From the IMG/VR virus record IMGVR_UViG_3300032236_001613, positions 186,001-250,000 of that record: a stretch of DNA of 64,000 bases; one strand, 5' to 3'. This document shows, piece by piece, positions 1-64,000 of the stretch. Below the pieces are notes generated by a model. That model saw only the letters and a list, made by a program, of their open reading frames with translations. It did no database searches and had not been told where the DNA came from. Made by a program: the position numbers and the translations under genes. Positions within the stretch are counted from its first letter, which is position 1, and every line of letters starts with the position of its first letter. The stretch is from a virus.

Positions 1-461
1 ATTTTAATGTTATGTTCTTTAATTAAATCTTCGGCCTTGGTTAAATCTAGATTAAGCGTTTCCAACTCAATATCAAGAAATACTGGCTCGAATCCTAACT
101 GTAGAGTAGGATTTAATGTAGTAGGAAATCCTGCAATAGGCATTAACACCTTTGTTCCTTTAGGTAAATGATGCCCGCGCTTACTAGTAAGGCTCGCCAT
201 CATAAGTAAATTCGAGCTCGATCCACTATTAGTAAGTATTCCGTGTTTCTTTCCAAAAAGACGAGGAAAGTGCCTTTCAAATTTTGTACTTTGATCCCCC
301 ATCACTAGCCATCCGCTTAATAGAGTTTCAACTGCCGCTACATATTCATCAGTTGAAAAATACGGTCCAGCATAGTTAACAAAATCTTTACCGGCTTCCC
401 AAGATTTTTGTTGTTGTTTTTCTTCAATATAGATTTTAATGTCTTCGAGTATCTTTTTCAT
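1..461 (-). CDS. DegT/DnrJ/EryC1-type aminotransferase (partial)
   Basis: N-terminal 153 residues of a PLP-dependent sugar aminotransferase-fold protein; the rest lies beyond the window edge. Visible blocks are YAGPYFSTDEYVAAVETLL, a KFERHF segment and TNSGSSSNLLMMA, which match the start of the DegT family and look closest to the RfbH (CDP-4-keto-6-deoxyglucose-3-dehydratase) branch. The catalytic Lys (or His in RfbH) region is not in the window, so aminotransferase and dehydratase cannot be told apart. The start ATG at 461 overlaps the stop of the upstream glycosyltransferase as ATGA, implying translational coupling. Role inferred: making an amino or deoxy sugar for surface glycan. Confidence 0.8.
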   Translation of the reverse strand, partial: MKKILEDIKIYIEEKQQQKSWEAGKDFVNYAGPYFSTDEYVAAVETLLSGWLVMGDQSTKFERHFPRLFGKKHGILTNSGSSSNLLMMASLTSKRGHHLPKGTKVLMPIAGFPTTLNPTLQLGFEPVFLDIELETLNLDLTKAEDLIKEHNIK

Positions 462-1180
462 ATTATAATATAATTCTTGTAATGATTTACTAATTCAATT
501 CTTGTTTTTAAATCAGTTGAAGGCCAATGTATTAACCAATCTCCAAATTGCCAATTTCCGTCAAATCCTAAGCGATCCCTTTGATCAGTATAATGATATA
601 ATTGATAATTAAATGAATTCATGTATCTTTGGGGAACTATTTTAACGATATTTTTATACTCCTCATTAATTTTAAGATCTGTATTTTTTTCAATAAATTG
701 CCATGCAGGATCCGTAGTTCCAGGAATTCCTAACATAGTAGCAATGCATTTTTGCTCTGTATCCCAAAATTTTAAAAAAGCTGGCTCTAGATGAATAATT
801 GTATCTAAAAAATTTAAACTTTCTGGGGAATTTTTAATTAATAAACTATCGGCGTTAACTCCATTAACATCGACTGCTATAATAAAATGGTGATCTTTTG
901 AAATTCTATCTTCAATTTTAATTGAAAAATTAGTGATCATCGAATCTGTCCCTGACCACCAAATCCACTCATACTCAGGATGTTCTCTCAAAATGTCTCT
1001 AGCAAAATGTATCTTTTCGAATCCGGTCATTAAAGAGCCGTTTCTAGATGTGGCAAAATTTGAATCTCTTGCATGTACTGCATATCCATGATATTTTGCA
1101 TACTCTACTTTATTCTGTTCCCACGTCAAATCAGCTAAAGGTTTATATCCAATATCGTGATGAGTAATTAATGCATACAT
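458..1180 (-). CDS. Glycosyltransferase, GT34 (GMA12/MNN10)-like
   Basis: Probable glycosyltransferase of about 240 residues. It has the galactosyl-transferase GMA12/MNN10 look: N-terminal hydrophobic strand, FARDILREHPEYEWIWWSGTDSMI (metal-binding acidic motif after the WW pair), then AVDVNGVNADSLLIKNS. I chose the ATG at 1180 because it overlaps the upstream stop (TAATG) as in the neighbouring genes; a start at 1213 would add 11 residues (beginning MVSKNKR) and overlap the upstream gene by 34 bp. Middle gene of a four-gene minus-strand sugar operon. Acceptor and donor cannot be inferred. Confidence 0.7.
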   Translation of the reverse strand: MYALITHHDIGYKPLADLTWEQNKVEYAKYHGYAVHARDSNFATSRNGSLMTGFEKIHFARDILREHPEYEWIWWSGTDSMITNFSIKIEDRISKDHHFIIAVDVNGVNADSLLIKNSPESLNFLDTIIHLEPAFLKFWDTEQKCIATMLGIPGTTDPAWQFIEKNTDLKINEEYKNIVKIVPQRYMNSFNYQLYHYTDQRDRLGFDGNWQFGDWLIHWPSTDLKTRIELVNHYKNYIII

Positions 1181-1983
1181 TAGAAATAAAACCCGTTTAT
1201 TCTTGGAAACCAAGTATCTCCGTATCCACCGTGTGGAGTTTTAGTTTGTTCGTAGTTTGAAATAATTTCACACCAATATGTTTTACCTAACCCTATAGCT
1301 ACGCTTAATGCAACACTTTGATTTCCGATAAATTGTTCGCATCCTTGTACATATCGAGCCATTTCTAATAAATCGTTAGTTTTCTGATATTGTATTTTAA
1401 TCTTAAAAAAATCTTCAAACTTAGAATGTTCTTCTTCCGTTCCTAAGAAAACTGCATAATCACCTAGCCCGTTATTAATCCATTCCTCCCATCCAGTTAC
1501 TTGTTGATCTCTTCCGTAAAGATATCTTTCCGTCCTGTTAACCACAATAGGCTTTCCAGATACACGTAATGGAGAAACTGGAGTCAACCAAGGTTCGTAT
1601 AACAATTTCCTTTTGATATCAATATTATGAATGTTTAATCCTTGTGTTAATGCGTAACATTCTGTCTGATTACCTTGCCAGCCTTTAATCAAATGGTATT
1701 TCCAATGGTCGCTAAAATCGTAATCAAACGTTTCACCGTTCCATACAGCGACTTTTTCTATATAATCTTGTGCTTCTAATAAAGGAGCTAATATATTATA
1801 ATCGTGTTGTGTTAATCTTCCAGATGCAGGACCGGCGTTTGGCCAACCTAACACGTTTTTTGCGTAATCGTCAAGAGCGTCAAGTTTCACATACATATTA
1901 CCGCCGCCTAACAGTTTTACTAAACATAAGCTGTAGATAGTATCACCAAAAGTGCCTAACGTATAAAAATTATTTACTTTCAT
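1180..1983 (-). CDS. Glycosyltransferase, GT9/heptosyltransferase-like
   Basis: About 267 residues. An N-terminal GTFGDTIYSLCLVKLL motif and a C-terminal CEQFIGNQSVALSVAIGLGK motif resemble the GT9 (ADP-heptose:LPS heptosyltransferase) family, where the second block binds the nucleotide sugar. It is shorter than usual for GT9 (about 320-350). The ATG at 1983 is preferred; a TTG at 1995 would add four residues. No good Shine-Dalgarno is seen. Its stop shares a base with the next start (TAATG). The split heptose kinase/adenylyltransferase genes at 16.2-17.4 kb would supply an ADP-heptose-type donor, but that link is inference. Confidence 0.6.
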   Translation of the reverse strand: MKVNNFYTLGTFGDTIYSLCLVKLLGGGNMYVKLDALDDYAKNVLGWPNAGPASGRLTQHDYNILAPLLEAQDYIEKVAVWNGETFDYDFSDHWKYHLIKGWQGNQTECYALTQGLNIHNIDIKRKLLYEPWLTPVSPLRVSGKPIVVNRTERYLYGRDQQVTGWEEWINNGLGDYAVFLGTEEEHSKFEDFFKIKIQYQKTNDLLEMARYVQGCEQFIGNQSVALSVAIGLGKTYWCEIISNYEQTKTPHGGYGDTWFPRINGFYF

Positions 1984-2052
1984 TATTATTCCCAATTGAG
2001 GTTATATTGTAAACTATTTAATTAAGACTTACAAGCGAGAATAATATTTTGA

Positions 2053-2865
2053 TTAAGTTAATATTGTTCTATGAAACGCACTATCATAGTGATAAACACC
2101 AGGACGTCTATACCCTTTCCGAATCTTATCCCATAACCAGTTTAAATCATTTTGAATTTTTTCAAAATCAGGATCTCCAGGAAACGGCCATCTTTCTTTA
2201 TTGCAGATAGTAATACAGTTTGGATTAGTAACTATTCGAAAACCGACCTGACTAATTTTTTGACCTAACCATCCAGGAACGACTCTAGACGACCATTCCA
2301 TATCGTAAGGATCGGTGTGATACATTGACTCATCTAATGGTTCATACAACATCACATGCTTTTTACAAACCCAATACCCGCCGTCGAGACACATATAAGG
2401 AACAAAGCAATCAATGTCTCTGGGAATAGGTGTACACATTGGAATTTCTGGATATCCTGGAATTTGATTAAAACCTAATCTCCACCCATTACCATCAGCA
2501 TATTTGGTTTTTCCAAAAGATTTAGCTCGATTTCTATGTACACAAATATCCCAATCAATACCGAATTTTTCAAATTCAGTGTACCAATTACTATCAAATA
2601 AAACATAATCATGCATTACTACACAAACATCGTAACAGCTAGAAAAAACACCTTGATTCTTTTTTCTAGTTGTCCACGGCTTTTCTGTTATTGATTCATC
2701 AAAAGGAATATGAATGGTATTTTTTCTTTTAATGTTGTTTTTTAATCCGCCAATTAATAATATTTCATATTCTGGAATATTATTTGCTTCGATACTATCA
2801 ATAACTTGCTCAACACCTTCATCATTTGTGCCTGATGTAGTAATAACAAAAGAAATGCCTGTCAT
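2053..2865 (-). CDS. GT-A fold glycosyltransferase (GT2-like)
   Basis: 270 residues. Starts with a typical GT2 N-terminus (ISFVITTSGTNDEGVEQVIDS) and has a central MHDYVLFDSNWY segment in place of the usual DxD region, then a TDPYDMEWSSRV motif resembling the GT2 catalytic-base region. A Shine-Dalgarno AAAGGTGA lies just before the ATG. First gene of the minus-strand sugar operon; the 38-bp gap to the plus-strand gene at 2904 is a divergent promoter region. Substrate unknown. Confidence 0.65.
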   Translation of the reverse strand: MTGISFVITTSGTNDEGVEQVIDSIEANNIPEYEILLIGGLKNNIKRKNTIHIPFDESITEKPWTTRKKNQGVFSSCYDVCVVMHDYVLFDSNWYTEFEKFGIDWDICVHRNRAKSFGKTKYADGNGWRLGFNQIPGYPEIPMCTPIPRDIDCFVPYMCLDGGYWVCKKHVMLYEPLDESMYHTDPYDMEWSSRVVPGWLGQKISQVGFRIVTNPNCITICNKERWPFPGDPDFEKIQNDLNWLWDKIRKGYRRPGVYHYDSAFHRTILT

Positions 2866-2875
2866 AATTCACCTT

Positions 2876-2883
2876 TATAAATA
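2876..2883 (+). promoter_or_regulatory. T4-type late promoter
   Basis: Exact TATAAATA octamer 20 bp before the ATG of the methyltransferase at 2904, matching the T4 late consensus used by gp55-containing polymerase. An AAGGAT ribosome-binding site follows. The same octamer occurs before other genes here (13724, 17406, 48570). Confidence 0.6.
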
Positions 2884-2903
2884 AAACTTCAAGGATATTT
2901 ATA

Positions 2904-4031
2904 ATGTCTAATCACGGTCTAAAATATTTTACTCGAGAAAACTGTTTAATAAACAATAATGAAAAAATCGAAGATATATACTCATTTAAAAAGTTTCCAA
3001 TTTTTATAAATTGTACCAGTGATGAAGATAACTTAAACGATCAATTTTATGATATGAACTGGGGTATCTCTGAATCAGGACATTTACAATTGATAGACTT
3101 GTTAAACCCTACACTAATTTATTCTAACTATCACACTACCGGAGTAGTTGGTAAAATTTGGGATAATCACCATAAAAAAATATTCGATTTTATAAATCAA
3201 GATAATTTTAATAGTGTTTTAGAAATTGGCGGCGCTAGCGGTAAGCTGGTAAAACATTTTTGTAATCTTAATAGAGAATTTAATTGGTCAATTATTGAAC
3301 CTTCGATCAAATTGTCAACCATTGATCATCGAGTGACATGCATATCGGCATTTTTTGAAGATTATTCTTTTAATAAAAAGTTTGATACAATAGTGCATTC
3401 TCATTGCTTAGAACATGTATACAATCCTATTGTTTTTCTTAATAAAGTACACTCTTTACTTAACGACAATGGATACCAATATATTTCTATACCTAATATG
3501 AAATATGGATTAGAAAATAACTTTACTAATACTTTAAGTTTTGAGCATACTTTTTATATTGATGAATTTGTTTTAGAGTACTTACTAAATAAAACAGGGT
3601 TTATAGTTGTAGACAAAATAGTAGAAAACCATTCGATTTTTGTTAAAGCTAAAAAACAGAATAAATTGAATATATTACAAAAGGACTTTTTGTATATTAA
3701 AGAACTATTTTACAAATATATGTCTAATTTAAACAATGATGTTGTTACAATTAATTCAAAAATTAAGGATCAAAACTTTTATTTGTTCGGCGCACATATG
3801 TTTTCTTTATTATTATTAAATCTCGGATTGTACAACAAGAATATTGAATGTATTCTAGATAACGATACACAAAAGCAAAATAAAAGATTATATGGTACAC
3901 CGTATTTTGTAAAATCTATAGATTGTTTGAAAAATAAAGAATCACCTATTGTTGTTTTAAGAGCTGGAATTTATACTGATGAAATTAAAGAATCGATAGC
4001 AAAAGTCAATTCAACAACAATTTTTATATAA
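2904..4031 (+). CDS. SAM-dependent C-methyltransferase-like protein (copy 1)
   Basis: 375 residues in three parts: an N-terminal segment resembling the zinc-finger methyltransferase family (FKKFPIFINC) but lacking the Cys cluster; a class I Rossmann methyltransferase core with VLEIGGASGKLVKHF as the SAM loop and HSHCLEHVYNP as motif IV; and a C-terminal LFGAHMFSLLLLNLG / LDNDTQKQNKRLYGTPYF domain of the C-methyltransferase C-terminal type. Paralogous to the protein at 6551 with the same architecture. Such enzymes modify nucleotide-linked deoxysugars. SD AAGGAT; late promoter upstream. Very low GC. Confidence 0.75.
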   Translation: MSNHGLKYFTRENCLINNNEKIEDIYSFKKFPIFINCTSDEDNLNDQFYDMNWGISESGHLQLIDLLNPTLIYSNYHTTGVVGKIWDNHHKKIFDFINQDNFNSVLEIGGASGKLVKHFCNLNREFNWSIIEPSIKLSTIDHRVTCISAFFEDYSFNKKFDTIVHSHCLEHVYNPIVFLNKVHSLLNDNGYQYISIPNMKYGLENNFTNTLSFEHTFYIDEFVLEYLLNKTGFIVVDKIVENHSIFVKAKKQNKLNILQKDFLYIKELFYKYMSNLNNDVVTINSKIKDQNFYLFGAHMFSLLLLNLGLYNKNIECILDNDTQKQNKRLYGTPYFVKSIDCLKNKESPIVVLRAGIYTDEIKESIAKVNSTTIFI

Positions 4032-4040
4032 GGAAATACA

Positions 4041-5087
4041 ATGATTATTTGGGTAAATTGTAAAATAACAGACGTTCCATTAAATTCTTCCCCGTTGCGA
4101 TTTAATCTTAGAAAAGAAAGTAGATTTGATATAGCTCGGTATACTTTTGCTAGTTACGCAGCATTAGATTCATTAACAAGTAAAATCATTTTTAATTTAG
4201 AACTTGGAAACGAATTTTTAAATCGCAAAGAAGAAATGGAAAATTGGATAAAAAGTTTGTTTCCGCCGGAAAAATTGTCTATTTCGTGGTACAGATGCAA
4301 TAATCTAACACAATGGAAAGAAGTGCAAACAGTAATTAACAATATAAACGACGATCTTTTATATCTTGCAGGAAATGACGATCATGTTTTTTTTGATAAT
4401 AGTTTAGATTTATATAAAAAAGGATTAAACATATTAGATAACGATCCTGACGAAGATACCGCTCTAGTAAATTGTCATTATCCTGAAAGTTTAAGAGAAG
4501 CATTAAATCATCCTGAGCATCAGCTAACCGATTGTAAAAATTTTGTAAGTATAATACATCGACATTCGATTGGAATCGTTGTTATTAAAAAAGCACTATA
4601 TAATAGATTTTTATCTAAGGTAACAGACCCTGATAAAATAATGTTTCGTATGGATGATTGGCAAATAGACGGATACACAAAAATTTTTATCCCAACAAAA
4701 GAAATAAGCAAACACTTCGATGGGTACTCCCATGTAAATATCGATCCAAATGTTTGCCCTCCATTAGAAATCCCGCCTGGGTTTTTTGAAAAGAATGTAA
4801 CTATTAGATACGGGTTTGACGACTACGATCCGGAATGTGTAAATATTAATCCATTATCAACTAATTTACATGCTATCGATCCTAACGGAGCTGATTATAA
4901 ATTTTGTTTAAACGATATCCCTATTTTTTGGAGACCATTTATTAAACGTATAGTAATAGCTACTGAGTTAGATTCTCAAAAAATGTTCAAAGCTCGTAAT
5001 CAGCATTATATTGATTTAAGTTCGCCTGTGTTTTTTGGAAAAAAAATAGAGATTCCTCAGGTATGGATTGAAAATCATTTAGTGTAA
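4041..5087 (+). CDS. Putative glycosyltransferase-like protein
   Basis: 348 residues, not confidently assigned. The pattern is GT-A-like: an ordered N-terminal half, NNINDDLLYLAGNDDHVFFD (acidic metal-binding-like motif), then RHSIGIVVIKKALYNRF and FRMDDWQIDGYT, reminiscent of the acceptor and catalytic-base regions of GT-A enzymes. SD AAGGA, 9 bp after the methyltransferase stop, so co-transcribed with it. Location in a sugar island supports transferase activity, but the sequence alone does not prove it. Confidence 0.5.
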   Translation: MIIWVNCKITDVPLNSSPLRFNLRKESRFDIARYTFASYAALDSLTSKIIFNLELGNEFLNRKEEMENWIKSLFPPEKLSISWYRCNNLTQWKEVQTVINNINDDLLYLAGNDDHVFFDNSLDLYKKGLNILDNDPDEDTALVNCHYPESLREALNHPEHQLTDCKNFVSIIHRHSIGIVVIKKALYNRFLSKVTDPDKIMFRMDDWQIDGYTKIFIPTKEISKHFDGYSHVNIDPNVCPPLEIPPGFFEKNVTIRYGFDDYDPECVNINPLSTNLHAIDPNGADYKFCLNDIPIFWRPFIKRIVIATELDSQKMFKARNQHYIDLSSPVFFGKKIEIPQVWIENHLV

Positions 5088-5133
5088 AATAAAAAAATCC
5101 AACAAATAAATAAAAGCCAAGAAGGTTTACACA

Positions 5134-6225
5134 ATGAATATAGTAATTCCTATGGTAGGTGCAGGGTCTCGATTTGCTAAAGAAGGTTTTCTCGAACCAA
5201 AACCTTTGATTGATGTCTTAGGTAAAACATTAATCGAGCATAGTATTGATAGCTTTAATGTTGCAGGTAAATTTATTTTTATTACTAGAGATTTTCATAA
5301 TCCCGAACATAATAAAAATTTATCTGAAATCTTAAAAAAGAAAAGACCTGAATCAAAAGAAATACGCTTAAAAAGATTAACAAGCGGAGCAGCCGAATCG
5401 GTATTAGCTGCAAAAGAATTGATTAATAACGATGAACCATTAATCATTTATAATTGCGATCAGCTTATTAATTGGAATCCAGAAGATTTTTTAAAGTTTA
5501 TCGTCAAGAAAAAACCCGATACGGCATTAGTTTTATATGACAGTACTGATCCAAAAAATAGTTTTGTCGAAATTATCCAAGGTAAAATTGTTAAATTTGT
5601 AGAAAAAGTGGTTATTTCAAATCATGCTTCTATAGGGTTTCATTATTGGGCACATGGTAGTGATTTTGTAAAAAGTGCAGAACAATTAATTGATAATTTT
5701 AGAGAAGAAGGCAAAAAAGAATGTTACATCAGCGGAACATTTGATTATTTAAAAGATAAAGTTATACTTCCTTATCATGTTCCGAATAGTGAATTCATTC
5801 CATTAGGAACTCCTGAGGATGTTGCAAAATATGTAGGTAAAGTTAAAGAGTTTACAAATGATAAACCTAAAAGCATCTTTATCGACATTGATGGTACAAT
5901 ATTAAAGCATATGCATACTATTTCTGACGTATATAAAGAAGAAGCTGTAGTATTGCCAGGAGTAATAGAAAAGTTAAATGAATGGGATAGTCAGGGATAT
6001 AAAATAATTCTCACAACTGCAAGAAAAGAGAGCACTAGAGAACACACTGAAGCACAACTTAGAAAATTCGGAATAGCATGGGATTATTTAATAATGGGCG
6101 TTGGAGGAAGAAGATATTTAATTAATGACAAATTGTCAGCAACTGATGCAGATCGTGCAGTTTCGATTAATGTTGTCACTAATGATGGGTTTAAAACTAC
6201 TAACTGGAAAAAACACGATCTATGA
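5134..6225 (+). CDS. Sugar nucleotidyltransferase-HAD phosphatase fusion
   Basis: 363 residues carrying two enzymes. Residues 1 to about 240 are a nucleotidyltransferase: IPMVGAGSRFAKEGF is the glycine-rich NTP loop, EPKPLIDVLGK carries the sugar-phosphate nucleotidyltransferase Pro-Lys, and NCDQL is the metal site. Residues about 245-363 are a HAD-superfamily phosphatase: IFIDIDGTILK (nucleophile Asp and DxDGT), then LTTARKES (motif II) and NDKLSATDADRA (motif IV-like). A single chain could dephosphorylate a sugar phosphate and activate it with a nucleotide. Stop overlaps the cupin start (ATGA). SD AAGAAGG. Confidence 0.8.
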   Translation: MNIVIPMVGAGSRFAKEGFLEPKPLIDVLGKTLIEHSIDSFNVAGKFIFITRDFHNPEHNKNLSEILKKKRPESKEIRLKRLTSGAAESVLAAKELINNDEPLIIYNCDQLINWNPEDFLKFIVKKKPDTALVLYDSTDPKNSFVEIIQGKIVKFVEKVVISNHASIGFHYWAHGSDFVKSAEQLIDNFREEGKKECYISGTFDYLKDKVILPYHVPNSEFIPLGTPEDVAKYVGKVKEFTNDKPKSIFIDIDGTILKHMHTISDVYKEEAVVLPGVIEKLNEWDSQGYKIILTTARKESTREHTEAQLRKFGIAWDYLIMGVGGRRYLINDKLSATDADRAVSINVVTNDGFKTTNWKKHDL

Positions 6226-6545
6226 AAATAGTAAAATTAAAAGATATGAAAGACGGATGGTTTGTCGGCGGATTTCAACCTACAGCGTATTATACTAAGG
6301 ATGTCGAAGTAAATTATAGAATTCATCCTAAAGGGCAACTTTGGGATGTGCATTATCATAGCACTGTTACTGAAATTACTTTACTAATAAAAGGTAAAAT
6401 GATTATTCAAGGTAAAGAATTAACAGGCGGCGATATTTTTATTATCGAACCTTGGGAAATTACCGACCCAGTTTTTCTAGAAGACTGCGAAACTATTTGT
6501 GTTAAATTACCTAGTATAAATGATAAAAAAGTAGTTAAAAGTTAG
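6222..6545 (+). CDS. Small cupin-fold protein
   Basis: 107 residues, single cupin domain: HYHSTVTEITLLIKGKMIIQG is the first cupin motif with two metal-type His plus Glu, and GGDIFIIEPWEITDP the second. Cupins of this size bind a metal and act as sugar isomerases, epimerases or sensors. It is coupled to the nucleotidyltransferase-HAD fusion by an ATGA overlap, so a role in the same sugar pathway is likely. Stop is TAG followed immediately by an in-frame TAA. Confidence 0.7.
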   Translation: MKIVKLKDMKDGWFVGGFQPTAYYTKDVEVNYRIHPKGQLWDVHYHSTVTEITLLIKGKMIIQGKELTGGDIFIIEPWEITDPVFLEDCETICVKLPSINDKKVVKS

Positions 6546-6550
6546 TAAAC

Positions 6551-7678
6551 ATGGATACCGTACAGAGAAACAATGATATTGTTTATAATAATAATGATTT
6601 AGAGCTCTTATATACATTTAAAAAATTCCCGGTATTTATGGGATGTACAGAACAAGAAATTAAAGACGATGTTTACTATGATTTAAATTTTTTTATCAGC
6701 CGTAAAAGCGGAATGATACAAATAAATCCAGTTGCACCGTTAGAACTAGTGTATCAGACAGAGCATCAATCCGGAGCAGTCGGAGCTGGTTGGTTTAAAC
6801 ATCATAACACATTTGCTAAATTTATAAAAGATTATAATCCTTGCAATGTATTTGAAATTGGCGGCGGACATGGATATTTAAGTAATGAATACTATACGTT
6901 AGATAGCAAAATAAATTGGACTATGATAGAACCTAATCCTTCTATTGTTGAATCTAATGCTACTGTTATTAAAGGATTTTTTAAAACTGTAGATCAGATA
7001 CCCAATCCAGTTGATGCAGTAGTTCATAGTCATTTCTTCGAGCATTTACATTATCCTGCTCAATTTGTTCAAATCTTGTCTTGTTTAAAGAACGGTATAA
7101 AAGTATTTTTTAGTATTCCTGATCTTAAAAAACAACTGGAACAAAAATATACTAATGTATTAAACTTCGAACATACATTTTATTGTACCGACGACTACGT
7201 CGAATGGATTTGGAATCACTATGGATTTAAACTATTAAAAAAGATTTATTTTGAAAACGGACATAGCATTTTTTATGCATTTGAAAAACAAGATACTACA
7301 AACACAGCCGAATATATTAATTCATATGAAACAAATAAAACTATATACTTAAACTATATTGATTATTACAAGAATTTGGTTAAAGATTTAAACAAGAGAA
7401 TTGAAGAAGAAACTAGCCCTGTTTTTATTTTCGGAGCCCATGCATCAACACAGTATCTACTTGCTTATGGCCTAAATGCTGATAAAATTAATGGAATTAT
7501 TGATAATAGTTCTCTTAAAGAAGGTAAACGTTTGTACGGAACTAAGTTTATAAGTCAAAAAACAAGTATATTAAAGGAAATTGAAAACCCTGTAGTAATA
7601 GTACGTGTAGGTATACAAAACGACGAAATTAAAAAAGATATATTAAAAAATATTAATTCAAATGTTACTTTTATTTAA
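6551..7678 (+). CDS. SAM-dependent C-methyltransferase-like protein (copy 2)
   Basis: 375 residues, same length and layout as the protein at 2904: N-terminal FKKFPVFMGCTE segment, SAM-binding VFEIGGGHGYLSNEY, HSHFFEHLHYP motif, NFEHTFY, and a C-terminal FIFGAHASTQYLLAYG / IDNSSLKEGKRLYGT domain. The shared blocks show a gene duplication within this island, with the nucleotidyltransferase and cupin between the copies. Likely methylates a nucleotide sugar; which carbon or donor is unknown. Confidence 0.75.
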   Translation: MDTVQRNNDIVYNNNDLELLYTFKKFPVFMGCTEQEIKDDVYYDLNFFISRKSGMIQINPVAPLELVYQTEHQSGAVGAGWFKHHNTFAKFIKDYNPCNVFEIGGGHGYLSNEYYTLDSKINWTMIEPNPSIVESNATVIKGFFKTVDQIPNPVDAVVHSHFFEHLHYPAQFVQILSCLKNGIKVFFSIPDLKKQLEQKYTNVLNFEHTFYCTDDYVEWIWNHYGFKLLKKIYFENGHSIFYAFEKQDTTNTAEYINSYETNKTIYLNYIDYYKNLVKDLNKRIEEETSPVFIFGAHASTQYLLAYGLNADKINGIIDNSSLKEGKRLYGTKFISQKTSILKEIENPVVIVRVGIQNDEIKKDILKNINSNVTFI

Positions 7679-7757
7679 AGGTTGACAGCAGAGATAAATA
7701 AACGTATATTAAATGACTACGATGCAATGCGTAGACGTTAATAAACAAGGAATAAAG

Positions 7758-7898
7758 ATGATTGCAACGACATTTACTACTCATAATAGTAAGACCTTTA
7801 AAGCAGGTTCTATACCCGCTTGGTCGTCAATTATGAATTATTCATATGATCGCGGTCAAGAAGGGAGTCCAAGGTCCGGAAGTGAGATGTTAGAGTAA
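7758..7898 (+). CDS. Small protein, unknown function
   Basis: 46 residues if it starts at the ATG at 7758, which has an AAGGA ribosome-binding site 7 bp upstream; an ATG at 7713 would add 15 residues but lacks one. Sequence is Ser/Thr rich with SIPAWSSIMNYSYDRG in the middle and matches nothing I recognise. A rho-independent terminator follows 30 bp after the stop, so this looks like the last gene of the sugar transcription unit. Confidence 0.4.
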   Translation: MIATTFTTHNSKTFKAGSIPAWSSIMNYSYDRGQEGSPRSGSEMLE

Positions 7899-7927
7899 CA
7901 ACAAAACATCTAAAAACACTTAAAGGA

Positions 7928-7956
7928 CCCTAGGATTAAGAACCCTGGGGTTTTTT
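7928..7956 (+). terminator. Rho-independent terminator
   Basis: Stem CCCTAGG/CCTGGGG (one G-T pair) with a 9-nt loop, followed by six T. It closes the sugar-island transcript before the tRNA cluster. Confidence 0.75.
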
Positions 7957-7976
7957 GTTTTTAGCAGTGTGAAAAT

Positions 7977-8122
7977 AAGGTAACGAGGACCTTGCAGCGC
8001 ACTATAAACATGCTGTAAACGGGCGGAACCGGGGATCAAACCTGTGGCGAAAACGCAGGGAGTAAAATCCGGAATTTATATACTAAAGCATACCCAGTGC
8101 AGTGTTCTTTAGTATATAAATT
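7977..8122 (+). ncRNA. Candidate structured RNA upstream of tRNA-Tyr
   Basis: No ORF. Four hairpins in a row: AAGGT/ACCTT with a 7-nt loop (7977-7993), GCAGC/GCTGT (7994-8016), CCTGTG/CGCAGG (8041-8059) and a perfect 16-bp stem at 8073-8088 with 8107-8122 around an 18-nt loop. It is more GC-rich than its surroundings and ends 4 nt before tRNA-Tyr. It could be a stable RNA like T4 RNA C/D, or a processing signal for the tRNA precursor. Not a tmRNA: no Ala-type tRNA half or tag ORF is seen. Confidence 0.4.
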
Positions 8123-8126
8123 AATT

Positions 8127-8211
8127 GGGTAAGCGCCGGAGTGAGAGAGCCGGATTTGACTGTAAATCAAACGTCCCGACTGAGTAGGTGCGAATCCTAC
8201 CTTACCCACCA
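8127..8211 (+). tRNA. tRNA-Tyr(GTA)
   Basis: Class II tRNA: acceptor GGGTAAG/CTTACCC, anticodon stem TTTGA/TCAAA with loop CTGTAAA (GTA at 8162-8164), long variable arm, T arm GTAGG/CCTAC with unusual loop TGCGAAT, discriminator A, encoded CCA. Confidence 0.92.
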
Positions 8212-8217
8212 AATAAT

Positions 8218-8321
8218 GCGGCAGTAAGTGCGTAATGGGCTAATGGTGGCCAATCCTGTCTACATGGATCAAATGTAACGGTTGCACCTTGATGTAGGTT
8301 CGAATCCTATCTGCTGCACCA
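8218..8321 (+). tRNA. Atypical class II tRNA-like gene, identity unclear
   Basis: Ends are clearly tRNA: acceptor GCGGCAG/CTGCTGC, T arm GTAGG/CCTAT with loop TTCGAAT, discriminator A, encoded CCA. At 104 nt it is long; about 11 extra nt sit between the acceptor and a D-arm-like GGC/GCC hairpin (loop TAATGGTG). The best anticodon arm (ATCCT/TGGAT, one mismatch) has loop GTCTACA, which would read CTA (amber). An alternative stem TACAT/ATGTA gives loop GGATCAA with no T33. The long variable region and A73 suit Leu or Tyr types. Anticodon and function are uncertain. Confidence 0.5.
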
Positions 8322-8407
8322 CATTGCAACGGTTCTACCATCGTTAATCGGTAGCGCATACTTGGATGCGAGAAAAGACCTTTTACGTCGACCAAGACTA
8401 ATTTTAT
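8322..8407 (+). other. Intergenic segment with tRNA-like remnants
   Basis: No complete gene. It holds a D-arm-like stretch (ATCGTTAATCGGTAGC) and a hairpin CGCAT/ATGCG with a 6-nt loop, but no matching acceptor or T arm. Best read as a decayed tRNA or spacer. Confidence 0.3.
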
Positions 8408-8485
8408 GCTCCCATAGTTTAGAAGGGCCCAGAACATCCGATTCTCAGTCGGAAAACGCAGGTTCGAATCCTGCCGGGAGCGCCA
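8408..8485 (+). tRNA. tRNA-Glu(CTC)
   Basis: Acceptor GCTCCCA/CGGGAGC (last pair A-C mismatched), anticodon stem TCCGA/TCGGA, loop TTCTCAG giving CTC, T arm GCAGG/CCTGC with loop TTCGAAT, encoded CCA. Decodes GAG; a second tRNA-Glu (TTC) lies at 11796. Confidence 0.88.
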
Positions 8486-8529
8486 TTTTACTTAATAAAT
8501 ATTACAAATTTTAAAATAAAGGGTTACTA

Positions 8530-9135
8530 ATGAATATCTCAGATTACAAACAATTTATAAAAGATACAGGCACTTTAATACAAATTGGTGCTTTTGATGG
8601 TGTTGCTTGCGAAGACTCAGGGTTTAGAGAATTAGTACTTTATAAAAATTATAATGCTCATTTGGTTGAACCAGTTATAGATTTTTTTCAGGCGTTACAA
8701 AAAAACTATAGTAATGCTACGAGTAATGTTCGATTTTATAATCAAGCAATTTATACAGAAAATGGAGAATTACCTTTTTTTAAAAATTACACTGACCCAT
8801 TACAATGTACTTTTATAAGAGAAAATGTAGCTGAATATCATGGGCAAACAATACTAGTACAGTCACGAACTTTTGATACTTTTTTACAAGAAAATAACAT
8901 TAATGAAATCGAAGGATTATTTATTGATGCAGAAGGTGCCGAAGATACTATACTCCAACAGCTTTTTGAAAAAACGAATATCAGACCTAATATAATTCGT
9001 TATGAATGGCCACATTTGCCTGACCCTGTAAACACAATCAGATACATTATGTCTTATGGCTATACTGTTTCTCCCTGCATCTATTCAGGCGGTCGTGTTG
9101 ATAACATTTGTATTAAAAACGACCTTTTAGTTTAA
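8530..9135 (+). CDS. FkbM-family methyltransferase
   Basis: 201 residues. GTLIQIGAFDGVACEDSGF is the SAM-binding loop and SRTFDTFLQENNINEIEGLFIDAEGAE is the FkbM signature (ten-residue spacing to the IDAEG strand), then QQLFEKTNIRPNIIRYEW. FkbM proteins methylate O atoms on sugars and natural products. SD AAAGGG. It stands alone between tRNA genes, so its substrate is unclear; the nearby sugar genes make a glycan plausible. Confidence 0.85.
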   Translation: MNISDYKQFIKDTGTLIQIGAFDGVACEDSGFRELVLYKNYNAHLVEPVIDFFQALQKNYSNATSNVRFYNQAIYTENGELPFFKNYTDPLQCTFIRENVAEYHGQTILVQSRTFDTFLQENNINEIEGLFIDAEGAEDTILQQLFEKTNIRPNIIRYEWPHLPDPVNTIRYIMSYGYTVSPCIYSGGRVDNICIKNDLLV

Positions 9136-9139
9136 TCTC

Positions 9140-9214
9140 GGTTCCATAGTATATCGGTTAATACATCGGCTTGTCACGTCGAAGTGAGGGGTTCGATTCC
9201 CCTTGGAACCGCCA
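9140..9214 (+). tRNA. tRNA-Asp(GTC)
   Basis: Acceptor GGTTCCA/TGGAACC, anticodon loop TTGTCAC (GTC), T loop TTCGATT, discriminator G, encoded CCA. Standard cloverleaf. Confidence 0.93.
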
Positions 9215-9219
9215 AATAT

Positions 9220-9295
9220 GCCATCTTAGCTCAGTTGGTAGAGCAGCAGACTGAAAATCTGCGTGTCCCCGGTTCAATTCCGGGAGATGGTACCA
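9220..9295 (+). tRNA. tRNA-Phe(GAA)
   Basis: Acceptor GCCATCT/AGATGGT, D arm with GG, anticodon loop CTGAAAA (GAA), T arm with loop TTCAATT, encoded CCA. Five bases after tRNA-Asp. Confidence 0.93.
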
Positions 9296-9299
9296 GTTA

Positions 9300-10020
9300 T
9301 TATGCCCATCTCCCGTGATCAAAGCTATTGTCAGGGTTTTTAAATTTTCTTAAAGATGATTCTATTCCGGTTACCGGCCACGATATGTGATTTTTATATA
9401 AATGATATATCAACATGTTTTGTGGAGTAAAACACACTCCTTCGGTTGTATATTGATCAATATAATTAAAAACAGACGAATATATGGACATGACATCGCT
9501 ATTGCCTATAGCAAACTGATCGTTTATCCCTGCTCCTTGTCTTTCGGTATCTGGTGTTATTATCATTGGTGTGTTTATACGGTCAAGGTATTCTTTAACT
9601 TTATTTAAAAATATGTAATTATTTAAGCATAAATCTGGCCTTGCTCTAATCACTAAATCATATTTGCCAAACATAGCTTCGTATTTTTGTCTAATATGAC
9701 CAACACGTTGTACGCCATTAAACATATACCAAGCATGAGAGGCCCATGTATGAGTACTATGAGGTCCGCCTAAAATATATGGTTTAGTTTCATCAAATAT
9801 AGGTTCGGGTACAATATCAAAATGAACTACATAATTATTTTTTGGTAAATTATTAACCAATTTAACATAAAACTCATGTTTGTTATTATTCCAACTAGGA
9901 GGAACCCCTTTATCAATGGAATTGTTAGAATTCCAAACATGTATAAACCAATCTAATTGATCATAGATCAAAATCCTTAGTAAACCTCGGTCGACCTGAT
10001 AATTCAATTGCTACTTTCAT
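9300..10020 (-). pseudogene. Glycosyltransferase-like gene with an N-terminal frameshift
   Basis: The long frame (to 10007, TTG) encodes DWFIHVWN, YDLVIRARPDL and INDQFAIGNSDVM, typical of a family of polysaccharide-biosynthesis glycosyltransferases that begin with an ISGxxR motif. That missing start is present in another frame: the ATG at 10020 gives MKVAIELSGRPRFTKDFDL and then meets TGA near 9961. Joining the two by a +1 shift near 9961-9966 restores the expected N-terminus running into the DQLDWFIHVW region. So the gene is either inactivated, wrongly sequenced, or read through by frameshifting. Lone minus-strand gene within the tRNA cluster. Confidence 0.65.
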
Positions 10021-10045
10021 GCGACTATTTATTGTTAGAGTTTAT

Positions 10046-10122
10046 GGGGCCATAACTCAATAGGCTAGAGTAACTGGCTTTTAACCAGTAAGTTGTGAGT
10101 TCGAGCCTCACTGGCCCTACCA
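10046..10122 (+). tRNA. tRNA-Lys(TTT)
   Basis: Acceptor GGGGCCA/TGGCCCT, anticodon stem CTGG/CCAG with loop CTTTTAA (TTT), T loop TTCGAGC, discriminator A, encoded CCA. Confidence 0.93.
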
Positions 10123-10129
10123 TTTCAAT

Positions 10130-10206
10130 GCCTCCGTAACTCAATGGATCAGAGTGCTTGGCTTCGAACCAAGAAGTTGGGAGTTCGAATCTCTCCGGGG
10201 GCGCCA
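10130..10206 (+). tRNA. tRNA-Arg(TCG)
   Basis: Acceptor GCCTCCG/CGGGGGC, anticodon stem TTGG/CCAA with loop CTTCGAA (TCG), T loop TTCGAAT, discriminator G, encoded CCA. Reads CGA-type codons. Confidence 0.92.
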
Positions 10207-10261
10207 TATTACGTGATAAGTAAACAGCAGACAGTTTACAGAAACACAAAGGAGATTTTTA

Positions 10262-10843
10262 ATGAATAAGTTTATTGTTTCGATTATTGCCGGACTTGCT
10301 TTTGCGAATCTTGCAGTAGCCGCGGATTATGCTGGTGTTGATTATCAAGATAAGCAGAAGGTCGACGTTGCTGAACAACACGATGTATTTGGTGCTTATA
10401 TTGGACATAAGTTTTCTGACACAGGATTCTCTGTTGAAGGACGCTTAGAAAATGAAATTGTGCATGATCCTAGTAAGCATGAAGGGCTCGTTCAGGTAAA
10501 AGGAACTTATAATGTACCTGCAGCAATTCTAGAAGTTTATCCTTATGTCAGCGCCACAGTTGGCTATAAGAGCGAAGCAACTAGTAATTTTGATTTTTAT
10601 GTTTTAGAAACGGGATTAAAGTATACCCAACTACCTAACGTAGAACTACGTTATGGACTACGTCTACGTACTCCGTTTAACGAAAGTTCGGTAGGCGAAG
10701 GCAACCATTACCGTACAGTAGAAAATAGCATCAACGCCGTTTATAAACTAGACAGTCATAATGGCGTTACTTTAAAATATGCACGTGAGCATGGTGATAG
10801 CAATTATCACACTTACGGTGTTGGTCTAGTACACTCCTTCTAA
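10262..10843 (+). CDS. Outer-membrane beta-barrel (porin-like) protein
   Basis: 193 residues with a Sec signal peptide (MNKFIVSIIAGLAFANLAVA, cut before ADY). The mature part is built of alternating polar/hydrophobic strands with Tyr at strand ends and finishes in YGVGLVHSF, the C-terminal Phe signature recognised by the BAM machinery. Size and pattern resemble small KdgM- or OmpW-like barrels, but I cannot name a family. SD AAGGAG. It is followed 4 bp later by the His-rich membrane protein at 10848. A phage gene of this type could block superinfection or change permeability. Confidence 0.7.
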   Translation: MNKFIVSIIAGLAFANLAVAADYAGVDYQDKQKVDVAEQHDVFGAYIGHKFSDTGFSVEGRLENEIVHDPSKHEGLVQVKGTYNVPAAILEVYPYVSATVGYKSEATSNFDFYVLETGLKYTQLPNVELRYGLRLRTPFNESSVGEGNHYRTVENSINAVYKLDSHNGVTLKYAREHGDSNYHTYGVGLVHSF

Positions 10844-10847
10844 TCAT

Positions 10848-11297
10848 ATGGCAATAATTGCAGCCTTATTATGTCTGCTAGGCTGGTTTTTGCCATTAAC
10901 AGATTATCTAACTCCTAAATCAGGAGTAGGTTATTGGATGGGTATAGTAGGAGCGTCCATGATGCTCCTACTTTTAACTTATAGTCTGCGAAAACGTTAT
11001 AAATTCTTAGATTGGTCACCCCCACTTAGTAAGTGGTTTAATGCACACATATTTTTAGGTCTATATGGGCCTTTATTAATCTTATATCATTGCGGCTATC
11101 ATTTAGGTGCTTTTAATAGTAATATGGCTTTATGGTCGATGATTATAGTTGCTATTAGCGGAGTTATAGGTAGATTTTTATATAATCGTCCTCAATTTAA
11201 AAAAGCATTCGCTATTTGGCATGTGGCACATTTGCCTTTTGTTTTTATGTTAGCTGCAGCAGCAGTTATACATATACTTGCAGTAAACATATATTAA
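10848..11297 (+). CDS. Four-helix membrane protein with cytochrome b-like His pairs
   Basis: 149 residues with about four hydrophobic helices (roughly 1-20, 28-46, 66-85 or 94-112, 125-148). His residues lie inside helices at 67, 81, 85, 125, 128 and 142 (HIFLGLYGPLLILYHCGYHLG and WHVAHLPFVFM), the layout of transmembrane heme-b proteins such as the ferric reductase-like and cytochrome b561-like families. No FAD or NADPH domain is attached. No clear Shine-Dalgarno; it starts 4 bp after the porin-like stop, so it is probably coupled. Heme binding is inference. Confidence 0.55.
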   Translation: MAIIAALLCLLGWFLPLTDYLTPKSGVGYWMGIVGASMMLLLLTYSLRKRYKFLDWSPPLSKWFNAHIFLGLYGPLLILYHCGYHLGAFNSNMALWSMIIVAISGVIGRFLYNRPQFKKAFAIWHVAHLPFVFMLAAAAVIHILAVNIY

Positions 11298-11305
11298 AAA
11301 CGTAT

Positions 11306-11381
11306 GGTGGCTATAGTGTAGAGGTTCGCACACTAGGTTGTGGCCCTGGTAGTAAGGGTTCAATTCCCTTTAGTCACCCCA
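11306..11381 (+). tRNA. tRNA-His(GTG)
   Basis: Has the extra G at -1 facing C73, the hallmark of tRNA-His. Acceptor GTGGCTA/TAGTCAC, anticodon loop TTGTGGC (GTG), T loop TTCAATT, encoded CCA. Confidence 0.93.
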
Positions 11382-11447
11382 AATTATTTTTATAATTAGT
11401 CTAGGAATATAGATAATTTTCTCTTATAATTATCTATATAATTTTTC

Positions 11448-11537
11448 GGAAGTGTGGCAGAGTCCGGTTTATTGCAACAGTCTTGAAAACTGTCGAGTTT
11501 AATCGCTCCGTAGGTTCGAATCCTACTACTTCCGCCA
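11448..11537 (+). tRNA. tRNA-Ser(TGA)
   Basis: Class II tRNA: acceptor GGAAGTG/TACTTCC, anticodon arm CAGT/ACTG with loop CTTGAAA (TGA), long variable arm, T arm GTAGG/CCTAC, G73, encoded CCA. Confidence 0.93.
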
Positions 11538-11540
11538 AAT

Positions 11541-11603
11541 TTAGGATGCTTCCAGCAAATAAAAAACTTTTCTTGAAAAAAAGCCAAAACAGCATCCTGT
11601 TTA
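11541..11603 (+). ncRNA. AGGATGC element, copy 1
   Basis: First of three related elements, starting 4 nt after tRNA-Ser. A closing stem AGGATGCT (11543-11550) pairs with AGCATCCT (11591-11598), followed by GTTT. Inside is a shared CAGCAAAT block and a 5-bp hairpin CTTTT/AAAAG with 7-nt loop CTTGAAA (11672 offset not used; hairpin 11567-11583), the same loop as the neighbouring tRNA-Ser anticodon. No T arm or D arm. Function unknown. Confidence 0.5.
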
Positions 11604-11609
11604 ATTTTA

Positions 11610-11704
11610 CCTCGATAGCACAGGTGTGCGGCTAGGTCTTATAAACCTGGGAGAGTTGCCAGATTAGCGACAACGGGAAGGATCGTTACCTTCATCGAGG
11701 ACCA
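11610..11704 (+). tRNA. tRNA-Sec/allo-tRNA-like gene with TAT anticodon
   Basis: 95 nt. Acceptor CCTCGAT/ATCGAGG is perfect, with A73 and encoded CCA. The D arm is a tight hairpin GCAC-AGGT-GTGC (tetraloop), the anticodon stem CTAGGT/ACCTGG has loop CTTATAA (TAT, Ile AUA), the variable region is long with a GTTG/CAAC stem, and T stem GAAGG/CCTTC abuts the acceptor to give a 12-bp stack with a non-canonical loop ATCGTTA. Long D stem, tetraloop and long V arm are features of tRNA-Sec and of allo-tRNAs. Charging specificity is unknown; Ser, Ile and Leu are all conceivable. Confidence 0.6.
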
Positions 11705-11712
11705 AATTTTAG

Positions 11713-11741
11713 TTGACTAATTGGTAAATGCGTGTTAAAGT
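11713..11741 (+). promoter_or_regulatory. Sigma70-type promoter
   Basis: TTGACT, 17 bp, TAAAGT, directed at tRNA-Glu(TTC) and the coiled-coil gene. The -10 lies inside an ATGCGT/ACGCAT inverted repeat. Confidence 0.6.
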
Positions 11742-11795
11742 ATACGCATACGCTAAGAAATTAGCAACGCTCTTTAATAAATGAAAATAGTTTAT

Positions 11796-11871
11796 GGTCC
11801 CATCATCTAGAGGCCTAGGATATTGCCCTTTCACGGCAAGTACACGGGTTCAAATCCCGTTGGGACTACCA
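11796..11871 (+). tRNA. tRNA-Glu(TTC)
   Basis: Acceptor GGTCCCA/TGGGACT, anticodon stem TGCC/GGCA with loop CTTTCAC (TTC), T loop TTCAAAT, encoded CCA. Confidence 0.93.
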
Positions 11872-11908
11872 TACTTTTTAACTAAATATCTAGCTACGGA
11901 GAAATACT

Positions 11909-12364
11909 ATGAGCTTTCTAGACGTTTTCAAGAAAGAAAAAGACAAGCTAGTTGAAGAAGTTACTAAAGTCGAATCTACTGTTGTCGAAGAAGTAAAGAA
12001 AGTAGAAGCAGTGGCTGAACGAGCTGTTGCTGCTACCGAAGCAGTAGTTAAAGAAGTTGTAGTAGATTTTGAAAAGATTTTAACAGAAGCCGAGCAGGCA
12101 GCAGAAAGAACTCTACGCGATGTAGAGTTAGCTCGCCAGTTATACGAAAAAGCACTGGCTAGAGCAAATCTAGCAGCTAATAGAGCTAGAGAAGCTGCTG
12201 AACAAGCAGCAGCAAAAGCCCAAGAAGAAGCTGAAAGAGCCTTGTTGAGAGCTGAACGTGCTGCTAAGTTAGTGATTGGTATTTCAGGATCGGCGCCAGC
12301 TCCGGTTATTGCGCCTCCACCAATCGCTCCTGCTCCACCCCCTACAAGTAATACTACTCAATAA
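11909..12364 (+). CDS. Ala/Glu-rich coiled-coil protein
   Basis: 151 residues, almost entirely predicted helix or coiled coil (residues about 8-125, dense in Ala, Glu, Lys, Arg with heptad spacing), ending in a Pro-rich tail (APAPVIAPPPIAPAPPP). No signal peptide or catalytic motif. SD GGAG. It sits between tRNA-Glu(TTC) and a CAT tRNA and ends 2 bp before the latter, so the tRNA 5' end is cut from its mRNA. Function unknown; a structural or scaffold role is possible. Confidence 0.65.
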   Translation: MSFLDVFKKEKDKLVEEVTKVESTVVEEVKKVEAVAERAVAATEAVVKEVVVDFEKILTEAEQAAERTLRDVELARQLYEKALARANLAANRAREAAEQAAAKAQEEAERALLRAERAAKLVIGISGSAPAPVIAPPPIAPAPPPTSNTTQ

Positions 12365-12366
12365 TT

Positions 12367-12442
12367 AGTAGTGTAGCATAGTGGCTAATGCAGCACCTTC
12401 ATACGGTGTTTACCATCGGTTCGAGTCCGATCACTACTACCA
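12367..12442 (+). tRNA. tRNA(CAT), Met or lysidine-type Ile
   Basis: Acceptor AGTAGTG/CACTACT, anticodon stem GCACC/GGTGT with loop TTCATAC (CAT), T loop TTCGAGT, A73, encoded CCA. A second CAT tRNA lies at 14684. A1-T72 is fully paired, so it is not a typical initiator; elongator Met and Ile2 cannot be separated by eye. Confidence 0.88.
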
Positions 12443-12447
12443 GTTTT

Positions 12448-12560
12448 AGGATACCTACAGCAACATAAATTACTCATGCTAAGAGAGAGGTCGTTGGTTC
12501 AAGTCCAACCTAGTCTTAGGACTAGTAGCTCAGTTGGTAGAGCACTAAAATGTGTATCCT
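12448..12560 (+). ncRNA. AGGATGC element copy 2 containing a circularly permuted tRNA-like sequence
   Basis: Closing stem AGGATAC (12448-12454) pairs with GTATCCT (12554-12560), a compensated variant of copies 1 and 3. Inside, tRNA parts occur in swapped order: an anticodon-like loop CTCATGC, T arm GTTGG-TTCAAGT-CCAAC (12493-12509), acceptor 3' strand CTAGTCT (12510-12516), two bases, then acceptor 5' strand GGACTAG (12519-12525), TA, and D arm GCTC-AGTTGGTA-GAGC (12528-12543). The acceptor halves pair over 7 bp. No CCA and no convincing anticodon stem when the ends are joined. Either a permuted tRNA gene or a rearranged relic. Confidence 0.5.
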
Positions 12561-12570
12561 GTTTTATTCG

Positions 12571-12648
12571 GCACCGGTGGCAGAGTGGCCCAATGCAAGA
12601 GTCTGCAAAACTCTAAAGTCGTCAGTTCGAATCTGACCCGGTGCTCCA
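12571..12648 (+). tRNA. tRNA-Cys(GCA)
   Basis: Acceptor GCACCGG/CCGGTGC, anticodon stem AGAGT/ACTCT with loop CTGCAAA (GCA), T loop TTCGAAT, T73, encoded CCA. Confidence 0.93.
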
Positions 12649-12697
12649 ATATACTTGTATAATAGATAACAAACATATATAATATATGAAATTATAC

Positions 12698-12773
12698 GGC
12701 CTCGTAGCCTAGTGGATCAGGCAACAGCCTTCTAAGCTGTCTTACACAGGTTCGAATCCTGTCGAGGTCGCCA
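12698..12773 (+). tRNA. tRNA-Arg(TCT)
   Basis: Acceptor GGCCTCG/CGAGGTC, anticodon stem CAGC/GCTG with loop CTTCTAA (TCT), T loop TTCGAAT, G73, encoded CCA. Reads AGA/AGG. Confidence 0.93.
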
Positions 12774-12784
12774 AATTAATTAGT

Positions 12785-12813
12785 TTGACATCTTAATAAA
12801 GATAAGTAATAAT
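12785..12813 (+). promoter_or_regulatory. Probable sigma70-type promoter
   Basis: Consensus TTGACA followed by a weak AT-rich -10 (AATAAT at 17 bp, or TAATAA at 16 bp), directed at tRNA-Gly(TCC). Confidence 0.4.
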
Positions 12814-12824
12814 ATATCAACAAC

Positions 12825-12898
12825 GCGGAATTGGCATATGGGTTGTGCTCCAGCCTTCCAAGCTGGCTAAACGAGTTCGAGTCTCGTATTCCGCTCCA
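12825..12898 (+). tRNA. tRNA-Gly(TCC)
   Basis: Acceptor GCGGAAT/ATTCCGC, anticodon stem CCAGC/GCTGG with loop CTTCCAA (TCC), T loop TTCGAGT, T73, encoded CCA. Reads GGA/GGG. Confidence 0.93.
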
Positions 12899-12915
12899 AC
12901 TTTTAAGAGGCTCTA

Positions 12916-13134
12916 ATGAATAATCTCGGTGAATTAAGAGATTACGCTGTTGCTCGAGGATATAAAATCAAAGAGTTTAACGGATATGCACTACATATTG
13001 GGCGTGATACTTATACTATGTTAGCTGGAGAAATTTATCTCAATAAGATTAAAACTCCTACTAAAGAAGTTTTAAAGAAATTTACAGAAAAGTCTGCTGC
13101 AAAAAAAACTGCAGCAACAGCAAAGAAAAAATAG
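12916..13134 (+). CDS. Small Lys/Ala-tailed protein, unknown
   Basis: 72 residues. The N-terminal half (ELRDYAVARGYKIKEFNGYAL) could be a small alpha/beta unit, followed by a Lys/Ala-rich basic tail (KSAAKKTAATAKKK), which suggests nucleic-acid contact but proves nothing. SD AAGAGG. Stop is TAG, 6 bp before tRNA-Leu. Confidence 0.6.
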   Translation: MNNLGELRDYAVARGYKIKEFNGYALHIGRDTYTMLAGEIYLNKIKTPTKEVLKKFTEKSAAKKTAATAKKK

Positions 13135-13140
13135 TTTTGT

Positions 13141-13221
13141 GCCCTAATGGTGAAATTGGTAGACACGCAAGATTTAGGTTCTTGTCTTCGGGTGGGGGTT
13201 CGAGTCCCTCTTAGGGCACCA
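13141..13221 (+). tRNA. tRNA-Leu(TAG)
   Basis: Class II: acceptor GCCCTAA/TTAGGGC, anticodon stem CAAGA/TCTTG with loop TTTAGGT (TAG), variable arm, T loop TTCGAGT, A73, encoded CCA. The only clear tRNA-Leu in the window. Confidence 0.93.
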
Positions 13222-13225
13222 ATAG

Positions 13226-13291
13226 TTTTAGGATGCCTACAGCAAATTTAAAAATCAAAATGTCAATTTGAAAACAAATGCGCATCCTGTT
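13226..13291 (+). ncRNA. AGGATGC element, copy 3
   Basis: Starts 5-8 nt after tRNA-Leu. TTTTAGGATGC pairs by its AGGATGC with GCATCCT, followed by GTTT as in copies 1 and 2. It shares CTACAGCAA with copy 2 and holds a perfect 5-bp hairpin TCAAA/TTTGA with a 7-nt loop ATGTCAA. Architecture and length match copy 1 closely (stem, 17-18 nt, hairpin, 8-10 nt, stem). Function unknown. Confidence 0.5.
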
Positions 13292-13298
13292 TAAATAT

Positions 13299-13372
13299 GC
13301 CGGTGTAGTATAATGATAGTGCGACGGTCTCCAAAACCGTTAGTGGGAGTTTGATTCTCTCCACCGGTGCCA
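13299..13372 (+). tRNA. tRNA-Trp(CCA)
   Basis: Acceptor GCCGGTG/CACCGGT, anticodon stem ACGGT/ACCGT with loop CTCCAAA (CCA), encoded 3' CCA. D loop AATGATA has A19 instead of G19, and T loop TTTGATT has T56 instead of C56, a compensated pair also seen in tRNA-Ala at 14602. Confidence 0.92.
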
Positions 13373-13384
13373 AATCGAGGACTT

Positions 13385-13699
13385 ATGACAAAAAAATTTA
13401 CATTTAATGATTTACAACCTAGAGTTGAAATGCTAATCGATGCTCTAGAAAATCGTGGCGCTTGTGCTAGCGGCTTACCATATGCTCCGGGCGTTAAAGC
13501 AGTTGCTGAAAACTATAAGTCAATGTTAGATTTTATAAGAAATAAAACAATTAACAAAGACGATCTCATCAACAGTTTATCAACAGCTAAAGCACTTGTA
13601 TTAGAACGAGCAGGTGGTAATCAAATTGATAGAATACGTAAAATTCTAGATGCTCTTGACTCCTATATGATGAGAGAGTATAATAAACAGAACAGTTGA
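13385..13699 (+). CDS. Small helical protein, unknown
   Basis: 104 residues from the ATG at 13385 (GAGGA Shine-Dalgarno 5 bp upstream); an upstream in-frame start at 13367 would lie inside tRNA-Trp. Predicted largely helical (LQPRVEMLIDALENRG, AVAENYKSMLDFIRN, IRKILDALDSYMMREY). No known motif. Its TGA stop overlaps the tRNA 5' remnant at 13696, so gene and tRNA fragment share bases. Confidence 0.6.
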   Translation: MTKKFTFNDLQPRVEMLIDALENRGACASGLPYAPGVKAVAENYKSMLDFIRNKTINKDDLINSLSTAKALVLERAGGNQIDRIRKILDALDSYMMREYNKQNS

Positions 13700-13721
13700 C
13701 CCTTCGTCTAGCGGTAGGACA
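13696..13721 (+). pseudogene. Orphan tRNA 5' half next to the HNH gene
   Basis: TGACCCTTCGTCTAGCGGTA plus GGACA is a tRNA 5' part (acceptor strand plus D arm) of Gln/Glu type with no 3' half. It aligns with the start of the intact tRNA-Gln at 14290 (CTTC-TCTA-CGG-AGGA pattern). The HNH gene begins 15 bp later, so endonuclease insertion probably split or duplicated a tRNA-Gln gene here. Confidence 0.5.
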
Positions 13722-13723
13722 AA

Positions 13724-13731
13724 TATAAATA
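13724..13731 (+). promoter_or_regulatory. T4-type late promoter for the HNH gene
   Basis: Exact TATAAATA ending 4 bp before the HNH start codon. Transcription would begin at or inside the ATG, so translation would be leaderless or use a later start. Confidence 0.5.
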
Positions 13732-13735
13732 CTAT

Positions 13736-14278
13736 ATGCTTAGTAAAAATATTAGTTCAGAGACAATCGAAAAATTAATTGATTCAGGTTTAAAAACCTC
13801 AGAAATTGCATCTAAGCTCGGTATCTCTACTGCAACAGTTTCTTATTGGAAAAAGAAACTCGGAAAAGAACTTAGTAATATCAAACATGATTGGAAAAAA
13901 ATTCAAGAAGCCCACAACAATGGGTCTACTTATTCTCAATTATACAAAGAGTTTGGTGTTACTAAAAGATCATTACAGAAAGCTAGAGATCGAGGAGATT
14001 TCAAGGTTAGACAGCGTAAAAAATTGTCAAAAGATGACGCTAAAATTAGAAAAAGAATTATATGCAGAGAAGCGTGGATGCGGTATTATAGTAGAAAAAA
14101 ATATCAAACTCCGGCTGATGAAGATATTAAAAAATTACAAGAATTTTATGCTAATTGCCCGGTTGGTTATGAAGTAGATCACATCATACCTATAAGTAAA
14201 GGCGGATTACATACATTGTCGAATCTTCAATACTTAACTATTAAAGAGAATAGACAAAAAGGTAATAAGATATTATAA
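13736..14278 (+). CDS. HNH endonuclease with N-terminal HTH
   Basis: 180 residues. Residues about 8-40 form a helix-turn-helix (LKTSEIASKLGISTATVSYW) with a second HTH-like repeat (STYSQLYKEFGVTKRSLQ); the C-terminus is an HNH nuclease (CPVGYEVDHIIPISKGG, then NLQYLT and N). This is the layout of phage homing-type endonucleases. It sits between a tRNA 5' remnant and an intact tRNA-Gln, consistent with homing into a tRNA locus. No Shine-Dalgarno; TATAAATA directly upstream. Confidence 0.85.
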   Translation: MLSKNISSETIEKLIDSGLKTSEIASKLGISTATVSYWKKKLGKELSNIKHDWKKIQEAHNNGSTYSQLYKEFGVTKRSLQKARDRGDFKVRQRKKLSKDDAKIRKRIICREAWMRYYSRKKYQTPADEDIKKLQEFYANCPVGYEVDHIIPISKGGLHTLSNLQYLTIKENRQKGNKIL

Positions 14279-14289
14279 TTTAACACTAT

Positions 14290-14363
14290 TGGGGAATCTT
14301 CTAACGGCAGGAAGGCGGACTTTGACTCCGCTAATCTAGGTTCGAATCCTAGTTCCCCAGCCA
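14290..14363 (+). tRNA. tRNA-Gln(TTG)
   Basis: Acceptor TGGGGAA/TTCCCCA, anticodon stem GCGGA/TCCGC with loop CTTTGAC (TTG), T loop TTCGAAT, G73, encoded CCA. Likely relative of the truncated 5' half at 13696. Confidence 0.92.
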
Positions 14364-14369
14364 ATTTTT

Positions 14370-14443
14370 GCCCGATTAGCTCAAAAGTAGAGCGCACGAC
14401 TGATAATCGTAAGACAAAGGAGCGTTACCTTTATTGGGCACCA
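14370..14443 (+). tRNA. tRNA-Ile(GAT) lacking canonical D/T-loop contacts
   Basis: Acceptor GCCCGAT/ATTGGGC, D stem GCTC/GAGC, anticodon loop CTGATAA (GAT), T stem AAAGG/CCTTT, A73, encoded CCA. D loop AAAAGTA has no GG and T loop AGCGTTA has no TTC, so the usual 18-55 and 19-56 tertiary pairs are both missing. The T loop resembles ATCGTTA of the gene at 11610. Confidence 0.85.
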
Positions 14444-14459
14444 TATAAATAAAGACAAT

Positions 14460-14535
14460 TGGAGTGTAGCTCAGCGGCAGTAGCGTTCGCCTGTTAAGCG
14501 AATGGTCGTAGGTTCGATCCCTACCACTCCAGCCA
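14460..14535 (+). tRNA. tRNA-Asn(GTT)
   Basis: Acceptor TGGAGTG/CACTCCA, anticodon stem TTCGC/GCGAA with loop CTGTTAA (GTT), T arm GTAGG/CCTAC, G73, encoded CCA. Confidence 0.93.
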
Positions 14536-14543
14536 AATTTTAG

Positions 14544-14572
14544 TTGACCATTTTCGAAATGTTCAATATAAT
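14544..14572 (+). promoter_or_regulatory. Sigma70-type promoter
   Basis: TTGACC, 17 bp, TATAAT, in the gap between tRNA-Asn and tRNA-Ala. Directs the Ala-Met-Ser tRNA group and probably the small gene at 14877. Confidence 0.7.
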
Positions 14573-14601
14573 ATATTCAAGTTAGTAAATAGTTTCGCGT
14601 T

Positions 14602-14675
14602 GGGGGATTGATGTAGTGATAGCCTGGGACCCTTGCACGGTCTTCGCGAGAGTTTGATTCTCTCATCCTCCACCA
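14602..14675 (+). tRNA. tRNA-Ala(TGC)
   Basis: Acceptor GGGGGAT/ATCCTCC, anticodon stem GGACC/GGTCT with loop CTTGCAC (TGC), A73, encoded CCA. D loop AGTGATA (A19) and T loop TTTGATT (T56) repeat the compensated change in tRNA-Trp. D stem has one mismatch. Confidence 0.9.
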
Positions 14676-14683
14676 AAGTTTGA

Positions 14684-14757
14684 TGCAGGGTAGTAGAACG
14701 GAACTACGCTAGGCTCATAACCTAGAGAACTTGGTTCGACTCCAAGCTCTGCTTCCA
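14684..14757 (+). tRNA. tRNA-Met(CAT), possibly initiator
   Basis: Acceptor TGCAGGG/CTCTGCT with an unpaired T-T at 1-72, anticodon stem CTAGG/CCTAG with loop CTCATAA (CAT), T loop TTCGACT, T73, encoded CCA. The 1-72 mismatch and CTCATAA loop are initiator-like, but the three G-C pairs expected next to the loop are only two, so elongator Met or Ile2 remains possible. Confidence 0.88.
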
Positions 14758-14766
14758 GTTTGAAAC

Positions 14767-14854
14767 GGATGGTTGCCTGAGCGGTTAAAGGAGCGGGTTG
14801 CTAACCCGTCGCGGTGAAAACTGCGCATAGGTTCGAATCCTATACCATCCGCCA
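14767..14854 (+). tRNA. tRNA-Ser(GCT)
   Basis: Class II: acceptor GGATGGT/ACCATCC, anticodon loop TTGCTAA (GCT), long variable arm, T arm ATAGG/CCTAT with loop TTCGAAT, G73, encoded CCA. Reads AGC/AGU. Confidence 0.93.
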
Positions 14855-14876
14855 ATTTGTTATATAGAGGAATAAA

Positions 14877-15092
14877 ATGCAAGAGTATAAGCCGACCGGT
14901 AGTTATCGTATGTCACGTCAAGCCAAGCAGATGTTATCTAGGATCCAGGATCCTATTGAGAGAACTGAAGCAAAACGTTTAATTATTCAAAGTGAGTTGC
15001 ATCTTCAGTTGACTCCTAAGCGTAATCCGCTTGATAAGGATCGCACAACTAAAAATAGTCGCAATAATAAAGACGACTCGTTAGAAGAGTAA
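14877..15092 (+). CDS. Small charged protein, unknown
   Basis: 71 residues with SD GAGGA. Basic and polar throughout (YRMSRQAKQMLSRIQD, then a Lys/Asn/Asp-rich tail). One amphipathic helix is likely in the middle. No family recognised. Lies between tRNA-Ser(GCT) and tRNA-Thr(TGT), expressed with the tRNA precursor. Confidence 0.6.
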   Translation: MQEYKPTGSYRMSRQAKQMLSRIQDPIERTEAKRLIIQSELHLQLTPKRNPLDKDRTTKNSRNNKDDSLEE

Positions 15093-15102
15093 ATAAAGTT
15101 AG

Positions 15103-15178
15103 GCCTTCTAAGCATTGCTGGCGATGCACCGGATTTGTAACCCGGGGATAGTCTGTTCGATTCAGACAGAAGGCACCA
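15103..15178 (+). tRNA. tRNA-Thr(TGT)
   Basis: Acceptor GCCTTCT/AGAAGGC, anticodon arm CCGG/CCGG with loop TTTGTAA (TGT; the pair nearest the loop is A-C), D arm GCAT/ATGC, T loop TTCGATT, A73, encoded CCA. Confidence 0.9.
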
Positions 15179-15182
15179 GTTT

Positions 15183-15280
15183 AGACGGACCTGTAACCAT
15201 ATTCCGTCTCCGCCGGAGCGAAAACAGGATGGGCTGCTGCCGCGGGGTTTGACTGTTTCCTGACACACAAATAACAGTCA
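15183..15280 (+). other. Structured intergenic segment between tRNA-Thr and tRNA-Val
   Basis: No ORF. Two perfect inverted repeats: AGACGGA/TCCGTCT (15183-15209) and TGACTGTT/AACAGTCA (15250-15280), with a GC-rich core between them that stands out from the AT-rich surroundings. Could be a stable RNA or a decayed tRNA; no acceptor or T arm found. Confidence 0.35.
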
Positions 15281-15289
15281 TGTGTTTAT

Positions 15290-15364
15290 GCCCGGTTAGC
15301 TCAGGGGTAGAGCGTCTGGTTTACATCCAGAATGTCGGCGGTTCGAAACCGTCACCGGGTACCA
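15290..15364 (+). tRNA. tRNA-Val(TAC)
   Basis: Acceptor GCCCGGT/ACCGGGT, anticodon stem TCTGG/CCAGA with loop TTTACAT (TAC), T loop TTCGAAA, A73, encoded CCA. Confidence 0.93.
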
Positions 15365-15378
15365 GTTTAGTAAGGTCA

Positions 15379-15454
15379 CGGGGTGTAGCTCAGTCTGGTT
15401 TAGAGCGTCCGCTTTGGGAGCGGAAGGTCCAAAGTTCGAATCTTTGTACCCCGA
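15379..15454 (+). tRNA. tRNA-Pro(TGG), CCA not encoded
   Basis: Acceptor CGGGGTG/TACCCCG, anticodon stem CCGC/GCGG with loop CTTTGGGA region (TGG), T loop TTCGAAT. Followed by AAAA rather than CCA, so unlike its neighbours it needs host CCA addition. Confidence 0.9.
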
Positions 15455-15469
15455 AAAATTAAATTTACA

Positions 15470-15901
15470 ATGAAAATAAAAATTACAGATCAAGATCCTG
15501 ACCGTCATAATCACATAGAATATCCTATGGAGATTGGAGGTCAGGCTTTTGCACCTGTAAAAATCGAAAAAGAAAAAGATCTTATGCTAGCTGTCGCACA
15601 ACTTAGCGCACAGCAAGAATATGATCGCATCATGGAATCTGTTTCTATATTACAACGGCAAGCACAAGCACTACAAAGAAGAATGCATTTAACAGAGATG
15701 GTACATGCTGCTAAGTTTAGTTTTGTGCCAATTCCGGGTAAAAGTTATTGGTTAGTCGAAGATACTAAAAAATCTCAAATTATTTTAACCCCAATGGGTC
15801 CATCAGATTGGAGTTGTTTGGCGCCTGAAGAATATAAGTATGTTGCATATGTACGTTGTTTAGGCGATCAAACCTGGCAAGAAATTATAGAGCCCGATTA
15901 G
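15470..15901 (+). CDS. DUF2452-like protein
   Basis: 143 residues. The C-terminal block FVPIPGKSYWLVEDTKKSQIIL...MGPSDWSCL...YKYVAYVRCLGDQTWQEI matches the pattern of DUF2452 proteins; the middle is a coiled helix rich in Gln. Function of the family is unknown. No strong Shine-Dalgarno. Its last three codons plus TAG overlap the first ten bases of tRNA-Thr(AGT), so RNase P cleavage of the transcript removes the stop codon from the mRNA. Confidence 0.6.
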   Translation: MKIKITDQDPDRHNHIEYPMEIGGQAFAPVKIEKEKDLMLAVAQLSAQQEYDRIMESVSILQRQAQALQRRMHLTEMVHAAKFSFVPIPGKSYWLVEDTKKSQIILTPMGPSDWSCLAPEEYKYVAYVRCLGDQTWQEIIEPD

Positions 15902-15968
15902 CTCAGTTGGTAGTAGCAACTGATTAGTAATCAGTAGGTCGGCGGTTCGAATCCGTCATCGGGCACCA
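15892..15968 (+). tRNA. tRNA-Thr(AGT)
   Basis: Acceptor GCCCGAT/ATCGGGC, anticodon stem ACTGA/TCAGT with loop TTAGTAA (AGT), T loop TTCGAAT, A73, encoded CCA. An A34 anticodon is rare in bacteria outside tRNA-Arg(ACG). The 5' end lies inside the upstream coding sequence. Confidence 0.88.
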
Positions 15969-16004
15969 TATAAGAAAGATATATACATTTAAGGAGACCA
16001 TATA

Positions 16005-16250
16005 ATGAGTAAAGGAAGTAGAACTAGACCATTGTCGGTCACTAGAAAAACGTTCGATAGTAATTGGGATCGAATTTTTGGAAAAAAGGAATATGATATG
16101 CAAATTAAAGTAAAAGAAGGATCCTTAGGCAGTTGTCCTTGCGGACGCAGTCCGATTAATCGCTGTGTTGGATGGCACAATCTCAACGAAGAGCAGTTAG
16201 CCAAAGCAAAGGCCGATTATGCAGCTAAAGAAGCAAAGAAAACTGCATGA
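16005..16250 (+). CDS. Small conserved phage protein with Cys pair
   Basis: 81 residues, SD AAGGAG. The N-terminal half (MSKGSRTRPLSVTRKTFDSNWDRIF split over two blocks) resembles a short protein common in T4-like marine phages; the C-terminal half has CPCGRSPINRCVGWH, a SEC-C-like Cys/His zinc-binding pattern. Stop overlaps the next start (ATGA). Function unknown. Confidence 0.65.
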   Translation: MSKGSRTRPLSVTRKTFDSNWDRIFGKKEYDMQIKVKEGSLGSCPCGRSPINRCVGWHNLNEEQLAKAKADYAAKEAKKTA

Positions 16251-16651
16251 TAGAAAAAGTTGTAGTTAACGGCACGTTTGATATACTGCACTTAGGGCAT
16301 ATTAGACTTTTAGAATATGCTCGTGAGCTTGGATGGTATTTACTTGTCTTAATTGATTCAGATCGTAGAGTACAAGAACTTAAAGGCCCTACACGGCCGG
16401 TTAACAATCAAGAAGAAAGAGCCGAAATGCTTCGTGCTATTAAGTATGTTGACGAAGTGCAAATTTTTGACAGTGATGATGAATTAAGAAACCTTATTAA
16501 AGAATATCAGCCGGATTTTATGGTTAAAGGTAGTGATTACAGAAATCGTCCTATTATAGGTAGCGAATATTGTAAGGAAATTAAGTTTTATGAGTATATG
16601 GAAGGCTATTCGACCACAAAAAAAATATCAAGTATTATTGATAGGCGATAG
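16247..16651 (+). CDS. hldE: Heptose-1-phosphate adenylyltransferase-like (HldE C-terminal type)
   Basis: 134 residues. VVNGTFDILHLGHIRLLEYAR contains the HxGH nucleotidyltransferase motif, followed by DSDRRVQELKGPTRPVNNQEER and VKGSDYRNRPIIGSEY, matching the RfaE2/HldE C-terminal domain that makes ADP-heptose from heptose-1-phosphate and ATP. In most bacteria it is fused to the kinase; here it is a separate gene placed before the kinase. Coupled by ATGA to the upstream gene. The exact sugar is inferred. Confidence 0.8.
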   Translation: MIEKVVVNGTFDILHLGHIRLLEYARELGWYLLVLIDSDRRVQELKGPTRPVNNQEERAEMLRAIKYVDEVQIFDSDDELRNLIKEYQPDFMVKGSDYRNRPIIGSEYCKEIKFYEYMEGYSTTKKISSIIDRR

Positions 16652-17384
16652 TTGTACTGACGTTTATCAATACGGAACTGTGGATAGAATTAGTCCAGAA
16701 GCACCTGTACCTATTTTTAAACATAGTCATACAGAAACTAGGCCAGGAATGGCAGCAAACGTACAGTTGAATCTTGAATCGTTTGGAATCGAAGTTACAG
16801 CATTGCTAGGGCCTGGATCAGTAAAGACTAGGCTAGTTGATCTTCGTAGTCGGCAACATGTTCTTAGAATCGATGATGATGCTAACGCCACTCCTATGTT
16901 ATTCGATTCTAAACTTGATCTAACACACTATCATGCGGTAGTGTTTAGTGATTACAATAAAGGATGGGTTAGTTACGAATTAGTTGAAGTAGTACGACAA
17001 AAGTTCGGTGGACCAATTTTTATTGATACTAAAAAACAAGATCTAGCAAAATTTTGGGACTGTTATGTTAAAGTTAACGAAACTGAGTACAATAACAGAT
17101 GGTCTATCAATAATAAATTAATTGTTACATTAGGTAATCGAGGTGCAGTTTATAAAGAACTTGGTCGCAAAGAAGTAGAATTTCCACCAGACACAGTCGA
17201 GGTAGTAGATGTATGTGGTGCTGGAGACACATTTTTAGCAGCCATAGTTGCAGAATACTTAAATAGTAGAGATATTAATAGTGCAATAAAGTTTGCTAAC
17301 CATGCTAGTGCTATAAGTGTACAGCATAGCGGAGTTTATGCATTAACTCGAGAAGATATTAAGAAGATTAAAAAGCGGGTATGA
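16590..17384 (+). CDS. hldE: PfkB-family heptose kinase-like (HldE N-terminal type)
   Basis: 264 residues of the ribokinase fold: VLLIGDSCTDVYQYGTVDRISPEAPVPIF is the HldE-type N-terminus and DVCGAGDTFLAA is the PfkB signature with the catalytic Asp. It overlaps the adenylyltransferase gene by 62 bp in another frame; the next in-frame ATG is past the substrate site, so 16590 is the only sensible start. Shorter than the E. coli kinase domain (about 318). Together the two genes rebuild a split HldE that would feed LPS heptose synthesis. Confidence 0.8.
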   Translation: MSIWKAIRPQKKYQVLLIGDSCTDVYQYGTVDRISPEAPVPIFKHSHTETRPGMAANVQLNLESFGIEVTALLGPGSVKTRLVDLRSRQHVLRIDDDANATPMLFDSKLDLTHYHAVVFSDYNKGWVSYELVEVVRQKFGGPIFIDTKKQDLAKFWDCYVKVNETEYNNRWSINNKLIVTLGNRGAVYKELGRKEVEFPPDTVEVVDVCGAGDTFLAAIVAEYLNSRDINSAIKFANHASAISVQHSGVYALTREDIKKIKKRV

Positions 17385-17405
17385 TGTAATCGAACCTTTG
17401 ACTTA

Positions 17406-17413
17406 TATAAATA
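17406..17413 (+). promoter_or_regulatory. T4-type late promoter for the second HNH gene
   Basis: Exact TATAAATA inside the palindrome CTTATATAAATAAG, 19 bp before the ATG of the HNH gene at 17432, with an AGGAG ribosome-binding site between. Confidence 0.55.
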
Positions 17414-17431
17414 AGTATATAGGAGTACGAT

Positions 17432-17914
17432 ATGAAATATTGCCCGAAGTGTAATAATGAACATAATAAACCTGGAATGTTTTGCTCAAGATCATGTGCA
17501 AATAGTCGTGTTTGGTCAGAAGAGACCAATTTAAAAAGATCAATAACATCAAAGGGTAATTCCCCGTGGAATAAAGGTATATCCACCGGAATTAACGAAG
17601 AAAGAAATAAAGTTATACGATTAGTTCGATTGGAAAAAAATAGAAATAAATTTTTAAACGGGTTGATAACCGAAAGATCGGCAATAAGGAAACATCTTAC
17701 AAGAGAACATGGTTATTTCTGTTCTATTTGTTCTATTTCAGAATGGCAAGGACAAAAAATTACATTACAAGTAGATCATATAGATGGAAACGCAGGAAAC
17801 AATTTACCTACAAATCTAAGATTAATTTGTCCGAATTGTCATAGTCAAACTAAAACATTTGGAGCAAGAAATAAAGGTTCAGGAAGAGCATCTAGAGGTC
17901 TTCCGTTAAGTTAA
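17432..17914 (+). CDS. HNH endonuclease with Cys-rich zinc finger
   Basis: 160 residues. N-terminal CPKCNNEHNKPGMFCSRSC finger, a basic middle, then the HNH core CSICSISEWQGQKITLQVDHIDG...NLRLICPNCHSQT with four Cys for structural zinc and the VDH-N-H catalytic pattern. Typical free-standing homing endonuclease. Placed directly before tRNA-Gly(GCC), so again next to a tRNA. SD AGGAG. Confidence 0.88.
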   Translation: MKYCPKCNNEHNKPGMFCSRSCANSRVWSEETNLKRSITSKGNSPWNKGISTGINEERNKVIRLVRLEKNRNKFLNGLITERSAIRKHLTREHGYFCSICSISEWQGQKITLQVDHIDGNAGNNLPTNLRLICPNCHSQTKTFGARNKGSGRASRGLPLS

Positions 17915-17924
17915 ATAATATATC

Positions 17925-17999
17925 GCGGGATTAATTCAGTGGTAGAATGCAACTTTGCCAAAGTTGATGTCACCGGTTCGAGCCCGGTATCCCGCTCCA
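17925..17999 (+). tRNA. tRNA-Gly(GCC)
   Basis: Acceptor GCGGGAT/ATCCCGC, anticodon stem CAACT/AGTTG with loop TTGCCAA (GCC), T loop TTCGAGC, T73, encoded CCA. Confidence 0.93.
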
Positions 18000-18014
18000 A
18001 CTTATAGGTGATTA

Positions 18015-18374
18015 ATGACACGATTAGAAGGATATGTTGAAAAAGGTTGGGGACATGAGTTAATTTGGGCCACCAACGACAAATACTGTGGTAAAATGAT
18101 GAAATTTAACAAGGATGCTAAATTCAGTATGCATTTCCACAGTGATAAAGACGAAACTTGGTATATTCTTGAAGGAAAATTTCTAGTAAGATGGATTGAT
18201 ACCAAGACTGCTAAAGTAAATGGAAAAGAATTAAATGCCGGTGATGTCTGGCACAATCCTCCATTACTACCGCACCAAGTATTATGTATGGAAGCAGGCA
18301 CTATTATTGAAGTTTCAACTCCGGATAGTGTTGAAGATAATTATCGAGTATTGCCTGGCGACAGTCAACGTTGA
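18015..18374 (+). CDS. Cupin, mannose-6-phosphate isomerase type II-like
   Basis: 119 residues, one cupin domain: KGWGHELIWATND, MHFHSDKDETWYILEGKFLV (metal HxH...E) and NAGDVWHNPPLLPHQV. These blocks match the C-terminal cupin of type II phosphomannose isomerase/mannose-1-phosphate guanylyltransferase proteins. It may isomerise a sugar phosphate for the surface-glycan genes. SD AGGTGA; followed by a strong terminator. Confidence 0.75.
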   Translation: MTRLEGYVEKGWGHELIWATNDKYCGKMMKFNKDAKFSMHFHSDKDETWYILEGKFLVRWIDTKTAKVNGKELNAGDVWHNPPLLPHQVLCMEAGTIIEVSTPDSVEDNYRVLPGDSQR

Positions 18375-18380
18375 TCTTAG

Positions 18381-18412
18381 GGTCTACTATTTTAAGTAGT
18401 AGACCTTTTTTT
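18381..18412 (+). terminator. Rho-independent terminator
   Basis: Perfect stem GGTCTACTA/TAGTAGACC with loop TTTTAAG, followed by seven T. Ends the tRNA/cupin transcription unit. Confidence 0.85.
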
Positions 18413-18454
18413 ATGACTATTTTTTCTTAAATACTAAAATATTAAGGAATCCTT

Positions 18455-18613
18455 ATGACTAATCCGATTAATCCCGCACGTATTGCAACAGCTAAGAAAA
18501 AATCAAGATGTATGAAATCTAAAAACGGGAACCATCAATGGAAAGAAGTTGGTGAAATCCCTGGAGCACAGCAACAATGCGACTATTGTAATATTATCAT
18601 TAATTGGAAATAA
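18455..18613 (+). CDS. 52-residue CxxC protein
   Basis: Short ORF with SD AAGGA (ATG 18455). Basic N-terminus (ARIATAKKKSR), then HQWKEVGEIPGAQQQCDYCN with a C-terminal CxxC that, together with an upstream Cys and His, could bind zinc. Function unknown; similar mini zinc-ribbon proteins are common in T4-like phages. Confidence 0.55.
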   Translation: MTNPINPARIATAKKKSRCMKSKNGNHQWKEVGEIPGAQQQCDYCNIIINWK

Positions 18614-18614
18614 T

Positions 18615-18643
18615 TTGACTTTCTAATAGATTGTTATTATAAT
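18615..18643 (+). promoter_or_regulatory. Sigma70-type promoter, leaderless start
   Basis: TTGACT, 17 bp, TATAAT. Only 6 bp separate the -10 from the ATG at 18650, so the transcript should begin at or within a base of the start codon. Confidence 0.75.
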
Positions 18644-18649
18644 AGTTGA

Positions 18650-19192
18650 ATGAAAACTTGGATCACTAGCGACCTTCATTTTGGGCACGAACGTATAAAG
18701 ATATTCTGCCCAAAAACTCGTGAACGCTTTACAGATGTGAAGCATATGAACGAAGCTATGATTTTAGAATGGAATGCTTTAGTGCAACCAGAAGATCTAG
18801 TCTACATATTAGGTGATTTTGCATTTACATCCACCCAAGATGCAGTTAAAATTCTTAAAAGGCTTAACGGAGATAAAATCCTTATTGAAGGAAATCATGA
18901 TCGTAAGCATCTAAAAGATACAAACTTTAGAAATTCTTTTAAAGAAATACACAAATATCTTGATATTGTGTATAATAAGACTAAAGTAGTAATGTTTCAT
19001 TATCCCATTGCAGAATGGGATCAAATGTTTAGAGGTAGTGTACATTTTTATGGGCATCTACACGGAAACTCTTCTGGGCTCGAACAATTTCGAGCTAGAG
19101 ATGTTGGCATGGATGCAACTGGTAATATTGTTACATTACTTGATCATGCTATTGCTGACGCACTAAAAGGTCAGCCTAAAAGCTCTCGCTAA
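18650..19192 (+). CDS. Calcineurin-like metallophosphoesterase
   Basis: 180 residues with the full metallophosphatase motif set: SDLHFGH (DxH), GDFAF (GDx), GNHDRKH (GNHD), HYPIAEW and GHLHG (GHxH). Small phage members of this fold act on phosphoesters, but the substrate is unknown. No Shine-Dalgarno; promoter placement makes the mRNA leaderless. First gene of the early-type block running to about 20.5 kb. Confidence 0.9.
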   Translation: MKTWITSDLHFGHERIKIFCPKTRERFTDVKHMNEAMILEWNALVQPEDLVYILGDFAFTSTQDAVKILKRLNGDKILIEGNHDRKHLKDTNFRNSFKEIHKYLDIVYNKTKVVMFHYPIAEWDQMFRGSVHFYGHLHGNSSGLEQFRARDVGMDATGNIVTLLDHAIADALKGQPKSSR

Positions 19193-19199
19193 GGTTAAT

Positions 19200-19406
19200 A
19201 TGACAGAATTAGAACAAGCCGAAGAATGTGTTAAACTAGCAAAAGATGCAATCGAATTTGTATTGCATTGTGCAAACGATGAGCGTAAACTTCTTAAAGA
19301 AAAGAATGTTAACGGGCACTATGTTAAAGCTCTTAACGAACTCAATGCAGTTAAAGCACACGCAGAAGCTAAGTTAAAAAGAGCACAAGCTCTAATAGCA
19401 CAATAA
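19200..19406 (+). CDS. Small helical protein, unknown
   Basis: 68 residues, Ala/Glu/Lys-rich and predicted as two long helices (residues 2-30 and 38-68), weak SD AAGG. Starts 7 bp after the phosphoesterase. No family recognised. Confidence 0.6.
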   Translation: MTELEQAEECVKLAKDAIEFVLHCANDERKLLKEKNVNGHYVKALNELNAVKAHAEAKLKRAQALIAQ

Positions 19407-19416
19407 AAGGAAAAAT

Positions 19417-19638
19417 ATGGCTAAGAAACATAGAATTTTAAAAGAAGAATTGGACTACGTTTGCGCACAGCGTAACTTAACTCTAGTTCAAAAACAGTTG
19501 AGAACTTTAAAAGCTAAAGGAACCGCTACGGAGGAAGAGCTTGAACTTGCGCAGACTCGTGTAGATTTGTTTAAAGAAAAAGCTAAACAAGCTAACGAAA
19601 GTATTGCTCGGGCAGGATTAAGCAAAGGCGCAATTTGA
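19417..19638 (+). CDS. Small coiled-coil protein, unknown
   Basis: 73 residues, charged helix with heptad character (LTLVQKQLRTLKAKG...EEELELAQTRVDLFKEKAKQA). SD AAAGGA. Third gene of the leaderless early unit; ends 5 bp before the atypical tRNA-like gene. Confidence 0.6.
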   Translation: MAKKHRILKEELDYVCAQRNLTLVQKQLRTLKAKGTATEEELELAQTRVDLFKEKAKQANESIARAGLSKGAI

Positions 19639-19643
19639 CCTTT

Positions 19644-19752
19644 GCAGCCGTAAGCGAACGGAACTCGGCATAGCTCCTGGGTAGTCCGGACTACTTTAGG
19701 GAACGGGAGAATATAATTCCCCTTGTAGGTTCGAATCCTACCGGCTGCACCA
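19644..19752 (+). tRNA. Atypical long tRNA-like gene, identity unclear
   Basis: 109 nt. Acceptor GCAGCCG/CGGCTGC is perfect, T arm GTAGG/CCTAC with loop TTCGAAT is perfect, A73 and encoded CCA are present. The middle is unusual: a small CGA/TCG arm with loop ACGGAAC, a long GTAGTCC/GGACTAC stem with no loop room, and a variable arm GGGAA/TTCCC. No normal anticodon arm can be drawn. Similar in outline to the gene at 8218. Could contain an insertion, or be a non-decoding tRNA-like RNA. Confidence 0.5.
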
Positions 19753-19826
19753 TTTTTTAAAGAATTATATACGTAGATAACGGTATTTTTAAAAATGATA
19801 ATTATAAAGTGTAGGAGATACTGCCT

Positions 19827-20561
19827 ATGACCAATATTAGATATTTTAATTGGTCTGCTCTAGATAGAAGCACTATAAAGTCTATACTCAAAAAAATCGG
19901 GCGAGAAGTTATCAATATTCCATTAACTCCGCTAGCTTTTACTAAAAAAATCAGAAAACAAATTAGAAATGCAGGAATTCCTGTAAAAGTAACTACTTCA
20001 TTCCGAGATGAAACAGACGAAAATTCGATCTGGGTAGCAGGATTATACGAAAGTTATAAAGATAAAAAAAATACCAAGTTTATAACACTAACTCTACAAT
20101 ATAATCCTAACGATAATAAAATTTATTGTTCCTATTTAAAATTTGATAAACTTTGTACAAATATTGCCGATACTTTATTACACGAAGTTATTCATGCACG
20201 TCAATATCGTAGACGTAATTATAAAACTATTGTTGGGTACGAAAGTTTTGCTGATTCAGGAAAACAAAGAATAGATCAAGAATATTTTGGACACGACGAC
20301 GAAATAGATGCATATGGGTTTAATATTGCATGTTCATTAACAGATCAATTCGCGTATAATCATAAAGAAATAATGAAATATTTAAATCAGGACTTAAGTG
20401 ACGATAGACTAAAAAGAAATTCATACAGAGATTATCTTAATGCGTTTGATCATAATCATAACCATCCTGTAATTAAAAAATTAAAGAAAAAAATTATTCA
20501 TTATCTTCCGTATGCTGAAATAGGAAAACCTTATAAAACATCTGACTGGTTAAAGAAGTAA
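19827..20561 (+). CDS. Putative zinc metalloprotease (SprT-like)
   Basis: 244 residues. Key motif LLHEVIHARQYRRR (HExxH at residues 119-123) embedded as in SprT/minigluzincin-type phage proteins; upstream ITLTLQYNP strands fit that fold. The third zinc ligand is not obvious but EYFGHDDEIDAYGFN about 40 residues later could supply it. SD AGGAG. Possibly cleaves host or phage proteins; no substrate known. Confidence 0.6.
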   Translation: MTNIRYFNWSALDRSTIKSILKKIGREVINIPLTPLAFTKKIRKQIRNAGIPVKVTTSFRDETDENSIWVAGLYESYKDKKNTKFITLTLQYNPNDNKIYCSYLKFDKLCTNIADTLLHEVIHARQYRRRNYKTIVGYESFADSGKQRIDQEYFGHDDEIDAYGFNIACSLTDQFAYNHKEIMKYLNQDLSDDRLKRNSYRDYLNAFDHNHNHPVIKKLKKKIIHYLPYAEIGKPYKTSDWLKK

Positions 20562-20566
20562 TTTTT

Positions 20567-20596
20567 TTGACTCAGAAATCGTAAACTGTGTAGTTA
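20567..20596 (+). promoter_or_regulatory. Possible sigma70-type promoter
   Basis: TTGACT, 18 bp, TAGTTA before the gene at 20643. Weaker than the other promoters here. Confidence 0.4.
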
Positions 20597-20642
20597 ATTC
20601 AGATAATTAATAGACAATACCTACTATAAAAAAAGGACTAAC

Positions 20643-21428
20643 ATGATTAAAGGTAAACTTAATATTCCGACAAAGACTTCAGACCCTGTTGCTAACACTG
20701 CACCGAAACTTAATATTCCGAGACCATTATCGACTCCGGCAAATAATCCGGCACCTCCTGCTCAATCGCAAGGCGCTTATACTGCAGCACCTCCTCAAGG
20801 GCTCCCGCCGTCAATTATGATTGCTGTTCCTGCAATGGAAATGGTTAATGCAGAATTTGCACAACATTTAGCAATGGCTGCTGCTAATATGGTAGCTAAT
20901 GGTGTTAGAATTAATTGTGCATTTAATATCGGGTCGGTTATTACAATTGCTCGTCGAAATCTAGTTGATATATTTTTACAAAGCGATTTTGATTACATCT
21001 GGTGGGTTGATAGCGATATGAAGTTTCCTATCGATGCTCCTATGAGACTGCTAAGACGTAATGTTGAAATTGTTGGATGCAACTATCGACGACGTCGTTT
21101 TCCAAATGCTAATTTTACCGGCATGAGTGGTGGGCCAGGCACCTACACCGAGTTTGTAACTACAGATCGAAGTCCTCCAATGGAACTAATTGATGTTTTA
21201 CCGCATGGTTGTGTTCTAGTTAAGAGAGAAGTATATGAAAAGGTTGCTCAACCTCATTATTTACAAGATTACATTCCAGCAATGAATCTTGAAATTGGAG
21301 AAGATATTTACTTCTGTCAAAAAGCACAGTCAGCAGGATATAAAGTATGGTGTGATCAGGAATTGAGCCGTGAAATCGCTCATATTGGTATTTTTCATTT
21401 TAATTACAATTTAAGTGTCAACAAATAA
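20643..21428 (+). CDS. GT-A glycosyltransferase-like protein with Pro-rich N-terminus
   Basis: 261 residues. The first 50 or so are low-complexity Pro/Ala/Asn (NPAPPAQSQGAYTAAPPQG), then a GT-A domain: MIAVPAMEMVNAEF, ARRNLVDIFLQSDFDYIWWVDSDMKFP (DxD metal site), PHGCVLVKREVYEK, and EDIYFCQKAQSAGYKVWCD. This layout is common for phage glycosyltransferases that may modify DNA or virion proteins. SD AAAGGA; first gene of a tightly packed unit (21.4-23.8 kb). Confidence 0.75.
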   Translation: MIKGKLNIPTKTSDPVANTAPKLNIPRPLSTPANNPAPPAQSQGAYTAAPPQGLPPSIMIAVPAMEMVNAEFAQHLAMAAANMVANGVRINCAFNIGSVITIARRNLVDIFLQSDFDYIWWVDSDMKFPIDAPMRLLRRNVEIVGCNYRRRRFPNANFTGMSGGPGTYTEFVTTDRSPPMELIDVLPHGCVLVKREVYEKVAQPHYLQDYIPAMNLEIGEDIYFCQKAQSAGYKVWCDQELSREIAHIGIFHFNYNLSVNK

Positions 21429-21444
21429 TTTAAAAGGTGGTATA

Positions 21445-21606
21445 ATGTTTGATAGCATTGAAATCCGTAAAGTAAAAAATGGCGTTATTGTTACTTTGCG
21501 CAATCTTGACGATGAAGACGACGAGTACGTTTACGATACAGATAGAAAAGCTATTAAGTTTGTTAAAGAACTTTTAGATCGTAAAAAAGAAAGTGGTGTA
21601 GAATGA
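21445..21606 (+). CDS. Small acidic protein, unknown
   Basis: 53 residues from the ATG at 21445, which has an AAAGGTGGT ribosome-binding site; an upstream in-frame ATG at 21415 overlaps the preceding gene. Beta-strand pattern (SIEIRKVKNGVIVTLRNL) followed by an acidic loop and helix. Overlaps the next gene by ATGA. Confidence 0.6.
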   Translation: MFDSIEIRKVKNGVIVTLRNLDDEDDEYVYDTDRKAIKFVKELLDRKKESGVE

Positions 21607-21989
21607 TAAAAGAGTATAATATCAAAGATAGAGTATGGATTCATCTTGGTGAACAGTCTCTCGTAGAAGGTCGAGTTGTAGAAATTATCGACCTAGAACA
21701 CTTAGACGAGGGCTACACGAGAGAACAAGAGTTGTATGTAATTGAAATTTCTACACCGATCGAACCGGTATACGAAGTTAGAACATTTGAAGCAATTAGT
21801 CCAGATGCTGAAGGACCGATCACGCTCTATCGTAACTTACAAGGTGTTGTTGCTGCTAATAGACTGTTAAAAAAGGTGGGGGTGAAACTTCCTGATAATG
21901 CAGCAACAACACCTTCTTTTTCTGATGAAACTGCTACTAAAAAGCCAAAACATCGATACTATAAAAAGAAGAAACACTATCATCAATGA
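21603..21989 (+). CDS. Conserved phage protein, unknown
   Basis: 128 residues. N-terminal beta-rich domain (YNIKDRVWIHLGEQSLVEGRV) that resembles a small barrel, and a basic His/Lys-rich tail (KKPKHRYYKKKKHYHQ) fitting nucleic-acid contact. ATGA overlaps at both ends show translational coupling within the operon. Confidence 0.6.
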   Translation: MIKEYNIKDRVWIHLGEQSLVEGRVVEIIDLEHLDEGYTREQELYVIEISTPIEPVYEVRTFEAISPDAEGPITLYRNLQGVVAANRLLKKVGVKLPDNAATTPSFSDETATKKPKHRYYKKKKHYHQ

Positions 21990-22291
21990 ACAAAATAACT
22001 TATAAATTCGACGAAGAGAATAATAAGGTATTAGAGTTTAGAAAAGTAGTAGTTCATAAAATCAAAATAATAGGTGAATCTGCCGATCCGGAGATTGAAA
22101 TTGCTGCCCCTTTTTATGAGTGGCAGCAAACTCCTGCCGGACAATTTATAATGAAAAATGCAGTCGATATTAATTGGACGCATTATTTAGAATTTAACTC
22201 ATTCAGCTACATTTACTATGTAGTAGCCACACTCGAAGCAAAAAAACTAACCGAATATTACTTAAGATTTGACAATACCTTTGTTAAATAG
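21986..22291 (+). CDS. Conserved phage protein, unknown
   Basis: 101 residues, mixed alpha/beta, with WQQTPAGQFIMKNAVDINW centrally and aromatic C-terminus. ATGA overlap with the upstream gene. TAG stop followed after two codons by TAA. No family recognised, though similar short proteins accompany this operon in T4-like phages as far as I recall. Confidence 0.55.
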   Translation: MNKITYKFDEENNKVLEFRKVVVHKIKIIGESADPEIEIAAPFYEWQQTPAGQFIMKNAVDINWTHYLEFNSFSYIYYVVATLEAKKLTEYYLRFDNTFVK

Positions 22292-22302
22292 TATTATTAA
22301 GT

Positions 22303-23145
22303 ATGGCATATCATTCAAATTACTGGAGTTGTTCATCTTTTGCTAACTGGCTCCGTGGCAGTATTAAGCCAGATTACTTTTCTAGCTCAGGATGGGCTAA
22401 CTGGAAGAAAGAAAGTTCTAGTAAACATCCTATACGCTATTGGTTAGCCGAAGAAGGATTAGACTATCTACAAGATTTTCTAACATGGCCACTTGAAAAA
22501 CTAAACAATATTAGATACTACGTAAATAATCGTTTTATTATTCGTAGTCATGCACTTACTTCGCATACAAAAGATTGCAAACGTGGAGAATACAATAACC
22601 TCGGTAATCGTATTCTTCCTTGCTTATTCAATGAACTAGTTAACTTTGTTGAGATTGAAACAGCTTGGCATCATATTGCATGTGATACAGAAGCTAGTAA
22701 ACGCTATCTACCACCCTTTTGGGCAAGAGGACGATTTAAAATTAGTGTATGGCGTTGCGCAGAAGCTGGATTAGAAAATCTTAATTGGCAAGCTAATCTT
22801 GTTTATAATGAAGATTGGGGTCTTTCTCCTGGAGATCCAACATACGGAACACCTACTGAACAAGCTATACGAGCAACAGAAATAATAGAATTATATCATT
22901 GGTGGAAGGAGGTTTACCCTAAACGTCCAGATCCACATGATTCTAGTGGATGGAGTAATTATTGCGCTGTAGTTTCAGCGGGTAGTAACGATTTTATGTC
23001 GATGTTCGAAAATCGTAGCGACGAAGATCGAGCAACATCTCGTGAGATATTAGATCGAACTGATAAAATTGAAGTTGCCTACGAAAAAGAAGACGAGGAA
23101 ATGATGATTCGTCTTATTAAAATTAGAAAATCTTTGTGGACCTAA
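22303..23145 (+). CDS. Conserved T4-like phage protein, unknown
   Basis: 280 residues, Trp-rich (SNYWSCSSFANWLRG, YFSSSGWANWKKE, FLTWPLEKLNN, RYWLAEEGLDYLQDF). Repeated WANW/FANW segments at the N-terminus look like a duplicated short motif. Soluble, no signal peptide. Weak ribosome-binding site, 11 bp after the previous stop. Function unknown. Confidence 0.6.
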   Translation: MAYHSNYWSCSSFANWLRGSIKPDYFSSSGWANWKKESSSKHPIRYWLAEEGLDYLQDFLTWPLEKLNNIRYYVNNRFIIRSHALTSHTKDCKRGEYNNLGNRILPCLFNELVNFVEIETAWHHIACDTEASKRYLPPFWARGRFKISVWRCAEAGLENLNWQANLVYNEDWGLSPGDPTYGTPTEQAIRATEIIELYHWWKEVYPKRPDPHDSSGWSNYCAVVSAGSNDFMSMFENRSDEDRATSREILDRTDKIEVAYEKEDEEMMIRLIKIRKSLWT

Positions 23146-23155
23146 GGAGTTTTTT

Positions 23156-23404
23156 ATGAGTAAAAATGAAAAAATATTGAAAGCTAACATTGATGGGAAA
23201 GAACAAGAAATTAAGCTTTCTTTTGAACCCGGATGTTTTGATGATTTCGAAGGTACACAAGAAGAGTTAGATGAATTTTTAGAAGAGCTCACTAAACAAA
23301 TTGCTAGTGGTGAATTTTTTGAAAATGCCGAAACTTTCGATGTCGATGAATTAGAAATTCAAGATATTATTTGTGAAGCTACAGAGAATAGAAAGTTGCA
23401 TTAA
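23156..23404 (+). CDS. Small acidic protein, unknown
   Basis: 82 residues, strongly acidic (FDDFEGTQEELDEFLEEL, FDVDELEIQDI). SD AAGGAG. Stop overlaps the next start as TAATG. Could be an anti-repressor or inhibitor-type mimic, but nothing in the sequence shows that. Confidence 0.6.
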   Translation: MSKNEKILKANIDGKEQEIKLSFEPGCFDDFEGTQEELDEFLEELTKQIASGEFFENAETFDVDELEIQDIICEATENRKLH

Positions 23405-23811
23405 TGGTCGTTAAACGTACTAACATGGAAGAAGATATGCACAACGCAAGTTGGTTTGTGCTTAAAGTGCGTGAATCTGAAATTTATGCACAAAATCTCT
23501 ATGCCGCTATGTGTAATATGCAATTCCAAAAATTAGAAGTAATTCCAATTCTTAAAGAAGAACGGTGGAGTTGTAGTTGGAGATCTTCCGGCGGTATAGT
23601 TGCAGATCTTCGAGATGAAGGCGATTATATGAACTGGTATTGTTCAGGTATTGGTTCAGGCATTGAAGCCGGATCATTCTGCGATGATGACGAACTCAGT
23701 GTTCCTTATGGTGATAATATATCAGGATACGTTGCCGAAGGCACAGTTACAGAAGAAATACGACAAGATTTACGTAAATTAGGTTGGATTCCGATTCCTT
23801 ATAAAGATTGA
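23404..23811 (+). CDS. Conserved phage protein, unknown
   Basis: 135 residues with a W-rich core (EERWSCSWRSSGGIVADLRDEGDYMNWYCSG split by loops) and GSGIEAGSFCDDDEL. Coupled to the upstream gene by TAATG. The next promoter begins within its last codons. No family recognised. Confidence 0.55.
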   Translation: MVVKRTNMEEDMHNASWFVLKVRESEIYAQNLYAAMCNMQFQKLEVIPILKEERWSCSWRSSGGIVADLRDEGDYMNWYCSGIGSGIEAGSFCDDDELSVPYGDNISGYVAEGTVTEEIRQDLRKLGWIPIPYKD

Positions 23812-23836
23812 CTTTTTTGGTAAAGTTTATTATAAT
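23808..23836 (+). promoter_or_regulatory. Sigma70-type promoter
   Basis: TTGACT, 17 bp, TATAAT before the gene at 23870. The leader holds an AGTGTT/AACACT hairpin close to the start site. Confidence 0.75.
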
Positions 23837-23869
23837 AGTGTTTGTTTAATAACACTTTGGTGAAATAAT

Positions 23870-25039
23870 ATGGCCGCTAAGAAAGAAAAGAAGACTACTA
23901 CTCGTGGCAAAAAAGATCCCGCTCCTCAATGGGCAGGACACGAAGCATGGACTGCAGAACAGTTTACTAAACATTTTCATGCTGCGCAGCAGTATTATAA
24001 TATCGAAGATGCAGGTAAATCTGCTAAACAATATGTTATTAATTGGATGGGGCAGGCCGATTATACCAATGATGTAATTCGTGCATACAAAAAAACCAAA
24101 GATTGGCGTACTAGTACCTCAGTTGGCGGCATCGCTGCTAACCTTTTGAAAGGTATGCCTGCGACCTACCCTGGATTTAATAACAATCGTAATACTGAAA
24201 CTTGGCTTCGAGAGCAAATTTCGGAAATTATTAACGATGGTGAGCAAGATATTGATACGGAAATTGCTAAAGAAGCCAAAGCAGAATCTGCTCCTGTTCT
24301 AAACATTCAAGAACGTATCAGCGACCATGCTGGTACTATGTGTGACGAGATCGAAGAAGCTATTGATAATTTTATTATTAATCCGGATAAGTTCAATCCA
24401 GGCGATGTTAAAGTTGCTACTATGCTTCGTAGTAAGGGTGCAAAAGGCCCTCAAGCTCGTTATATTAAAGGTTTTTATGAATCTAACTATAACGATATTA
24501 ATTTGTTAGTTAATGGTGAAGCAGATGCTAACTTAAAAGAAGGATATCGACATCTTTCTAAGAAAAACATTAAAAAACTTTTTGAATTTTATGAGAATAT
24601 TCGTACTGCCTGCGATCAGATCATCGCCGAAGCTAAAGTACTTAAGAAACCACGAAAGAAGAAATTTAAGAGTGCCGAAGATTTAACTAAGAAAGTTAAG
24701 TTTAAGCTTAGTGATGATAAGCTTGGTATTGCTAGTATTCCAGCTTCACAGGTAGTAGGCGCACAACTAGTTGTTGTGTATAATACAAAGAATCGTAAAA
24801 TTGGGTATTATATTTCTAGTGGTATGGCTGGACTACATATTAAAGGTACTAGTATTACCGACTACAGTCCTAAGAGTGTTCAAAAGACTTTACGTAAGCC
24901 TCCTGAGCAGCTCAAGGAGTTTAAGGAACAAAATACACAGAAACGGTTTGAAACTTGGTTTAAAAATATTAAAACTACAGAAACCGAACTTAATGGTCGT
25001 TTAAATTCGGATATTATTATTTTAAAGGCATATAAATGA
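23870..25039 (+). CDS. Conserved phage protein, unknown
   Basis: 389 residues, basic N-terminal tail (MAAKKEKKTTTRGKKD), a helical middle (KSAKQYVINWMGQ, VGGIAANLLKG) and a C-terminal beta domain (ASIPASQVVGAQLVVVYNTKNRKIGYYI). The charged tail and length suggest DNA or capsid association. Own promoter; ATGA overlap with 25036. Function unknown. Confidence 0.6.
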   Translation: MAAKKEKKTTTRGKKDPAPQWAGHEAWTAEQFTKHFHAAQQYYNIEDAGKSAKQYVINWMGQADYTNDVIRAYKKTKDWRTSTSVGGIAANLLKGMPATYPGFNNNRNTETWLREQISEIINDGEQDIDTEIAKEAKAESAPVLNIQERISDHAGTMCDEIEEAIDNFIINPDKFNPGDVKVATMLRSKGAKGPQARYIKGFYESNYNDINLLVNGEADANLKEGYRHLSKKNIKKLFEFYENIRTACDQIIAEAKVLKKPRKKKFKSAEDLTKKVKFKLSDDKLGIASIPASQVVGAQLVVVYNTKNRKIGYYISSGMAGLHIKGTSITDYSPKSVQKTLRKPPEQLKEFKEQNTQKRFETWFKNIKTTETELNGRLNSDIIILKAYK

Positions 25040-25446
25040 AAGTAGGACTTAGCTATAGTCGTTGTATACTTGATATTGTCGAAGGACGAGTAAGCGAAGA
25101 CGATGTATTAGTTATTATTACTCGTACTAACTTCGATCCAACTAATGACAATGAATGGAATGAAATTTGGGGACATTATGTATTTTCAGAGTGGCACCAG
25201 TATGATTACTCCGACAAAGAGCATAACGAGTTATTTAGAAATGTAACTTTAAGTTTGCACAAGAATGGAAAATTGCACCAACCAAGAAAATTCGGCGTAC
25301 ATCCGCATCGAAGATCGGAATATTGGTTGGAGACTGTACTTGTTTCTACAGATTTAGAAAAAAATGAGGCAGCTAAAAAGGCGTGGAATAACTTTAAAGT
25401 GATAGCAGGGTTAACTAACATAAATTTAGATAAGGAATATAATTAA
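25036..25446 (+). CDS. Conserved phage protein, unknown
   Basis: 136 residues: [32 protein letters not shown], then [10 protein letters not shown] and [16 protein letters not shown]. The pattern is that of a small conserved protein seen next to nucleotide-metabolism genes in T4-like phages, but I cannot assign a role. Coupled to neighbours at both ends (ATGA upstream, TAATG into clpP). Confidence 0.55.
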
Positions 25447-26045
25447 TGATTACTAATAATTTGGTACCGATTGTAATTGAAAAAACAGGATCAGGCGAAC
25501 GAGCGTTTGATATCTATAGTCGTTTGCTTAACGAACGTATTGTTTTTTTAAATGGGCCAGTGCACGACCATAGTGCTAACTTAATTGTTGCACAAATGCT
25601 TCATCTCGAAAGTGTTGATTGCGATAAAGACATTAGTTTTTATATTAATAGTCCTGGTGGAGTAGTAACTGCAGGTATGAGCATTTATGATGTCATGCAG
25701 TTTATTAAGCCCGATGTAGCTACATACGTTATGGGACAAGCATGTAGTATGGGCAGTTTGTTAGCTCAAGCCGGGTCACCTGGAAAGCGATTTATGCTGC
25801 CATACGCAAGGCATATGATCCATCAGCCAAGCGGCGGCGCTAGTGGGCAAGCAACTGACATGCAAATTCAAGTTGAAGAAATCCTTAAGATGAAGAAAGA
25901 ACTTACCGGAATTTACGTTAAACACAATAGTAAGGGTAAAACTTATGAGCAACTTGTTTCTGATATGGAACGAGATAAGTTTATGAGCGCACAAGAAGCA
26001 CTTGATTACGGACTTATTGATCAAATTATTGAAAAGCGTAGTTAA
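25446..26045 (+). CDS. clpP: ClpP protease
   Basis: 199 residues, full ClpP fold. Catalytic triad visible: Ser101 in [10 protein letters not shown], His126 in [11 protein letters not shown], Asp177 in [15 protein letters not shown] loop and the GPV/N-terminal region needed for the axial gate are present. ClpP assembles as a tetradecamer and degrades proteins unfolded by ClpA/ClpX. A matching ClpA with a ClpP-binding loop is encoded at 54171. Start overlaps the upstream gene by TAATG. Confidence 0.93.
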
Positions 26046-26060
26046 TTTTAATCTGCTAAA

Positions 26061-26089
26061 TAGTAGAAAAGCTCAAAGCTTTTCTACTA
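26061..26089 (+). promoter_or_regulatory. Perfect 13-bp hairpin in a late-gene leader
   Basis: TAGTAGAAAAGCT/AGCTTTTCTACTA with a 3-nt loop, directly after a CTAAATAG late-promoter-like motif and 14 bp before the next gene. No T-run follows, so it is more likely a 5' stability hairpin than a terminator. Confidence 0.45.
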
Positions 26090-26102
26090 TACAGGTTAAA
26101 AT

Positions 26103-27140
26103 ATGGTAAAAGTATTCGAATCAGCACCAACAAACTTTAGCGGTGATCAAATTAATGGTGGAACGATCACTAATTTTGCTAGTACAGGTATTAAGGATAA
26201 TGCTTCTAGCGTTACACTTGTAGTTACAGATGGTAAAATTACAGTTCCGTCGATGTCAGTTAACACCATTGATGGTAACGTTACGGTAAGAGGTGATGTT
26301 AAAGTTTATGGTGTTTTAGATGCTGGCTTTATACGAACTACCGAATTAATTGCAAATCAAAGATACGAAAAACAATACTTAGAATTTGCACCCCCAGAAG
26401 GAAATGCTGTAGGATGTGGGCTATTATGGGTTAGCGGAACCTCTAAACAGTTTATTTTAAGAAATAATCCTGAAAGATTCTATTCAACCGAAAGTATCGA
26501 CATACCTGCAATGCAATCTTATTGTATCGAAGCAGTACCTGTTCTTAGCTACGATTCGCTGGGAAGAAATGTTGTTAATAGTAATCTACAAACTGTCGGG
26601 CTTTTAAGGAATCTAGCAACAACAGGCAACTTAACAGTTGATAATTACATACATTATAGCGGAACTTCAAATAGATTAGGGTTAGGCACGGAAAATCCTA
26701 ATGCTCTATTAAGTGTTTTTGATTTTGTACATGGTGTTGAAGTTGTTGTTGATAGTAATGTTTCAAATGGATACGGTAAAGTTGGAACCTTTAATACAAA
26801 AGGTTTCGAACTGGTTACCGACGATACTGCAAGAATTTCCATTTCAGAAACTGGTAATATTACACTTGGGCAAGAACAAAAAGACAGTACTATTATTAGA
26901 GCTTACGGCAAACTTTCCGTTGGTGTAAAAAACCCAACTGAGCAATTTGAAGTAGCAGGAAACGTTAAATTTGGTAATAGACTCTTTACTAACGGAAACT
27001 CTGCCCCACAGTCAGGAGTTTATCAAGTAGGCGATATTGTTTGGAATACTAACCCTACTCCAGGAACATATGTTGGGTGGGTTTGCCTTGTTAGCGGTTC
27101 CCCAGGTGTGTGGAACGGGTTTGGACTAATTGCCTCGTAA
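26103..27140 (+). CDS. Virion structural protein (tail fibre-like)
   Basis: 345 residues rich in Gly, Asn, Thr, Val, with repeated beta-structure segments of the kind LGLGTENPNALLSV and ITLGQEQKDST that occur in fibre shafts, and a C-terminal VGDIVWNTNPTPGTYVGWVC block common to phage fibre/baseplate tips. No enzymatic motif. SD AGGT. Late hairpin upstream. Confidence 0.65.
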   Translation: MVKVFESAPTNFSGDQINGGTITNFASTGIKDNASSVTLVVTDGKITVPSMSVNTIDGNVTVRGDVKVYGVLDAGFIRTTELIANQRYEKQYLEFAPPEGNAVGCGLLWVSGTSKQFILRNNPERFYSTESIDIPAMQSYCIEAVPVLSYDSLGRNVVNSNLQTVGLLRNLATTGNLTVDNYIHYSGTSNRLGLGTENPNALLSVFDFVHGVEVVVDSNVSNGYGKVGTFNTKGFELVTDDTARISISETGNITLGQEQKDSTIIRAYGKLSVGVKNPTEQFEVAGNVKFGNRLFTNGNSAPQSGVYQVGDIVWNTNPTPGTYVGWVCLVSGSPGVWNGFGLIAS

Positions 27141-27141
27141 A

Positions 27142-27318
27142 ATGCATTTTTTAAAAATTCTTTTTATCTATTGTTTTCTTGCTATTCTTTCGATATGGGT
27201 AACTGTTCAAGTGTTTATAATGTGTCGTTTTAGAAAAAAAGAATCAGCATTATTAAACGAGATCGTTAACGATATTAAAGAAATAAAAAAGAAATTAGAA
27301 TTACTTAAAGAAGAATAG
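27142..27318 (+). CDS. Small membrane protein with coiled-coil tail
   Basis: 58 residues from the ATG at 27142. One transmembrane helix (FLKILFIYCFLAILSIWVTV region, N-terminal) then a basic stop-transfer patch (RFRKKES) and a coiled-coil cytoplasmic tail (EIVNDIKEIKKKLELL). Size fits a pinholin- or inner-membrane-spanin-like protein, but no partner lies beside it. No Shine-Dalgarno. Confidence 0.5.
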   Translation: MHFLKILFIYCFLAILSIWVTVQVFIMCRFRKKESALLNEIVNDIKEIKKKLELLKEE

Positions 27319-27386
27319 CGGTCTACGGCGTCGTCCCGCTTTACAAATTCCGCTGCCTATGTTACATTATTTCATAGGAGTTTAAA
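27317..27386 (+). promoter_or_regulatory. Structured leader upstream of the QueD-like gene
   Basis: AGCGG (27317) can pair with either of two CCGCT copies (27336 or 27350), and a separate hairpin CCTATG/CATAGG partly covers the AGGAG ribosome-binding site. Mutually exclusive pairing is suggestive of regulation. It does not match the preQ1 riboswitch consensus I know. Confidence 0.3.
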
Positions 27387-27917
27387 ATGTATACTAGTAC
27401 AAAGTTTTTTAAAGAAATAGGTCCCTGCGCTTATCGCAATTGGAAATCAGATACAGATTGTTATATGCTTCACGGCTATGACCGCAGTTTTAAGTTTGTG
27501 TTTGGTGCTAGCCATCTAGACAAGCAAGGGTTTGTTGTAGATTTTGGCGGGCTTAAAGCTATTAAGCGACAACTAGAAGACTGGTTTGATCATACTGTAA
27601 TTTTACAAGCCGATGATCCCTTAGTGAATACTTTTAGAGAGCTAACAGCTAAAGGTCACTGCAAATTGCAGACTTTTCCGCTTATTAGCTGCGAAGGACT
27701 TGCAGAGTATGTAGGCGAGTATGTTGACTATATGCTCCATGAAGCAAATGGAGGACGTAATTGGGTCGTTAGTTGCGAAATGATCGAAGCTGAAAAGAAT
27801 AGCGCCATTTATAGTGTAAGACCTGATGATCCTGATCGTATGCTTTGGCACGATTTGCAAGCACTTAACGTCAGTATGGAAGAGGAAGCCGGTAAAATTA
27901 AATTTGAGGATCTGTAA
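27387..27917 (+). CDS. QueD/PTPS-like protein with degenerate zinc site
   Basis: 176 residues of the 6-pyruvoyl-tetrahydropterin synthase/QueD fold: [36 protein letters not shown] (Asp-His of the catalytic relay) and a late CEMIEAE. QueD normally has three zinc His (AAH and LHGH); here the first is absent and LHGH is LHGY, so only one remains. The enzyme may have lost 6-carboxytetrahydropterin synthase activity or use another metal site. SD AGGAG. Overlaps the next start (TAATG). Confidence 0.7.
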
Positions 27918-28849
27918 TGAAAAAAATTTTAGTTACCGGTGGTGCCGGATTTTTAGGCAGTCATCTGTGTGATCGTTTAGTAACACAAGGTCATCACGTA
28001 CTTTGTGTTGATAATTATTTTACAGGTAGTAAGAAAAATATTGAGCCGTTACTTCGATATCCTAATTTTGAAGTAATTCGTCAGGATGTTTGCTTTCCTC
28101 TCTACGTTGAAGTGGATGAGATTTATAATCTTGCTTGTCCTGCAAGTCCTGTATATTATCAACATGATCCTATACAGACCACCAAGACCAGTATCCTAGG
28201 CGCATACCATCTATTAGGGCTAGCCAAACGTACAGGTGCAAAGATTTTGCAAGCATCTACTAGCGAAGTGTACGGCGATCCTTTAGAACATCCACAGCGT
28301 GAAGAATACTGGGGTAATGTTAATCCGATTGGAATTCGTAGTTGCTACGATGAAGGTAAACGTGCAGCAGAAACATTATTTTTTGACTATCATAGACAGC
28401 ATAATGTTCGTATTAAGGTTGCACGTATTTTTAATACGTACGGCCCACGTATGTCAGCAAATGATGGTCGAGTAGTCAGCAACTTTATTGTTCAGGCATT
28501 AAACGGTCAAGCTATTACTATATACGGTGATGGAAGCCAAACACGTAGTTTCTGCTATGTCAGCGATCTAGTAGATGGGTTGATAGCGTTAATGAACACT
28601 AAAGATTCCATTACAGGGCCAATTAACCTGGGTAATCCTAGAGAATTTACTATGCTAGAACTAGCAGAAAAAGTTATTGCAGAAACACAAACTACTAGCA
28701 AACTAGTTTTTAAACCATTGCCCGGCGATGATCCAAAACAACGCCGACCGGATATTACTCGAGCGCAGTTATTCCTAGATTGGCATCCGGAGATTTCTTT
28801 AGAAGATGGATTAGTTGATACTGTTAAATATTTTAAGACCGTGATTTGA
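27917..28849 (+). CDS. UDP-glucuronate decarboxylase-like SDR enzyme
   Basis: 310 residues, extended short-chain dehydrogenase. [15 protein letters not shown] is the NAD loop (GxxGxxG), [16 protein letters not shown] and the catalytic S-CYDEGK (YxxxK) are specific to UDP-xylose synthase/UDP-glucuronate decarboxylase, as is NTYGPRM. It would convert UDP-glucuronate to UDP-xylose with NAD. Probably supplies a pentose for phage-directed glycan change; no dehydrogenase making UDP-glucuronate is in this window. Confidence 0.85.
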
Positions 28850-28874
28850 CTTTAAGGTAAAACCAATATATACT
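28846..28874 (+). promoter_or_regulatory. Sigma70-type promoter
   Basis: TTGACT overlaps the end of the decarboxylase gene; 17 bp; TATACT. Serves the small gene at 28910 and the pair behind it. Confidence 0.7.
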
Positions 28875-28909
28875 GTATCTATTATATAATCAACAGGATA
28901 AATAGGTAT

Positions 28910-29131
28910 ATGAAACTAAAAGAAATTGAAAATTACTACAACAATCTTACTGAATCTCAGCTGTTCGAACAAATTGATCCGGCTAACGATAGCCCAATTT
29001 CAACACAGGATTTAGTAAAGATTGTTAAAACTAATCGTGCTAACCAATGGCAGGAATTGCCAGTAGATGACAATAGTTTCGATGCATATATTGATTCGTT
29101 AGTGGGTAATAATAATGGCAAACGAAGTTAA
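28910..29131 (+). CDS. Small acidic protein, unknown
   Basis: 73 residues starting MKLKEIENYYNNLTESQLFEQ, an N-terminus of the type MKxxEI found on many small virion-associated or expressed proteins in T4-like phages. No motif. Overlaps the next gene by 17 bp. Confidence 0.55.
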   Translation: MKLKEIENYYNNLTESQLFEQIDPANDSPISTQDLVKIVKTNRANQWQELPVDDNSFDAYIDSLVGNNNGKRS

Positions 29132-29540
29132 ATTTGAGGTGTGCCCTCTGTGGAATACTACAGCAGCCGAACTATTACCAAATAATAAAAAATTAGCCGA
29201 GAAGATCAAAGCTTTTAGAGATTTTAAAAAACAAAACCCTATCGCTGCCTTTGGTGGTAGCGATACTATGTTTGTTGGTGCAGGACCTATTGCAAAGGCG
29301 TTAGGAGAACGTGCAAGACACGCTCATTTAACACAAGATATATGTATAGTATATTCTGTATCTGGTAAAAATCCTACAGTCATTAAACTGTATGGCCTTT
29401 TTAGACACAAAGATATCGGCACCGGTGATACTCCAAATATTAGAAAACAGCAATCCGCTGCTGATAGGATGAAAGATCAAACTTGGAATGATTCCGTTCT
29501 TGAAGGTAAAAAAAGAAAATCTTATGCTCGAAAAAAATAA
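29115..29540 (+). CDS. YafQ/RelE-like protein, possible toxin
   Basis: 141 residues. The central part RARHAHLTQDICIVYSVSG...IKLYGLFRHKDIGTG resembles the RelE/YafQ-type ribosome-dependent mRNA interferase fold (strand, H, D, loop, strand, GxF-H-D-GTG). It overlaps the MazE/AbrB-like gene at 29524, an arrangement typical of toxin-antitoxin pairs although the order is reversed from usual. Catalytic residues are not certain. Function inferred. Confidence 0.5.
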   Translation: MANEVKFEVCPLWNTTAAELLPNNKKLAEKIKAFRDFKKQNPIAAFGGSDTMFVGAGPIAKALGERARHAHLTQDICIVYSVSGKNPTVIKLYGLFRHKDIGTGDTPNIRKQQSAADRMKDQTWNDSVLEGKKRKSYARKK

Positions 29541-29724
29541 TCGGTGGATTATTACGCCTGAAGAAGATCCTGTAACTGGAGAAGTTATCATCACTTTTCC
29601 TCTAGAGTTATTAGAACAAGTCGGATGGATGGAAGGAGACACACTTAATTGGAGTGTGCGAGATGACGGATCAGTTTATCTAACTAAAAAAGAAGAAATT
29701 GACAAAAAGTCAGAAAGTTGTTAA
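29524..29724 (+). CDS. AbrB/MazE-like protein, possible antitoxin
   Basis: 66 residues from ATG 29524 (a longer in-frame start at 29488 lies inside the upstream gene). GEVIITFPLELLEQVGWMEGDTLNW is a SpoVT/AbrB swapped-hairpin DNA-binding domain, the N-terminal part of MazE-type antitoxins. Overlaps the putative toxin by 17 bp, so they are made together. A sigma70-like promoter starts at its 3' end. Confidence 0.6.
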   Translation: MLEKNNRWIITPEEDPVTGEVIITFPLELLEQVGWMEGDTLNWSVRDDGSVYLTKKEEIDKKSESC

Positions 29725-29727
29725 ACT
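29699..29727 (+). promoter_or_regulatory. Sigma70-type promoter with 5' hairpin leader
   Basis: TTGACA, 17 bp, TAAACT. The leader contains CGCATTG/CAATGCG near the 5' end and a GAGGT ribosome-binding site before uvsE. Confidence 0.65.
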
Positions 29728-29779
29728 ATGATCAAATCCGCATTGTAATAGTGCAATGCGATTACTTCCTGAGGTAGTC

Positions 29780-30805
29780 ATGAAACGAATTGGATTTGCA
29801 TGTAAGTGGATTGATCGTCCTGATCAATGCGACGGTATCTCTGCTAAAGATGATGCTAAACAATACAATACTGCTGGCACTACTGTAGCATGGCTTAATC
29901 GGCAAACTCGAGAAGTAGCCGAACAGAAGCTATGGGACATTATGCAATATAACATTGCAGCAACTAAAAGACTCGTTCAACGAGTAGGAGACTTAGATAA
30001 TAGTCTTCGAATGGTTAGACTTTCTAGTGATTTGCTTCCTGTTTATACCGAATCTAGTTGGGCTTACTTTTGGCGACAGTCTTATGTTAGGCAGTATTGT
30101 GAAAGCAAGTTTGCTGAAGTAGGAAATATTGCTCGTGATCGTAATGTTAGGCTTTCTTTTCACCCTGGACAGTTTACTGTTCTTGCTAGCGACAATCCAG
30201 ATATCGTTGAACGTAGTATAGAAGAATTTGAGTATCATGCTGACATGGCTAGATGGATGGGCTACGGTCAAAAGTTTCAAGACTTTAAAATTAATGTTCA
30301 TATTGCCGGTCGTTTAGGTGCACAAGGCATTCGAGATGTTTATCCGCGTTTGAGCACCGAAGCACGTAACTGTATTACTATTGAAAATGAGGAAATGTCA
30401 CATGGGCTGGATGATTGTTTGTCTCTTGGTGAGTTGTTGCCTGTGGTGCTCGATATCCACCATCACTGGATCCGAGAGGGAGAGTATATCGAGCTCGGAG
30501 ATATTCGTGTCCAACGTGTGCTGGACTCTTGGCGTGGGGTGCGCCCTACTCTCCATTATTCTGTTAGCCGTGAAGATTGTCTTATTAATCATTCACCCGA
30601 ACATTTGCCTGATGCTAGGTTGTTATTAGAAGCTGGACACAAAAAACAAAAGCTCCGAGCACATAGTGACTTTTATTGGAATGATTCCGTCAACAAATGG
30701 GCTTTAAGCTTTTTAGAAAATTTCGATATCATGTGCGAGGCAAAGGGCAAGAATCTTGCTAGCTTTGCCTTACACAATCAAGCAAAACAATTAGACTACC
30801 TTTAA
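29780..30805 (+). CDS. uvsE: UV damage endonuclease UvsE/UvdE
   Basis: 341 residues from ATG 29780 (GAGGT Shine-Dalgarno; an earlier ATG at 29756 lacks one). RIGFACKWIDRPDQ N-terminus, LSFHPGQFTVLASDNP, NCITIENEEMSHGLDD, VVLDIHHHWIREGE and ISREDC-like VSREDCL are the UVDE TIM-barrel motifs with metal-binding His and Glu. It nicks 5' of UV photoproducts, independent of photolyase or UvrABC. Slightly larger than many members (about 300). Convergent overlap with the minus-strand gene at 30791. Confidence 0.92.
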   Translation: MKRIGFACKWIDRPDQCDGISAKDDAKQYNTAGTTVAWLNRQTREVAEQKLWDIMQYNIAATKRLVQRVGDLDNSLRMVRLSSDLLPVYTESSWAYFWRQSYVRQYCESKFAEVGNIARDRNVRLSFHPGQFTVLASDNPDIVERSIEEFEYHADMARWMGYGQKFQDFKINVHIAGRLGAQGIRDVYPRLSTEARNCITIENEEMSHGLDDCLSLGELLPVVLDIHHHWIREGEYIELGDIRVQRVLDSWRGVRPTLHYSVSREDCLINHSPEHLPDARLLLEAGHKKQKLRAHSDFYWNDSVNKWALSFLENFDIMCEAKGKNLASFALHNQAKQLDYL

Positions 30806-31090
30806 TGTAGTTTTCTTCTTTGAAGTTTTCTTCTTTGCTGTCTTTACAGCAGGCTTTGCAACTGTCTTTGTAGCACGAGGTTTACGAACCTTTTTAACCG
30901 GTACTTCGGTAACTGCTTCTGAAACAACAGGAGCAGTTTCGACTACAACATCTGCAGTTACTGGCAGTACATTGACTTCAGCAACTGATGACGACATTGT
31001 TGGTTCATCTGATGATCTGTTTGAAAACTTGTACAATACAACACAAACTAGAACTACCGTTCCTGCAATTAACCATGAAATAAAATCCAT
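30791..31090 (-). CDS. Small membrane protein with basic tail
   Basis: 99 residues on the minus strand with a strong AAGGAG ribosome-binding site. Residues 4-22 form one transmembrane helix (ISWLIAGTVVLVCVVLYKF), followed by a Val/Pro-rich stretch and a Lys-rich tail (VKKVRKPRATKTVAKP). Lone minus-strand gene here; its 3' end overlaps uvsE by 15 bp, so the two transcripts are antisense to each other. Function unknown. Confidence 0.6.
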   Translation of the reverse strand: MDFISWLIAGTVVLVCVVLYKFSNRSSDEPTMSSSVAEVNVLPVTADVVVETAPVVSEAVTEVPVKKVRKPRATKTVAKPAVKTAKKKTSKKKTTLKVV

Positions 31091-31149
31091 TGTAGATCTC
31101 CTTTACAATATCAACTATTTAATATCAATAAATACCTACAGAATAATTC

Positions 31150-31178
31150 TTGATTTAGATAAAATTAAAAAGTATAAT
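31150..31178 (+). promoter_or_regulatory. Sigma70-type promoter, leaderless start for the SufC-like gene
   Basis: TTGATT, 17 bp, TATAAT; 6 bp then ATG at 31185, with no ribosome-binding site. Same geometry as at 18650 and 44701. Confidence 0.7.
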
Positions 31179-31184
31179 AATATA

Positions 31185-31913
31185 ATGATAAAAATAAAAA
31201 ATCTAACAGCTAAAATAAAAGATCTCGAAGTATTAAAAAATATTAACTTAGAAGTAAATCCCGGTGAAATTCATGCAATTATGGGTGCACGACAATCTGG
31301 TAAATCGAGTCTAGTACATGCAATTTTAGGAAATCCAATTTTAGAAATTGAAAAAGGTTCTATACTTCACAAAAATAAATCAATTGCTAAAAAAACAATA
31401 GAACAAAGAAGTAATACAGGAATTTATGTTACTTTTCAATATCTTCCAAGTTTGGATGGTATCACAAATCTTGAACTAGCTCGTAGTATTGTAAAAGCAC
31501 ATAGAATTAAAAAAAGTAACAATCAGATAGAAAAAGAGTTTAAAGAACTAGCATTAAAGTTAGGATTGAGTTCTAACCACGGACATAAAAATGTCAACGA
31601 TGAAACTATGACTCCAACTGAATGTAAAAAAAACGAGTTGTTGCATATGATGTTAATCGATCCATCTTTAATTATTTTTGACGAACTCGATAACGATGTT
31701 GAGGAAGACGAAATAGAAAACTTTGCATTAACTATAAAAGAATTCCTCAATGATAAAAAGAAATCAGCAATTATTGTTTCTCACAATAAACAGTTTTTAG
31801 ACATCATCAAACCATCTCATGTAAATATTATGGTCAACGGAACGATCCAACGTAAAGGATCGAATAAATTATTAAAGAGGATCGTAGAAGATGGCAATAC
31901 ACAGCTTCCTTAA
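31185..31913 (+). CDS. SufC-like ABC ATPase with decayed signature
   Basis: 242 residues matching SufC in length and layout: IKNLTAKIKDLEVLKNINL, GEIHAIMGARQSGKSSLVHAI (Walker A at 34-41), FQYLPSLDGITNLE (Q-loop), LIIFDELDNDVEEDEIE (Walker B plus D loop) and SAIIVSHNKQFL (H-loop). The ABC signature, FSGGEKKR in SufC, reads MTPTECKKNELLHMM, so both Gly and the Ser are gone. SufC drives the SufBCD Fe-S scaffold. Start is set by a leaderless promoter. Overlaps the SufB/D-like gene. Confidence 0.8.
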   Translation: MIKIKNLTAKIKDLEVLKNINLEVNPGEIHAIMGARQSGKSSLVHAILGNPILEIEKGSILHKNKSIAKKTIEQRSNTGIYVTFQYLPSLDGITNLELARSIVKAHRIKKSNNQIEKEFKELALKLGLSSNHGHKNVNDETMTPTECKKNELLHMMLIDPSLIIFDELDNDVEEDEIENFALTIKEFLNDKKKSAIIVSHNKQFLDIIKPSHVNIMVNGTIQRKGSNKLLKRIVEDGNTQLP

Positions 31914-32715
31914 AGCAGAAAAAGGTGATCCAGATTGGCAGTTTAGTCCAGAAGATTATTTTGGAAAAGAATTCAAAATAATCGATGCTAGTATTGTTGA
32001 ACTTCAAGAAGGTAAATCTGAACGTGTTGTTTTACGTCAAAACCCAACAGAAAAAGAATTATTAGCAAAACATTTAAAAATAAATCTTCAAAAAAATTCT
32101 ACTCTAGATTTAATTATCTTAAATGAAGTTGATGCATCTTTACAGCAGGTATTTCTATATGATATACATGTTAAAGAGGGAGCTAATTTAAATTTCGGAC
32201 TATTTGTCAAAGATGGTAAACTTAATAAGCATATTGTGCAGGTAGTTCAAGAAGAGCTTTCTATATTTTCTAGTTACGGACTTATATCAAACTCAGTTGA
32301 TGGTGATACAGAAATCGTAACTAAAATTATACACCAAGGGCCCGAATCTTTCAGTAATCAAATATTTCTAGGAATTGCAGACGGCGAAAGTCAGACTGTA
32401 TTTCAAGGTACTACAATGGTTGAGCCCGAAGCAGTAGCTAGCCAAGTCAATATAGAAAATTCTAATTTAGTAGTTGGAGATGCATCTCGTTGTTATAGTA
32501 AACCAGAAAATTATATAAATTCCGACTATTCTGCGTCGTCAATAGGCTCTGAAACTAGTTCTATTAGTTTAGAAAAAATCGGATATTTACAAACTAAAGG
32601 CATCGGTGAAACAGTTGCTAAACAGATGATAGTTTCAAGTTTTAGAAATCAAGTTATTAACTTAGTTACACAAGATGCAATTAAAGAAGAAGTACGTGAA
32701 ATGTATTTAGATTAA
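31891..32715 (+). CDS. SufB/SufD-like Fe-S scaffold protein
   Basis: 274 residues with the right-handed beta-helix pattern of SufB/SufD: repeated hydrophobic beta segments through the middle, DASRCYSKPENYINSDYSASSIGSETSSISLEK, then YLQTKGIGETVAKQMIVSSF, which matches the C-terminal helical YLxSRGI domain. SufB's GSH/CSHG segment is not kept (SDYSAS), so a SufD-like partner role is more likely than the cysteine scaffold. Overlaps the SufC-like gene by 23 bp, implying a complex. No other suf gene is in the window. Confidence 0.75.
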   Translation: MAIHSFLKAEKGDPDWQFSPEDYFGKEFKIIDASIVELQEGKSERVVLRQNPTEKELLAKHLKINLQKNSTLDLIILNEVDASLQQVFLYDIHVKEGANLNFGLFVKDGKLNKHIVQVVQEELSIFSSYGLISNSVDGDTEIVTKIIHQGPESFSNQIFLGIADGESQTVFQGTTMVEPEAVASQVNIENSNLVVGDASRCYSKPENYINSDYSASSIGSETSSISLEKIGYLQTKGIGETVAKQMIVSSFRNQVINLVTQDAIKEEVREMYLD

Positions 32716-32748
32716 GTGCGTACATAACTTCTCCTTTATTCACATTAA

Positions 32749-32774
32749 TAATATTAGGTAAATACCTAATATTA
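32749..32774 (+). promoter_or_regulatory. Perfect 12-bp hairpin ahead of a tail-fibre gene
   Basis: TAATATTAGGTA/TACCTAATATTA with a 2-nt loop, its centre carrying GGTAAATACC (late-promoter-like TAAATA). No T-run. Lies 41 bp before the fibre gene. Confidence 0.45.
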
Positions 32775-32815
32775 TACTACCTAAATTTAAGGTAAATATG
32801 GAATAAGGGATAGAT

Positions 32816-34048
32816 ATGACTACTTCATACCAACCAATTGTTATCGGTGCAAATCCAAACGACGGTACTGGCGATAACATACGCGATGCATTTGATAAAG
32901 TTAACAATAACTTTAATACGTTGTACCAATATATCTTTGGTGTTGGCGGATCAACTACCGGCATTAGATATATCGATTTATCCGATGGTCCTCAAAGTTA
33001 TACCACAGGAACAGTACAATCAGTTAATGGTGTAATTGTAGTAACTGTTAATAATGCCGGTAACCAAATTACTAACCGATTACTCTCAAACGGAAACGGA
33101 ATAATCGTTGATGGTTCAAATAACGGAATATTATCTATTCAAAGTGCCTATACTGCTAGTATAACTGCTACAGCATATACCTTAGTTCTAAGAGACGGGT
33201 CTGGAAATATTGCAGGATCATCTGGCGGAGGCGGCACAGCTTCAACATCGTCTAGTCTACTACTAGTTGATGCTACTACATACGAAACTGGTTCGATTTA
33301 CTCAAGTCCGAATACTATTGCCGCAAGAGATAGTAGCGGAAATATTTCAGCTAACCAATTTAACGGTACAGCAACAAGTTCTTTAACATCATTATTTGCA
33401 ACAAATTCGACCAACTCTACTAATACTAACAACTTATTATTAGGAGCAAGTTATGTTGCTGCTTCAACTAGTACTACGGCAAATACAATAGTTGCTAGAG
33501 ATAGCTTAGGTCAAATAAGAGCTACTAGTTTTATTGGAAATTCTTTTATTGGTACATTAACAGGTAGTGCTAGTTTTGCAACTAGTTCAACCAATTCATT
33601 GTATGCAAATACTGCAACTTATGCTACAAACTTTTCAGCCGGTGTATACAGTTCAGGAAATGTATACCCGTTACTTTCAAATGGTGCAATTATGTCAACT
33701 GCATCATCTTATTATTATAATGCAGGAACCGTTTATGCAGTAGATTTTGCAGCAACTTCTGATGCTACTTTAAAAGATATTACAGGTATTATTGATAATC
33801 CCTTAGATAAACTTACAGGAATTAATGGTGTAAGTTATTTTTGGAATAATAAAGCCATGTCTCAAGGAATACCTTCTGGACAAAGACGATTAGGTGTTTT
33901 AGCACAAGAAGTTCAAAAAGTTGCGCCCGAAGCAGTTTCAGAGAATAACGGGCACCTTAGTGTAAACTATACTCAACTAATACCAATATTAATTGAAGCA
34001 ATCAAAGAGCTTAACAAAAAAATCGACAGTTTATCTGGAGCTAAGTAA
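32816..34048 (+). CDS. Tail fibre protein with S74 chaperone domain
   Basis: 410 residues. Ser/Thr/Asn/Ala-rich shaft with repeats of the type DGTGDNIRDAFDKVNNNF and ARDSSGNISANQFNG, then a C-terminal peptidase S74 intramolecular chaperone (DATLKDITGIIDNPLDKLTGINGVSYFWN, RRLGVLAQEVQKVAPEAV, VNYTQLIPILIEAIKELN). The S74 domain trimerises the fibre and then cuts itself off. Overlaps the next gene by TAATG. SD AAGGGA. Confidence 0.85.
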   Translation: MTTSYQPIVIGANPNDGTGDNIRDAFDKVNNNFNTLYQYIFGVGGSTTGIRYIDLSDGPQSYTTGTVQSVNGVIVVTVNNAGNQITNRLLSNGNGIIVDGSNNGILSIQSAYTASITATAYTLVLRDGSGNIAGSSGGGGTASTSSSLLLVDATTYETGSIYSSPNTIAARDSSGNISANQFNGTATSSLTSLFATNSTNSTNTNNLLLGASYVAASTSTTANTIVARDSLGQIRATSFIGNSFIGTLTGSASFATSSTNSLYANTATYATNFSAGVYSSGNVYPLLSNGAIMSTASSYYYNAGTVYAVDFAATSDATLKDITGIIDNPLDKLTGINGVSYFWNNKAMSQGIPSGQRRLGVLAQEVQKVAPEAVSENNGHLSVNYTQLIPILIEAIKELNKKIDSLSGAK

Positions 34049-36792
34049 TGTCTCTTCCGGTTTGGATAACTCCTTCAGGATTTTTAGGAACAATAACCGA
34101 AAGAACATCAGCGTCTATTGCATTATCGGTAGTAGACACTGCTACTTTTTCTTTAATTAGTGGAATTCTTCCTGTAGGATTAAATCTCAATAATCAAGGA
34201 ATAATATCCGGAATACCTGCTAGTGTCGGCGGTACTGTAACAACTCAGTTTGTTATTAGAGCATCAGACCCAACCAATTCAAGTTTATTAACTGATAGAA
34301 CTTTTACCATTGATACTCAAGGTCTTAGCAATCTTGCATGGGTAACACCGGCAGGATATCTTAATGTTGGGTTTGGTAAAGAATACTATGTTATTAATAA
34401 AGAAAATGTAGACTATCAATTTATTGCAAATCCTGGTCAATTATATTCTTACCTTTCAACAGCAACAGATGCACAAGTTAATACTTTATATCTAAGCAGT
34501 TTAGACAACGTCGATATGGGACAACCGGGTGCGTATCGAAGAGTTGGTGGATACGGAATACAAACCGGAACTACGATAACAAATATTTCTTACACAATTA
34601 ATCCAGTGTTTAATGGGTATGCTATTGGAATAAGCTTACCTACTAATGCAGCACTTACAGCTACTTCTCAGATTATTTTATACGATTCGTTGCCAGCAAA
34701 CCGACAAATAAAATATTTTATTGCCGACGGCGATGGTGATTTACCGCCAGGATTAACTTTAGATAGTTCTGGTCATCTAATTGGTTTAGTAAAAGATAAT
34801 TTAGGATTAAATTATCAAGTTTCTCTAAGTGGCGGATATGACAGCGAAAAATACGACGGATATCCATATGACCATGCAACATTGCACAATGGACAATATA
34901 CTAGTCAAGTAACTTATTATATTCCTAAAACCTATCAATTTTCAGTAACTGCATCGGACGGATTAAATAGTGTCAAACAAAGTTTTCTAATTAGAGTAGT
35001 TGATCCTTCTAATTTAACAGCAGATATAACTTCCTCTGATGCATCGGGCCCGTACGCTGCAGAATCTTCAAGTTTAGTACCGCCTCTCTGGTTGTCGCCA
35101 GTAAACTTAGGTACTATAAGGGCAGTAACTACAGAAATAATTCAATTAAAGAACTACGATCCTTATCCTAACACTGGGATTAAAACTTATAATGCTACAG
35201 CAAAATATAGATGGGCACCTGATACAAAATACATAAATGGTGAATGGGTAATATATTACCCAGGAAATTATTATTTCTTAGGTGATTGGAACGCAGATCT
35301 TAACTATCCGCCTTTATCAAATTCACAGACAACTATTTTAGCTAATAGTCAATATCTTGTATCTGTTGCCGGATTGCAAAATCTCGGTAACGGAAGCATT
35401 TATTACGAAATTGGTGATTTAATAATTTACGACGGTATGTCTTGGAACCGAATACCGAATTATGAGAACTCCTATATATGTAATACTGATCATATGTCTT
35501 CTAACACATTTGATACTGCATATTGGACTCAAAATCAGTTGCCATCTTATTTTAGTTTAGACAAAAAATCCGGAGCACTGTACGGTAAATTACCTTACAT
35601 TCCTGTATACACAGAAGTTGTAAATTTTTATATAAGAATTGATAAACAAGATATATTCCATAATAATGTAGTTTATGCTAATAGGCATTTTAATTTAACT
35701 ATTAAAGGATTAATTGATAATACTATATACTTTGTTACTAAGCCAGATTTAGGATCTCTAAATATTGGGTACTTAAGCGAGATGTTAATACAAGCAGCAC
35801 ATAGTAATTCACCAATAAATGTTTCTTATCAAATTATTGGCGGGAGACTACCACCAGGATTATCATTAAAGCTCGACGGCTCGATTGTAGGAAGAATAAC
35901 ATACGGTACTACAATTGGTGAATATAACTTCACTGTAAGAGCTACTGATATATACAAACAAACAGTTGAACAAAATTTCTTTATTAATGTAACTCAATAT
36001 GATAATGCGGAATATACCCAGATATTTGTAACTCCATTCCTATCTCTAGATAAAAGAGACGAATACAAGTCATTTATTAACGACTTAAGCATTTTTAACA
36101 GAGATTACATATATAGAGTTGACGATCCTGATTTTGGTATACAACAAGATTTAAAACTTTATTTAGAACACGGTATTGAGAAAGCTAACACCAGTGATTA
36201 TTTTGCACCTATGGTTGAGTTTTTTAAAAATAAAAATTTAATCTTCGGAGATGTACAGGTTAAACAAGCTAAAGACTTAAACGGAAACTATTTCTACGAT
36301 GTTGTATACTTAGATATCAGAGAAACTGAATTAAATTCCTTTGGTCAGCCAGTAGATGTTAAGTCTAATACAGCATATCCTAGTAGTATAGCTAATATGA
36401 GGACATTATTAGAAACCGTAATAAGTAACAGTGGAAATATTACGGTTAAAACTGATCAATATCAGTTACCTAGTTGGATGAGAACTTATCAAAGCAGCAC
36501 CGGAAATATTTTAGATTATGTTCCTGCAGTAGTATTATGCTATTGTAAACCTAACACAGGCGATATAATTAGAAAACAAATTAAGGATAGCAACTTCAAT
36601 TTTAATACAATTAATTTTGAAATTGATAGGCTAATTGTCGAAAGTACGCTGGATAATAACAATAGGCAGTACTTAATATTCCCAACAATTATGAAGGATG
36701 GTAATGGAAATCTAATAGATCCGCAAGCTTCTTACTTGTATGGCGCAGGAATAATGCTTACAGAAAACGGGCAAATACTAACAATTAACTAA
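34048..36792 (+). CDS. Large virion adhesin with Ig-like (He_PIG) repeats
   Basis: 914 residues. At least four putative Ig/He_PIG units recur, marked by LPVGLNLNNQGIISGIPAS, LPPGLTLDSSGHLIGLV, LPSYFSLDKKSGALYGKL and LPPGLSLKLDGSIVGRI, each followed by an RAxDPT/RATD strand. Such repeats build cell-surface adhesins and phage decoration proteins that bind carbohydrate. The N-terminal and C-terminal 150 residues look different and may anchor to the baseplate. No protease motif. Translated together with the fibre gene by TAATG. Confidence 0.75.
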   Translation: MSLPVWITPSGFLGTITERTSASIALSVVDTATFSLISGILPVGLNLNNQGIISGIPASVGGTVTTQFVIRASDPTNSSLLTDRTFTIDTQGLSNLAWVTPAGYLNVGFGKEYYVINKENVDYQFIANPGQLYSYLSTATDAQVNTLYLSSLDNVDMGQPGAYRRVGGYGIQTGTTITNISYTINPVFNGYAIGISLPTNAALTATSQIILYDSLPANRQIKYFIADGDGDLPPGLTLDSSGHLIGLVKDNLGLNYQVSLSGGYDSEKYDGYPYDHATLHNGQYTSQVTYYIPKTYQFSVTASDGLNSVKQSFLIRVVDPSNLTADITSSDASGPYAAESSSLVPPLWLSPVNLGTIRAVTTEIIQLKNYDPYPNTGIKTYNATAKYRWAPDTKYINGEWVIYYPGNYYFLGDWNADLNYPPLSNSQTTILANSQYLVSVAGLQNLGNGSIYYEIGDLIIYDGMSWNRIPNYENSYICNTDHMSSNTFDTAYWTQNQLPSYFSLDKKSGALYGKLPYIPVYTEVVNFYIRIDKQDIFHNNVVYANRHFNLTIKGLIDNTIYFVTKPDLGSLNIGYLSEMLIQAAHSNSPINVSYQIIGGRLPPGLSLKLDGSIVGRITYGTTIGEYNFTVRATDIYKQTVEQNFFINVTQYDNAEYTQIFVTPFLSLDKRDEYKSFINDLSIFNRDYIYRVDDPDFGIQQDLKLYLEHGIEKANTSDYFAPMVEFFKNKNLIFGDVQVKQAKDLNGNYFYDVVYLDIRETELNSFGQPVDVKSNTAYPSSIANMRTLLETVISNSGNITVKTDQYQLPSWMRTYQSSTGNILDYVPAVVLCYCKPNTGDIIRKQIKDSNFNFNTINFEIDRLIVESTLDNNNRQYLIFPTIMKDGNGNLIDPQASYLYGAGIMLTENGQILTIN

Positions 36793-36834
36793 CTGCCCAA
36801 TAAAATAAATATGACATAAGAGAGAAAATTTACT

Positions 36835-39800
36835 ATGCCTACAATTTCCAGTTTACCGAGTTTATCTACAACAACAAATTTAAATAATGTGGTATTTCCA
36901 GTAGTTGAAACTGTAGGAAATGTTTCAGTTACTAAAAATGCAACTTTAGGACAGGTTATATCTGCTGCAGTAAGTAGCTCACCGGTAAAATCAGTTGCAG
37001 GGCAAACTGGAAATGTAACATTATCGTACAGAAATATAACAGGAACACCTCCTGTTGCTACTAAAAGCGTAGTAGGAGCTGTTTCTGTAGGTTCCGGTAT
37101 CGGAGTAAGTGCTGCAGGTGTTATTTCTCTTGCTGCAGCTACTACTACTGCATCCGGTGGTGTTGTAATTGGCTCGGGACTTAAAGTTGATTCTAGCGGT
37201 ACAGTTAGTCTAGCTACTGCTACAACTGCAACACTCGGCGGTGTTATAATCGGAAGCGGTTTATCTATAACTACTTCCGGCGTTCTTAGCTCAGTTGCTA
37301 CCATGGGATATGTCGGTTCAATCGGAGCATTAGGATACGCAGGATCGAGAGGATATAACGGATCTGGAGGATTAGGATATACCGGATCAGCCGGAGCAGC
37401 CGGATTACCCGGATCAACGGTACTAATTACCGGAATTACCAGTGTAACAGCAGGCACCGGATTAACAGCAGTTACATCGCTTACTGTTGTTACGCTTAGT
37501 GTTCCGGTAGCTAGTACTACTACATTTGGATCTGTAAAAATCGGTAGCGGACTAACAGTAACATCAGGCACTATTAGTGTAACAGGTGGTGCGGGTGGTG
37601 TTGGATATACCGGATCAGCCGGATCTGGCGGTACTGGAAGTAATACTACTATTGTAGCAGGAACTGGGATCTCAGTAGTTTCGTCAGGAAGCACAGTCAC
37701 AATTAGTGTTCCGGTAGCTAGTACTACTACATTTGGGTCTGTAAAAATCGGTAGCGGACTAACAGTAACATCAGGCACTATTAGTGTAACAGGTGGTGCG
37801 GGTGGTGTTGGATATACCGGATCAGCCGGATCTGGTGGCACTGGCAGCGGATATACAGGTAGCCAAGGTGTTGCTGGTACTACTGGTTATGTCGGATCGG
37901 CAGGATCGGGCAGCACATTTACCGGCGGTACTGTAGCTAACCCCACAACATTTAGTACAACTGCAAGCTTTAATTCGACTGTAAACTTTAGTAGTGCAGT
38001 AACTGCAGTTGGCATTATAGGTTCGACTATAAATAATTTTACAATACTCGGCGGGCTAACAGTAGCTAATGCATTTGGTACAACACAAGGTGCAAGCACT
38101 AACTCAACTACCGGAGCTTTAGTTGTTACCGGCGGGGTTGGTATAAGCGGCAACGTAAATATTGGCGGTAACTTAACTGTTAACGGGCAATCATTATCGT
38201 CAAATGGTTCTAACTCTGCTAATGCAGTATTCACCGGAACAGTTACTGCAGCAAGCTTTGTTTCAACCACAACCGGAACACCGACATTATACGGAGCCAG
38301 TAATTTAAATCTTGCTGCAGTTGGTAGAGTGCAAGTAAGCCAAAGCCCTCTTAGATTATGGTCAATAACATCTGCAACTAGAGCTACTTTAGCACCTGGC
38401 AACGGAGATTTAATTTATAACTCCGATGTTAATAAATTCCAAGGTTATGCAAATAGTGCGTGGGTTGATATCACAGGTGCAAGTGGAAGTGGAAATGGGT
38501 ATACTGGATCAGCAAGTACTGCTGCCGGTTATAACGGATCACTTGGATATACAGGTAGCGCCGGCGCAGGATACACTGGATCAGCAAGTACTGTTGTTGG
38601 TTATAACGGATCACTCGGATATACAGGTAGTACAGGAGCAGGATATACAGGCTCGGCAAGTACTGTAATTGGGTATACAGGGTCGTCGGGCACTTATACC
38701 CAAGGATCTACCGGCACTGTTACACGAACAATAACAGCAAAATTACAAGAATCTGTTAGTGTGCTTGATTTTGGTGCTGATCCTACCGGCGTAGCTGATT
38801 GTACAACAGCATTTAAAAATGCCTTTGCAGTATGGCCATCAAGTGGCACATTGCTTATTCCGGCCGGTACTTATATGTTTACCGGAACAGTTACTACACC
38901 TTCCCTTCCAACTAACGGGTTAATAAAAGGTGCAGGAAATAGTTCGTCTATATTAAAATTCACCGGCGCTGGTAACGGATTAGTATTATCTGCTTCTCAA
39001 TCAATAGAAGATGTACAAATACAAGCAGCAAATGCATCAAACAATATTGGTTTGCAAATTTCTGGATTAAATCAGACTGTTAAACGTGTACAAATTCAAA
39101 ATGGATCAGGTGCATGGTTAATTGGTATTCAATGCTCTGGAACTGTTACAACATTAATCGAAGGGTGTTATACAGGTGCTACAGTAAATTACGGAATACA
39201 GGCAATTAATAACGGCGCTACTGCAGTTACAGGATTGACGCTTGTATCAAACGAGATAAGAGCAAATAGCGTAGGATTGAATATTACTACCAATGGATAT
39301 TCTAATAATGTTGGTGCGTCGTCGGTATGTATATATGGCGGTTCAATTGAGGTGACTAATACAACCGGTCTCTTAATTGATTATCTAACTACTTCAGTTG
39401 CGCATACTGTTATGGTATACGGTACACAGTTCCAACAAAATTTCATAGACGACATTAAAATGACGTCACATGGTATGTTATCACTTTATAACACTCGACA
39501 CGTTGCAGCATCAGGCGGAGCAAATTATGCAGTTAACTGCAGCGGTGTACAAACTAATTCTGTTGTTCGATTAAATGGAATTAGTGTTGACAACGCAGGA
39601 GTCAACACCTCTGCTGTAACAATAGGTGCTAATGTTGCTAATGCATCTATAATAGGTTGTTCTATAAGTGGATCGAAGTTAACATTATCAGCACCTTCTA
39701 AGGTCATGTTATTAGACAACTACTTCTTCGATGGTACTTACAAAGGAAACGTACTAAAAGATGACGGCAGTGGTAACGTTAAATTAACTTTACAAGGAGC

Positions 39801-42129
39801 AACGTACTCGTCTGTATCGCAGCTTTCTAATTCTACTGGTGCTTTCTCCTTCTTTAATAACGGTGTACAATCTTATCAAATTGATTCAGTAGGACGTTTG
39901 AACATGTACAACAAACTGTATCCTGCAAAAGATACTGCTACAACGCAAAGTGTAACAGGATTATATGCAGGATCAGGCGCTCCAAGTAATACAAACGGTA
40001 ATATTGGAGATTTTTATCTACGTGGAGATACTCCAAGCACGGCAGGTCAAAGAATTTATGTAAAAAATTCTAGCACATGGGTTGGTATCGATAGTGGAGG
40101 GGCAGCAGTTAGCGTTGCCGAGTATGGTGCAGTTGGTGATGGTACCACTGACGATACTGCAGCAATTCAAGCAGCATTAAATGCTGTTTCAGCTGCCGGA
40201 GGCGGTCGTGTTATAATTCCGAATAATTTCCGTTGCTTAATTGATAGTGCAAATCTTATTATTCCTAATAGAGTAAACTTAGCAGGTCCGCATCAACGAC
40301 CAGGCCAGTGCTTGCCATTTACTGATGCGACTATTACAGCTACTACCGGCGCAATCATCTTAAATCCTCTTTATACCATTAACCTTGCACCAGGGGTCGC
40401 AGGGTCTACCGGAATTAGTGGTTTATATATTTTTGCTAAAGGGTTAACACTACCTACATCAGATGCTGACGCTATTGCTAAAGTTGCAGCATGGACTGGT
40501 ACTGCTATTACTCTCGGTAGTATTGTACCTATAAAAGATCTTAATACCGGGCACGACAGCTATGTCGGACACTGTCATATATTAGGATTTAATCAAGCAA
40601 TACACGGCGATTGGTGTGCTAGATATGCAATTGAGTATATCACCGGTGATTGCCAAAACGGTATATACATGGCTCATATCTACGATATGGGTCGTATACA
40701 TGACTGTCATTTTTGGGATTTCTTTACCTACGGTCGACCTGCAACAAATTGGCGCTCTGGAACAGCATATTATTTTGATGTAGGCGCCGATTGGGTAACC
40801 GTAGAAAACTGCTTTACATTCGGACATTACACTGGATTCCGTATCGACGGAGCAATAGAAGTAAAATTAATCGGATGTAGTTCAGATGGAAATTCAAGCA
40901 ACAAACCGGCAGGTTCAAAATCTTTCTATATTACTAATACAGCAACAACGCTTGCTCTTAATACTAACCTTGTCTGCTGTCAGGCATCGAGCCATGATAC
41001 CGGGTATTATATTGATGCTACCGATTGGACTAGCTTAGTAATGTGTACAGCGTTTTCAACGTCGTCAAACCATGTCTTTATGGATAAAGGGTCTGTAAAA
41101 ATACTTTCAAGTCATTTTTATAATCCGACACAAAATGCGTCAATTGTAACCGGATCAACACTTAAATGGGCACATCTTTCAGACAATTCGTTTGATACTG
41201 TAGGTAATGTTTATTCATTAAACACAGCTACCCAATACAATGTTGAAATTTTACAGAGTAACAATTATTTTAATTCATTGGGTATCGATGCAAGTACTGC
41301 AAAAATTGTTACCGGCGCTGAATGCGGCGAAAGCAGGTATTCAATTGGCGGTGCAAACGGATATCAACTCCGTTTCTACCATTCAACAGGAACAACAACT
41401 TCACCACGAGTAGTCAATTCCGGCGAACAACTAGGAACTTTATGTTTCTATGGTTATAACGGCAACAGTTTTTACTCAGACACTCAATTATATCCTCATT
41501 TATCACTTAGAGCCCATGTAGACGGACCAGTTAATGGGGCTTATGTTCCAACAGGTTGGATCGTTTCGACATCGCCAAATAATGGACTTATAGCAGATCG
41601 TAACGTCACAGATAGTGCAGGCGATTTTAGACCATTAGCAAATAATGCATATAACTTAGGCAGAGCAGGGGATAGTGCTTGGAAAAACATTTACTCAACT
41701 AATGGAACTATTCAAGTGTCTGACGAAAGGACTAAGACTGAAATTACTACCGCAACATTAGGATTAGATTTTATAAATGCATTACATCCGGTATCTTATA
41801 AATTTAAGGAAGGTAGTACTGTTGTAACTGGACAAATTTATAGAGATGCCGACGGCAACGAATGCTCTGCAGATGCAACCGGTGCAAGACCTGCAGAAAT
41901 TATTTCTCATACTGTACCCGGCGCACGTACTCATTGGGGATTAATTGCTCAAGAAGTTAAACAGGCAGTCGATGCTGCAGGAGTCGACTTTGGAGGATGG
42001 ATATTAACCGATATAAACGATCCAGATAGTCAGCAAGCGTTGAGATACGAACAGTTTATTGCTCCGTTAATTAAAGCAGTTCAAGAACTAACTGCTCAAG
42101 TAAAAGATCTACAGAGTAAGATTAAATGA
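36835..42129 (+). CDS. Giant tail fibre: collagen-like, two pectate-lyase-like domains, S74
   Basis: 1764 residues. N-terminal baseplate-type start (TISSLPSLSTTTNLNNVVF), then collagen-like Gly-rich repeats (GYTGSAGSGGTGS, about residues 150-380 and 550-650), a pectate-lyase-3 beta-helix at about 640-800 (VLDFGADPTGVADCTTAF), a second at about 1070-1250 (AVGDGTTDDTAAIQAAL), and a C-terminal S74 chaperone (SDERTKTEITTATLGLDFI, HWGLIAQEVKQAVDAAG, RYEQFIAPLIKAVQEL). Beta-helix fibres of this type bind or cut polysaccharide. Its own DNA carries internal repeats (37496-37843, 38506-38649). SD AAGAGAG. Confidence 0.85.
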   Translation: MPTISSLPSLSTTTNLNNVVFPVVETVGNVSVTKNATLGQVISAAVSSSPVKSVAGQTGNVTLSYRNITGTPPVATKSVVGAVSVGSGIGVSAAGVISLAAATTTASGGVVIGSGLKVDSSGTVSLATATTATLGGVIIGSGLSITTSGVLSSVATMGYVGSIGALGYAGSRGYNGSGGLGYTGSAGAAGLPGSTVLITGITSVTAGTGLTAVTSLTVVTLSVPVASTTTFGSVKIGSGLTVTSGTISVTGGAGGVGYTGSAGSGGTGSNTTIVAGTGISVVSSGSTVTISVPVASTTTFGSVKIGSGLTVTSGTISVTGGAGGVGYTGSAGSGGTGSGYTGSQGVAGTTGYVGSAGSGSTFTGGTVANPTTFSTTASFNSTVNFSSAVTAVGIIGSTINNFTILGGLTVANAFGTTQGASTNSTTGALVVTGGVGISGNVNIGGNLTVNGQSLSSNGSNSANAVFTGTVTAASFVSTTTGTPTLYGASNLNLAAVGRVQVSQSPLRLWSITSATRATLAPGNGDLIYNSDVNKFQGYANSAWVDITGASGSGNGYTGSASTAAGYNGSLGYTGSAGAGYTGSASTVVGYNGSLGYTGSTGAGYTGSASTVIGYTGSSGTYTQGSTGTVTRTITAKLQESVSVLDFGADPTGVADCTTAFKNAFAVWPSSGTLLIPAGTYMFTGTVTTPSLPTNGLIKGAGNSSSILKFTGAGNGLVLSASQSIEDVQIQAANASNNIGLQISGLNQTVKRVQIQNGSGAWLIGIQCSGTVTTLIEGCYTGATVNYGIQAINNGATAVTGLTLVSNEIRANSVGLNITTNGYSNNVGASSVCIYGGSIEVTNTTGLLIDYLTTSVAHTVMVYGTQFQQNFIDDIKMTSHGMLSLYNTRHVAASGGANYAVNCSGVQTNSVVRLNGISVDNAGVNTSAVTIGANVANASIIGCSISGSKLTLSAPSKVMLLDNYFFDGTYKGNVLKDDGSGNVKLTLQGATYSSVSQLSNSTGAFSFFNNGVQSYQIDSVGRLNMYNKLYPAKDTATTQSVTGLYAGSGAPSNTNGNIGDFYLRGDTPSTAGQRIYVKNSSTWVGIDSGGAAVSVAEYGAVGDGTTDDTAAIQAALNAVSAAGGGRVIIPNNFRCLIDSANLIIPNRVNLAGPHQRPGQCLPFTDATITATTGAIILNPLYTINLAPGVAGSTGISGLYIFAKGLTLPTSDADAIAKVAAWTGTAITLGSIVPIKDLNTGHDSYVGHCHILGFNQAIHGDWCARYAIEYITGDCQNGIYMAHIYDMGRIHDCHFWDFFTYGRPATNWRSGTAYYFDVGADWVTVENCFTFGHYTGFRIDGAIEVKLIGCSSDGNSSNKPAGSKSFYITNTATTLALNTNLVCCQASSHDTGYYIDATDWTSLVMCTAFSTSSNHVFMDKGSVKILSSHFYNPTQNASIVTGSTLKWAHLSDNSFDTVGNVYSLNTATQYNVEILQSNNYFNSLGIDASTAKIVTGAECGESRYSIGGANGYQLRFYHSTGTTTSPRVVNSGEQLGTLCFYGYNGNSFYSDTQLYPHLSLRAHVDGPVNGAYVPTGWIVSTSPNNGLIADRNVTDSAGDFRPLANNAYNLGRAGDSAWKNIYSTNGTIQVSDERTKTEITTATLGLDFINALHPVSYKFKEGSTVVTGQIYRDADGNECSADATGARPAEIISHTVPGARTHWGLIAQEVKQAVDAAGVDFGGWILTDINDPDSQQALRYEQFIAPLIKAVQELTAQVKDLQSKIK
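37496..37843 (+). repeat. Near-identical tandem duplication within the fibre gene
   Basis: About 141 bp at 37496-37636 recurs at 37703-37843 (offset 207 bp, 69 codons) with only a few third-position differences. It encodes the block SVKIGSGLTVTSGTISV plus a GYTGS collagen-like run. Recent unequal recombination is likely; such repeats let fibre length vary. Confidence 0.8.
38506..38649 (+). repeat. Two 72-bp tandem repeats of the collagen-like region
   Basis: Units at 38506 and 38578 each encode 24 residues around SASTxxGYNGSLGYTGS, followed by a shorter partial unit. In frame with the giant fibre. Confidence 0.75.
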
Positions 42130-43772
42130 TGGAACAAGAGTATATTGTTACGTTACAGGACGGTGTTGACTATGATTCATTTTGGGATGAAATGGATTCA
42201 GTTACTTCTGGATTAGCCTTTGTTCCCGATAGAATAGTAGGTATCGTTAATGCGAGAGAACATAATCCGAGAAATACACATTATTCATTAACAGATGATG
42301 AAGCAGTCTTATTAGCGCAAGATCCTAGAGTATTAGCTGTAGAAATTCCACCATGGAAACGACCAGAGCTGGTAATAGGGCATGGAGTAGTTCAAAACTC
42401 AAATTTTACTAAGCCAACACTTAGTACAGCCACGATTGCAGTTAGTAGTACCGGAACTAATGTTAATTGGGGATTAGCTAGATGCTCTTATATTACAGAT
42501 ATTTATAATGCAGGAACATCAACTACTAGCTTGTATAACTATCATCTTGATGGAACCGGGGTTGACATAGTTATTACCGATTCCGGAATAAATCCAAATC
42601 ATCCGGAATTTCAAGATCAAAATGGAACCAGCAGAGTACAGCAGATTGATTGGTACGCTGCTAGTGGAATAACAGGTACTCAAAGCGTATCTCATTATAG
42701 AGACTGGAATGGTCATGGAACTCATGTAGCTGGTATTGCGGCAGGAAAAACTTACGGATGGGCTAAAAATGCAAGGATTTATAGTATAAAAGTTTCAGGA
42801 TTAGAAGGAACAGGTGACGCCGGTACTGGTATAATAGTTCCTGACTGCCTTGATGTTATACGATTATGGCATCAAAAAAAACCAGTAGACCCGGTAACCG
42901 GTTATAAACGTCCTACAGTAGTTAATGCTAGTTGGGGATATACGATTGCATCAGGATATACTATTCTAGGCGGTAATTATCGAGGAACTACGTGGACCTA
43001 TGGCGGAGCTTTTATTTTTCCAGCTATACAAAACAATTATGGTATCTTTAATGGTTGGGCGGCTCCGGGATACGTACCTTCTTTAAATGCTGATTTAGAC
43101 TTATTAGCGCAAGCTGGCGTTATTGTTTGCACTGCAGCTGGAAATTCACCATTTAAAACAGATGTATCAACTGGAGCAGATTATAATAATTATATTTCAA
43201 GTAATGCAAGAGCATTTGCAATAAATTCAAGTAGCACTTATACAACATCAACTTTATATTATTGTAGAGGAATGAGTCCATTAACTACTTATGGTATTAA
43301 CGTAGGGTGCTCTAATATAGGATACTTATATTCTACAGGTACAGAACTTGCTACATCATTCTCTGCTAGAGGGCCGGGGGTTGATGTTTATGCTCCAGGG
43401 CATCAAATTTTTAGTGCAGCTAGCGATCTTAATTCGGGGATAACCGGTGACGGGTATAACGTTGCTCCTTACTACTTAAATTCATCATATAATCAAGCTA
43501 GTATGAATGGAACTAGCATGTCAAGCCCTCAAGTAGCAGGAGTAGCAGCTTTATACTTACAAGCGAATCCGTCAGCATTAATAAACGAAGTAAAACAATT
43601 TATAGTTAACAACTCACAAAAGGTTTTATACACATCTACAGTAACTACTGGTGATGATTGGACTAATGGTAATAGTTTGTTTGGTGGTAAAGGAAATCTG
43701 TTATATTTTCCATATGCATCGAGCCTTAAAATACAAAACAATGCTACAATAATTGGCGCTAGCATACCGTAA
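42126..43772 (+). CDS. Subtilisin-like serine protease (S8)
   Basis: 548 residues. N-terminal 80 residues (EYIVTLQDGVDYDSFWDEM) look like an inhibitor-I9 prodomain. Catalytic Asp152 in IVITDSGINPNHPEF, His200 in DWNGHGTHVAGIAAG, oxyanion Asn region VVCTAAGNSPF, and Ser464 in NGTSMSSPQVAGVAA complete the triad. No signal peptide, so it would act in the cytoplasm or in the virion; it is coupled to the giant fibre gene by ATGA and lies in the tail region, suggesting virion maturation or host-surface proteolysis. Confidence 0.92.
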   Translation: MMEQEYIVTLQDGVDYDSFWDEMDSVTSGLAFVPDRIVGIVNAREHNPRNTHYSLTDDEAVLLAQDPRVLAVEIPPWKRPELVIGHGVVQNSNFTKPTLSTATIAVSSTGTNVNWGLARCSYITDIYNAGTSTTSLYNYHLDGTGVDIVITDSGINPNHPEFQDQNGTSRVQQIDWYAASGITGTQSVSHYRDWNGHGTHVAGIAAGKTYGWAKNARIYSIKVSGLEGTGDAGTGIIVPDCLDVIRLWHQKKPVDPVTGYKRPTVVNASWGYTIASGYTILGGNYRGTTWTYGGAFIFPAIQNNYGIFNGWAAPGYVPSLNADLDLLAQAGVIVCTAAGNSPFKTDVSTGADYNNYISSNARAFAINSSSTYTTSTLYYCRGMSPLTTYGINVGCSNIGYLYSTGTELATSFSARGPGVDVYAPGHQIFSAASDLNSGITGDGYNVAPYYLNSSYNQASMNGTSMSSPQVAGVAALYLQANPSALINEVKQFIVNNSQKVLYTSTVTTGDDWTNGNSLFGGKGNLLYFPYASSLKIQNNATIIGASIP

Positions 43773-43799
43773 GAATAAATAAATTTAAAGAGACTTAAC

Positions 43800-44417
43800 A
43801 TGACTAGTACAGTAACAAATTATAGCAGCAATATCAATGTAGCGTTCCCAATTACCGGGGTAGTGAATTCTAGCCAAGGTTTTAGGGATAATTTTAGTAA
43901 TATTTCTAACGCATTTACTGTAGCATCAAGCGAAATTTCCGATCTACAATTAAATGTTGACTCTTTGCTAAACACTCCATATTTAGGTAATAGTTTAACT
44001 AGTTTTACGGTAAACGGTACAGTTACTGCCACTAATTTTGTCGGTACATTGACTGGTGATTTAATTGCTGTAAATGTAACAGCAAATAGCGGTACGATTC
44101 AAACTTTTGCAAGCAATTTAGTTTCTGTTAATACTGTTACTATCACCGGAGGAACATCTAACGCCAATGTTAGCATGACAGGGAGAACACTAGTAGCATC
44201 TGGGTTTGATTCAATTGTACTTACTAATCTTACTTCTCAAAATACCGGAACTGTTGCAGTATTTGCTAATGCTGTTCCAACAAATAACAGAGGAACGGTC
44301 GGTGATGTAAGAGGAATGATGTACGCAACAAGCCAGACCATTTACATTTGCTATGCAAATTATGTTGATGGGTCTACACCTATTTGGACAAAAGTAGCAT
44401 CAAGCAGCACTTGGTAA
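43800..44417 (+). CDS. Virion structural protein (tail fibre-like)
   Basis: 205 residues with the same N-terminal theme as other fibres here (NVAFPITGVVNSSQGFRDNFSNISNAF) and beta-rich middle repeats (TVTITGGTSNANVSMTGRT), ending GDVRGMMYATSQTIYICYANYVDG, a phage fibre tip motif. No enzyme motif. SD AAAGAG; a TAAATA late-promoter-like box lies upstream. Confidence 0.65.
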   Translation: MTSTVTNYSSNINVAFPITGVVNSSQGFRDNFSNISNAFTVASSEISDLQLNVDSLLNTPYLGNSLTSFTVNGTVTATNFVGTLTGDLIAVNVTANSGTIQTFASNLVSVNTVTITGGTSNANVSMTGRTLVASGFDSIVLTNLTSQNTGTVAVFANAVPTNNRGTVGDVRGMMYATSQTIYICYANYVDGSTPIWTKVASSSTW

Positions 44418-44423
44418 TAAATT

Positions 44424-44669
44424 ATGTTTCATCCGTTAGTTAGTGATTTAAGCGAGATTAAAGATATTGATTTAGAAAATCAAATAAATCAATTAGGAAG
44501 AAAATACTCTATTGCTGCTAGATCCGGTAATAGTGGGTTATGCAATCAAATTGTTATTGTATTAGAACAATATAAAGACGAACAAAGACGCAGACTACTC
44601 GATAAGAGTAAGAAAGTAAATTTAAAAAACGAAAATAAAGATTTGGACGATTTAATAAACATTAATTGA
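44424..44669 (+). CDS. Small helical protein, unknown
   Basis: 81 residues, mostly helix (LSEIKDIDLENQINQLGRK, CNQIVIVLEQYKDEQRRR). No Shine-Dalgarno; starts 6 bp after the fibre gene. Size suits a tail assembly or chaperone factor. Function unknown. Confidence 0.55.
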   Translation: MFHPLVSDLSEIKDIDLENQINQLGRKYSIAARSGNSGLCNQIVIVLEQYKDEQRRRLLDKSKKVNLKNENKDLDDLININ

Positions 44670-44694
44670 CTTTTAGAGTTGTTTAATTTATACT
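44666..44694 (+). promoter_or_regulatory. Sigma70-type promoter, leaderless start for the DnaE-like gene
   Basis: TTGACT, 17 bp, TATACT, then exactly 6 bp and the ATG at 44701; no ribosome-binding site. Same geometry as at 18650 and 31185. Confidence 0.75.
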
Positions 44695-44700
44695 ACCAGT

Positions 44701-45234
44701 ATGAATAATAATAAATTCGGCGAACTTATATTTGATGAAAATGATATTTTTCAATCATTATACCACGGCAAGATTAAAAAACTTTCCGAACTTAATATTA
44801 AAAATAAAAACTTAATTAAACAATTTAATAGTAATATTGAAAGAAATGCCGATAGTATTGATCAATTAAAAGAGTACATTGAACCTAACTTATCTATAGA
44901 AGAATTTGATCAATTAAATCAAAAAGAATGGTTTATACCAGATAATTATTGCCCAGATTTAATATCACATCTTTTTGATTGTTGTAAAACACCTGAACAA
45001 AGAAATCGAGTAGAATTAGAAATAAATCTTTTTATTCAGCATGGCATGCTTGATGTTCTACATGCTCTTAAATACCTAGTAGATTTTATGAGGGAACATA
45101 ATATTGTTTGGGGTGTGGGCAGAGGTAGTTCAGTATCTAGCTACTGCTTATACTTAATTGGTGTACATAAAATTGATAGTCTAAAATATGGTTTAGACAT
45201 AAACGAATTCCTTAAAGGAGAAAAAGATGGCTAA
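44701..45234 (+). CDS. Short DnaE-like (DNA polymerase III alpha) fragment protein
   Basis: 177 residues. The C-terminal part FMREHNIVWGVGRGSSVSSYCLYLIGVHKIDSL (split) followed by YGLDINEFL matches the palm motif of DnaE/PolIIIalpha (GxGRGSxxxSxxxYxLxI..DPLxYxLxFERFL). The catalytic acidic residues that follow that motif in real DnaE (PDIDxDF) are not present because the gene stops. The N-terminal two thirds are helical and novel. Likely a regulatory or structural remnant, not a polymerase. Leaderless promoter; overlaps the next gene. Confidence 0.6.
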   Translation: MNNNKFGELIFDENDIFQSLYHGKIKKLSELNIKNKNLIKQFNSNIERNADSIDQLKEYIEPNLSIEEFDQLNQKEWFIPDNYCPDLISHLFDCCKTPEQRNRVELEINLFIQHGMLDVLHALKYLVDFMREHNIVWGVGRGSSVSSYCLYLIGVHKIDSLKYGLDINEFLKGEKDG

Positions 45235-45493
45235 GAAAATTTATAAAACAATGCAAGGTAGAGAAGTTGATCTAGAAGCAATTCGTTCAAAAAACGAACT
45301 TACAGTTGCAGTCGGTAACGTTCAAATGAACGCCCGTGGAGATCAGCTAGGAAATGGAGGTAAGGTTATTAAAAAGAGAGAAGAAGTAGTTGCCGAATAC
45401 TACGAAGACAATCCAAACGCTGCAGTACAACAAAATATAGTAACGCCTCCTGTTGCTAATATTAACAGCGCAGAGGTCAAAAAGAAAGTATGA
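45227..45493 (+). CDS. Small protein, unknown
   Basis: 88 residues, SD AAAGGAG. KTMQGREVDLEAIRSKNEL and VGNVQMNARGDQLG blocks give it the look of a conserved T4-like prohead or vertex-associated protein, but this is not certain. Overlaps the GroES-like gene by ATGA. Confidence 0.55.
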   Translation: MAKKIYKTMQGREVDLEAIRSKNELTVAVGNVQMNARGDQLGNGGKVIKKREEVVAEYYEDNPNAAVQQNIVTPPVANINSAEVKKKV

Positions 45494-45873
45494 ACAAAAT
45501 TAAAGGAAAATTACGTCCTATCAAGGACAAAATTTTAATTAGTCATATGGAATTTGGAATGGAGAAAACCTCTAGTGGAATTTTACTTCATTCTGATAAC
45601 GGAAAGAGATCCGGAATTCATCCCCGTTGGGCAAAAGTATATGCAGTTGGTGAAGAACAAACCGATGTTAAAGTTGGCGATTGGATTCTTTTAGAACACG
45701 GTAGATGGAGCCGAGGTATTGATTACATTACTCCAGAAGGTGAAGAAATTACTATACAGATGGCAGATAAAGATGCTATACTATTGGTTAGTGATAAAAA
45801 GCCCGACGATGTAATGCGCTCAGTATCTGCAGAAGCGGGATCAAATTATAATTTTAACATACCAGGTGCTTAA
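45490..45873 (+). CDS. GroES-like co-chaperonin (gp31-type)
   Basis: 127 residues. KLRPIKDKILISHMEFGMEKTSSGILL is the GroES start (first strand and the flexible mobile loop that grips GroEL), then AKVYAVGEEQTDVKVGDWILLEHGRWS and DAILLV. Longer than E. coli GroES (97), like T4 gp31. It would cap host GroEL, probably for folding the major capsid protein. Overlaps its neighbour by TAATG. Confidence 0.88.
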   Translation: MNKIKGKLRPIKDKILISHMEFGMEKTSSGILLHSDNGKRSGIHPRWAKVYAVGEEQTDVKVGDWILLEHGRWSRGIDYITPEGEEITIQMADKDAILLVSDKKPDDVMRSVSAEAGSNYNFNIPGA

Positions 45874-46241
45874 TGACAAATCCATTTAAAGATCAAGAAA
45901 AATTTATGAAAGCCTGCGATCAAACAGTAGGCAAATTTAATGCAGATCAATACGAACTTTATTTTAATCTTATTCAAGAAGAAATGAAGGAACTATTTGT
46001 TGCAATTTTAGAAACAGATCGTAAAGAACAATTAGATGCCCTAATTGATATCTTAGTTGTTACAATTGGTGCTATTCATAGCATGGGTGCCGATGCCGAT
46101 GGCGCATGGAAGGAAGTTATGCGAACTAACTTTGCTAAGATCGATCGAGAAACTGGCAAAGTACGCAAGCGTGAGGACGGCAAAGTTCTTAAACCTGTCG
46201 GCTGGGCTCCTCCTGATTTAGCACCATTCGTTGAGATTTAA
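45873..46241 (+). CDS. MazG-like NTP pyrophosphohydrolase
   Basis: 122 residues, all-alpha NTP-PPase fold: LIQEEMKELFVAI (ExxE motif) and DALIDILVVTIG (ExxxD-type Asp) chelate Mg2+, followed by WKEVMRTNFAKI and a conserved GWxPPDL end. Such phage enzymes trim nucleotide pools (for example dUTP or ppGpp-like molecules). Linked to the GroES-like gene. Substrate unknown. Confidence 0.8.
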   Translation: MTNPFKDQEKFMKACDQTVGKFNADQYELYFNLIQEEMKELFVAILETDRKEQLDALIDILVVTIGAIHSMGADADGAWKEVMRTNFAKIDRETGKVRKREDGKVLKPVGWAPPDLAPFVEI

Positions 46242-46252
46242 TAAGGAAAAAC

Positions 46253-46417
46253 ATGGATAACGATACCCCAAACCCAAAAAGACATAAACAGATTAGTCTT
46301 GTTAAAAGCGTAATTCGTATTATAGCAGGTGTTGTATTCTGCTATGGAGATGTAGCATTAGGCGGATTTTTGCTTATTTTAGCCGAAGCATTAGGCATTG
46401 CCGAAGAACTTGTATAA
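46253..46417 (+). CDS. 54-residue membrane protein
   Basis: Starts at ATG 46253 with SD AAGGA. One transmembrane helix (SVIRIIAGVVFCYGDVALGGFLLILAEAL region, best 20 residues in the middle) flanked by a basic N-terminus (NPKRHKQ). Too short for the usual ORF cut-off. Function unknown. Confidence 0.5.
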   Translation: MDNDTPNPKRHKQISLVKSVIRIIAGVVFCYGDVALGGFLLILAEALGIAEELV

Positions 46418-46439
46418 AATATAAAAAAGGTAACAAATT

Positions 46440-46757
46440 TTGAAAAGACCTAACTTTTTAAAGCGTTGGCTTTATCGTATAGTAAGAGATGTAGGCGATT
46501 ACAAGGAATGTGACAATCCTACTGCCACTAGTATAGGCAGCGCCCCTCAATATGATCCTCTCGGTAGTCTTGATAGCCTTGATAGGCCTGTGTTAAATTT
46601 TCGTGTACACTTTGCCGACGGTGGTCGAATTGTGCAGATGAATCATTACAATAATCGTACCGACAAATCGAGCAGTAATTTGTATATTATTACCGAAGAC
46701 AAAGACATTGGTACGGAACTTGGTAAGATTATTACTATGGAAGGACTTCGTCGATGA
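46440..46757 (+). CDS. Small conserved phage protein with TTG start
   Basis: 105 residues starting at TTG 46440, 7 bp after an AAAGG ribosome-binding site; the next ATG is well inside. It contains VLNFRVHFADGGRIVQMNH and DIGTELGKIITMEGLRR. Overlaps the gp44-like gene by ATGA, as gp45/gp62-region genes do in T4, but it is not recognisably either. Function unknown. Confidence 0.6.
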   Translation: MKRPNFLKRWLYRIVRDVGDYKECDNPTATSIGSAPQYDPLGSLDSLDRPVLNFRVHFADGGRIVQMNHYNNRTDKSSSNLYIITEDKDIGTELGKIITMEGLRR

Positions 46758-47680
46758 GTAAACAACTTTGGACTGAACAATACAGACCAAAAACTGTTGA
46801 CGGATACGTTTTTCGTGACGAAGCGCAGCGTACACAGATTAACAATTGGATTAAAGAAAAATCCATTCCGCATCTGTTGTTAAGCGGTAGCCCAGGTATT
46901 GGAAAAACTACCTTGGCTAAAATTTTACTAAATGCACTCGAAGTTAACGAATATGATATTTTAGAAATTAACGCTAGTCGTAACAATGGTGTAGATTATC
47001 TAAGAGATACTATTAGTAATTTTATTTGTTTAATTCCTTTTGGAGATTTTAAAGTTGTTCTTTTGGACGAAGCCGATTATCTTAGTTTAAATGCACAAGC
47101 AATTTTGCGAGGACTTATGGAGGAATACCATGAGACAGCTCGTTTTATCTTAACTTGTAATTTTCCACATAAGATTATTCCTGCAATTCATAGTCGTTGC
47201 CAGAGTTTCCATGTGGAAAAAACCGATCAAGTAGAATTCACTGCAAGAGTCGCAACTATTCTAGTAACTGAAAATGTCGAATTTGACCTAGATGTTCTAG
47301 ATACATTTGTTAAATTAACTTATCCTGATTTACGTAAGTGTATCAATCTTTTGCAACAAAACTCGTTTGATAAAAAGTTGTCTTTACCATCTAAGGGCGA
47401 TAACGGTGTATCAGACTATAAAATTGATATGATTGAATTATTTAAGAAAGGTAAAATTAGAGAGGCTAGAACGCTACTCTGTAGCTCTGCAAGACCAGAA
47501 GAAATGGAGGACATTTACAGGTGGTGCTACGACAATCTTGACTTGTTTGGCAAAGACGACGAGACTAAAGATAGTGCGTTGTTGATCATCAAACAGGGTC
47601 TAGTCGACCATACTATTTGTGCCGACAGCGAAATAAATCTTGCCGCAACTCTAGTAAAGTTATCTAGACTTCAAAAATAA
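46754..47680 (+). CDS. 44: Sliding-clamp loader large subunit, T4 gp44-type
   Basis: 308 residues, AAA+ ATPase. Walker A GSPGIGKT (45-52), Walker B VVLLDEAD (102-108), sensor I CNF, and the clamp-loader SRC motif at 147-149 with its arginine finger. About the size of T4 gp44 (319). It would load the clamp (gp45) with gp62 for the polymerase at 61227. gp62 and gp45 are not recognised in this window. Start fixed by the ATGA overlap. Confidence 0.92.
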   Translation: MSKQLWTEQYRPKTVDGYVFRDEAQRTQINNWIKEKSIPHLLLSGSPGIGKTTLAKILLNALEVNEYDILEINASRNNGVDYLRDTISNFICLIPFGDFKVVLLDEADYLSLNAQAILRGLMEEYHETARFILTCNFPHKIIPAIHSRCQSFHVEKTDQVEFTARVATILVTENVEFDLDVLDTFVKLTYPDLRKCINLLQQNSFDKKLSLPSKGDNGVSDYKIDMIELFKKGKIREARTLLCSSARPEEMEDIYRWCYDNLDLFGKDDETKDSALLIIKQGLVDHTICADSEINLAATLVKLSRLQK

Positions 47681-47714
47681 GCGGTGCTATAGTGCAGGTG
47701 TGTTAGCACCGCTT
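47679..47714. terminator. Bidirectional terminator-like hairpin
   Basis: Perfect 11-bp stem AAGCGGTGCTA/TAGCACCGCTT with a 14-nt loop between the converging gp44-like and phoH genes. No strong T-run, so termination may be weak. Confidence 0.6.
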
Positions 47715-47720
47715 ACTTTA

Positions 47721-48473
47721 TTAATCGTTTTCTTTATAGATTGACAATATTTCTTTGACTACAGGATGTCTTTCGATATCCTGTGGATCAAACCAAACAA
47801 CATCTACCAATCTAGAATTAGAAAAATCGTCAAACAAATTGACAAATTCTAATAATCCATTTTCTCTTGGGCGATCTGCTTGATTTAAATCACCAGTAAC
47901 TGCCATTCTGCTACCGTCACCAATGCGTGTTAATAACATTTTCATTTGGCTTGGAGTAGCATTTTGCATTTCGTCTGCTACAATGAATGCGTTTTTAAAG
48001 GTTCTACCACGCATGTAAGCTAACGGACTTATTTCAATAATTCCGTTTTCAAGCATGCTAGCAACTTCTTTTGGATGATAATATTCTTCAAAAACATCCA
48101 TAATTGGACGAGTCCAAGGTTCCATCTTCTGATTTAATGTACCAGGTAAAAAACCATGTTCTTCGTCAACACTTACTGCTGGACGAGTTATAATAATTTT
48201 TCTGATACTACCTTCTCTATATAGTTTGATAGCCATTTGAACAGCAATCATTGTTTTACCAGTACCTGCTGGTCCTACAGCAAAAACTATATATTTTTTA
48301 GGGTTTTTTAAGGTCTCGACATAGGTTTCCTGTGCTAAATTACGTGGAATTATGTTTACTTCTGTTTGTTTTCGTGTTTTATGTTTAAATTCCAGTAAAT
48401 TTTTATCATCATTTGCAAAACGTGGGTCTCTATCAACTTGGACCATACGGTCCTTTCTACGTGTCTTAGGCAA
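47721..48473 (-). CDS. phoH: PhoH-like ATPase
   Basis: Minus strand, about 250 residues from a TTG at 48473 with a strong AAGGAG 6 bp upstream; an ATG nine codons further in is the alternative. Walker A GPAGTGKT at about residues 67-74, then TRPAV, GFLPGTLNQKM, NAFIVADEMQNATPSQMKM (Walker B) and GDLNQADRP, all PhoH-family hallmarks. PhoH is common in T4-like phages; it has been linked to RNA helicase or RNase activity, but its phage role is unclear. Confidence 0.92.
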   Translation of the reverse strand: MPKTRRKDRMVQVDRDPRFANDDKNLLEFKHKTRKQTEVNIIPRNLAQETYVETLKNPKKYIVFAVGPAGTGKTMIAVQMAIKLYREGSIRKIIITRPAVSVDEEHGFLPGTLNQKMEPWTRPIMDVFEEYYHPKEVASMLENGIIEISPLAYMRGRTFKNAFIVADEMQNATPSQMKMLLTRIGDGSRMAVTGDLNQADRPRENGLLEFVNLFDDFSNSRLVDVVWFDPQDIERHPVVKEILSIYKEND

Positions 48474-48569
48474 ATTAAGCTCCTTATTGAACAATAATTT
48501 CGAGAACACCTGCAACAATATTTAAGAATAAAATTTAAAAACCCATCCAAACAGCTTTATTTTATATCG

Positions 48570-48577
48570 TATAAATA
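48570..48577 (+). promoter_or_regulatory. T4-type late promoter
   Basis: Exact TATAAATA 19 bp before the start at 48597, followed by a TAAGAG ribosome-binding site. Drives the virion/lysis block. Confidence 0.65.
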
Positions 48578-48596
48578 TAAACATAAGAGAATCACT

Positions 48597-49157
48597 ATGC
48601 ACGACATTGTTGACATTATTAAAAACCTACAAACTTTAACAGTAAACGACTCTGCCTTTAAAATTCTAAAGGATTTTGAAAGGGTTCTCGACGAACTCGA
48701 TGTTTACGTATTTGATAATTGGATTGACGGCGAATTATTTGCAGGGCCCGAAGTCGGCAGATACATGGTTACTTGTAAATTTATATGGCCGTATAAGAAC
48801 ATGCCTCATCCTAGAGGCGGATACCGATTATTAGATTATGGGTGTAAAGTATACTATAAGGAAACAGAATTAATGGTTCCTCGCAAGGTTCACAAACCTA
48901 GCGATTTTAGACCTAATACAAAAAAAGGTAAAATAGATGCTCACCCAGTATGGATAGTTACTATTAAAATGCCTAAAAAGCTAATGCAGGATATCTACCA
49001 AGGATATAAAGAAAAAGACAGTCATAGATTAGCTGATTTGATGAAAGACGACACCAGTAAAAATATGACCCCACAGCAAATTGCTCCGGAGACAGAAATT
49101 AATGAACCGCCAGTTCCGCCACCAGCACCACCAGGCCCGCCCCCAACACAAGCCTAA
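48597..49157 (+). CDS. Conserved virion-type protein, unknown
   Basis: 186 residues with an ordered N-terminal domain (FKILKDFERVLDELDVYVFDNW, EVGRYMVTCKFIWPYKNMPHPRGGYRLLDYG) and a Pro-rich C-terminus (EPPVPPPAPPGPPPTQA). Behind a late promoter, so probably a structural or assembly protein of the virion. No family recognised. Confidence 0.6.
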   Translation: MHDIVDIIKNLQTLTVNDSAFKILKDFERVLDELDVYVFDNWIDGELFAGPEVGRYMVTCKFIWPYKNMPHPRGGYRLLDYGCKVYYKETELMVPRKVHKPSDFRPNTKKGKIDAHPVWIVTIKMPKKLMQDIYQGYKEKDSHRLADLMKDDTSKNMTPQQIAPETEINEPPVPPPAPPGPPPTQA

Positions 49158-49893
49158 GCTTTTCGAAGGGTTACGTGCTGACGATCTAAAAGATATGGTT
49201 TCAAACCATTTCAGAATTGATCAATATAAAAGCAAAATGGGTAACGACGACCATATTATTGTAGTGTCGTTCAAAGTTATGGATAAATTTCCTGCTATTG
49301 ATTTGATGGAATTTATCGAAAAAGGTTATGTCGAAGCACTCGACGCAGATATGAGCTCTGGTGAAGAAAAAGATGGAAAATATTCTGTATTTGTTGAATA
49401 TCAAAGAGACGAAACATTTCCAAAGCATATTTCTCAGTTAATTAAAGATATTTCAAAGCTTTGTAATATTGACCAATGGTTTTTTAAATACTTTAAAGAT
49501 CCAGAAACACATTCTTTTACAAAAGAAGCTATAGAAAAATTCGTACCATTAACACCAGAAGATTACAAATTAAGAGTTAAAGAACATACAATCGATAGCA
49601 TCGATGATGTATTAGATCAAGGTACTACAAAAGTAGTCGATGTAGACGAAAATAATAATTTTATTATAACTAGACCCTATTCAGGTAACTTAGAGTTTAC
49701 TTTAGAAAATATCGGTAGTTACGATGAACTTGTTGCAGAATTGCCAGGGCATATACAGCTAGATGAATCTTCAAATAGCGAAGTACTATTTTTAGAAAAA
49801 TATCTAGGTAATTACGAAATATATAAAATTAATGAAAAATTTTTAATTAAGAACAAGAACCGAGCTATTGTAGTTTCTAAAAAAGGATGGTAA
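49102..49893 (+). CDS. Conserved virion-type protein, unknown
   Basis: 263 residues from ATG 49102 with SD GGAGA; it overlaps the previous gene by 56 bp in another frame, and the real start could be further in, since the first 20 residues mirror the Pro-rich frame. The core (LFEGLRADDLKDMVSNHFRI, DDHIIVVSFKVMDKFPAIDL, MEFIEKGYVEALDADMSSGE split) matches a family of structural proteins in T4-like phages by my recollection. Confidence 0.55.
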   Translation: MNRQFRHQHHQARPQHKPKLFEGLRADDLKDMVSNHFRIDQYKSKMGNDDHIIVVSFKVMDKFPAIDLMEFIEKGYVEALDADMSSGEEKDGKYSVFVEYQRDETFPKHISQLIKDISKLCNIDQWFFKYFKDPETHSFTKEAIEKFVPLTPEDYKLRVKEHTIDSIDDVLDQGTTKVVDVDENNNFIITRPYSGNLEFTLENIGSYDELVAELPGHIQLDESSNSEVLFLEKYLGNYEIYKINEKFLIKNKNRAIVVSKKGW

Positions 49894-49894
49894 T

Positions 49895-50359
49895 ATGTGG
49901 TTTTTATTACATTTAATCCCTGATAGTTTTTTACATTTACTTGTACATGGAGTGACCTTACTCGGATTTATAGGATTTTTATTAGCTATATTTGCTAAAA
50001 AGATTCCTTTAATATCAAATTACGGCGTGATACTAGGATTTGTAAGTATATTAGTACTAGTACTAGGTGTTTACCTAGAAGGCGGCTACGGTGTTGAAAT
50101 GATGTGGCGTAATAAAGCTGCTGATTTACAAAAACAAGTTGCGTTGGCTGAGGAAAAATCAAAGACTGCTAATAGTAAAATAGAAGTACAGGTAGTTAAA
50201 GAAATACAAACAGTTCACGACGTACAAGTCAAGTGGAAAGAAAAACTAGTAACAATAACAGAAAAAATTGATTCGCAATGTACTGTGGATCCTTCGGCAA
50301 TTGATTTACTTAATAAAGCTGCTATGAATCCTCTAGATTATACTGAGGTAACAAAATGA
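49895..50359 (+). CDS. Inner-membrane spanin-like protein
   Basis: 154 residues. Two N-terminal hydrophobic helices (FLLHLIPDSFLHLLVHGVTLL and GVILGFVSILVLVLGVYL), then a periplasmic coiled coil (LQKQVALAEEKSKTANSKIE, VVKEIQTVHDVQVKWKEKL). Gene order (membrane protein, overlapping lipoprotein, endolysin nearby) fits an i-spanin that spans the periplasm to the outer-membrane lipoprotein. One helix more than a classical Rz. Confidence 0.65.
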   Translation: MWFLLHLIPDSFLHLLVHGVTLLGFIGFLLAIFAKKIPLISNYGVILGFVSILVLVLGVYLEGGYGVEMMWRNKAADLQKQVALAEEKSKTANSKIEVQVVKEIQTVHDVQVKWKEKLVTITEKIDSQCTVDPSAIDLLNKAAMNPLDYTEVTK

Positions 50360-50631
50360 AGAGAATAATTTTAATTATGTTACTATCTTCGCTATATGGG
50401 TGTTGTACAACTCCAGTTCCTGTTGAAAGACATTTTCCCGATGTTCCTACAGAATTAAAAACTCCTTGCCCTAGTGATTTGAAAAAAATCGATCCTAACA
50501 CAACTAAACTTAGCGATGTGGTAAACACAGTTATTGATAATTATAGTCAATATCACGAGTGTGGTGTAAAAGTTAGAGCATGGATTGACTGGTATGATCA
50601 GCAAAAGGCTATTTTTGATAGCGTAAAATGA
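50356..50631 (+). CDS. Outer-membrane lipoprotein, spanin (Rz1)-like
   Basis: 91 residues with a lipoprotein signal peptide and lipobox LYGC (Cys about residue 16), then a Pro-rich segment (TPVPVERHFPDVPTELKTP) and an extended tail. It overlaps the i-spanin-like gene by ATGA. Together they would fuse the membranes in the last step of lysis. Confidence 0.65.
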   Translation: MKRIILIMLLSSLYGCCTTPVPVERHFPDVPTELKTPCPSDLKKIDPNTTKLSDVVNTVIDNYSQYHECGVKVRAWIDWYDQQKAIFDSVK

Positions 50632-51026
50632 AAAAAGTATTATTTTTAATTTTATTTCTTTTAACTGGATGTAGTACGTTAGTTGATTCATATTTAATGA
50701 AGTACGATACTAATGAATATCAGCTTATTACGGAAATAAGAACTACATCACAACTAGCTAAAGAAAAATGCGACACACCTGATGCTGCTAATGATTCAGT
50801 TAAACTATATTCCTTAACAGTTTCTTTTGTAAATTATACACAATTTTTACCACATGATGATAAAGTAAAAAATGCAGCAGTAGAATTAAACAAAATGTCT
50901 ACTGGGTTGAGAGATCAGTATGCTAAAAGCAGTAAAGTTAGCACTGCCTTTTGCAAGATTAAATTTGAGAACATAGAAAATAGTGCCAAAATTATTCAAC
51001 AGGCAGTAGGAGCTAAATCAAGATGA
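50628..51026 (+). CDS. Lipoprotein, unknown
   Basis: 132 residues starting MKKVLFLILFLLTGCS with lipobox LTGC. The mature part is helical (ITEIRTTSQLAKEKCDTPDAA). ATGA overlap with the o-spanin-like gene suggests a lysis or superinfection role, but no family is recognised. Confidence 0.6.
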   Translation: MKKVLFLILFLLTGCSTLVDSYLMKYDTNEYQLITEIRTTSQLAKEKCDTPDAANDSVKLYSLTVSFVNYTQFLPHDDKVKNAAVELNKMSTGLRDQYAKSSKVSTAFCKIKFENIENSAKIIQQAVGAKSR

Positions 51027-51277
51027 CTATAGAATATAACCAAAGTTTATTATCTAAAATTAGTAGCAATAACCCTGACATTAATGCAGCAGCCGCAAAA
51101 GTAAATGAATATACAGAATTAGCCAAAACAGGACAAATTAGCTACGGCGAACTAGCAGATCTAATCGCAGATATACAAAGTCAAGTAAACATACAATCTA
51201 ATATGGCCGAACTTGATGCTATGAATACACTAAACACTGCAATTAACGGATTAATTATGATAGCAAAAATGGCATAA
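51023..51277 (+). CDS. Small helical protein, unknown
   Basis: 84 residues, Asn/Ala/Ser-rich helices (IDNPDINAAAAKVNEYTELAK-like, DLIADIQSQVNIQSNMAELD). Overlaps the lipoprotein gene by ATGA. Probably an accessory of the lysis unit. Confidence 0.5.
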   Translation: MTIEYNQSLLSKISSNNPDINAAAAKVNEYTELAKTGQISYGELADLIADIQSQVNIQSNMAELDAMNTLNTAINGLIMIAKMA

Positions 51278-51336
51278 ACTACTCACTTAATTTTTAAATT
51301 CTGGTTATTAAATACAAAGTTAATACGGAGTTTAAT

Positions 51337-51957
51337 ATGTCTTTTCCTCTAACTGAACAACAGTTATCTCAGATTATTCCTAGTAATCGACATGTACCGG
51401 AATGGTATGAGGTATTAGCACAATGCTTACCCGACTATGATATCAATACTAAGCCACGCATTGCTGCATTCTTAGCTCAATGTGCACACGAAAGTGGTGA
51501 GTTTAAATTAATTAAAGAAAACTTAAACTATAAATCCGAAACTTTAATGAGGATTTGGCCAAGATTATACCCCACTAAAGAAATTGCTGATCAATATGCT
51601 CATAAACCAGAAATGATTGCTAATAGGTCTTATGGTGGCCGGATGGGCAACGGTCCAGAAGCTACCGGTGATGGCTATAAATTCTGCGGTAGAGGATTAA
51701 TACAAATTACAGGAAAGAATAACTATCAGGCATTTGCAGATAGTCTAGAAATAAGTGTCAACGATGTTCCAGAATATATGGCAACGTTTGAAGGTGCTGT
51801 ACAAAGTGCTTGCTGGTTCTGGGAAAGCAATAACTTAAATCAATGGGCCGATATCGGAGACATTGCTACAATAACAAAAAAAATTAATGGCGGAACTATC
51901 GGTCTTGATGATCGAACAAAACGCTATCAACACGCACTACAAATTTTAGGAGCTTAA
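51337..51957 (+). CDS. GH19-type endolysin
   Basis: 206 residues, chitinase/GH19 muramidase-like fold: AFLAQCAHESGEFKLIKEN holds the catalytic Glu (about residue 52), then NRSYGGRMGNGPEATGDGYKFCGRGLIQITGKNNY, and KKINGGTIGLDDRTKRYQ. Such endolysins cut peptidoglycan glycan strands. No signal peptide, so it needs a holin; a three-helix holin-like protein is at 52537. SD GGAG. Confidence 0.92.
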   Translation: MSFPLTEQQLSQIIPSNRHVPEWYEVLAQCLPDYDINTKPRIAAFLAQCAHESGEFKLIKENLNYKSETLMRIWPRLYPTKEIADQYAHKPEMIANRSYGGRMGNGPEATGDGYKFCGRGLIQITGKNNYQAFADSLEISVNDVPEYMATFEGAVQSACWFWESNNLNQWADIGDIATITKKINGGTIGLDDRTKRYQHALQILGA

Positions 51958-51960
51958 TAG

Positions 51961-52527
51961 ATGAGTATAGTAGATACAGTTTTAAAAATGGTAACCAAAC
52001 AACCTAAAGAAGCGCCAACAGGCTCGCGTAGCGAAAGAGAAGCAAAAATTAAAGACAAAGCAGGCTTAGTTATTAACGTATTTGCATTATTACTTGCAGT
52101 AAACACATTTATTGCAGGTGGTCTTAGCAGTACTGTAATGAACAATACAATTAAAGCTAACGATTTATGGAATTTTTATCAGGCAAAAAGCGTTAAACAA
52201 ACACAATATATGTTAGCAAGCGAACAAACTACCGATTCTGTTAAAGCTGCCAAATGGGCAGAAAAAGCAGCTAGTTACGAAAGCGATCCTGCTACTGGCG
52301 AAGGTAAAAAAGAAATATTCGAAAAGGCTAAAAAATTAGAAGCAGATAGAGATGCAGCAAAAAAACGTAGTCCATGGATTGGATATGCTAGCACTGCTTA
52401 TCAACTAAGCATTGTTCTATTATCGGCAAGTATTCTTGCAGTAAACATGTATCTATTCTGGGGAAGTTTTGTAGTTGCAGGAGTAGGATTATTATTAATG
52501 AGCCAAGGTATTTGGATGTGGTTCTAA
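51961..52527 (+). CDS. DUF4337-like membrane protein
   Basis: 188 residues: N-terminal helix (INVFALLLAVNTFIAGG) and two C-terminal helices (WIGYASTAYQLSIVLLSASIL, YLFWGSFVVAGVGLLLMSQG) flanking a soluble helical stretch with KANDLWNFYQAKSVKQTQY, the DUF4337 signature. Sits between the endolysin and the holin-like gene, so a membrane role in lysis or lysis control is likely. Confidence 0.75.
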   Translation: MSIVDTVLKMVTKQPKEAPTGSRSEREAKIKDKAGLVINVFALLLAVNTFIAGGLSSTVMNNTIKANDLWNFYQAKSVKQTQYMLASEQTTDSVKAAKWAEKAASYESDPATGEGKKEIFEKAKKLEADRDAAKKRSPWIGYASTAYQLSIVLLSASILAVNMYLFWGSFVVAGVGLLLMSQGIWMWF

Positions 52528-52536
52528 GGAGCAATT

Positions 52537-53040
52537 ATGGCCGACGATACAGAGGATAAAGATAAAGAACATTGGATGAACAGTAAATGGCGTCCTGCTA
52601 TGGGGTGGATGTACATGTTTGTCTGCTTTTTTGATTTTGTAATAGCACCAGTAGGCTGGAGTGTTTTACAAGCATTAGAAAAAGGTCAAGTAAACATGCA
52701 ATGGCAACCGTTAACCTTACAAGGTGCCGGATTATTCCATTTAGCAATGGGTGCTGTTTTAGGACTTGCTGCATACGGTCGCACACAAGAAAAGATCGCT
52801 GGTGCAAACAATGGAGGGGCAGGCCCATCTAGCTTAGGCGGAGGGGTTGCAACAGGGTTAGGTACTACCTATACACCACCTCCGCCACCACCACCACAAC
52901 CTGTTGCACCTGCGCCGGTTGCAGCGCCTACTCCTGCTCCAGTTGTACCTGTTGTTAAGGTACCAACTATTAGTCCAGGAGTAGTTACAGGATTTGGAGG
53001 TAAAAAAGCACCTCCTCCACAAGAAGATCCACCAATTTAA
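52537..53040 (+). CDS. Holin-like protein (three TM)
   Basis: 167 residues. NSKWRPAMGWMYMFVCFFDFVIAPVGW, then WQPLTLQGAGLFHLAMGAVLGLAAYGRTQEK, matches the 3TM holin family used by phages and gene-transfer agents; the rest is a Pro-rich tail (PPPPPPPQPVAPAP). Accumulation in the membrane would release the endolysin. SD AAGGAG. Confidence 0.75.
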   Translation: MADDTEDKDKEHWMNSKWRPAMGWMYMFVCFFDFVIAPVGWSVLQALEKGQVNMQWQPLTLQGAGLFHLAMGAVLGLAAYGRTQEKIAGANNGGAGPSSLGGGVATGLGTTYTPPPPPPPQPVAPAPVAAPTPAPVVPVVKVPTISPGVVTGFGGKKAPPPQEDPPI

Positions 53041-53051
53041 GGAGTTTATTA

Positions 53052-53255
53052 ATGAAAAAAATTTTAGCATTGATGGCATGCTTACTACTTGCTCAATCTG
53101 CATTTGCAGGTGGTGTTGATAAAGTAGTTTGCAAAGATAAAACAGATAAAGTAGGCAAAGTTGTTAAAGATAAAAAAGGAAACGTGGTACAGGTTTGTAA
53201 AACCATTAAGGTACATAAAAAGTTAGAAGGTGCAGAACCAGTTCCTAACAAATAA
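53052..53255 (+). CDS. Small secreted Lys-rich protein
   Basis: 67 residues with a clean Sec signal peptide (MKKILALMACLLLAQSAFAG) and a basic mature part (VVCKDKTDKVGKVVKDKKG...VCKTIKVHKK) with two Cys that could bridge. Likely periplasmic. SD AAGGAG. Function unknown; its gene ends before the terminator-promoter element ahead of dnaJ. Confidence 0.65.
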   Translation: MKKILALMACLLLAQSAFAGGVDKVVCKDKTDKVGKVVKDKKGNVVQVCKTIKVHKKLEGAEPVPNK

Positions 53256-53262
53256 TGATACC

Positions 53263-53291
53263 TTGACAATAAATTAAAGGTGTACTATACT
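53263..53291 (+). promoter_or_regulatory. Sigma70-type promoter nested in a terminator
   Basis: TTGACA, 17 bp, TATACT. The -10 box lies in the loop of the GGTGTAC/GTACACC hairpin, and the transcript starts at about the ATG at 53298. Confidence 0.7.
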
Positions 53292-53314
53292 ATTTGTATG
53301 GTACACCTTTTTTT
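53279..53314 (+). terminator. Rho-independent terminator containing the dnaJ promoter
   Basis: GGTGTAC (53279-53285) pairs with GTACACC (53301-53307), loop 15 nt, then seven T. Transcripts arriving from the lysis block make the full hairpin; those from the nested promoter lack its 5' arm and should read through into dnaJ. Confidence 0.65.
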
Positions 53315-53318
53315 ATGA
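53298..53318 (+). CDS. Six-codon leader ORF coupled to dnaJ
   Basis: ATG at 53298, 6 bp after the -10 box, encodes MVHLFL and stops in TGA, overlapping the dnaJ start by ATGA. Neither this ORF nor dnaJ has a Shine-Dalgarno, so a leaderless start followed by re-initiation is the simplest model. Could be chance. Confidence 0.4.
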   Translation: MVHLFL

Positions 53319-54142
53319 CAAACTATTATCAAACATTAGGAATTGACAAAACTGCCGACGAAAACGCTATTAAACAAGCGTACCGTAAAATGGCTATGCG
53401 ACACCACCCCGATCGTGGCGGTGATCAAGCAGAATTTCAAAAAATTCAAGAAGCTTACAGTGTATTAAGCGATCCTGTAAAACGTCAACAATACGATAAC
53501 CCGCAACCTCAACCGCAATTCCATCATTTCCACGGAGGCGGTGTGCCACCTGGTTTTGAAGATCTATTTAGACAGTTTGGTGTGAATTTCGGGTTCGAGG
53601 GCGGATTCCGGCAGCAACCAAGAAATAGAACATTAAATCTTCAAACAACAATTAGTCTAGAAGACTCACTTACTGGTAAAGAACTTGTAGCAAACATAAC
53701 TTTACCAAATGGTAGAGAAAACATTATAAATGTAAAAATTCCTCCTGGCATACAGGACGGAAACACACTTAGACTAAGAGAAATGGGCGACGATTCTGTT
53801 CCAGGAGTGCCTCGAGGTGATGTACATTTAGTGGTGCATGTAATACCTCATAAGGACTTCCAAAGGCATGGCGACGATTTAGTAAAAGAAGTTAGTATTA
53901 ATGTGTTTGATGCAATGCTTGGGTGTATTCTATCTGTTTATACGTTAGACCAAAGATTATTAGAAGTTAATATTCCTGCAGGTACTCAACATGACACTAC
54001 ATTAAGTGTACAAGGGCACGGCATGCCAAATGTAAATGATCCGCGATTCCGAGGAAGACTACTTTTAAATTTAAAAATCTTTGTTCCAAATCTCACTGCT
54101 GATCAGATAGAATTAATAAAAAAAGCAAGTTTGTTAAATTAA
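53315..54142 (+). CDS. DnaJ/CbpA-type co-chaperone
   Basis: 275 residues from ATG 53315. J domain with the HPD motif at 31-33 (RHHPDRGG), a Gly/His-rich linker (FHHFHGGGVPPGFEDLFRQF), and a C-terminal substrate domain (LEDSLTGKELV, IPPGIQDGNTLRLR, FQRHGDDLVKE). No Cys zinc fingers, so CbpA-like (class II). It would stimulate host DnaK. Precedes ClpA, suggesting one protein-quality-control unit. A longer TTG start at 53294 is rejected. Confidence 0.92.
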   Translation: MTNYYQTLGIDKTADENAIKQAYRKMAMRHHPDRGGDQAEFQKIQEAYSVLSDPVKRQQYDNPQPQPQFHHFHGGGVPPGFEDLFRQFGVNFGFEGGFRQQPRNRTLNLQTTISLEDSLTGKELVANITLPNGRENIINVKIPPGIQDGNTLRLREMGDDSVPGVPRGDVHLVVHVIPHKDFQRHGDDLVKEVSINVFDAMLGCILSVYTLDQRLLEVNIPAGTQHDTTLSVQGHGMPNVNDPRFRGRLLLNLKIFVPNLTADQIELIKKASLLN

Positions 54143-54170
54143 ATTCAATCAATAAAAAGGAAATTATTAA

Positions 54171-56444
54171 ATGTTAGAACCAGATAAAGAATTGTCTAGT
54201 ATGTTTGAAACAGCTATTATGGTAGCTATTGATAATAAACACGAATACTTAACATTAGAACACTTCCTATACGGAATGGTTTCTAACGATGATTTTGCTG
54301 AAATGCTTAACAAATTTGGTGCCAAAGTTAACGAATTGCAGCAAAATTTAGAAATTTATATTTCAGATGAACTAGCTGACATTGCTACGCTTCAGCCCGG
54401 CCAACGCCCGAAAAAGACTAATATGATCGAGCGTATGCTTAATCGTGCTTTTACACAAGTATTATTCAGCGGGAGGCACGAAATTTCACCAATTGACTGC
54501 TTAATTAGTTTGTTTGCAGAAAAGCATAGTCATGCAAACTACTTTATGAGGAAAGCAGGAATTGAAAAAGATAAGTTCTTAGAATTCTTCATGAAAGATC
54601 ATTCAGTAGTCGAAGAAAAAGAAGCAAACGACACAAATGATAAGCATCTAGAAAAATTCTTAGTTCAATATTGCACAAATCTCTCAGCAAAAGCTAAGAA
54701 CAAGCAAATCGATCCTGTGATTGGAAGAGAAAAAGAAATCGAAGAACTAACACTAATCTTAGCACGTCGTTCAAAGTCAAATGTTATGTTGATTGGCGAT
54801 CCCGGTGTAGGTAAAACAGCTATTGCCGAAGGTGTTGCAAAGAAGATTTTCGAAGGCAACGTTCCTAAGTTTATTCAAGATCATACTGTATATGCTTTAG
54901 ATATTGCAGCAATGCTTGCAGGAAGTAAGTATCGAGGCGATTTTGAGGAACGACTCAAAGCTGTTCTAAATGCACTTGAAAAGAAAAAGAATTGCATATT
55001 GTTTATCGACGAAGCTCACATGATGAGCGGAGCAGGAGCAGTAAGTGGCAGCAGTAATGATATGAGCAATATGCTTAAACCGGCATTAACAAAAAGTTCT
55101 ATTAAAGTAATTGCTTCGACTACTTGGGAAGAGTTCCGCAAGCATTTTGAAAAAGACCGTGCACTGATGCGTAGATTCCAACGTGTTATAGTTAATGAGC
55201 CAGACGAAGAAACTGCTATTAAAATTGTTAGCGGCGTTAAAAAGTATTACGAAAAGCATCATAGCGTTAAAATTACCAAGCAAGCAGTAGTTGATAGTGT
55301 TAAGTATTCTATTAAGTATATGAGTGATAAAAAGCTACCTGATAAAGCATTGGATTTAATTGATTGTGCAAGTGCAAGATTTAAGTTGCGTGACGAAGAA
55401 GGTGGCATTGTCGACCATGACGAAATTGTTTTTGAAGTAGCTAAAATTACCGGCTTGCCTTTAGATCAAATTGCTGCTAAAGAATCAAATAATCTTCAAA
55501 ATCTTGAAAAGAATATGAAGCTAAATCTATTCGGTCAAGAAACCGCAGTTGATGCACTACTTGATAAAATCTTTATTGCACAAGCTGGTTTAAAATCAAT
55601 TAATCGTCCAATTGGTAACTTCTTGTTTGTAGGACCTACTGGTGTAGGTAAGACTGAGGCAGCAAAACAGCTAGCGTCAAACATGGGAGTTTCACTGGTG
55701 CGTTTTGATATGAGCGAGTATCAAGAACAACATTCGGTCGCTAAGTTTATTGGTAGCCCTCCAGGATATGTAGGGTTTGAAGATAATGCTGGTCAATTAA
55801 TTACTAAATTACAAGAGAATCCAAACGGAATTCTATTGTTTGACGAAATTGAAAAAGCTCATCCTAGTGTTGTTACAGTGCTATTGCAATTAATGGATAA
55901 TGGATTTGTTACTGGAAGTAACGGTAAACGTGCCGACGGTAGAAATGCTATTGTTATTATGACTAGTAACTTAGGTGCATCTGACGCTGATAAAAATTCA
56001 GTTGGGTTTGGCAACCTTGAAAAAGAATACGATCCTAAAGATGCTGTTAATAAGTTCTTTTCCCCAGAATTTAGAAACCGTTTAGACGGTATTATTAAAT
56101 TTGGTAAGCTTGATCATAGTACGATGGTTAAAGTTGTTAATAAATTTATTGGTGAACTTAACTCGCTGGTTAAAGATCGTAACGTACACGTTAAGCCTAC
56201 AGCCGAAGCTATTGAATTTTTGATTAAGAAAGGATTCAATAATAAGATGGGTGCAAGACCATTACAACGAACTATTGACGAGTACGTTAAACGCCCACTA
56301 AGTAAAGAAATACTATTTGGAAAACTTGTTAATGGCGGAATTGTAGAAGTTGACGTAATTAACGATGCATTAGTATTAAACTATGTCGATGTTTTGCCAG
56401 TTGTAAAAGTGGAAACAGATGAAAATCAAGAGATTGAAAACTAA
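54171..56444 (+). CDS. clpA: ClpA-type AAA+ unfoldase
   Basis: 757 residues, almost the length of E. coli ClpA (758). N-terminal Clp_N domain (LEHFLYGMVSND), first AAA with GDPGVGKT (209-216) and FIDEAH, second AAA with GPTGVGKT (488-495) and FDEIEKAHP, and a C-terminal D2-small domain. VGF at about 611-613 sits where ClpA has its IGL loop for docking ClpP. With the phage ClpP at 25446 it could form an active ClpAP. No ClpS gene was seen. SD AAAGGA. Confidence 0.92.
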   Translation: MLEPDKELSSMFETAIMVAIDNKHEYLTLEHFLYGMVSNDDFAEMLNKFGAKVNELQQNLEIYISDELADIATLQPGQRPKKTNMIERMLNRAFTQVLFSGRHEISPIDCLISLFAEKHSHANYFMRKAGIEKDKFLEFFMKDHSVVEEKEANDTNDKHLEKFLVQYCTNLSAKAKNKQIDPVIGREKEIEELTLILARRSKSNVMLIGDPGVGKTAIAEGVAKKIFEGNVPKFIQDHTVYALDIAAMLAGSKYRGDFEERLKAVLNALEKKKNCILFIDEAHMMSGAGAVSGSSNDMSNMLKPALTKSSIKVIASTTWEEFRKHFEKDRALMRRFQRVIVNEPDEETAIKIVSGVKKYYEKHHSVKITKQAVVDSVKYSIKYMSDKKLPDKALDLIDCASARFKLRDEEGGIVDHDEIVFEVAKITGLPLDQIAAKESNNLQNLEKNMKLNLFGQETAVDALLDKIFIAQAGLKSINRPIGNFLFVGPTGVGKTEAAKQLASNMGVSLVRFDMSEYQEQHSVAKFIGSPPGYVGFEDNAGQLITKLQENPNGILLFDEIEKAHPSVVTVLLQLMDNGFVTGSNGKRADGRNAIVIMTSNLGASDADKNSVGFGNLEKEYDPKDAVNKFFSPEFRNRLDGIIKFGKLDHSTMVKVVNKFIGELNSLVKDRNVHVKPTAEAIEFLIKKGFNNKMGARPLQRTIDEYVKRPLSKEILFGKLVNGGIVEVDVINDALVLNYVDVLPVVKVETDENQEIEN

Positions 56445-57072
56445 AAAACTATTTTATAATAAATGGATTTATAAAATTCAATGTGTAGTTAACGGAGGGT
56501 GGTATCTAAGCATGCCACCTAGCCGTTATTCGTATTGGATTGGTAAAATGAAACCAGATTCAGCCCAAGAATTAGATATTGTTAAATCAAAACTAAGTAT
56601 TTTTGCTGATAAAGAAATAAAATTAAGATTTGAATATAATCGTATTAGTATATTTTGTAATGATCGGGCAATATTTACAGATATAGAAGCGACCCTTAAT
56701 GATTGGATAGAGCAAATTTATGAACCGGAGAACGATAAAGAGCAAGATTTTTTATTAAACTCAGGAAGACGTAAACGTCTTTGTAAAATTTATCCAAAAG
56801 GGATGTATCGATACAAAGCGTATTTTAATACAAGAGCAATGAATTCAGATGTAAGAACATCATTCTACGAATGGTTCGTTAAGTACGATGCTAGTAAAAT
56901 GTCCATTCCTAATAAAACAAAAAGATGGCTAACAGGGTTGGACTTTTACGGTGCAACTCCTTTTATGTACGTATCTGATCAAAAAATGCTAGCTTTGGCA
57001 TCAATGCGATTAGGTAACGGAATTAGAATGATTGAAGAGTTTATACTAGAAAATGACATAAATACTGGATAG
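56419..57072 (+). CDS. Conserved phage protein, unknown
   Basis: 217 residues, basic (KIKRLKTKKLFYNKWIYKIQ) with an aromatic core (YKAYFNTRAMNSDVRTSFYEW, MSIPNKTKRWLTG). Overlaps clpA by 26 bp. Stop is TAG, after which three codons run in frame into the next gene. Function unknown. Confidence 0.6.
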   Translation: MKIKRLKTKKLFYNKWIYKIQCVVNGGWYLSMPPSRYSYWIGKMKPDSAQELDIVKSKLSIFADKEIKLRFEYNRISIFCNDRAIFTDIEATLNDWIEQIYEPENDKEQDFLLNSGRRKRLCKIYPKGMYRYKAYFNTRAMNSDVRTSFYEWFVKYDASKMSIPNKTKRWLTGLDFYGATPFMYVSDQKMLALASMRLGNGIRMIEEFILENDINTG

Positions 57073-57081
57073 GAAACTCTT

Positions 57082-57501
57082 ATGCCAGCTTTAAGTAGTC
57101 AATTTCAATTTATTATAAACAGTGGTTCGTTCACAACAACTACGGTAGCTATACCATCAGCTGCAATTGCTCCAGATGGAACTGCTAATTTTTATTCTAT
57201 TCCTCAAAAAGGCGATGGATACTTTGGAGCAGCTGATGGACTACATACTGTCACTTATACAGTTACTCCAAACTTTTCCGGTAGCTTGAGTATGCAAGCT
57301 ACTCTAGCTACTAATCCCGGCAATGTTGATTGGTTTACAGTAGCGAATTCAACTGTAACTTATACGTTTCCTATCGTTCCAGCAACTACCACTACAAATT
57401 ATGTAAACTTTACAGGTAATTTTGTATGGGTAAGAGCAGTAGTAAATAGAGACGGAACGAATCCAAACGGTACTGTAAACTTTATAAACTACAATCACTA
57501 A
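57082..57501 (+). CDS. Small beta-rich structural protein
   Basis: 139 residues of Thr/Asn/Ser/Gly-rich beta strands (FSGSLSMQATLATNPGNVDWF, PATTTTNYVNFTGNFVWVRAVV), typical of a virion decoration or baseplate protein. SD AGGA overlapping the upstream TAG region. Could be read as a C-terminal extension of the upstream protein if the TAG is suppressed. Confidence 0.6.
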   Translation: MPALSSQFQFIINSGSFTTTTVAIPSAAIAPDGTANFYSIPQKGDGYFGAADGLHTVTYTVTPNFSGSLSMQATLATNPGNVDWFTVANSTVTYTFPIVPATTTTNYVNFTGNFVWVRAVVNRDGTNPNGTVNFINYNH

Positions 57502-57552
57502 ATTTTCTTTAATTAAAAATACATAAATACTTCATGTTCATTGGAGTATAAG

Positions 57553-58587
57553 ATGAATCTTAACGAAATTAGTAGCGAACTTGCTAAACGTGTCTCAAAG
57601 CTTCGTAAATTACAGCAATTACAATCTACAGTTAAAGGATTATCGTCATTACATGGCGATGAAGTAGCAAAACATTCTCAAGATGCAGATATGTATTTAA
57701 ATAAAGCCAAGGCTGCTAAAGCATATGCTAATAAACCAACAAAGATTAGGGAGTCATACTCAGCTAAAACAGAAAAAAGAATAAAAGATTTAGAAAGAAT
57801 TGTAAAAGAAGAAATTCGCTTACTTAGACAAGAAATATTAGAACATGATAAAAATTTAAACGAGAAATGGAGCAAAAAATATAAACGTAGTATTAATTGC
57901 TCACACCCTAAAGGATTTAGTCAACGTGCTCACTGTGCTGGAAAGAAAAAGCATAACGAAAGTGCTGTGATGGAAATGATCTGTCCTGATTGCGGAATGT
58001 GCAAGACACATAGCAATCTTAATGAAGATAAGAAAAGACAAATGAGTCGAGCTGCTAAGGGCACTATGAAATACGGCAAAGACGGAATGAAGGCTCTTGC
58101 AAAAGCTGGAAAAGATGGTGCTAGTGAGAAAAAGCTAGACACTATCCGCGACAAATACAATCAATATGACGAAAGTGCAGAGCAAAGACAACTTGAAAAA
58201 AGTTTTGACCTTATTGAACAGATGGTTGAATCTTTAGCTCTAGAGTATAACGTAGATCCTGAGATAATTTGGGAAAAATTTGAAAAAGTTAGCGATCGTA
58301 CTTTATTAAAAGAAGCTGCAGCCTGGCAAAAGAAATCAGGTAAGAACAAAAACGGCGGATTAAACAAGAAAGGTGTTGCAAGCTATCGTAGAGAGCATCC
58401 TGGAAGTAAATTGCAGACTGCCGTTACTACTAAACCGAGCAAACTTAAAAAAGGAAGTAAAGCTAGTAAACGCCGCAAGAGTTTTTGTGCTCGCATGAAA
58501 GGTATGAAGAAAAAACGTACTGGAGCTAAAACTAAGAGAGATCCAAATAGTCGTATAAACAAATCTTTAAGAAAGTGGAATTGCTAA
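57553..58587 (+). CDS. Basic protein with DUF6321-like C-terminus
   Basis: 344 residues from ATG 57553 (GGAG Shine-Dalgarno). N-terminal MNLNEISSELA-type start and coiled coil, a middle INCSHPKGFSQRAHCAGKKKHNES block with CPDCGMC zinc-type Cys, and a very basic C-terminus (KNKNGGLNKKGVASYRREHPG, FCARMKGMKKKRTGAKTKRD) that matches the DUF6321 pattern of phage DNA-associated proteins. It probably binds DNA or RNA. First of five genes coding for small, mostly basic proteins. Confidence 0.65.
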   Translation: MNLNEISSELAKRVSKLRKLQQLQSTVKGLSSLHGDEVAKHSQDADMYLNKAKAAKAYANKPTKIRESYSAKTEKRIKDLERIVKEEIRLLRQEILEHDKNLNEKWSKKYKRSINCSHPKGFSQRAHCAGKKKHNESAVMEMICPDCGMCKTHSNLNEDKKRQMSRAAKGTMKYGKDGMKALAKAGKDGASEKKLDTIRDKYNQYDESAEQRQLEKSFDLIEQMVESLALEYNVDPEIIWEKFEKVSDRTLLKEAAAWQKKSGKNKNGGLNKKGVASYRREHPGSKLQTAVTTKPSKLKKGSKASKRRKSFCARMKGMKKKRTGAKTKRDPNSRINKSLRKWNC

Positions 58588-58588
58588 T

Positions 58589-59191
58589 ATGAGAGATGAA
58601 GATAAACAAATAAGAGATCAAGCTTATCAAAAAGATAAGTCTAAATTAGCCGATGAATTATTTTGGTTTATACTCGACCATGATAAACTTCATAAAGAAC
58701 ATTTTATGCCTTTAGCAAAGAGAATTAAAAAAGCTCAAAAAGAAAAAAACTTCGACCATAAGGATTATATCAAAGAATGGCTACCTATGGTTGATAAAGC
58801 ATGTTTAGAATACTATAAATTAAACCAGCTCGAAGGTGCTCCAAAAGATGTTTTTACTAAAGAATTTCGTAGAGACATGTGTCATCGTTTAGCTGACCAA
58901 CACCATAGAGATATTGAAAGTGGTGAATATGTTTTAGGTGAATCAGGGCAAGCACAAATGGCCGGCCCAAGTGGTCCACAGTACGACACAACAGGCAATC
59001 AAAGATTAGAATCACAAAAACAGAGATTGGATCCAAAATGCTGGAAAGGATATCGTAAATCAGGAACAAAACTTAAAAGTCGTGGCAAAGGTAAAGGAAA
59101 GATTAGAGTCAATAATTGTGTAAAAGTAAGTGAATCTTGGGAAGCAGAGATTTCTAAGTATGTTCAGCTATTAGAAAAAAAATATAGGTAA
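58589..59191 (+). CDS. Basic/acidic phage protein, unknown
   Basis: 200 residues, charged helices (ELFWFILDHDKLHKEHFMPLAKRIKK) and a C-terminus (DPKCWKGYRKSGTKLKSRGKGKGKIRVNNC) sharing the KCWKGY and KVSE style of the adjacent proteins. Starts 1 bp after the previous stop. Function unknown; part of the basic-protein block. Confidence 0.6.
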   Translation: MRDEDKQIRDQAYQKDKSKLADELFWFILDHDKLHKEHFMPLAKRIKKAQKEKNFDHKDYIKEWLPMVDKACLEYYKLNQLEGAPKDVFTKEFRRDMCHRLADQHHRDIESGEYVLGESGQAQMAGPSGPQYDTTGNQRLESQKQRLDPKCWKGYRKSGTKLKSRGKGKGKIRVNNCVKVSESWEAEISKYVQLLEKKYR

Positions 59192-59198
59192 CATTATA

Positions 59199-59558
59199 AT
59201 GAGAGCTAGTGAATTTATAAAAGAAGATAAACTTAGAAAAGGCGCTGTAGCTGCTGTGCCAGATATGAGAGTACATCCTGGATTAGATAACTCTAGCCCA
59301 TATGCTCCATGGCGATTTGGAATTGCATTAGCAGGATCTCCTGATTTTGATATGGACAAAGAAGGGCCAACTGGTCAGAAACTTGTAACAATAGCTTACA
59401 CCGATGCCGATGCGGAGATTATTAAAGCTACAGAAAAATTTATGGGGTCAAAAGGTAGTAATGTTACTACTGCCGGTAGCCAGGAATTAGAATTTGTTAA
59501 TAAAGTAAGTCCTGTGTCTTCTTGGAATAACAAGAAGAAAGGTAAGAAAAAGAAATGA
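59199..59558 (+). CDS. Small phage protein with MRASEF start
   Basis: 119 residues starting MRASEFIKEDKLRKG, the N-terminal style shared by several proteins here (MKIRELMEG, MNLNEIS), and ending in a Lys run. The centre (APWRFGIALAGSPDFDMDKEG) is not recognised. Overlaps the next gene by ATGA. Confidence 0.55.
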   Translation: MRASEFIKEDKLRKGAVAAVPDMRVHPGLDNSSPYAPWRFGIALAGSPDFDMDKEGPTGQKLVTIAYTDADAEIIKATEKFMGSKGSNVTTAGSQELEFVNKVSPVSSWNNKKKGKKKK

Positions 59559-59956
59559 AAATAAGAGAACTAATGGAAGGTGTAATGCAGACAGGAGACC
59601 CGGGAATGGGTACTCCTGAAGCTAATAAAGCTGGATGGGGATCGGGTAATTACACTAGTCAACGTCCGGGATCTTGGAACGGCACTGCAGAAGATACAAG
59701 CAATACTCCTAAATCTAAAAAAGTAAAAAAAGTAAAAGAAGCAGCTACCTCCGGTGCAACTAGTTCGGGATCAATCGCTACTGTTGCTAATCCACAATTA
59801 AGTCCAGGTCCTGCACGCGGCAAGAAATCATATACTGGCACACCCGGACATAGTGGAACTAAAGCTCCTCCGCAGCCCAAACCAAAGAATAACACCGGAA
59901 AAAATGCTCTCGATATGAAGGGAGTTAGTATTTTTGGTCAACCAATCAAGAGATAA
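59555..59956 (+). CDS. Disordered phage protein, unknown
   Basis: 133 residues, MKIRELMEGVMQTGDPGMG start, then long Gly/Pro/Lys/Thr disorder (GSGNYTSQRPGSWNGT, KPKNNTG). Overlaps the previous gene by ATGA. Likely a packaged or scaffolding-type protein, not proven. Confidence 0.55.
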   Translation: MKIRELMEGVMQTGDPGMGTPEANKAGWGSGNYTSQRPGSWNGTAEDTSNTPKSKKVKKVKEAATSGATSSGSIATVANPQLSPGPARGKKSYTGTPGHSGTKAPPQPKPKNNTGKNALDMKGVSIFGQPIKR

Positions 59957-59959
59957 ACT

Positions 59960-60457
59960 ATGAAAAAGAAAAATCTAGTAGCAAAACATGCAAAGTCAAC
60001 TACATCAGGCGCAGGCCCACATAAGGATCGTAAAAAAGCTATGAAAAAAGGCGAAACAAAACATAAAAAGAAATATGTTGAAAACTTTGATGGTGGCGAA
60101 GAATATAATGACGAAGCCGGTATGCTCAAGACTAATCTGCATACTATGATGAGAGCATGTAAAGGACTACATAATCTTGTTAGTTCTGATGAAAATTTAC
60201 CTGAATGGGCTCAAGAAAAAGTTGCACAAGCAAAAGGCATGTTAGTTGCAGTATGGGATTATATGGAAAGCCAGCACGAAGAAGGTAACGTCTATACCAA
60301 CGAAGCAACAAAAAAATCTTTAAAAAATCATCCATGGAAAGGATCCAAAGCTATTGCGGATAAAAATCGTTTAAAATCCGAAAAAGAAAAATCTAAAAAG
60401 TCATACAATGATAAATTAGCCGAATCATTAGAAAGAGCACTGCGTAAATTAAAATAA
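59960..60457 (+). CDS. Basic phage protein, unknown
   Basis: 165 residues. Strongly basic N-terminus (KKKNLVAKHAKSTTSGAG, HKDRKKAMKKGE) and a helical centre (LKTNLHTMMRACKGLHNLV, WAQEKVAQAKGMLVAVWDYM). Another member of the basic-protein group. TAA stop, then an early promoter for the next gene. Confidence 0.6.
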   Translation: MKKKNLVAKHAKSTTSGAGPHKDRKKAMKKGETKHKKKYVENFDGGEEYNDEAGMLKTNLHTMMRACKGLHNLVSSDENLPEWAQEKVAQAKGMLVAVWDYMESQHEEGNVYTNEATKKSLKNHPWKGSKAIADKNRLKSEKEKSKKSYNDKLAESLERALRKLK

Positions 60458-60460
60458 TAA

Positions 60461-60489
60461 TTGACTTGTTAGTGTAGATCTCATATAGT
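60461..60489 (+). promoter_or_regulatory. Sigma70-type promoter
   Basis: TTGACT, 17 bp, TATAGT, followed by a short leader with AAGGAG before the gene at 60511. Confidence 0.75.
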
Positions 60490-60510
60490 ATCTCTACAAG
60501 GAGAATAATA

Positions 60511-60786
60511 ATGAGTAAAGTATTCGGCGACCCAGAAAAACAAAAGCTTAAGCAAATTGTTTCTGAGGGTGTTACTGTTAAACAGGAAATTCAAGTGCTT
60601 ACAGAAGGTCTTAATGATACTATTAAGTCTATCGCAGAAGAGCTTGATATTTCGGCTGGCGAAATTAAGCAGGCAATCAATATTGCCCTCAAAGGAAATT
60701 GGGATCAAGTTTGGAAGAAGTTCGATACTATCGAAACTATTCTTGATATTACTGGTCATGCAGTCCGAAAGGAGGACGAGGTATGA
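60511..60786 (+). CDS. DsbA-like DNA-binding protein (tentative)
   Basis: 91 residues. Helical, with KVFGDPEKQKLKQIVSEGV, LTEGLNDTIKSIAEELDISAGEIKQAINIALKGNWDQVW, a layout like the small dsDNA-binding protein DsbA of T4-like phages, which helps late transcription. Similarity is by pattern only. AAGGAG ribosome-binding site; ATGA overlap with speD. Confidence 0.5.
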   Translation: MSKVFGDPEKQKLKQIVSEGVTVKQEIQVLTEGLNDTIKSIAEELDISAGEIKQAINIALKGNWDQVWKKFDTIETILDITGHAVRKEDEV

Positions 60787-61142
60787 GTGATTATTGGGGA
60801 TATCATCTAATGCTTGATTGTTCGGGGTGTAATGATAATATTAAAGACCGTGAACAAATTTATCAATTCGCTAAGGAAATGGTAAAACGCATCGATATGA
60901 TTGCGCATGGCGAGCCTATTATCGAATACATGCTGCCTGGAGATCCTAAGGAAGGGTACAGTTTAATGCAGTTGATTCAAACTAGCAATATTTGTGCACA
61001 CTTTGTTAATCCTGACAATACAGCTTATATTGACATTTTTAGTTGCAAGGAATACGACATCGAGACTGCCAAGGCCGTAGTTGCAGAGTTTTTCGCTCCT
61101 ACTAAGGTTCGTGTTAATTTTATTACACGACACGCTAATTAA
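60783..61142 (+). CDS. speD: S-adenosylmethionine decarboxylase-like (SpeD)
   Basis: 119 residues: WGYHLMLDCSGCND N-terminus and SLMQLIQTSNICAHFVNPDNTAYIDIFSCKEYD match the AdoMet decarboxylase core, where Ser would become the pyruvoyl group, Cys aids catalysis and the TAYIDIFSC block is diagnostic. It would feed spermidine synthesis; speD-like genes occur in other T4-like marine phages. Placed between a DsbA-like protein and the polymerase. Confidence 0.8.
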   Translation: MSDYWGYHLMLDCSGCNDNIKDREQIYQFAKEMVKRIDMIAHGEPIIEYMLPGDPKEGYSLMQLIQTSNICAHFVNPDNTAYIDIFSCKEYDIETAKAVVAEFFAPTKVRVNFITRHAN

Positions 61143-61165
61143 ATAAATATTATTAGAACATGGTT

Positions 61166-61219
61166 TGGCCAGCCATAAATGGCCATTTAGACGGTCTGTG
61201 AGCCATAAATCACAAGGAG
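61166..61219 (+). promoter_or_regulatory. Tandem hairpins with identical loops: candidate gp43-type operator
   Basis: Hairpin 1: TGGCCA (61166-61171), loop GCCATAAA, TGGCCA (61180-61185). Hairpin 2: TGTGA (61197-61201), the same loop GCCATAAA, TCACA (61210-61214), immediately followed by AAGGAG (61214-61219), 8 bp before the polymerase ATG. The stems differ but the 8-nt loops are identical. T4 and RB69 gp43 repress their own translation by binding a hairpin with a 5-bp or so stem and 8-nt loop overlapping the ribosome-binding site. Confidence 0.7.
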
Positions 61220-61226
61220 AAAAAAT

Positions 61227-63929
61227 ATGAGTTACGTCGATTCCATGTGGGATCGCGAAAACGATATCGTAAATGTCGTTGAACGTGATCCTGTAAAAGG
61301 AAGAATATTCCAACAATATCCAGCAAAGTATTTGTTTTATTACCCAGATGTTAAGGGTAAGCATAATAGTATATTTGGCACACCTTTAAGTAAGGTTACA
61401 TCAAGAAGTTATAAAGAACACATGAAAGAGCAAAGGATCCATAGTGGTCGTAAGCTCTTTGAAAGCGATATTAATCCAGTATTTCGATGTCTGGAAGAAA
61501 ATTATTTAGGAAAAGATGCTCCTAAATTAAACGTAGCATTTTTCGATATTGAGGTTGATTTTGATCCCGAAAGAGGTTATGCAACCCCTGATGATGCATT
61601 CATGCCAATCACTGCAATTGCAGTACATTTACAGTGGTTAGATACTTTGATATGTCTAGCTGTTCCTCCTAAGACATTAACTATGGAACAAGCTCTCGAA
61701 CAGGTAAAAGATTTTCCTAATACCATTTTGTTCCAAAATGAGTACGAGCTACTTGATACATTTTTAACTCTCATCGAAGATGCAGATGTATTGAGCGGGT
61801 GGAATTCCGAAGGATTCGATATTCCATATACTGTCAATCGAGTAATTAAAGCTCTTAGTAAAGAAGATACTAGAAGGTTTTGTCTTTGGAATCAATTTCC
61901 AAAAAGACGAGAGTACGAAAAGTATGGAAAAACTTCAGTAACTTACGATATTATAGGTCGTGTTCATCTCGACAGTCTGGCTTTATATAGAAAGTATACA
62001 TATGAAGAACGCCATAGCTGGAAGCTTGATTCAGTTGCTGAAGATGAACTTGGTGAGCGTAAAACACAGTACGAAGGTACACTTGACCAATTGTATAACA
62101 ATGATTTTAAAACATTTATTGAGTACAATAGACAAGACTGCGCAATCTTAGAAAAACTCGATAAAAAATTAAAGTTTATTGACTTAGCTAACACAATTGC
62201 ACATGAAAATACTGTGCTACTTCAAACTACAATGGGCGCCGTTGCTGTTACCGAACAAGCTATTATTAATGAGGCACATAGTTTAGGGTTGATTGTTCCT
62301 AGTCGTACTAAACAAGATGACAAGGACATTACCGACGACGATGATGGTCCATCAGATACACAAGCAGCAGGTGCTTATGTAGCATATCCTAAAAAAGGAT
62401 TACATGATTGGATTGGATCAATGGACATTAACAGTCTGTATCCATCTGTTATTCGTGCTTTAAATATGGGTCCCGAGACAATTATCGGTCAGCTAAGACA
62501 AGAATATACTAAGGCAGAAATTTCTGCTAAAATGGCAAAAGGATCTAGTTTTGCTGCTTCTTGGGAAGGCAAGTTTGGAAGTAATGAGTTCGAACTTGTT
62601 ATGTCTAAAGACATTGCACAAGACATAACTGTCGATTGGGAAGATGGCAAAAGCGATGTACTAACCGGTGCACAGATTTATTCTTTAATCTACGAAAATA
62701 ATAATCCTTGGCTGTTAAGTGCAAATGGTACTATTTTTACTGTAGAGAAGGAAGGAATTATTCCTGGCTTGCTAGCACGTTGGTATAAAGAGCGTAAAGA
62801 ACTTCAAAAGAAATTAAAAGCAGCAATTGAAGCAGGAAATAAAGTCGAAGAAGAGTACTGGGATAAAAGACAGCTAGTTAAGAAAATTAACTTAAACAGT
62901 CTTTACGGTGCAATTCTTAATCCTGGTTGCAGATTTTTTGATAATCGAATTGGGCAGTCAACAACATTAACTGGTCGTCGAATTGCTAGACATATGGCAT
63001 CAAAAATTAATGAAATTATTACCGGCGAATATAATCATGTCGGTAAAGCTATCATTTACGGCGATACTGACTCTGCATACTTTAGTGCTTACAGTACGTT
63101 AAGAAATGAAATCAATAAAGGAGTTATTCCTTGGGATAAGGATACTGTAATTCAACTTTATAATACTGTAGCTGAAGAAGTTAACAACACATTTCCTCAA
63201 TTCATGTTAGATGACTTTCATTGCCCTAAGAAGCGTGGTGAAGTTATTAAAGCAGGACGAGAAATCGTTGCTATTAAAGGACTGTTTATTACTAAAAAAC
63301 GATACGCTGTTCTTTATTATGATAAAGATGGTAAACGTCAAGACCTTGGTGGAAAGCCTGGTAAAATTAAAGCCATGGGCCTAGATCTTAAAAGAAGCGA
63401 CACACCAGAATTCATGCAAGAGTTCCTTAGCGAAATTCTAAATAAAGTACTCAACGGTGCAGGTGAGGATGAGATTTTAGAAAGGATTTCTGTCTTTAGA
63501 ACTGAATTTAAATCACGTCCAGGTTGGGAAAAAGGCAGCCCTAAAAGAGCAAATAACATTACCGATTATCAATCGAGAGAAGAAAAAGCCGGTAAAATTA
63601 ATATGCCAGGACATGTTAGAGCAAGTATTAATTGGAATACATTACGTAGAATGAACGATGACAAATATTCATTACAAATCGTTGATGGTATGAAAGTTAT
63701 TGTTTGCAAACTCATTGATAATCCAATGGGGTTTACTAGCGTGGCGTATCCAACGGACGAACAAAGACTACCAAAATGGTTTCAAGAGCTACCTTTCGCT
63801 CATTCAGAGATGGAAGGTGTCATTATTAACAATAAGCTAGAAAATCTTATCGGAGTTCTTGAATGGGATTTGAACTCAACTAAACAGGACTCAACATTTG
63901 GAAGTTTATTTTCGTTTGGATCAGAATAA
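61227..63929 (+). CDS. 43: Family B DNA polymerase, T4 gp43-type
   Basis: 900 residues, like T4 gp43 (898). Exonuclease motifs FFDIEV (Asp107, Glu109), GWNSEGFDIPY (Asn193, Asp198) and EYNRQDCAIL (Asp304); polymerase motif A SMDINSLYPS (Asp400), motif B KKINLNSLYG and motif C YGDTDS (611-616). All catalytic acids are present, so it should be an active proofreading replicase. Preceded by the tandem hairpins and a perfect AAGGAG. Stop followed by an early promoter for the next gene. Confidence 0.97.
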   Translation: MSYVDSMWDRENDIVNVVERDPVKGRIFQQYPAKYLFYYPDVKGKHNSIFGTPLSKVTSRSYKEHMKEQRIHSGRKLFESDINPVFRCLEENYLGKDAPKLNVAFFDIEVDFDPERGYATPDDAFMPITAIAVHLQWLDTLICLAVPPKTLTMEQALEQVKDFPNTILFQNEYELLDTFLTLIEDADVLSGWNSEGFDIPYTVNRVIKALSKEDTRRFCLWNQFPKRREYEKYGKTSVTYDIIGRVHLDSLALYRKYTYEERHSWKLDSVAEDELGERKTQYEGTLDQLYNNDFKTFIEYNRQDCAILEKLDKKLKFIDLANTIAHENTVLLQTTMGAVAVTEQAIINEAHSLGLIVPSRTKQDDKDITDDDDGPSDTQAAGAYVAYPKKGLHDWIGSMDINSLYPSVIRALNMGPETIIGQLRQEYTKAEISAKMAKGSSFAASWEGKFGSNEFELVMSKDIAQDITVDWEDGKSDVLTGAQIYSLIYENNNPWLLSANGTIFTVEKEGIIPGLLARWYKERKELQKKLKAAIEAGNKVEEEYWDKRQLVKKINLNSLYGAILNPGCRFFDNRIGQSTTLTGRRIARHMASKINEIITGEYNHVGKAIIYGDTDSAYFSAYSTLRNEINKGVIPWDKDTVIQLYNTVAEEVNNTFPQFMLDDFHCPKKRGEVIKAGREIVAIKGLFITKKRYAVLYYDKDGKRQDLGGKPGKIKAMGLDLKRSDTPEFMQEFLSEILNKVLNGAGEDEILERISVFRTEFKSRPGWEKGSPKRANNITDYQSREEKAGKINMPGHVRASINWNTLRRMNDDKYSLQIVDGMKVIVCKLIDNPMGFTSVAYPTDEQRLPKWFQELPFAHSEMEGVIINNKLENLIGVLEWDLNSTKQDSTFGSLFSFGSE

Positions 63930-63937
63930 ATTAGACA

Positions 63938-63966
63938 TTGACTTTTTTTCGTTTTCTAAATACAAT
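63938..63966 (+). promoter_or_regulatory. Sigma70-type promoter
   Basis: TTGACT, 17 bp, TACAAT, then AAAGGA and an ATG at 63985. Serves the truncated gene at the window edge. Confidence 0.65.
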
Positions 63967-63984
63967 TAACAAAAGGAAATTATT

Positions 63985-64000
63985 ATGAAATCATATTTGC
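63985..64000 (+). CDS. Start of the next gene (partial)
   Basis: Only MKSYL is inside the window; SD AAAGGA precedes it. Function cannot be inferred. Confidence 0.6.

Follow-up and report, generated by a model that had tools for sequence, protein, structure and literature searches.

The leader of the DNA polymerase gene in the window, which here means the whole stretch of 64,000 nucleotides analysed (part of a 328 kb virus record), contains two short hairpins that are, on comparison with relatives, well supported as H-type pseudoknots arranged in tandem, the crossing loop being A-rich. Comparison of leaders likewise establishes their linkage to the polymerase and their position at its ribosome-binding site. 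With moderate confidence, we regard the pair as an operator that acts in cis on translation of the polymerase transcript and is most likely autogenous. The predicted parts of the leader and the gene that follows are:

61144-61149, + strand: TAAATA box, similar to T4 late promoters, with the first GGT 18 nt downstream; putative promoter
61162-61164, + strand: pseudoknot 1, 5′ strand of S1 (GGU), complement of 61172-61174; covariation in relatives
61165, + strand: pseudoknot 1, L1, a single U
61166-61171, + strand: pseudoknot 1, 5′ strand of S2 (UGGCCA); sequence, fold and S2 covariation
61172-61174, + strand: pseudoknot 1, 3′ strand of S1 (GCC), equal to loop bases 1-3; covariation
61175-61179, + strand: pseudoknot 1, crossing loop L3 (AUAAA); both A of NNAAR invariant in relatives, AA having belonged to the search filter
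61180-61185, + strand: pseudoknot 1, 3′ strand of S2 (UGGCCA); sequence and fold
61193-61195, + strand: pseudoknot 2, 5′ strand of S1 (GGU), complement of 61202-61204; covariation
61196, + strand: pseudoknot 2, L1, a C
61197-61201, + strand: pseudoknot 2, 5′ strand of S2 (UGUGA); sequence, fold and covariation
61202-61204, + strand: pseudoknot 2, 3′ strand of S1 (GCC); covariation
61205-61209, + strand: pseudoknot 2, crossing loop L3 (AUAAA)
61210-61214, + strand: pseudoknot 2, 3′ strand of S2 (UCACA), immediately adjoining the Shine-Dalgarno sequence
61215-61219, + strand: Shine-Dalgarno sequence AGGAG
61227-63929, + strand: family B DNA polymerase, T4/RB69 gp43-like, 900 aa (Pfam DNA_pol_B and DNA_pol_B_exo1)

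Read as plain hairpins, the first is composed of TGGCCA (61166-61171), the loop GCCATAAA (61172-61179) and TGGCCA (61180-61185), and the second, 11 nt further on, of TGTGA (61197-61201), the same loop GCCATAAA (61202-61209) and TCACA (61210-61214), running into AAGGAG (61214-61219) ahead of the polymerase ATG at 61227. This pair with identical 8-nt loops had been described in an earlier sequence-only reading and is confirmed here at 61166-61214, as is the gp43-like character of the gene, which holds Pfam DNA_pol_B domains and has RB69 gp43 entries (e.g. 1clq, 1ig9) as the closest solved structures. The feature overlooked at that stage was the GGT in front of each hairpin. The gene located 5′ of the polymerase encodes S-adenosylmethionine decarboxylase (60783-61142), a direct upstream neighbour found in the same arrangement in few relatives, and 26 tRNA genes are clustered on the + strand of the window at 8127-17996.

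Chance is no explanation for the hairpin pair. Both hairpins are present in the minimum-energy fold of the strand, but the 111-nt stretch is just mildly more stable than its shuffles (z = -1.6), so folding energy by itself is unconvincing, and hairpin 2 alone is weak (-4.0 kcal/mol). Stems of at least 5 bp around 8-nt loops are found 610 times on the + strand of the 64 kb, while neighbouring stems with identical loops form exactly one pair, against a mean of 0.0 in 60 Markov-simulated windows. The fuller motif GGY-N5-8-stem-GCCNNAAR, with a stem of at least 4 bp, occurs in the window at these two places only (0.09 expected per simulated strand), and GCCATAAA is absent from the rest of the window, where about 3 occurrences would be expected by chance.

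Relatives were collected from IMG/VR as polymerase loci, using three protein scans and a separate, protein-independent DNA pattern of the two loops. The 356 loci with a polymerase N-terminus gave 229 distinct 100-nt leaders including the window's own (228 others), and a hairpin filter (stem of at least 4 bp, 8-nt loop starting with RCY, AA at loop positions 6-7) returned 332 hairpins, S1 pairing not being a criterion. Nevertheless, RGY complementary to loop bases 1-3 lies 5-9 nt upstream of the loop, typically 6-8, in 331 of the 332, the sole exception (L152) being a spurious hit, and GGY at offsets 5-8 is found in 323/332, against a background rate of 15%. The S1 combinations present in relatives are GGU/GCC, GGC/GCC, GGU/ACC and AGU/GCU, while AGU with GCC and GGC with ACC were never seen among the 332 hairpins. 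The polymerase tree requires at least three separate two-sided changes to AGU/GCU, of which two affect copy 1 and one affects copy 2; an AGT/GCT call in L104 was excluded from the event count as a false match. Because the GGY and loop bases 1-3 change together with pairing kept, the hairpins are best understood as pseudoknots. Moreover, three leaders (L021, L066 and L069) have AGU/GCU in copy 1 and still GGU/GCC in copy 2, which shows that the partner of each GGY is the loop of the same copy and rules out pairing between the copies.

In an alignment of 73 sequences (A1), picked so as to take in rare variants, 98.8% of cells are paired, and the covariation score reaches 0.656, compared to at most 0.142 with slid partners. 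S2 stems covary freely among relatives; since S2 pairs in this alignment had been selected for, the reverse test is the one that matters. Among motifs found by S1 and loop alone, S2 has at least 4 bp in 331 of 366, with 19% expected by chance when 3′ flanks are dealt among sequences, and most of the short-S2 cases trace back to a misplaced pattern hit, a one-base bulge in the stem, or a loop longer by one base. The resulting geometry (S1 of 3 bp, L1 of 0-3 nt, S2 of 4-7 bp, L3 of 5-6 nt and no linker between S2 and the 3′ strand of S1) fits an H-type pseudoknot. A fourth S1 base pair has no general support among relatives, and an S1 of just 3 bp with position 2 invariant was counted against the preferred reading.

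The loop consensus among relatives is RCYNNAAN, with C throughout at base 2 and AA at bases 6-7; these positions belonged to the search filter, and their constancy is considered real because few leaders at 66% identity or above fail the filter. Of 161 copy-1 loops, 160 have A at base 4, where all four nucleotides occur in copy 2, and base 5 follows the same trend less strictly, leaving a conserved AU in the loop of copy 1 and two almost free bases in copy 2. In addition, the GGY of copy 2 is followed by AUU in 109 of 171 cases. Judged by these differences at bases 4-5 and after the GGY, copies 1 and 2 are not equivalent, and loop identity is peculiar to the window and a few others: the two loops are identical in 16 of 153 tandem relatives and different in 137. 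A linker of 2-9 nt (mostly 4-6) separates the copies, and in most leaders the second S2 extends up to or into the Shine-Dalgarno sequence. The sequence-only reading had expected covarying stems around a constant loop in an alignment of leaders, of which the freely covarying stems were found and a loop constant beyond the paired GCC and the AA was not. It had also ascribed the matching loops to a loop-reading protein, whereas bases 1-3 appear constant because they are paired with the upstream GGY, and its proposal of a doubled T4/RB69 operator, a plain hairpin with a protein-read loop, gives way to pseudoknots on the same covariation.

In regard to distribution, leaders were binned by best-segment polymerase identity. 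The tandem pair is present in 168 of the 173 leaders with at least 66% identity, which supports the earlier reading in so far as the RNA element at the ribosome-binding site of the polymerase is doubled, and shows that it is conserved. The five others comprise a closing mismatch (L040), a leader with Ns (L304), PA5oct (L083), which is in this bin only through short-segment identity, and two loci (L058 and L320) in which the tandem pair is present one small gene upstream of the polymerase. The intervening ORF of L058 (1816-2004) is Cys-rich, has about 40 codons and overlaps the polymerase ATG with its end, and the one of L320 (1550-2167, minus strand) encodes 205 aa and looks, by eye, like a 2-oxoglutarate-dependent hydroxylase/oxygenase. 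Such arrangements indicate that the element heads the polymerase operon even with an inserted gene; as the pair there precedes another gene, control would be exerted at the level of the operon, which was counted against the preferred reading. Most leaders in the 58-66% bin are without a pseudoknot, and some have one at the ribosome-binding site, with another hairpin replacing copy 1. In a clade at 60-65%, this replacement is a conserved hairpin, GAGTCG-stem-loop-stem-CATGAATCA, with one pseudoknot downstream of it, at the Shine-Dalgarno sequence. Its stems vary (GCTC/GAGC, GCCC/GGGC, GTTC/GAAC, GTTGG/CCAAC), and it is located in the last 100 nt before the polymerase in L132, L133, L143, L144, L150, L152, L160, L165, L167, L168, L097 and L151.

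The linkage of the pseudoknot pair to the polymerase is also well supported by the DNA-pattern scan of IMG/VR, a fair test because it was run independently of any protein query: 108 of its 118 loci lie directly before a polymerase, the other ten being L258, with a cut-off polymerase, L320, and eight stemless chance matches. The genes upstream of the element in 151 tandem loci form 17 groups with no similarity detected between them, and the element travels with the polymerase, since the motif stays while unrelated upstream genes change. A covariance model gave no credible second site in contig G000 and 10 other large tandem contigs, and its weak hits elsewhere in phage genomes (E > 0.04) have no motif stem at the hit. 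The motif is absent from the cultured jumbo phages Phosso, Atu_ph07, 121Q, GAP32, RaK2, XbC2 and PA5oct and from six more distant T4-like leaders; its absence from the nearest cultured jumbo phages (43-50% identity) was counted against the preferred reading. A tight pattern run on 84,980 bacterial and archaeal genomes returned two chance hits only (L392 and L393), without stems or polymerase, and occurrence in host genomes was rejected.

Of 165 tandem relatives, 100 have a TAAATA box no more than 40 nt upstream of the first GGY, compared to 11% expected in shuffled sequence. With the box mostly at -17 or -18, transcription may begin shortly ahead of pseudoknot 1. In the window, ATAAATA boxes number 16 on the + strand and 5 on the - strand, and TATAAATA boxes 6 and 2, a bias such as T4-like late promoters would show; the distance of the box before the polymerase (61140-61149) to the first GGY is fixed in relatives.

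A translational operator is the best reading of these observations because the structure lies at the ribosome-binding site, is found on one transcript only and contains constant unpaired As. In each pseudoknot, the 5′ GGY pairs with loop bases 1-3 to form S1, stacked without a linker on the free-sequence S2 of 4-7 bp, with the short L1 crossing S2 and the A-rich L3 (NNAAR) crossing S1. Stabilisation of pseudoknot 2 would then block ribosome entry, as its 3′ strand abuts or includes the Shine-Dalgarno sequence. The trans-acting factor would most likely be the polymerase itself, in autogenous repression as in T4, recognising the pseudoknot shape and the constant AA and not the loop sequence, and we infer a cooperative arrangement in which the upstream copy would raise affinity or occupancy. 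Autogenous control is the simplest proposal because T4 and RB69 gp43 act in this way and the site was not found at any other gene.

The gp43 operator is a textbook example of a polymerase that reads its own mRNA, and it was reportedly the target of the first SELEX experiment. Like the gene 43 operator of T4 and RB69, the element described here is located in the leader of a gp43-family gene, has a short stem and lies near or over the ribosome-binding site, and it shares with T4 the 8-nt loop and UAA within it (AAUAACUC, as read in the T4 leader). Unlike the single T4 hairpin, it consists of two elements, each with a covarying extra helix S1, and its loop differs (GCCAUAAA here, RCYNNAAN in relatives), the UAA core alone being common; furthermore, T4 has the RegA gene upstream of gene 43, where none was found here. 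Autoregulation by T4 gp43 is known, and the RB49 gp43 loop contains UAAA (PMC3014915). However, the known gp43 operator is a plain hairpin without pseudoknot evidence, and autoregulation is lacking in some of the gp43 proteins related to T4 (PMC3014915), both of which count against an autogenous pseudoknot. In fold, the closer parallel is the gene 32 operator of T4, T2 and RB69, an H-type pseudoknot with coaxially stacked stems in a phage mRNA leader that serves autogenous translational control (PMC3014915, PMC535899). There, a single pseudoknot lies 67 nt upstream, and gp32 binds cooperatively to an AU-rich tract behind it, whereas here two pseudoknots precede the polymerase, the second touching the Shine-Dalgarno sequence. 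The element thus resembles the gene 32 operator in fold and the gene 43 operator in gene, departing from both in a defining feature. A review from 2010 reported no resolved gp43-RNA complex and no pseudoknot at gene 43, and considered the gene 32 pseudoknot perhaps the sole viral one in translational autoregulation (PMC3014915); we found no description of a tandem pseudoknot before a polymerase gene in Rfam or in openly licensed papers.

Alternatively, the same tandem operator could be bound by another phage or host protein, such as a phage single-strand-binding protein (cf. T4 gp32) or an unknown regulator. We give this a minor share of the probability, since gp32 binds the known phage pseudoknot operator and gp32-like proteins are encoded by four relatives (G001, G002, G006 and G007), yet the motif is found at the polymerase only and at none of their gp32-like genes. 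Operators of gp32 also need an AU-rich unstructured tract, and none was seen between pseudoknot 2 and the AUG in the window leader. A search of eight large contigs of the group did not reveal RegA, while the positive controls T4 and Astolliot were detected.

Riboswitches include small H-type pseudoknots with A-rich loops as well as tandem arrangements; preQ1-I, for example, is such a pseudoknot, its third loop being A-rich, and sometimes sequesters the ribosome-binding site. A tandem metabolite riboswitch, e.g. for a deoxynucleotide, adjusting polymerase synthesis would be consistent with that likeness, but we consider it improbable. In contrast to preQ1-I, S2 joins the 3′ strand of S1 without a linker, leaving no pocket-sized loop, and the motif is confined to a phage polymerase gene, with just the two stemless hits of the tight pattern among bacterial and archaeal genomes. 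Rfam covariance models gave no cis-regulatory match at the gathering score in the window and 15 relatives, and a known Rfam family was therefore rejected. The best sub-threshold hit, at 61146-61229, was freshwater-2 (14.9 bits, cut-off 49.9), an RNA likewise ending in AAGGAGAAAACAAAUG.

It is similarly doubtful that the structure is passive, setting a low or timed translation rate or protecting the 5′ end of the transcript without any ligand. The weakness of hairpin 2, which adjoins the Shine-Dalgarno sequence, and the late-promoter-like box 17-18 nt before the first GGY, which may place the pseudoknots near the mRNA 5′ end, speak for it, while the constant unpaired AA in both copies and the conserved AU in copy 1 exceed the apparent needs of a passive fold. 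Finally, recognition by gp43 of the 8-nt loop sequence of two plain hairpins, on the T4/RB69 pattern, which would account for the real hairpins and loops and the correct gp43 family, is rejected as highly improbable on the covariation of GGY with loop bases 1-3, the differing loops of most relatives and the almost free bases 4-5 of copy 2.

As a long shot, the tandem pseudoknots could represent a new RNA class that senses the replication state, either through a nucleotide as a deoxynucleotide riboswitch or through cooperative recognition of the fold by the replicative polymerase, tying polymerase synthesis to replication in giant phages. With a translational operator as the preferred reading, the more than 300 natural covarying pseudoknots before one polymerase family provide a ready alignment for studying how a polymerase or another factor may recognise RNA shape, and they would represent a compact RNA control element in a large group of uncultivated jumbo phages.
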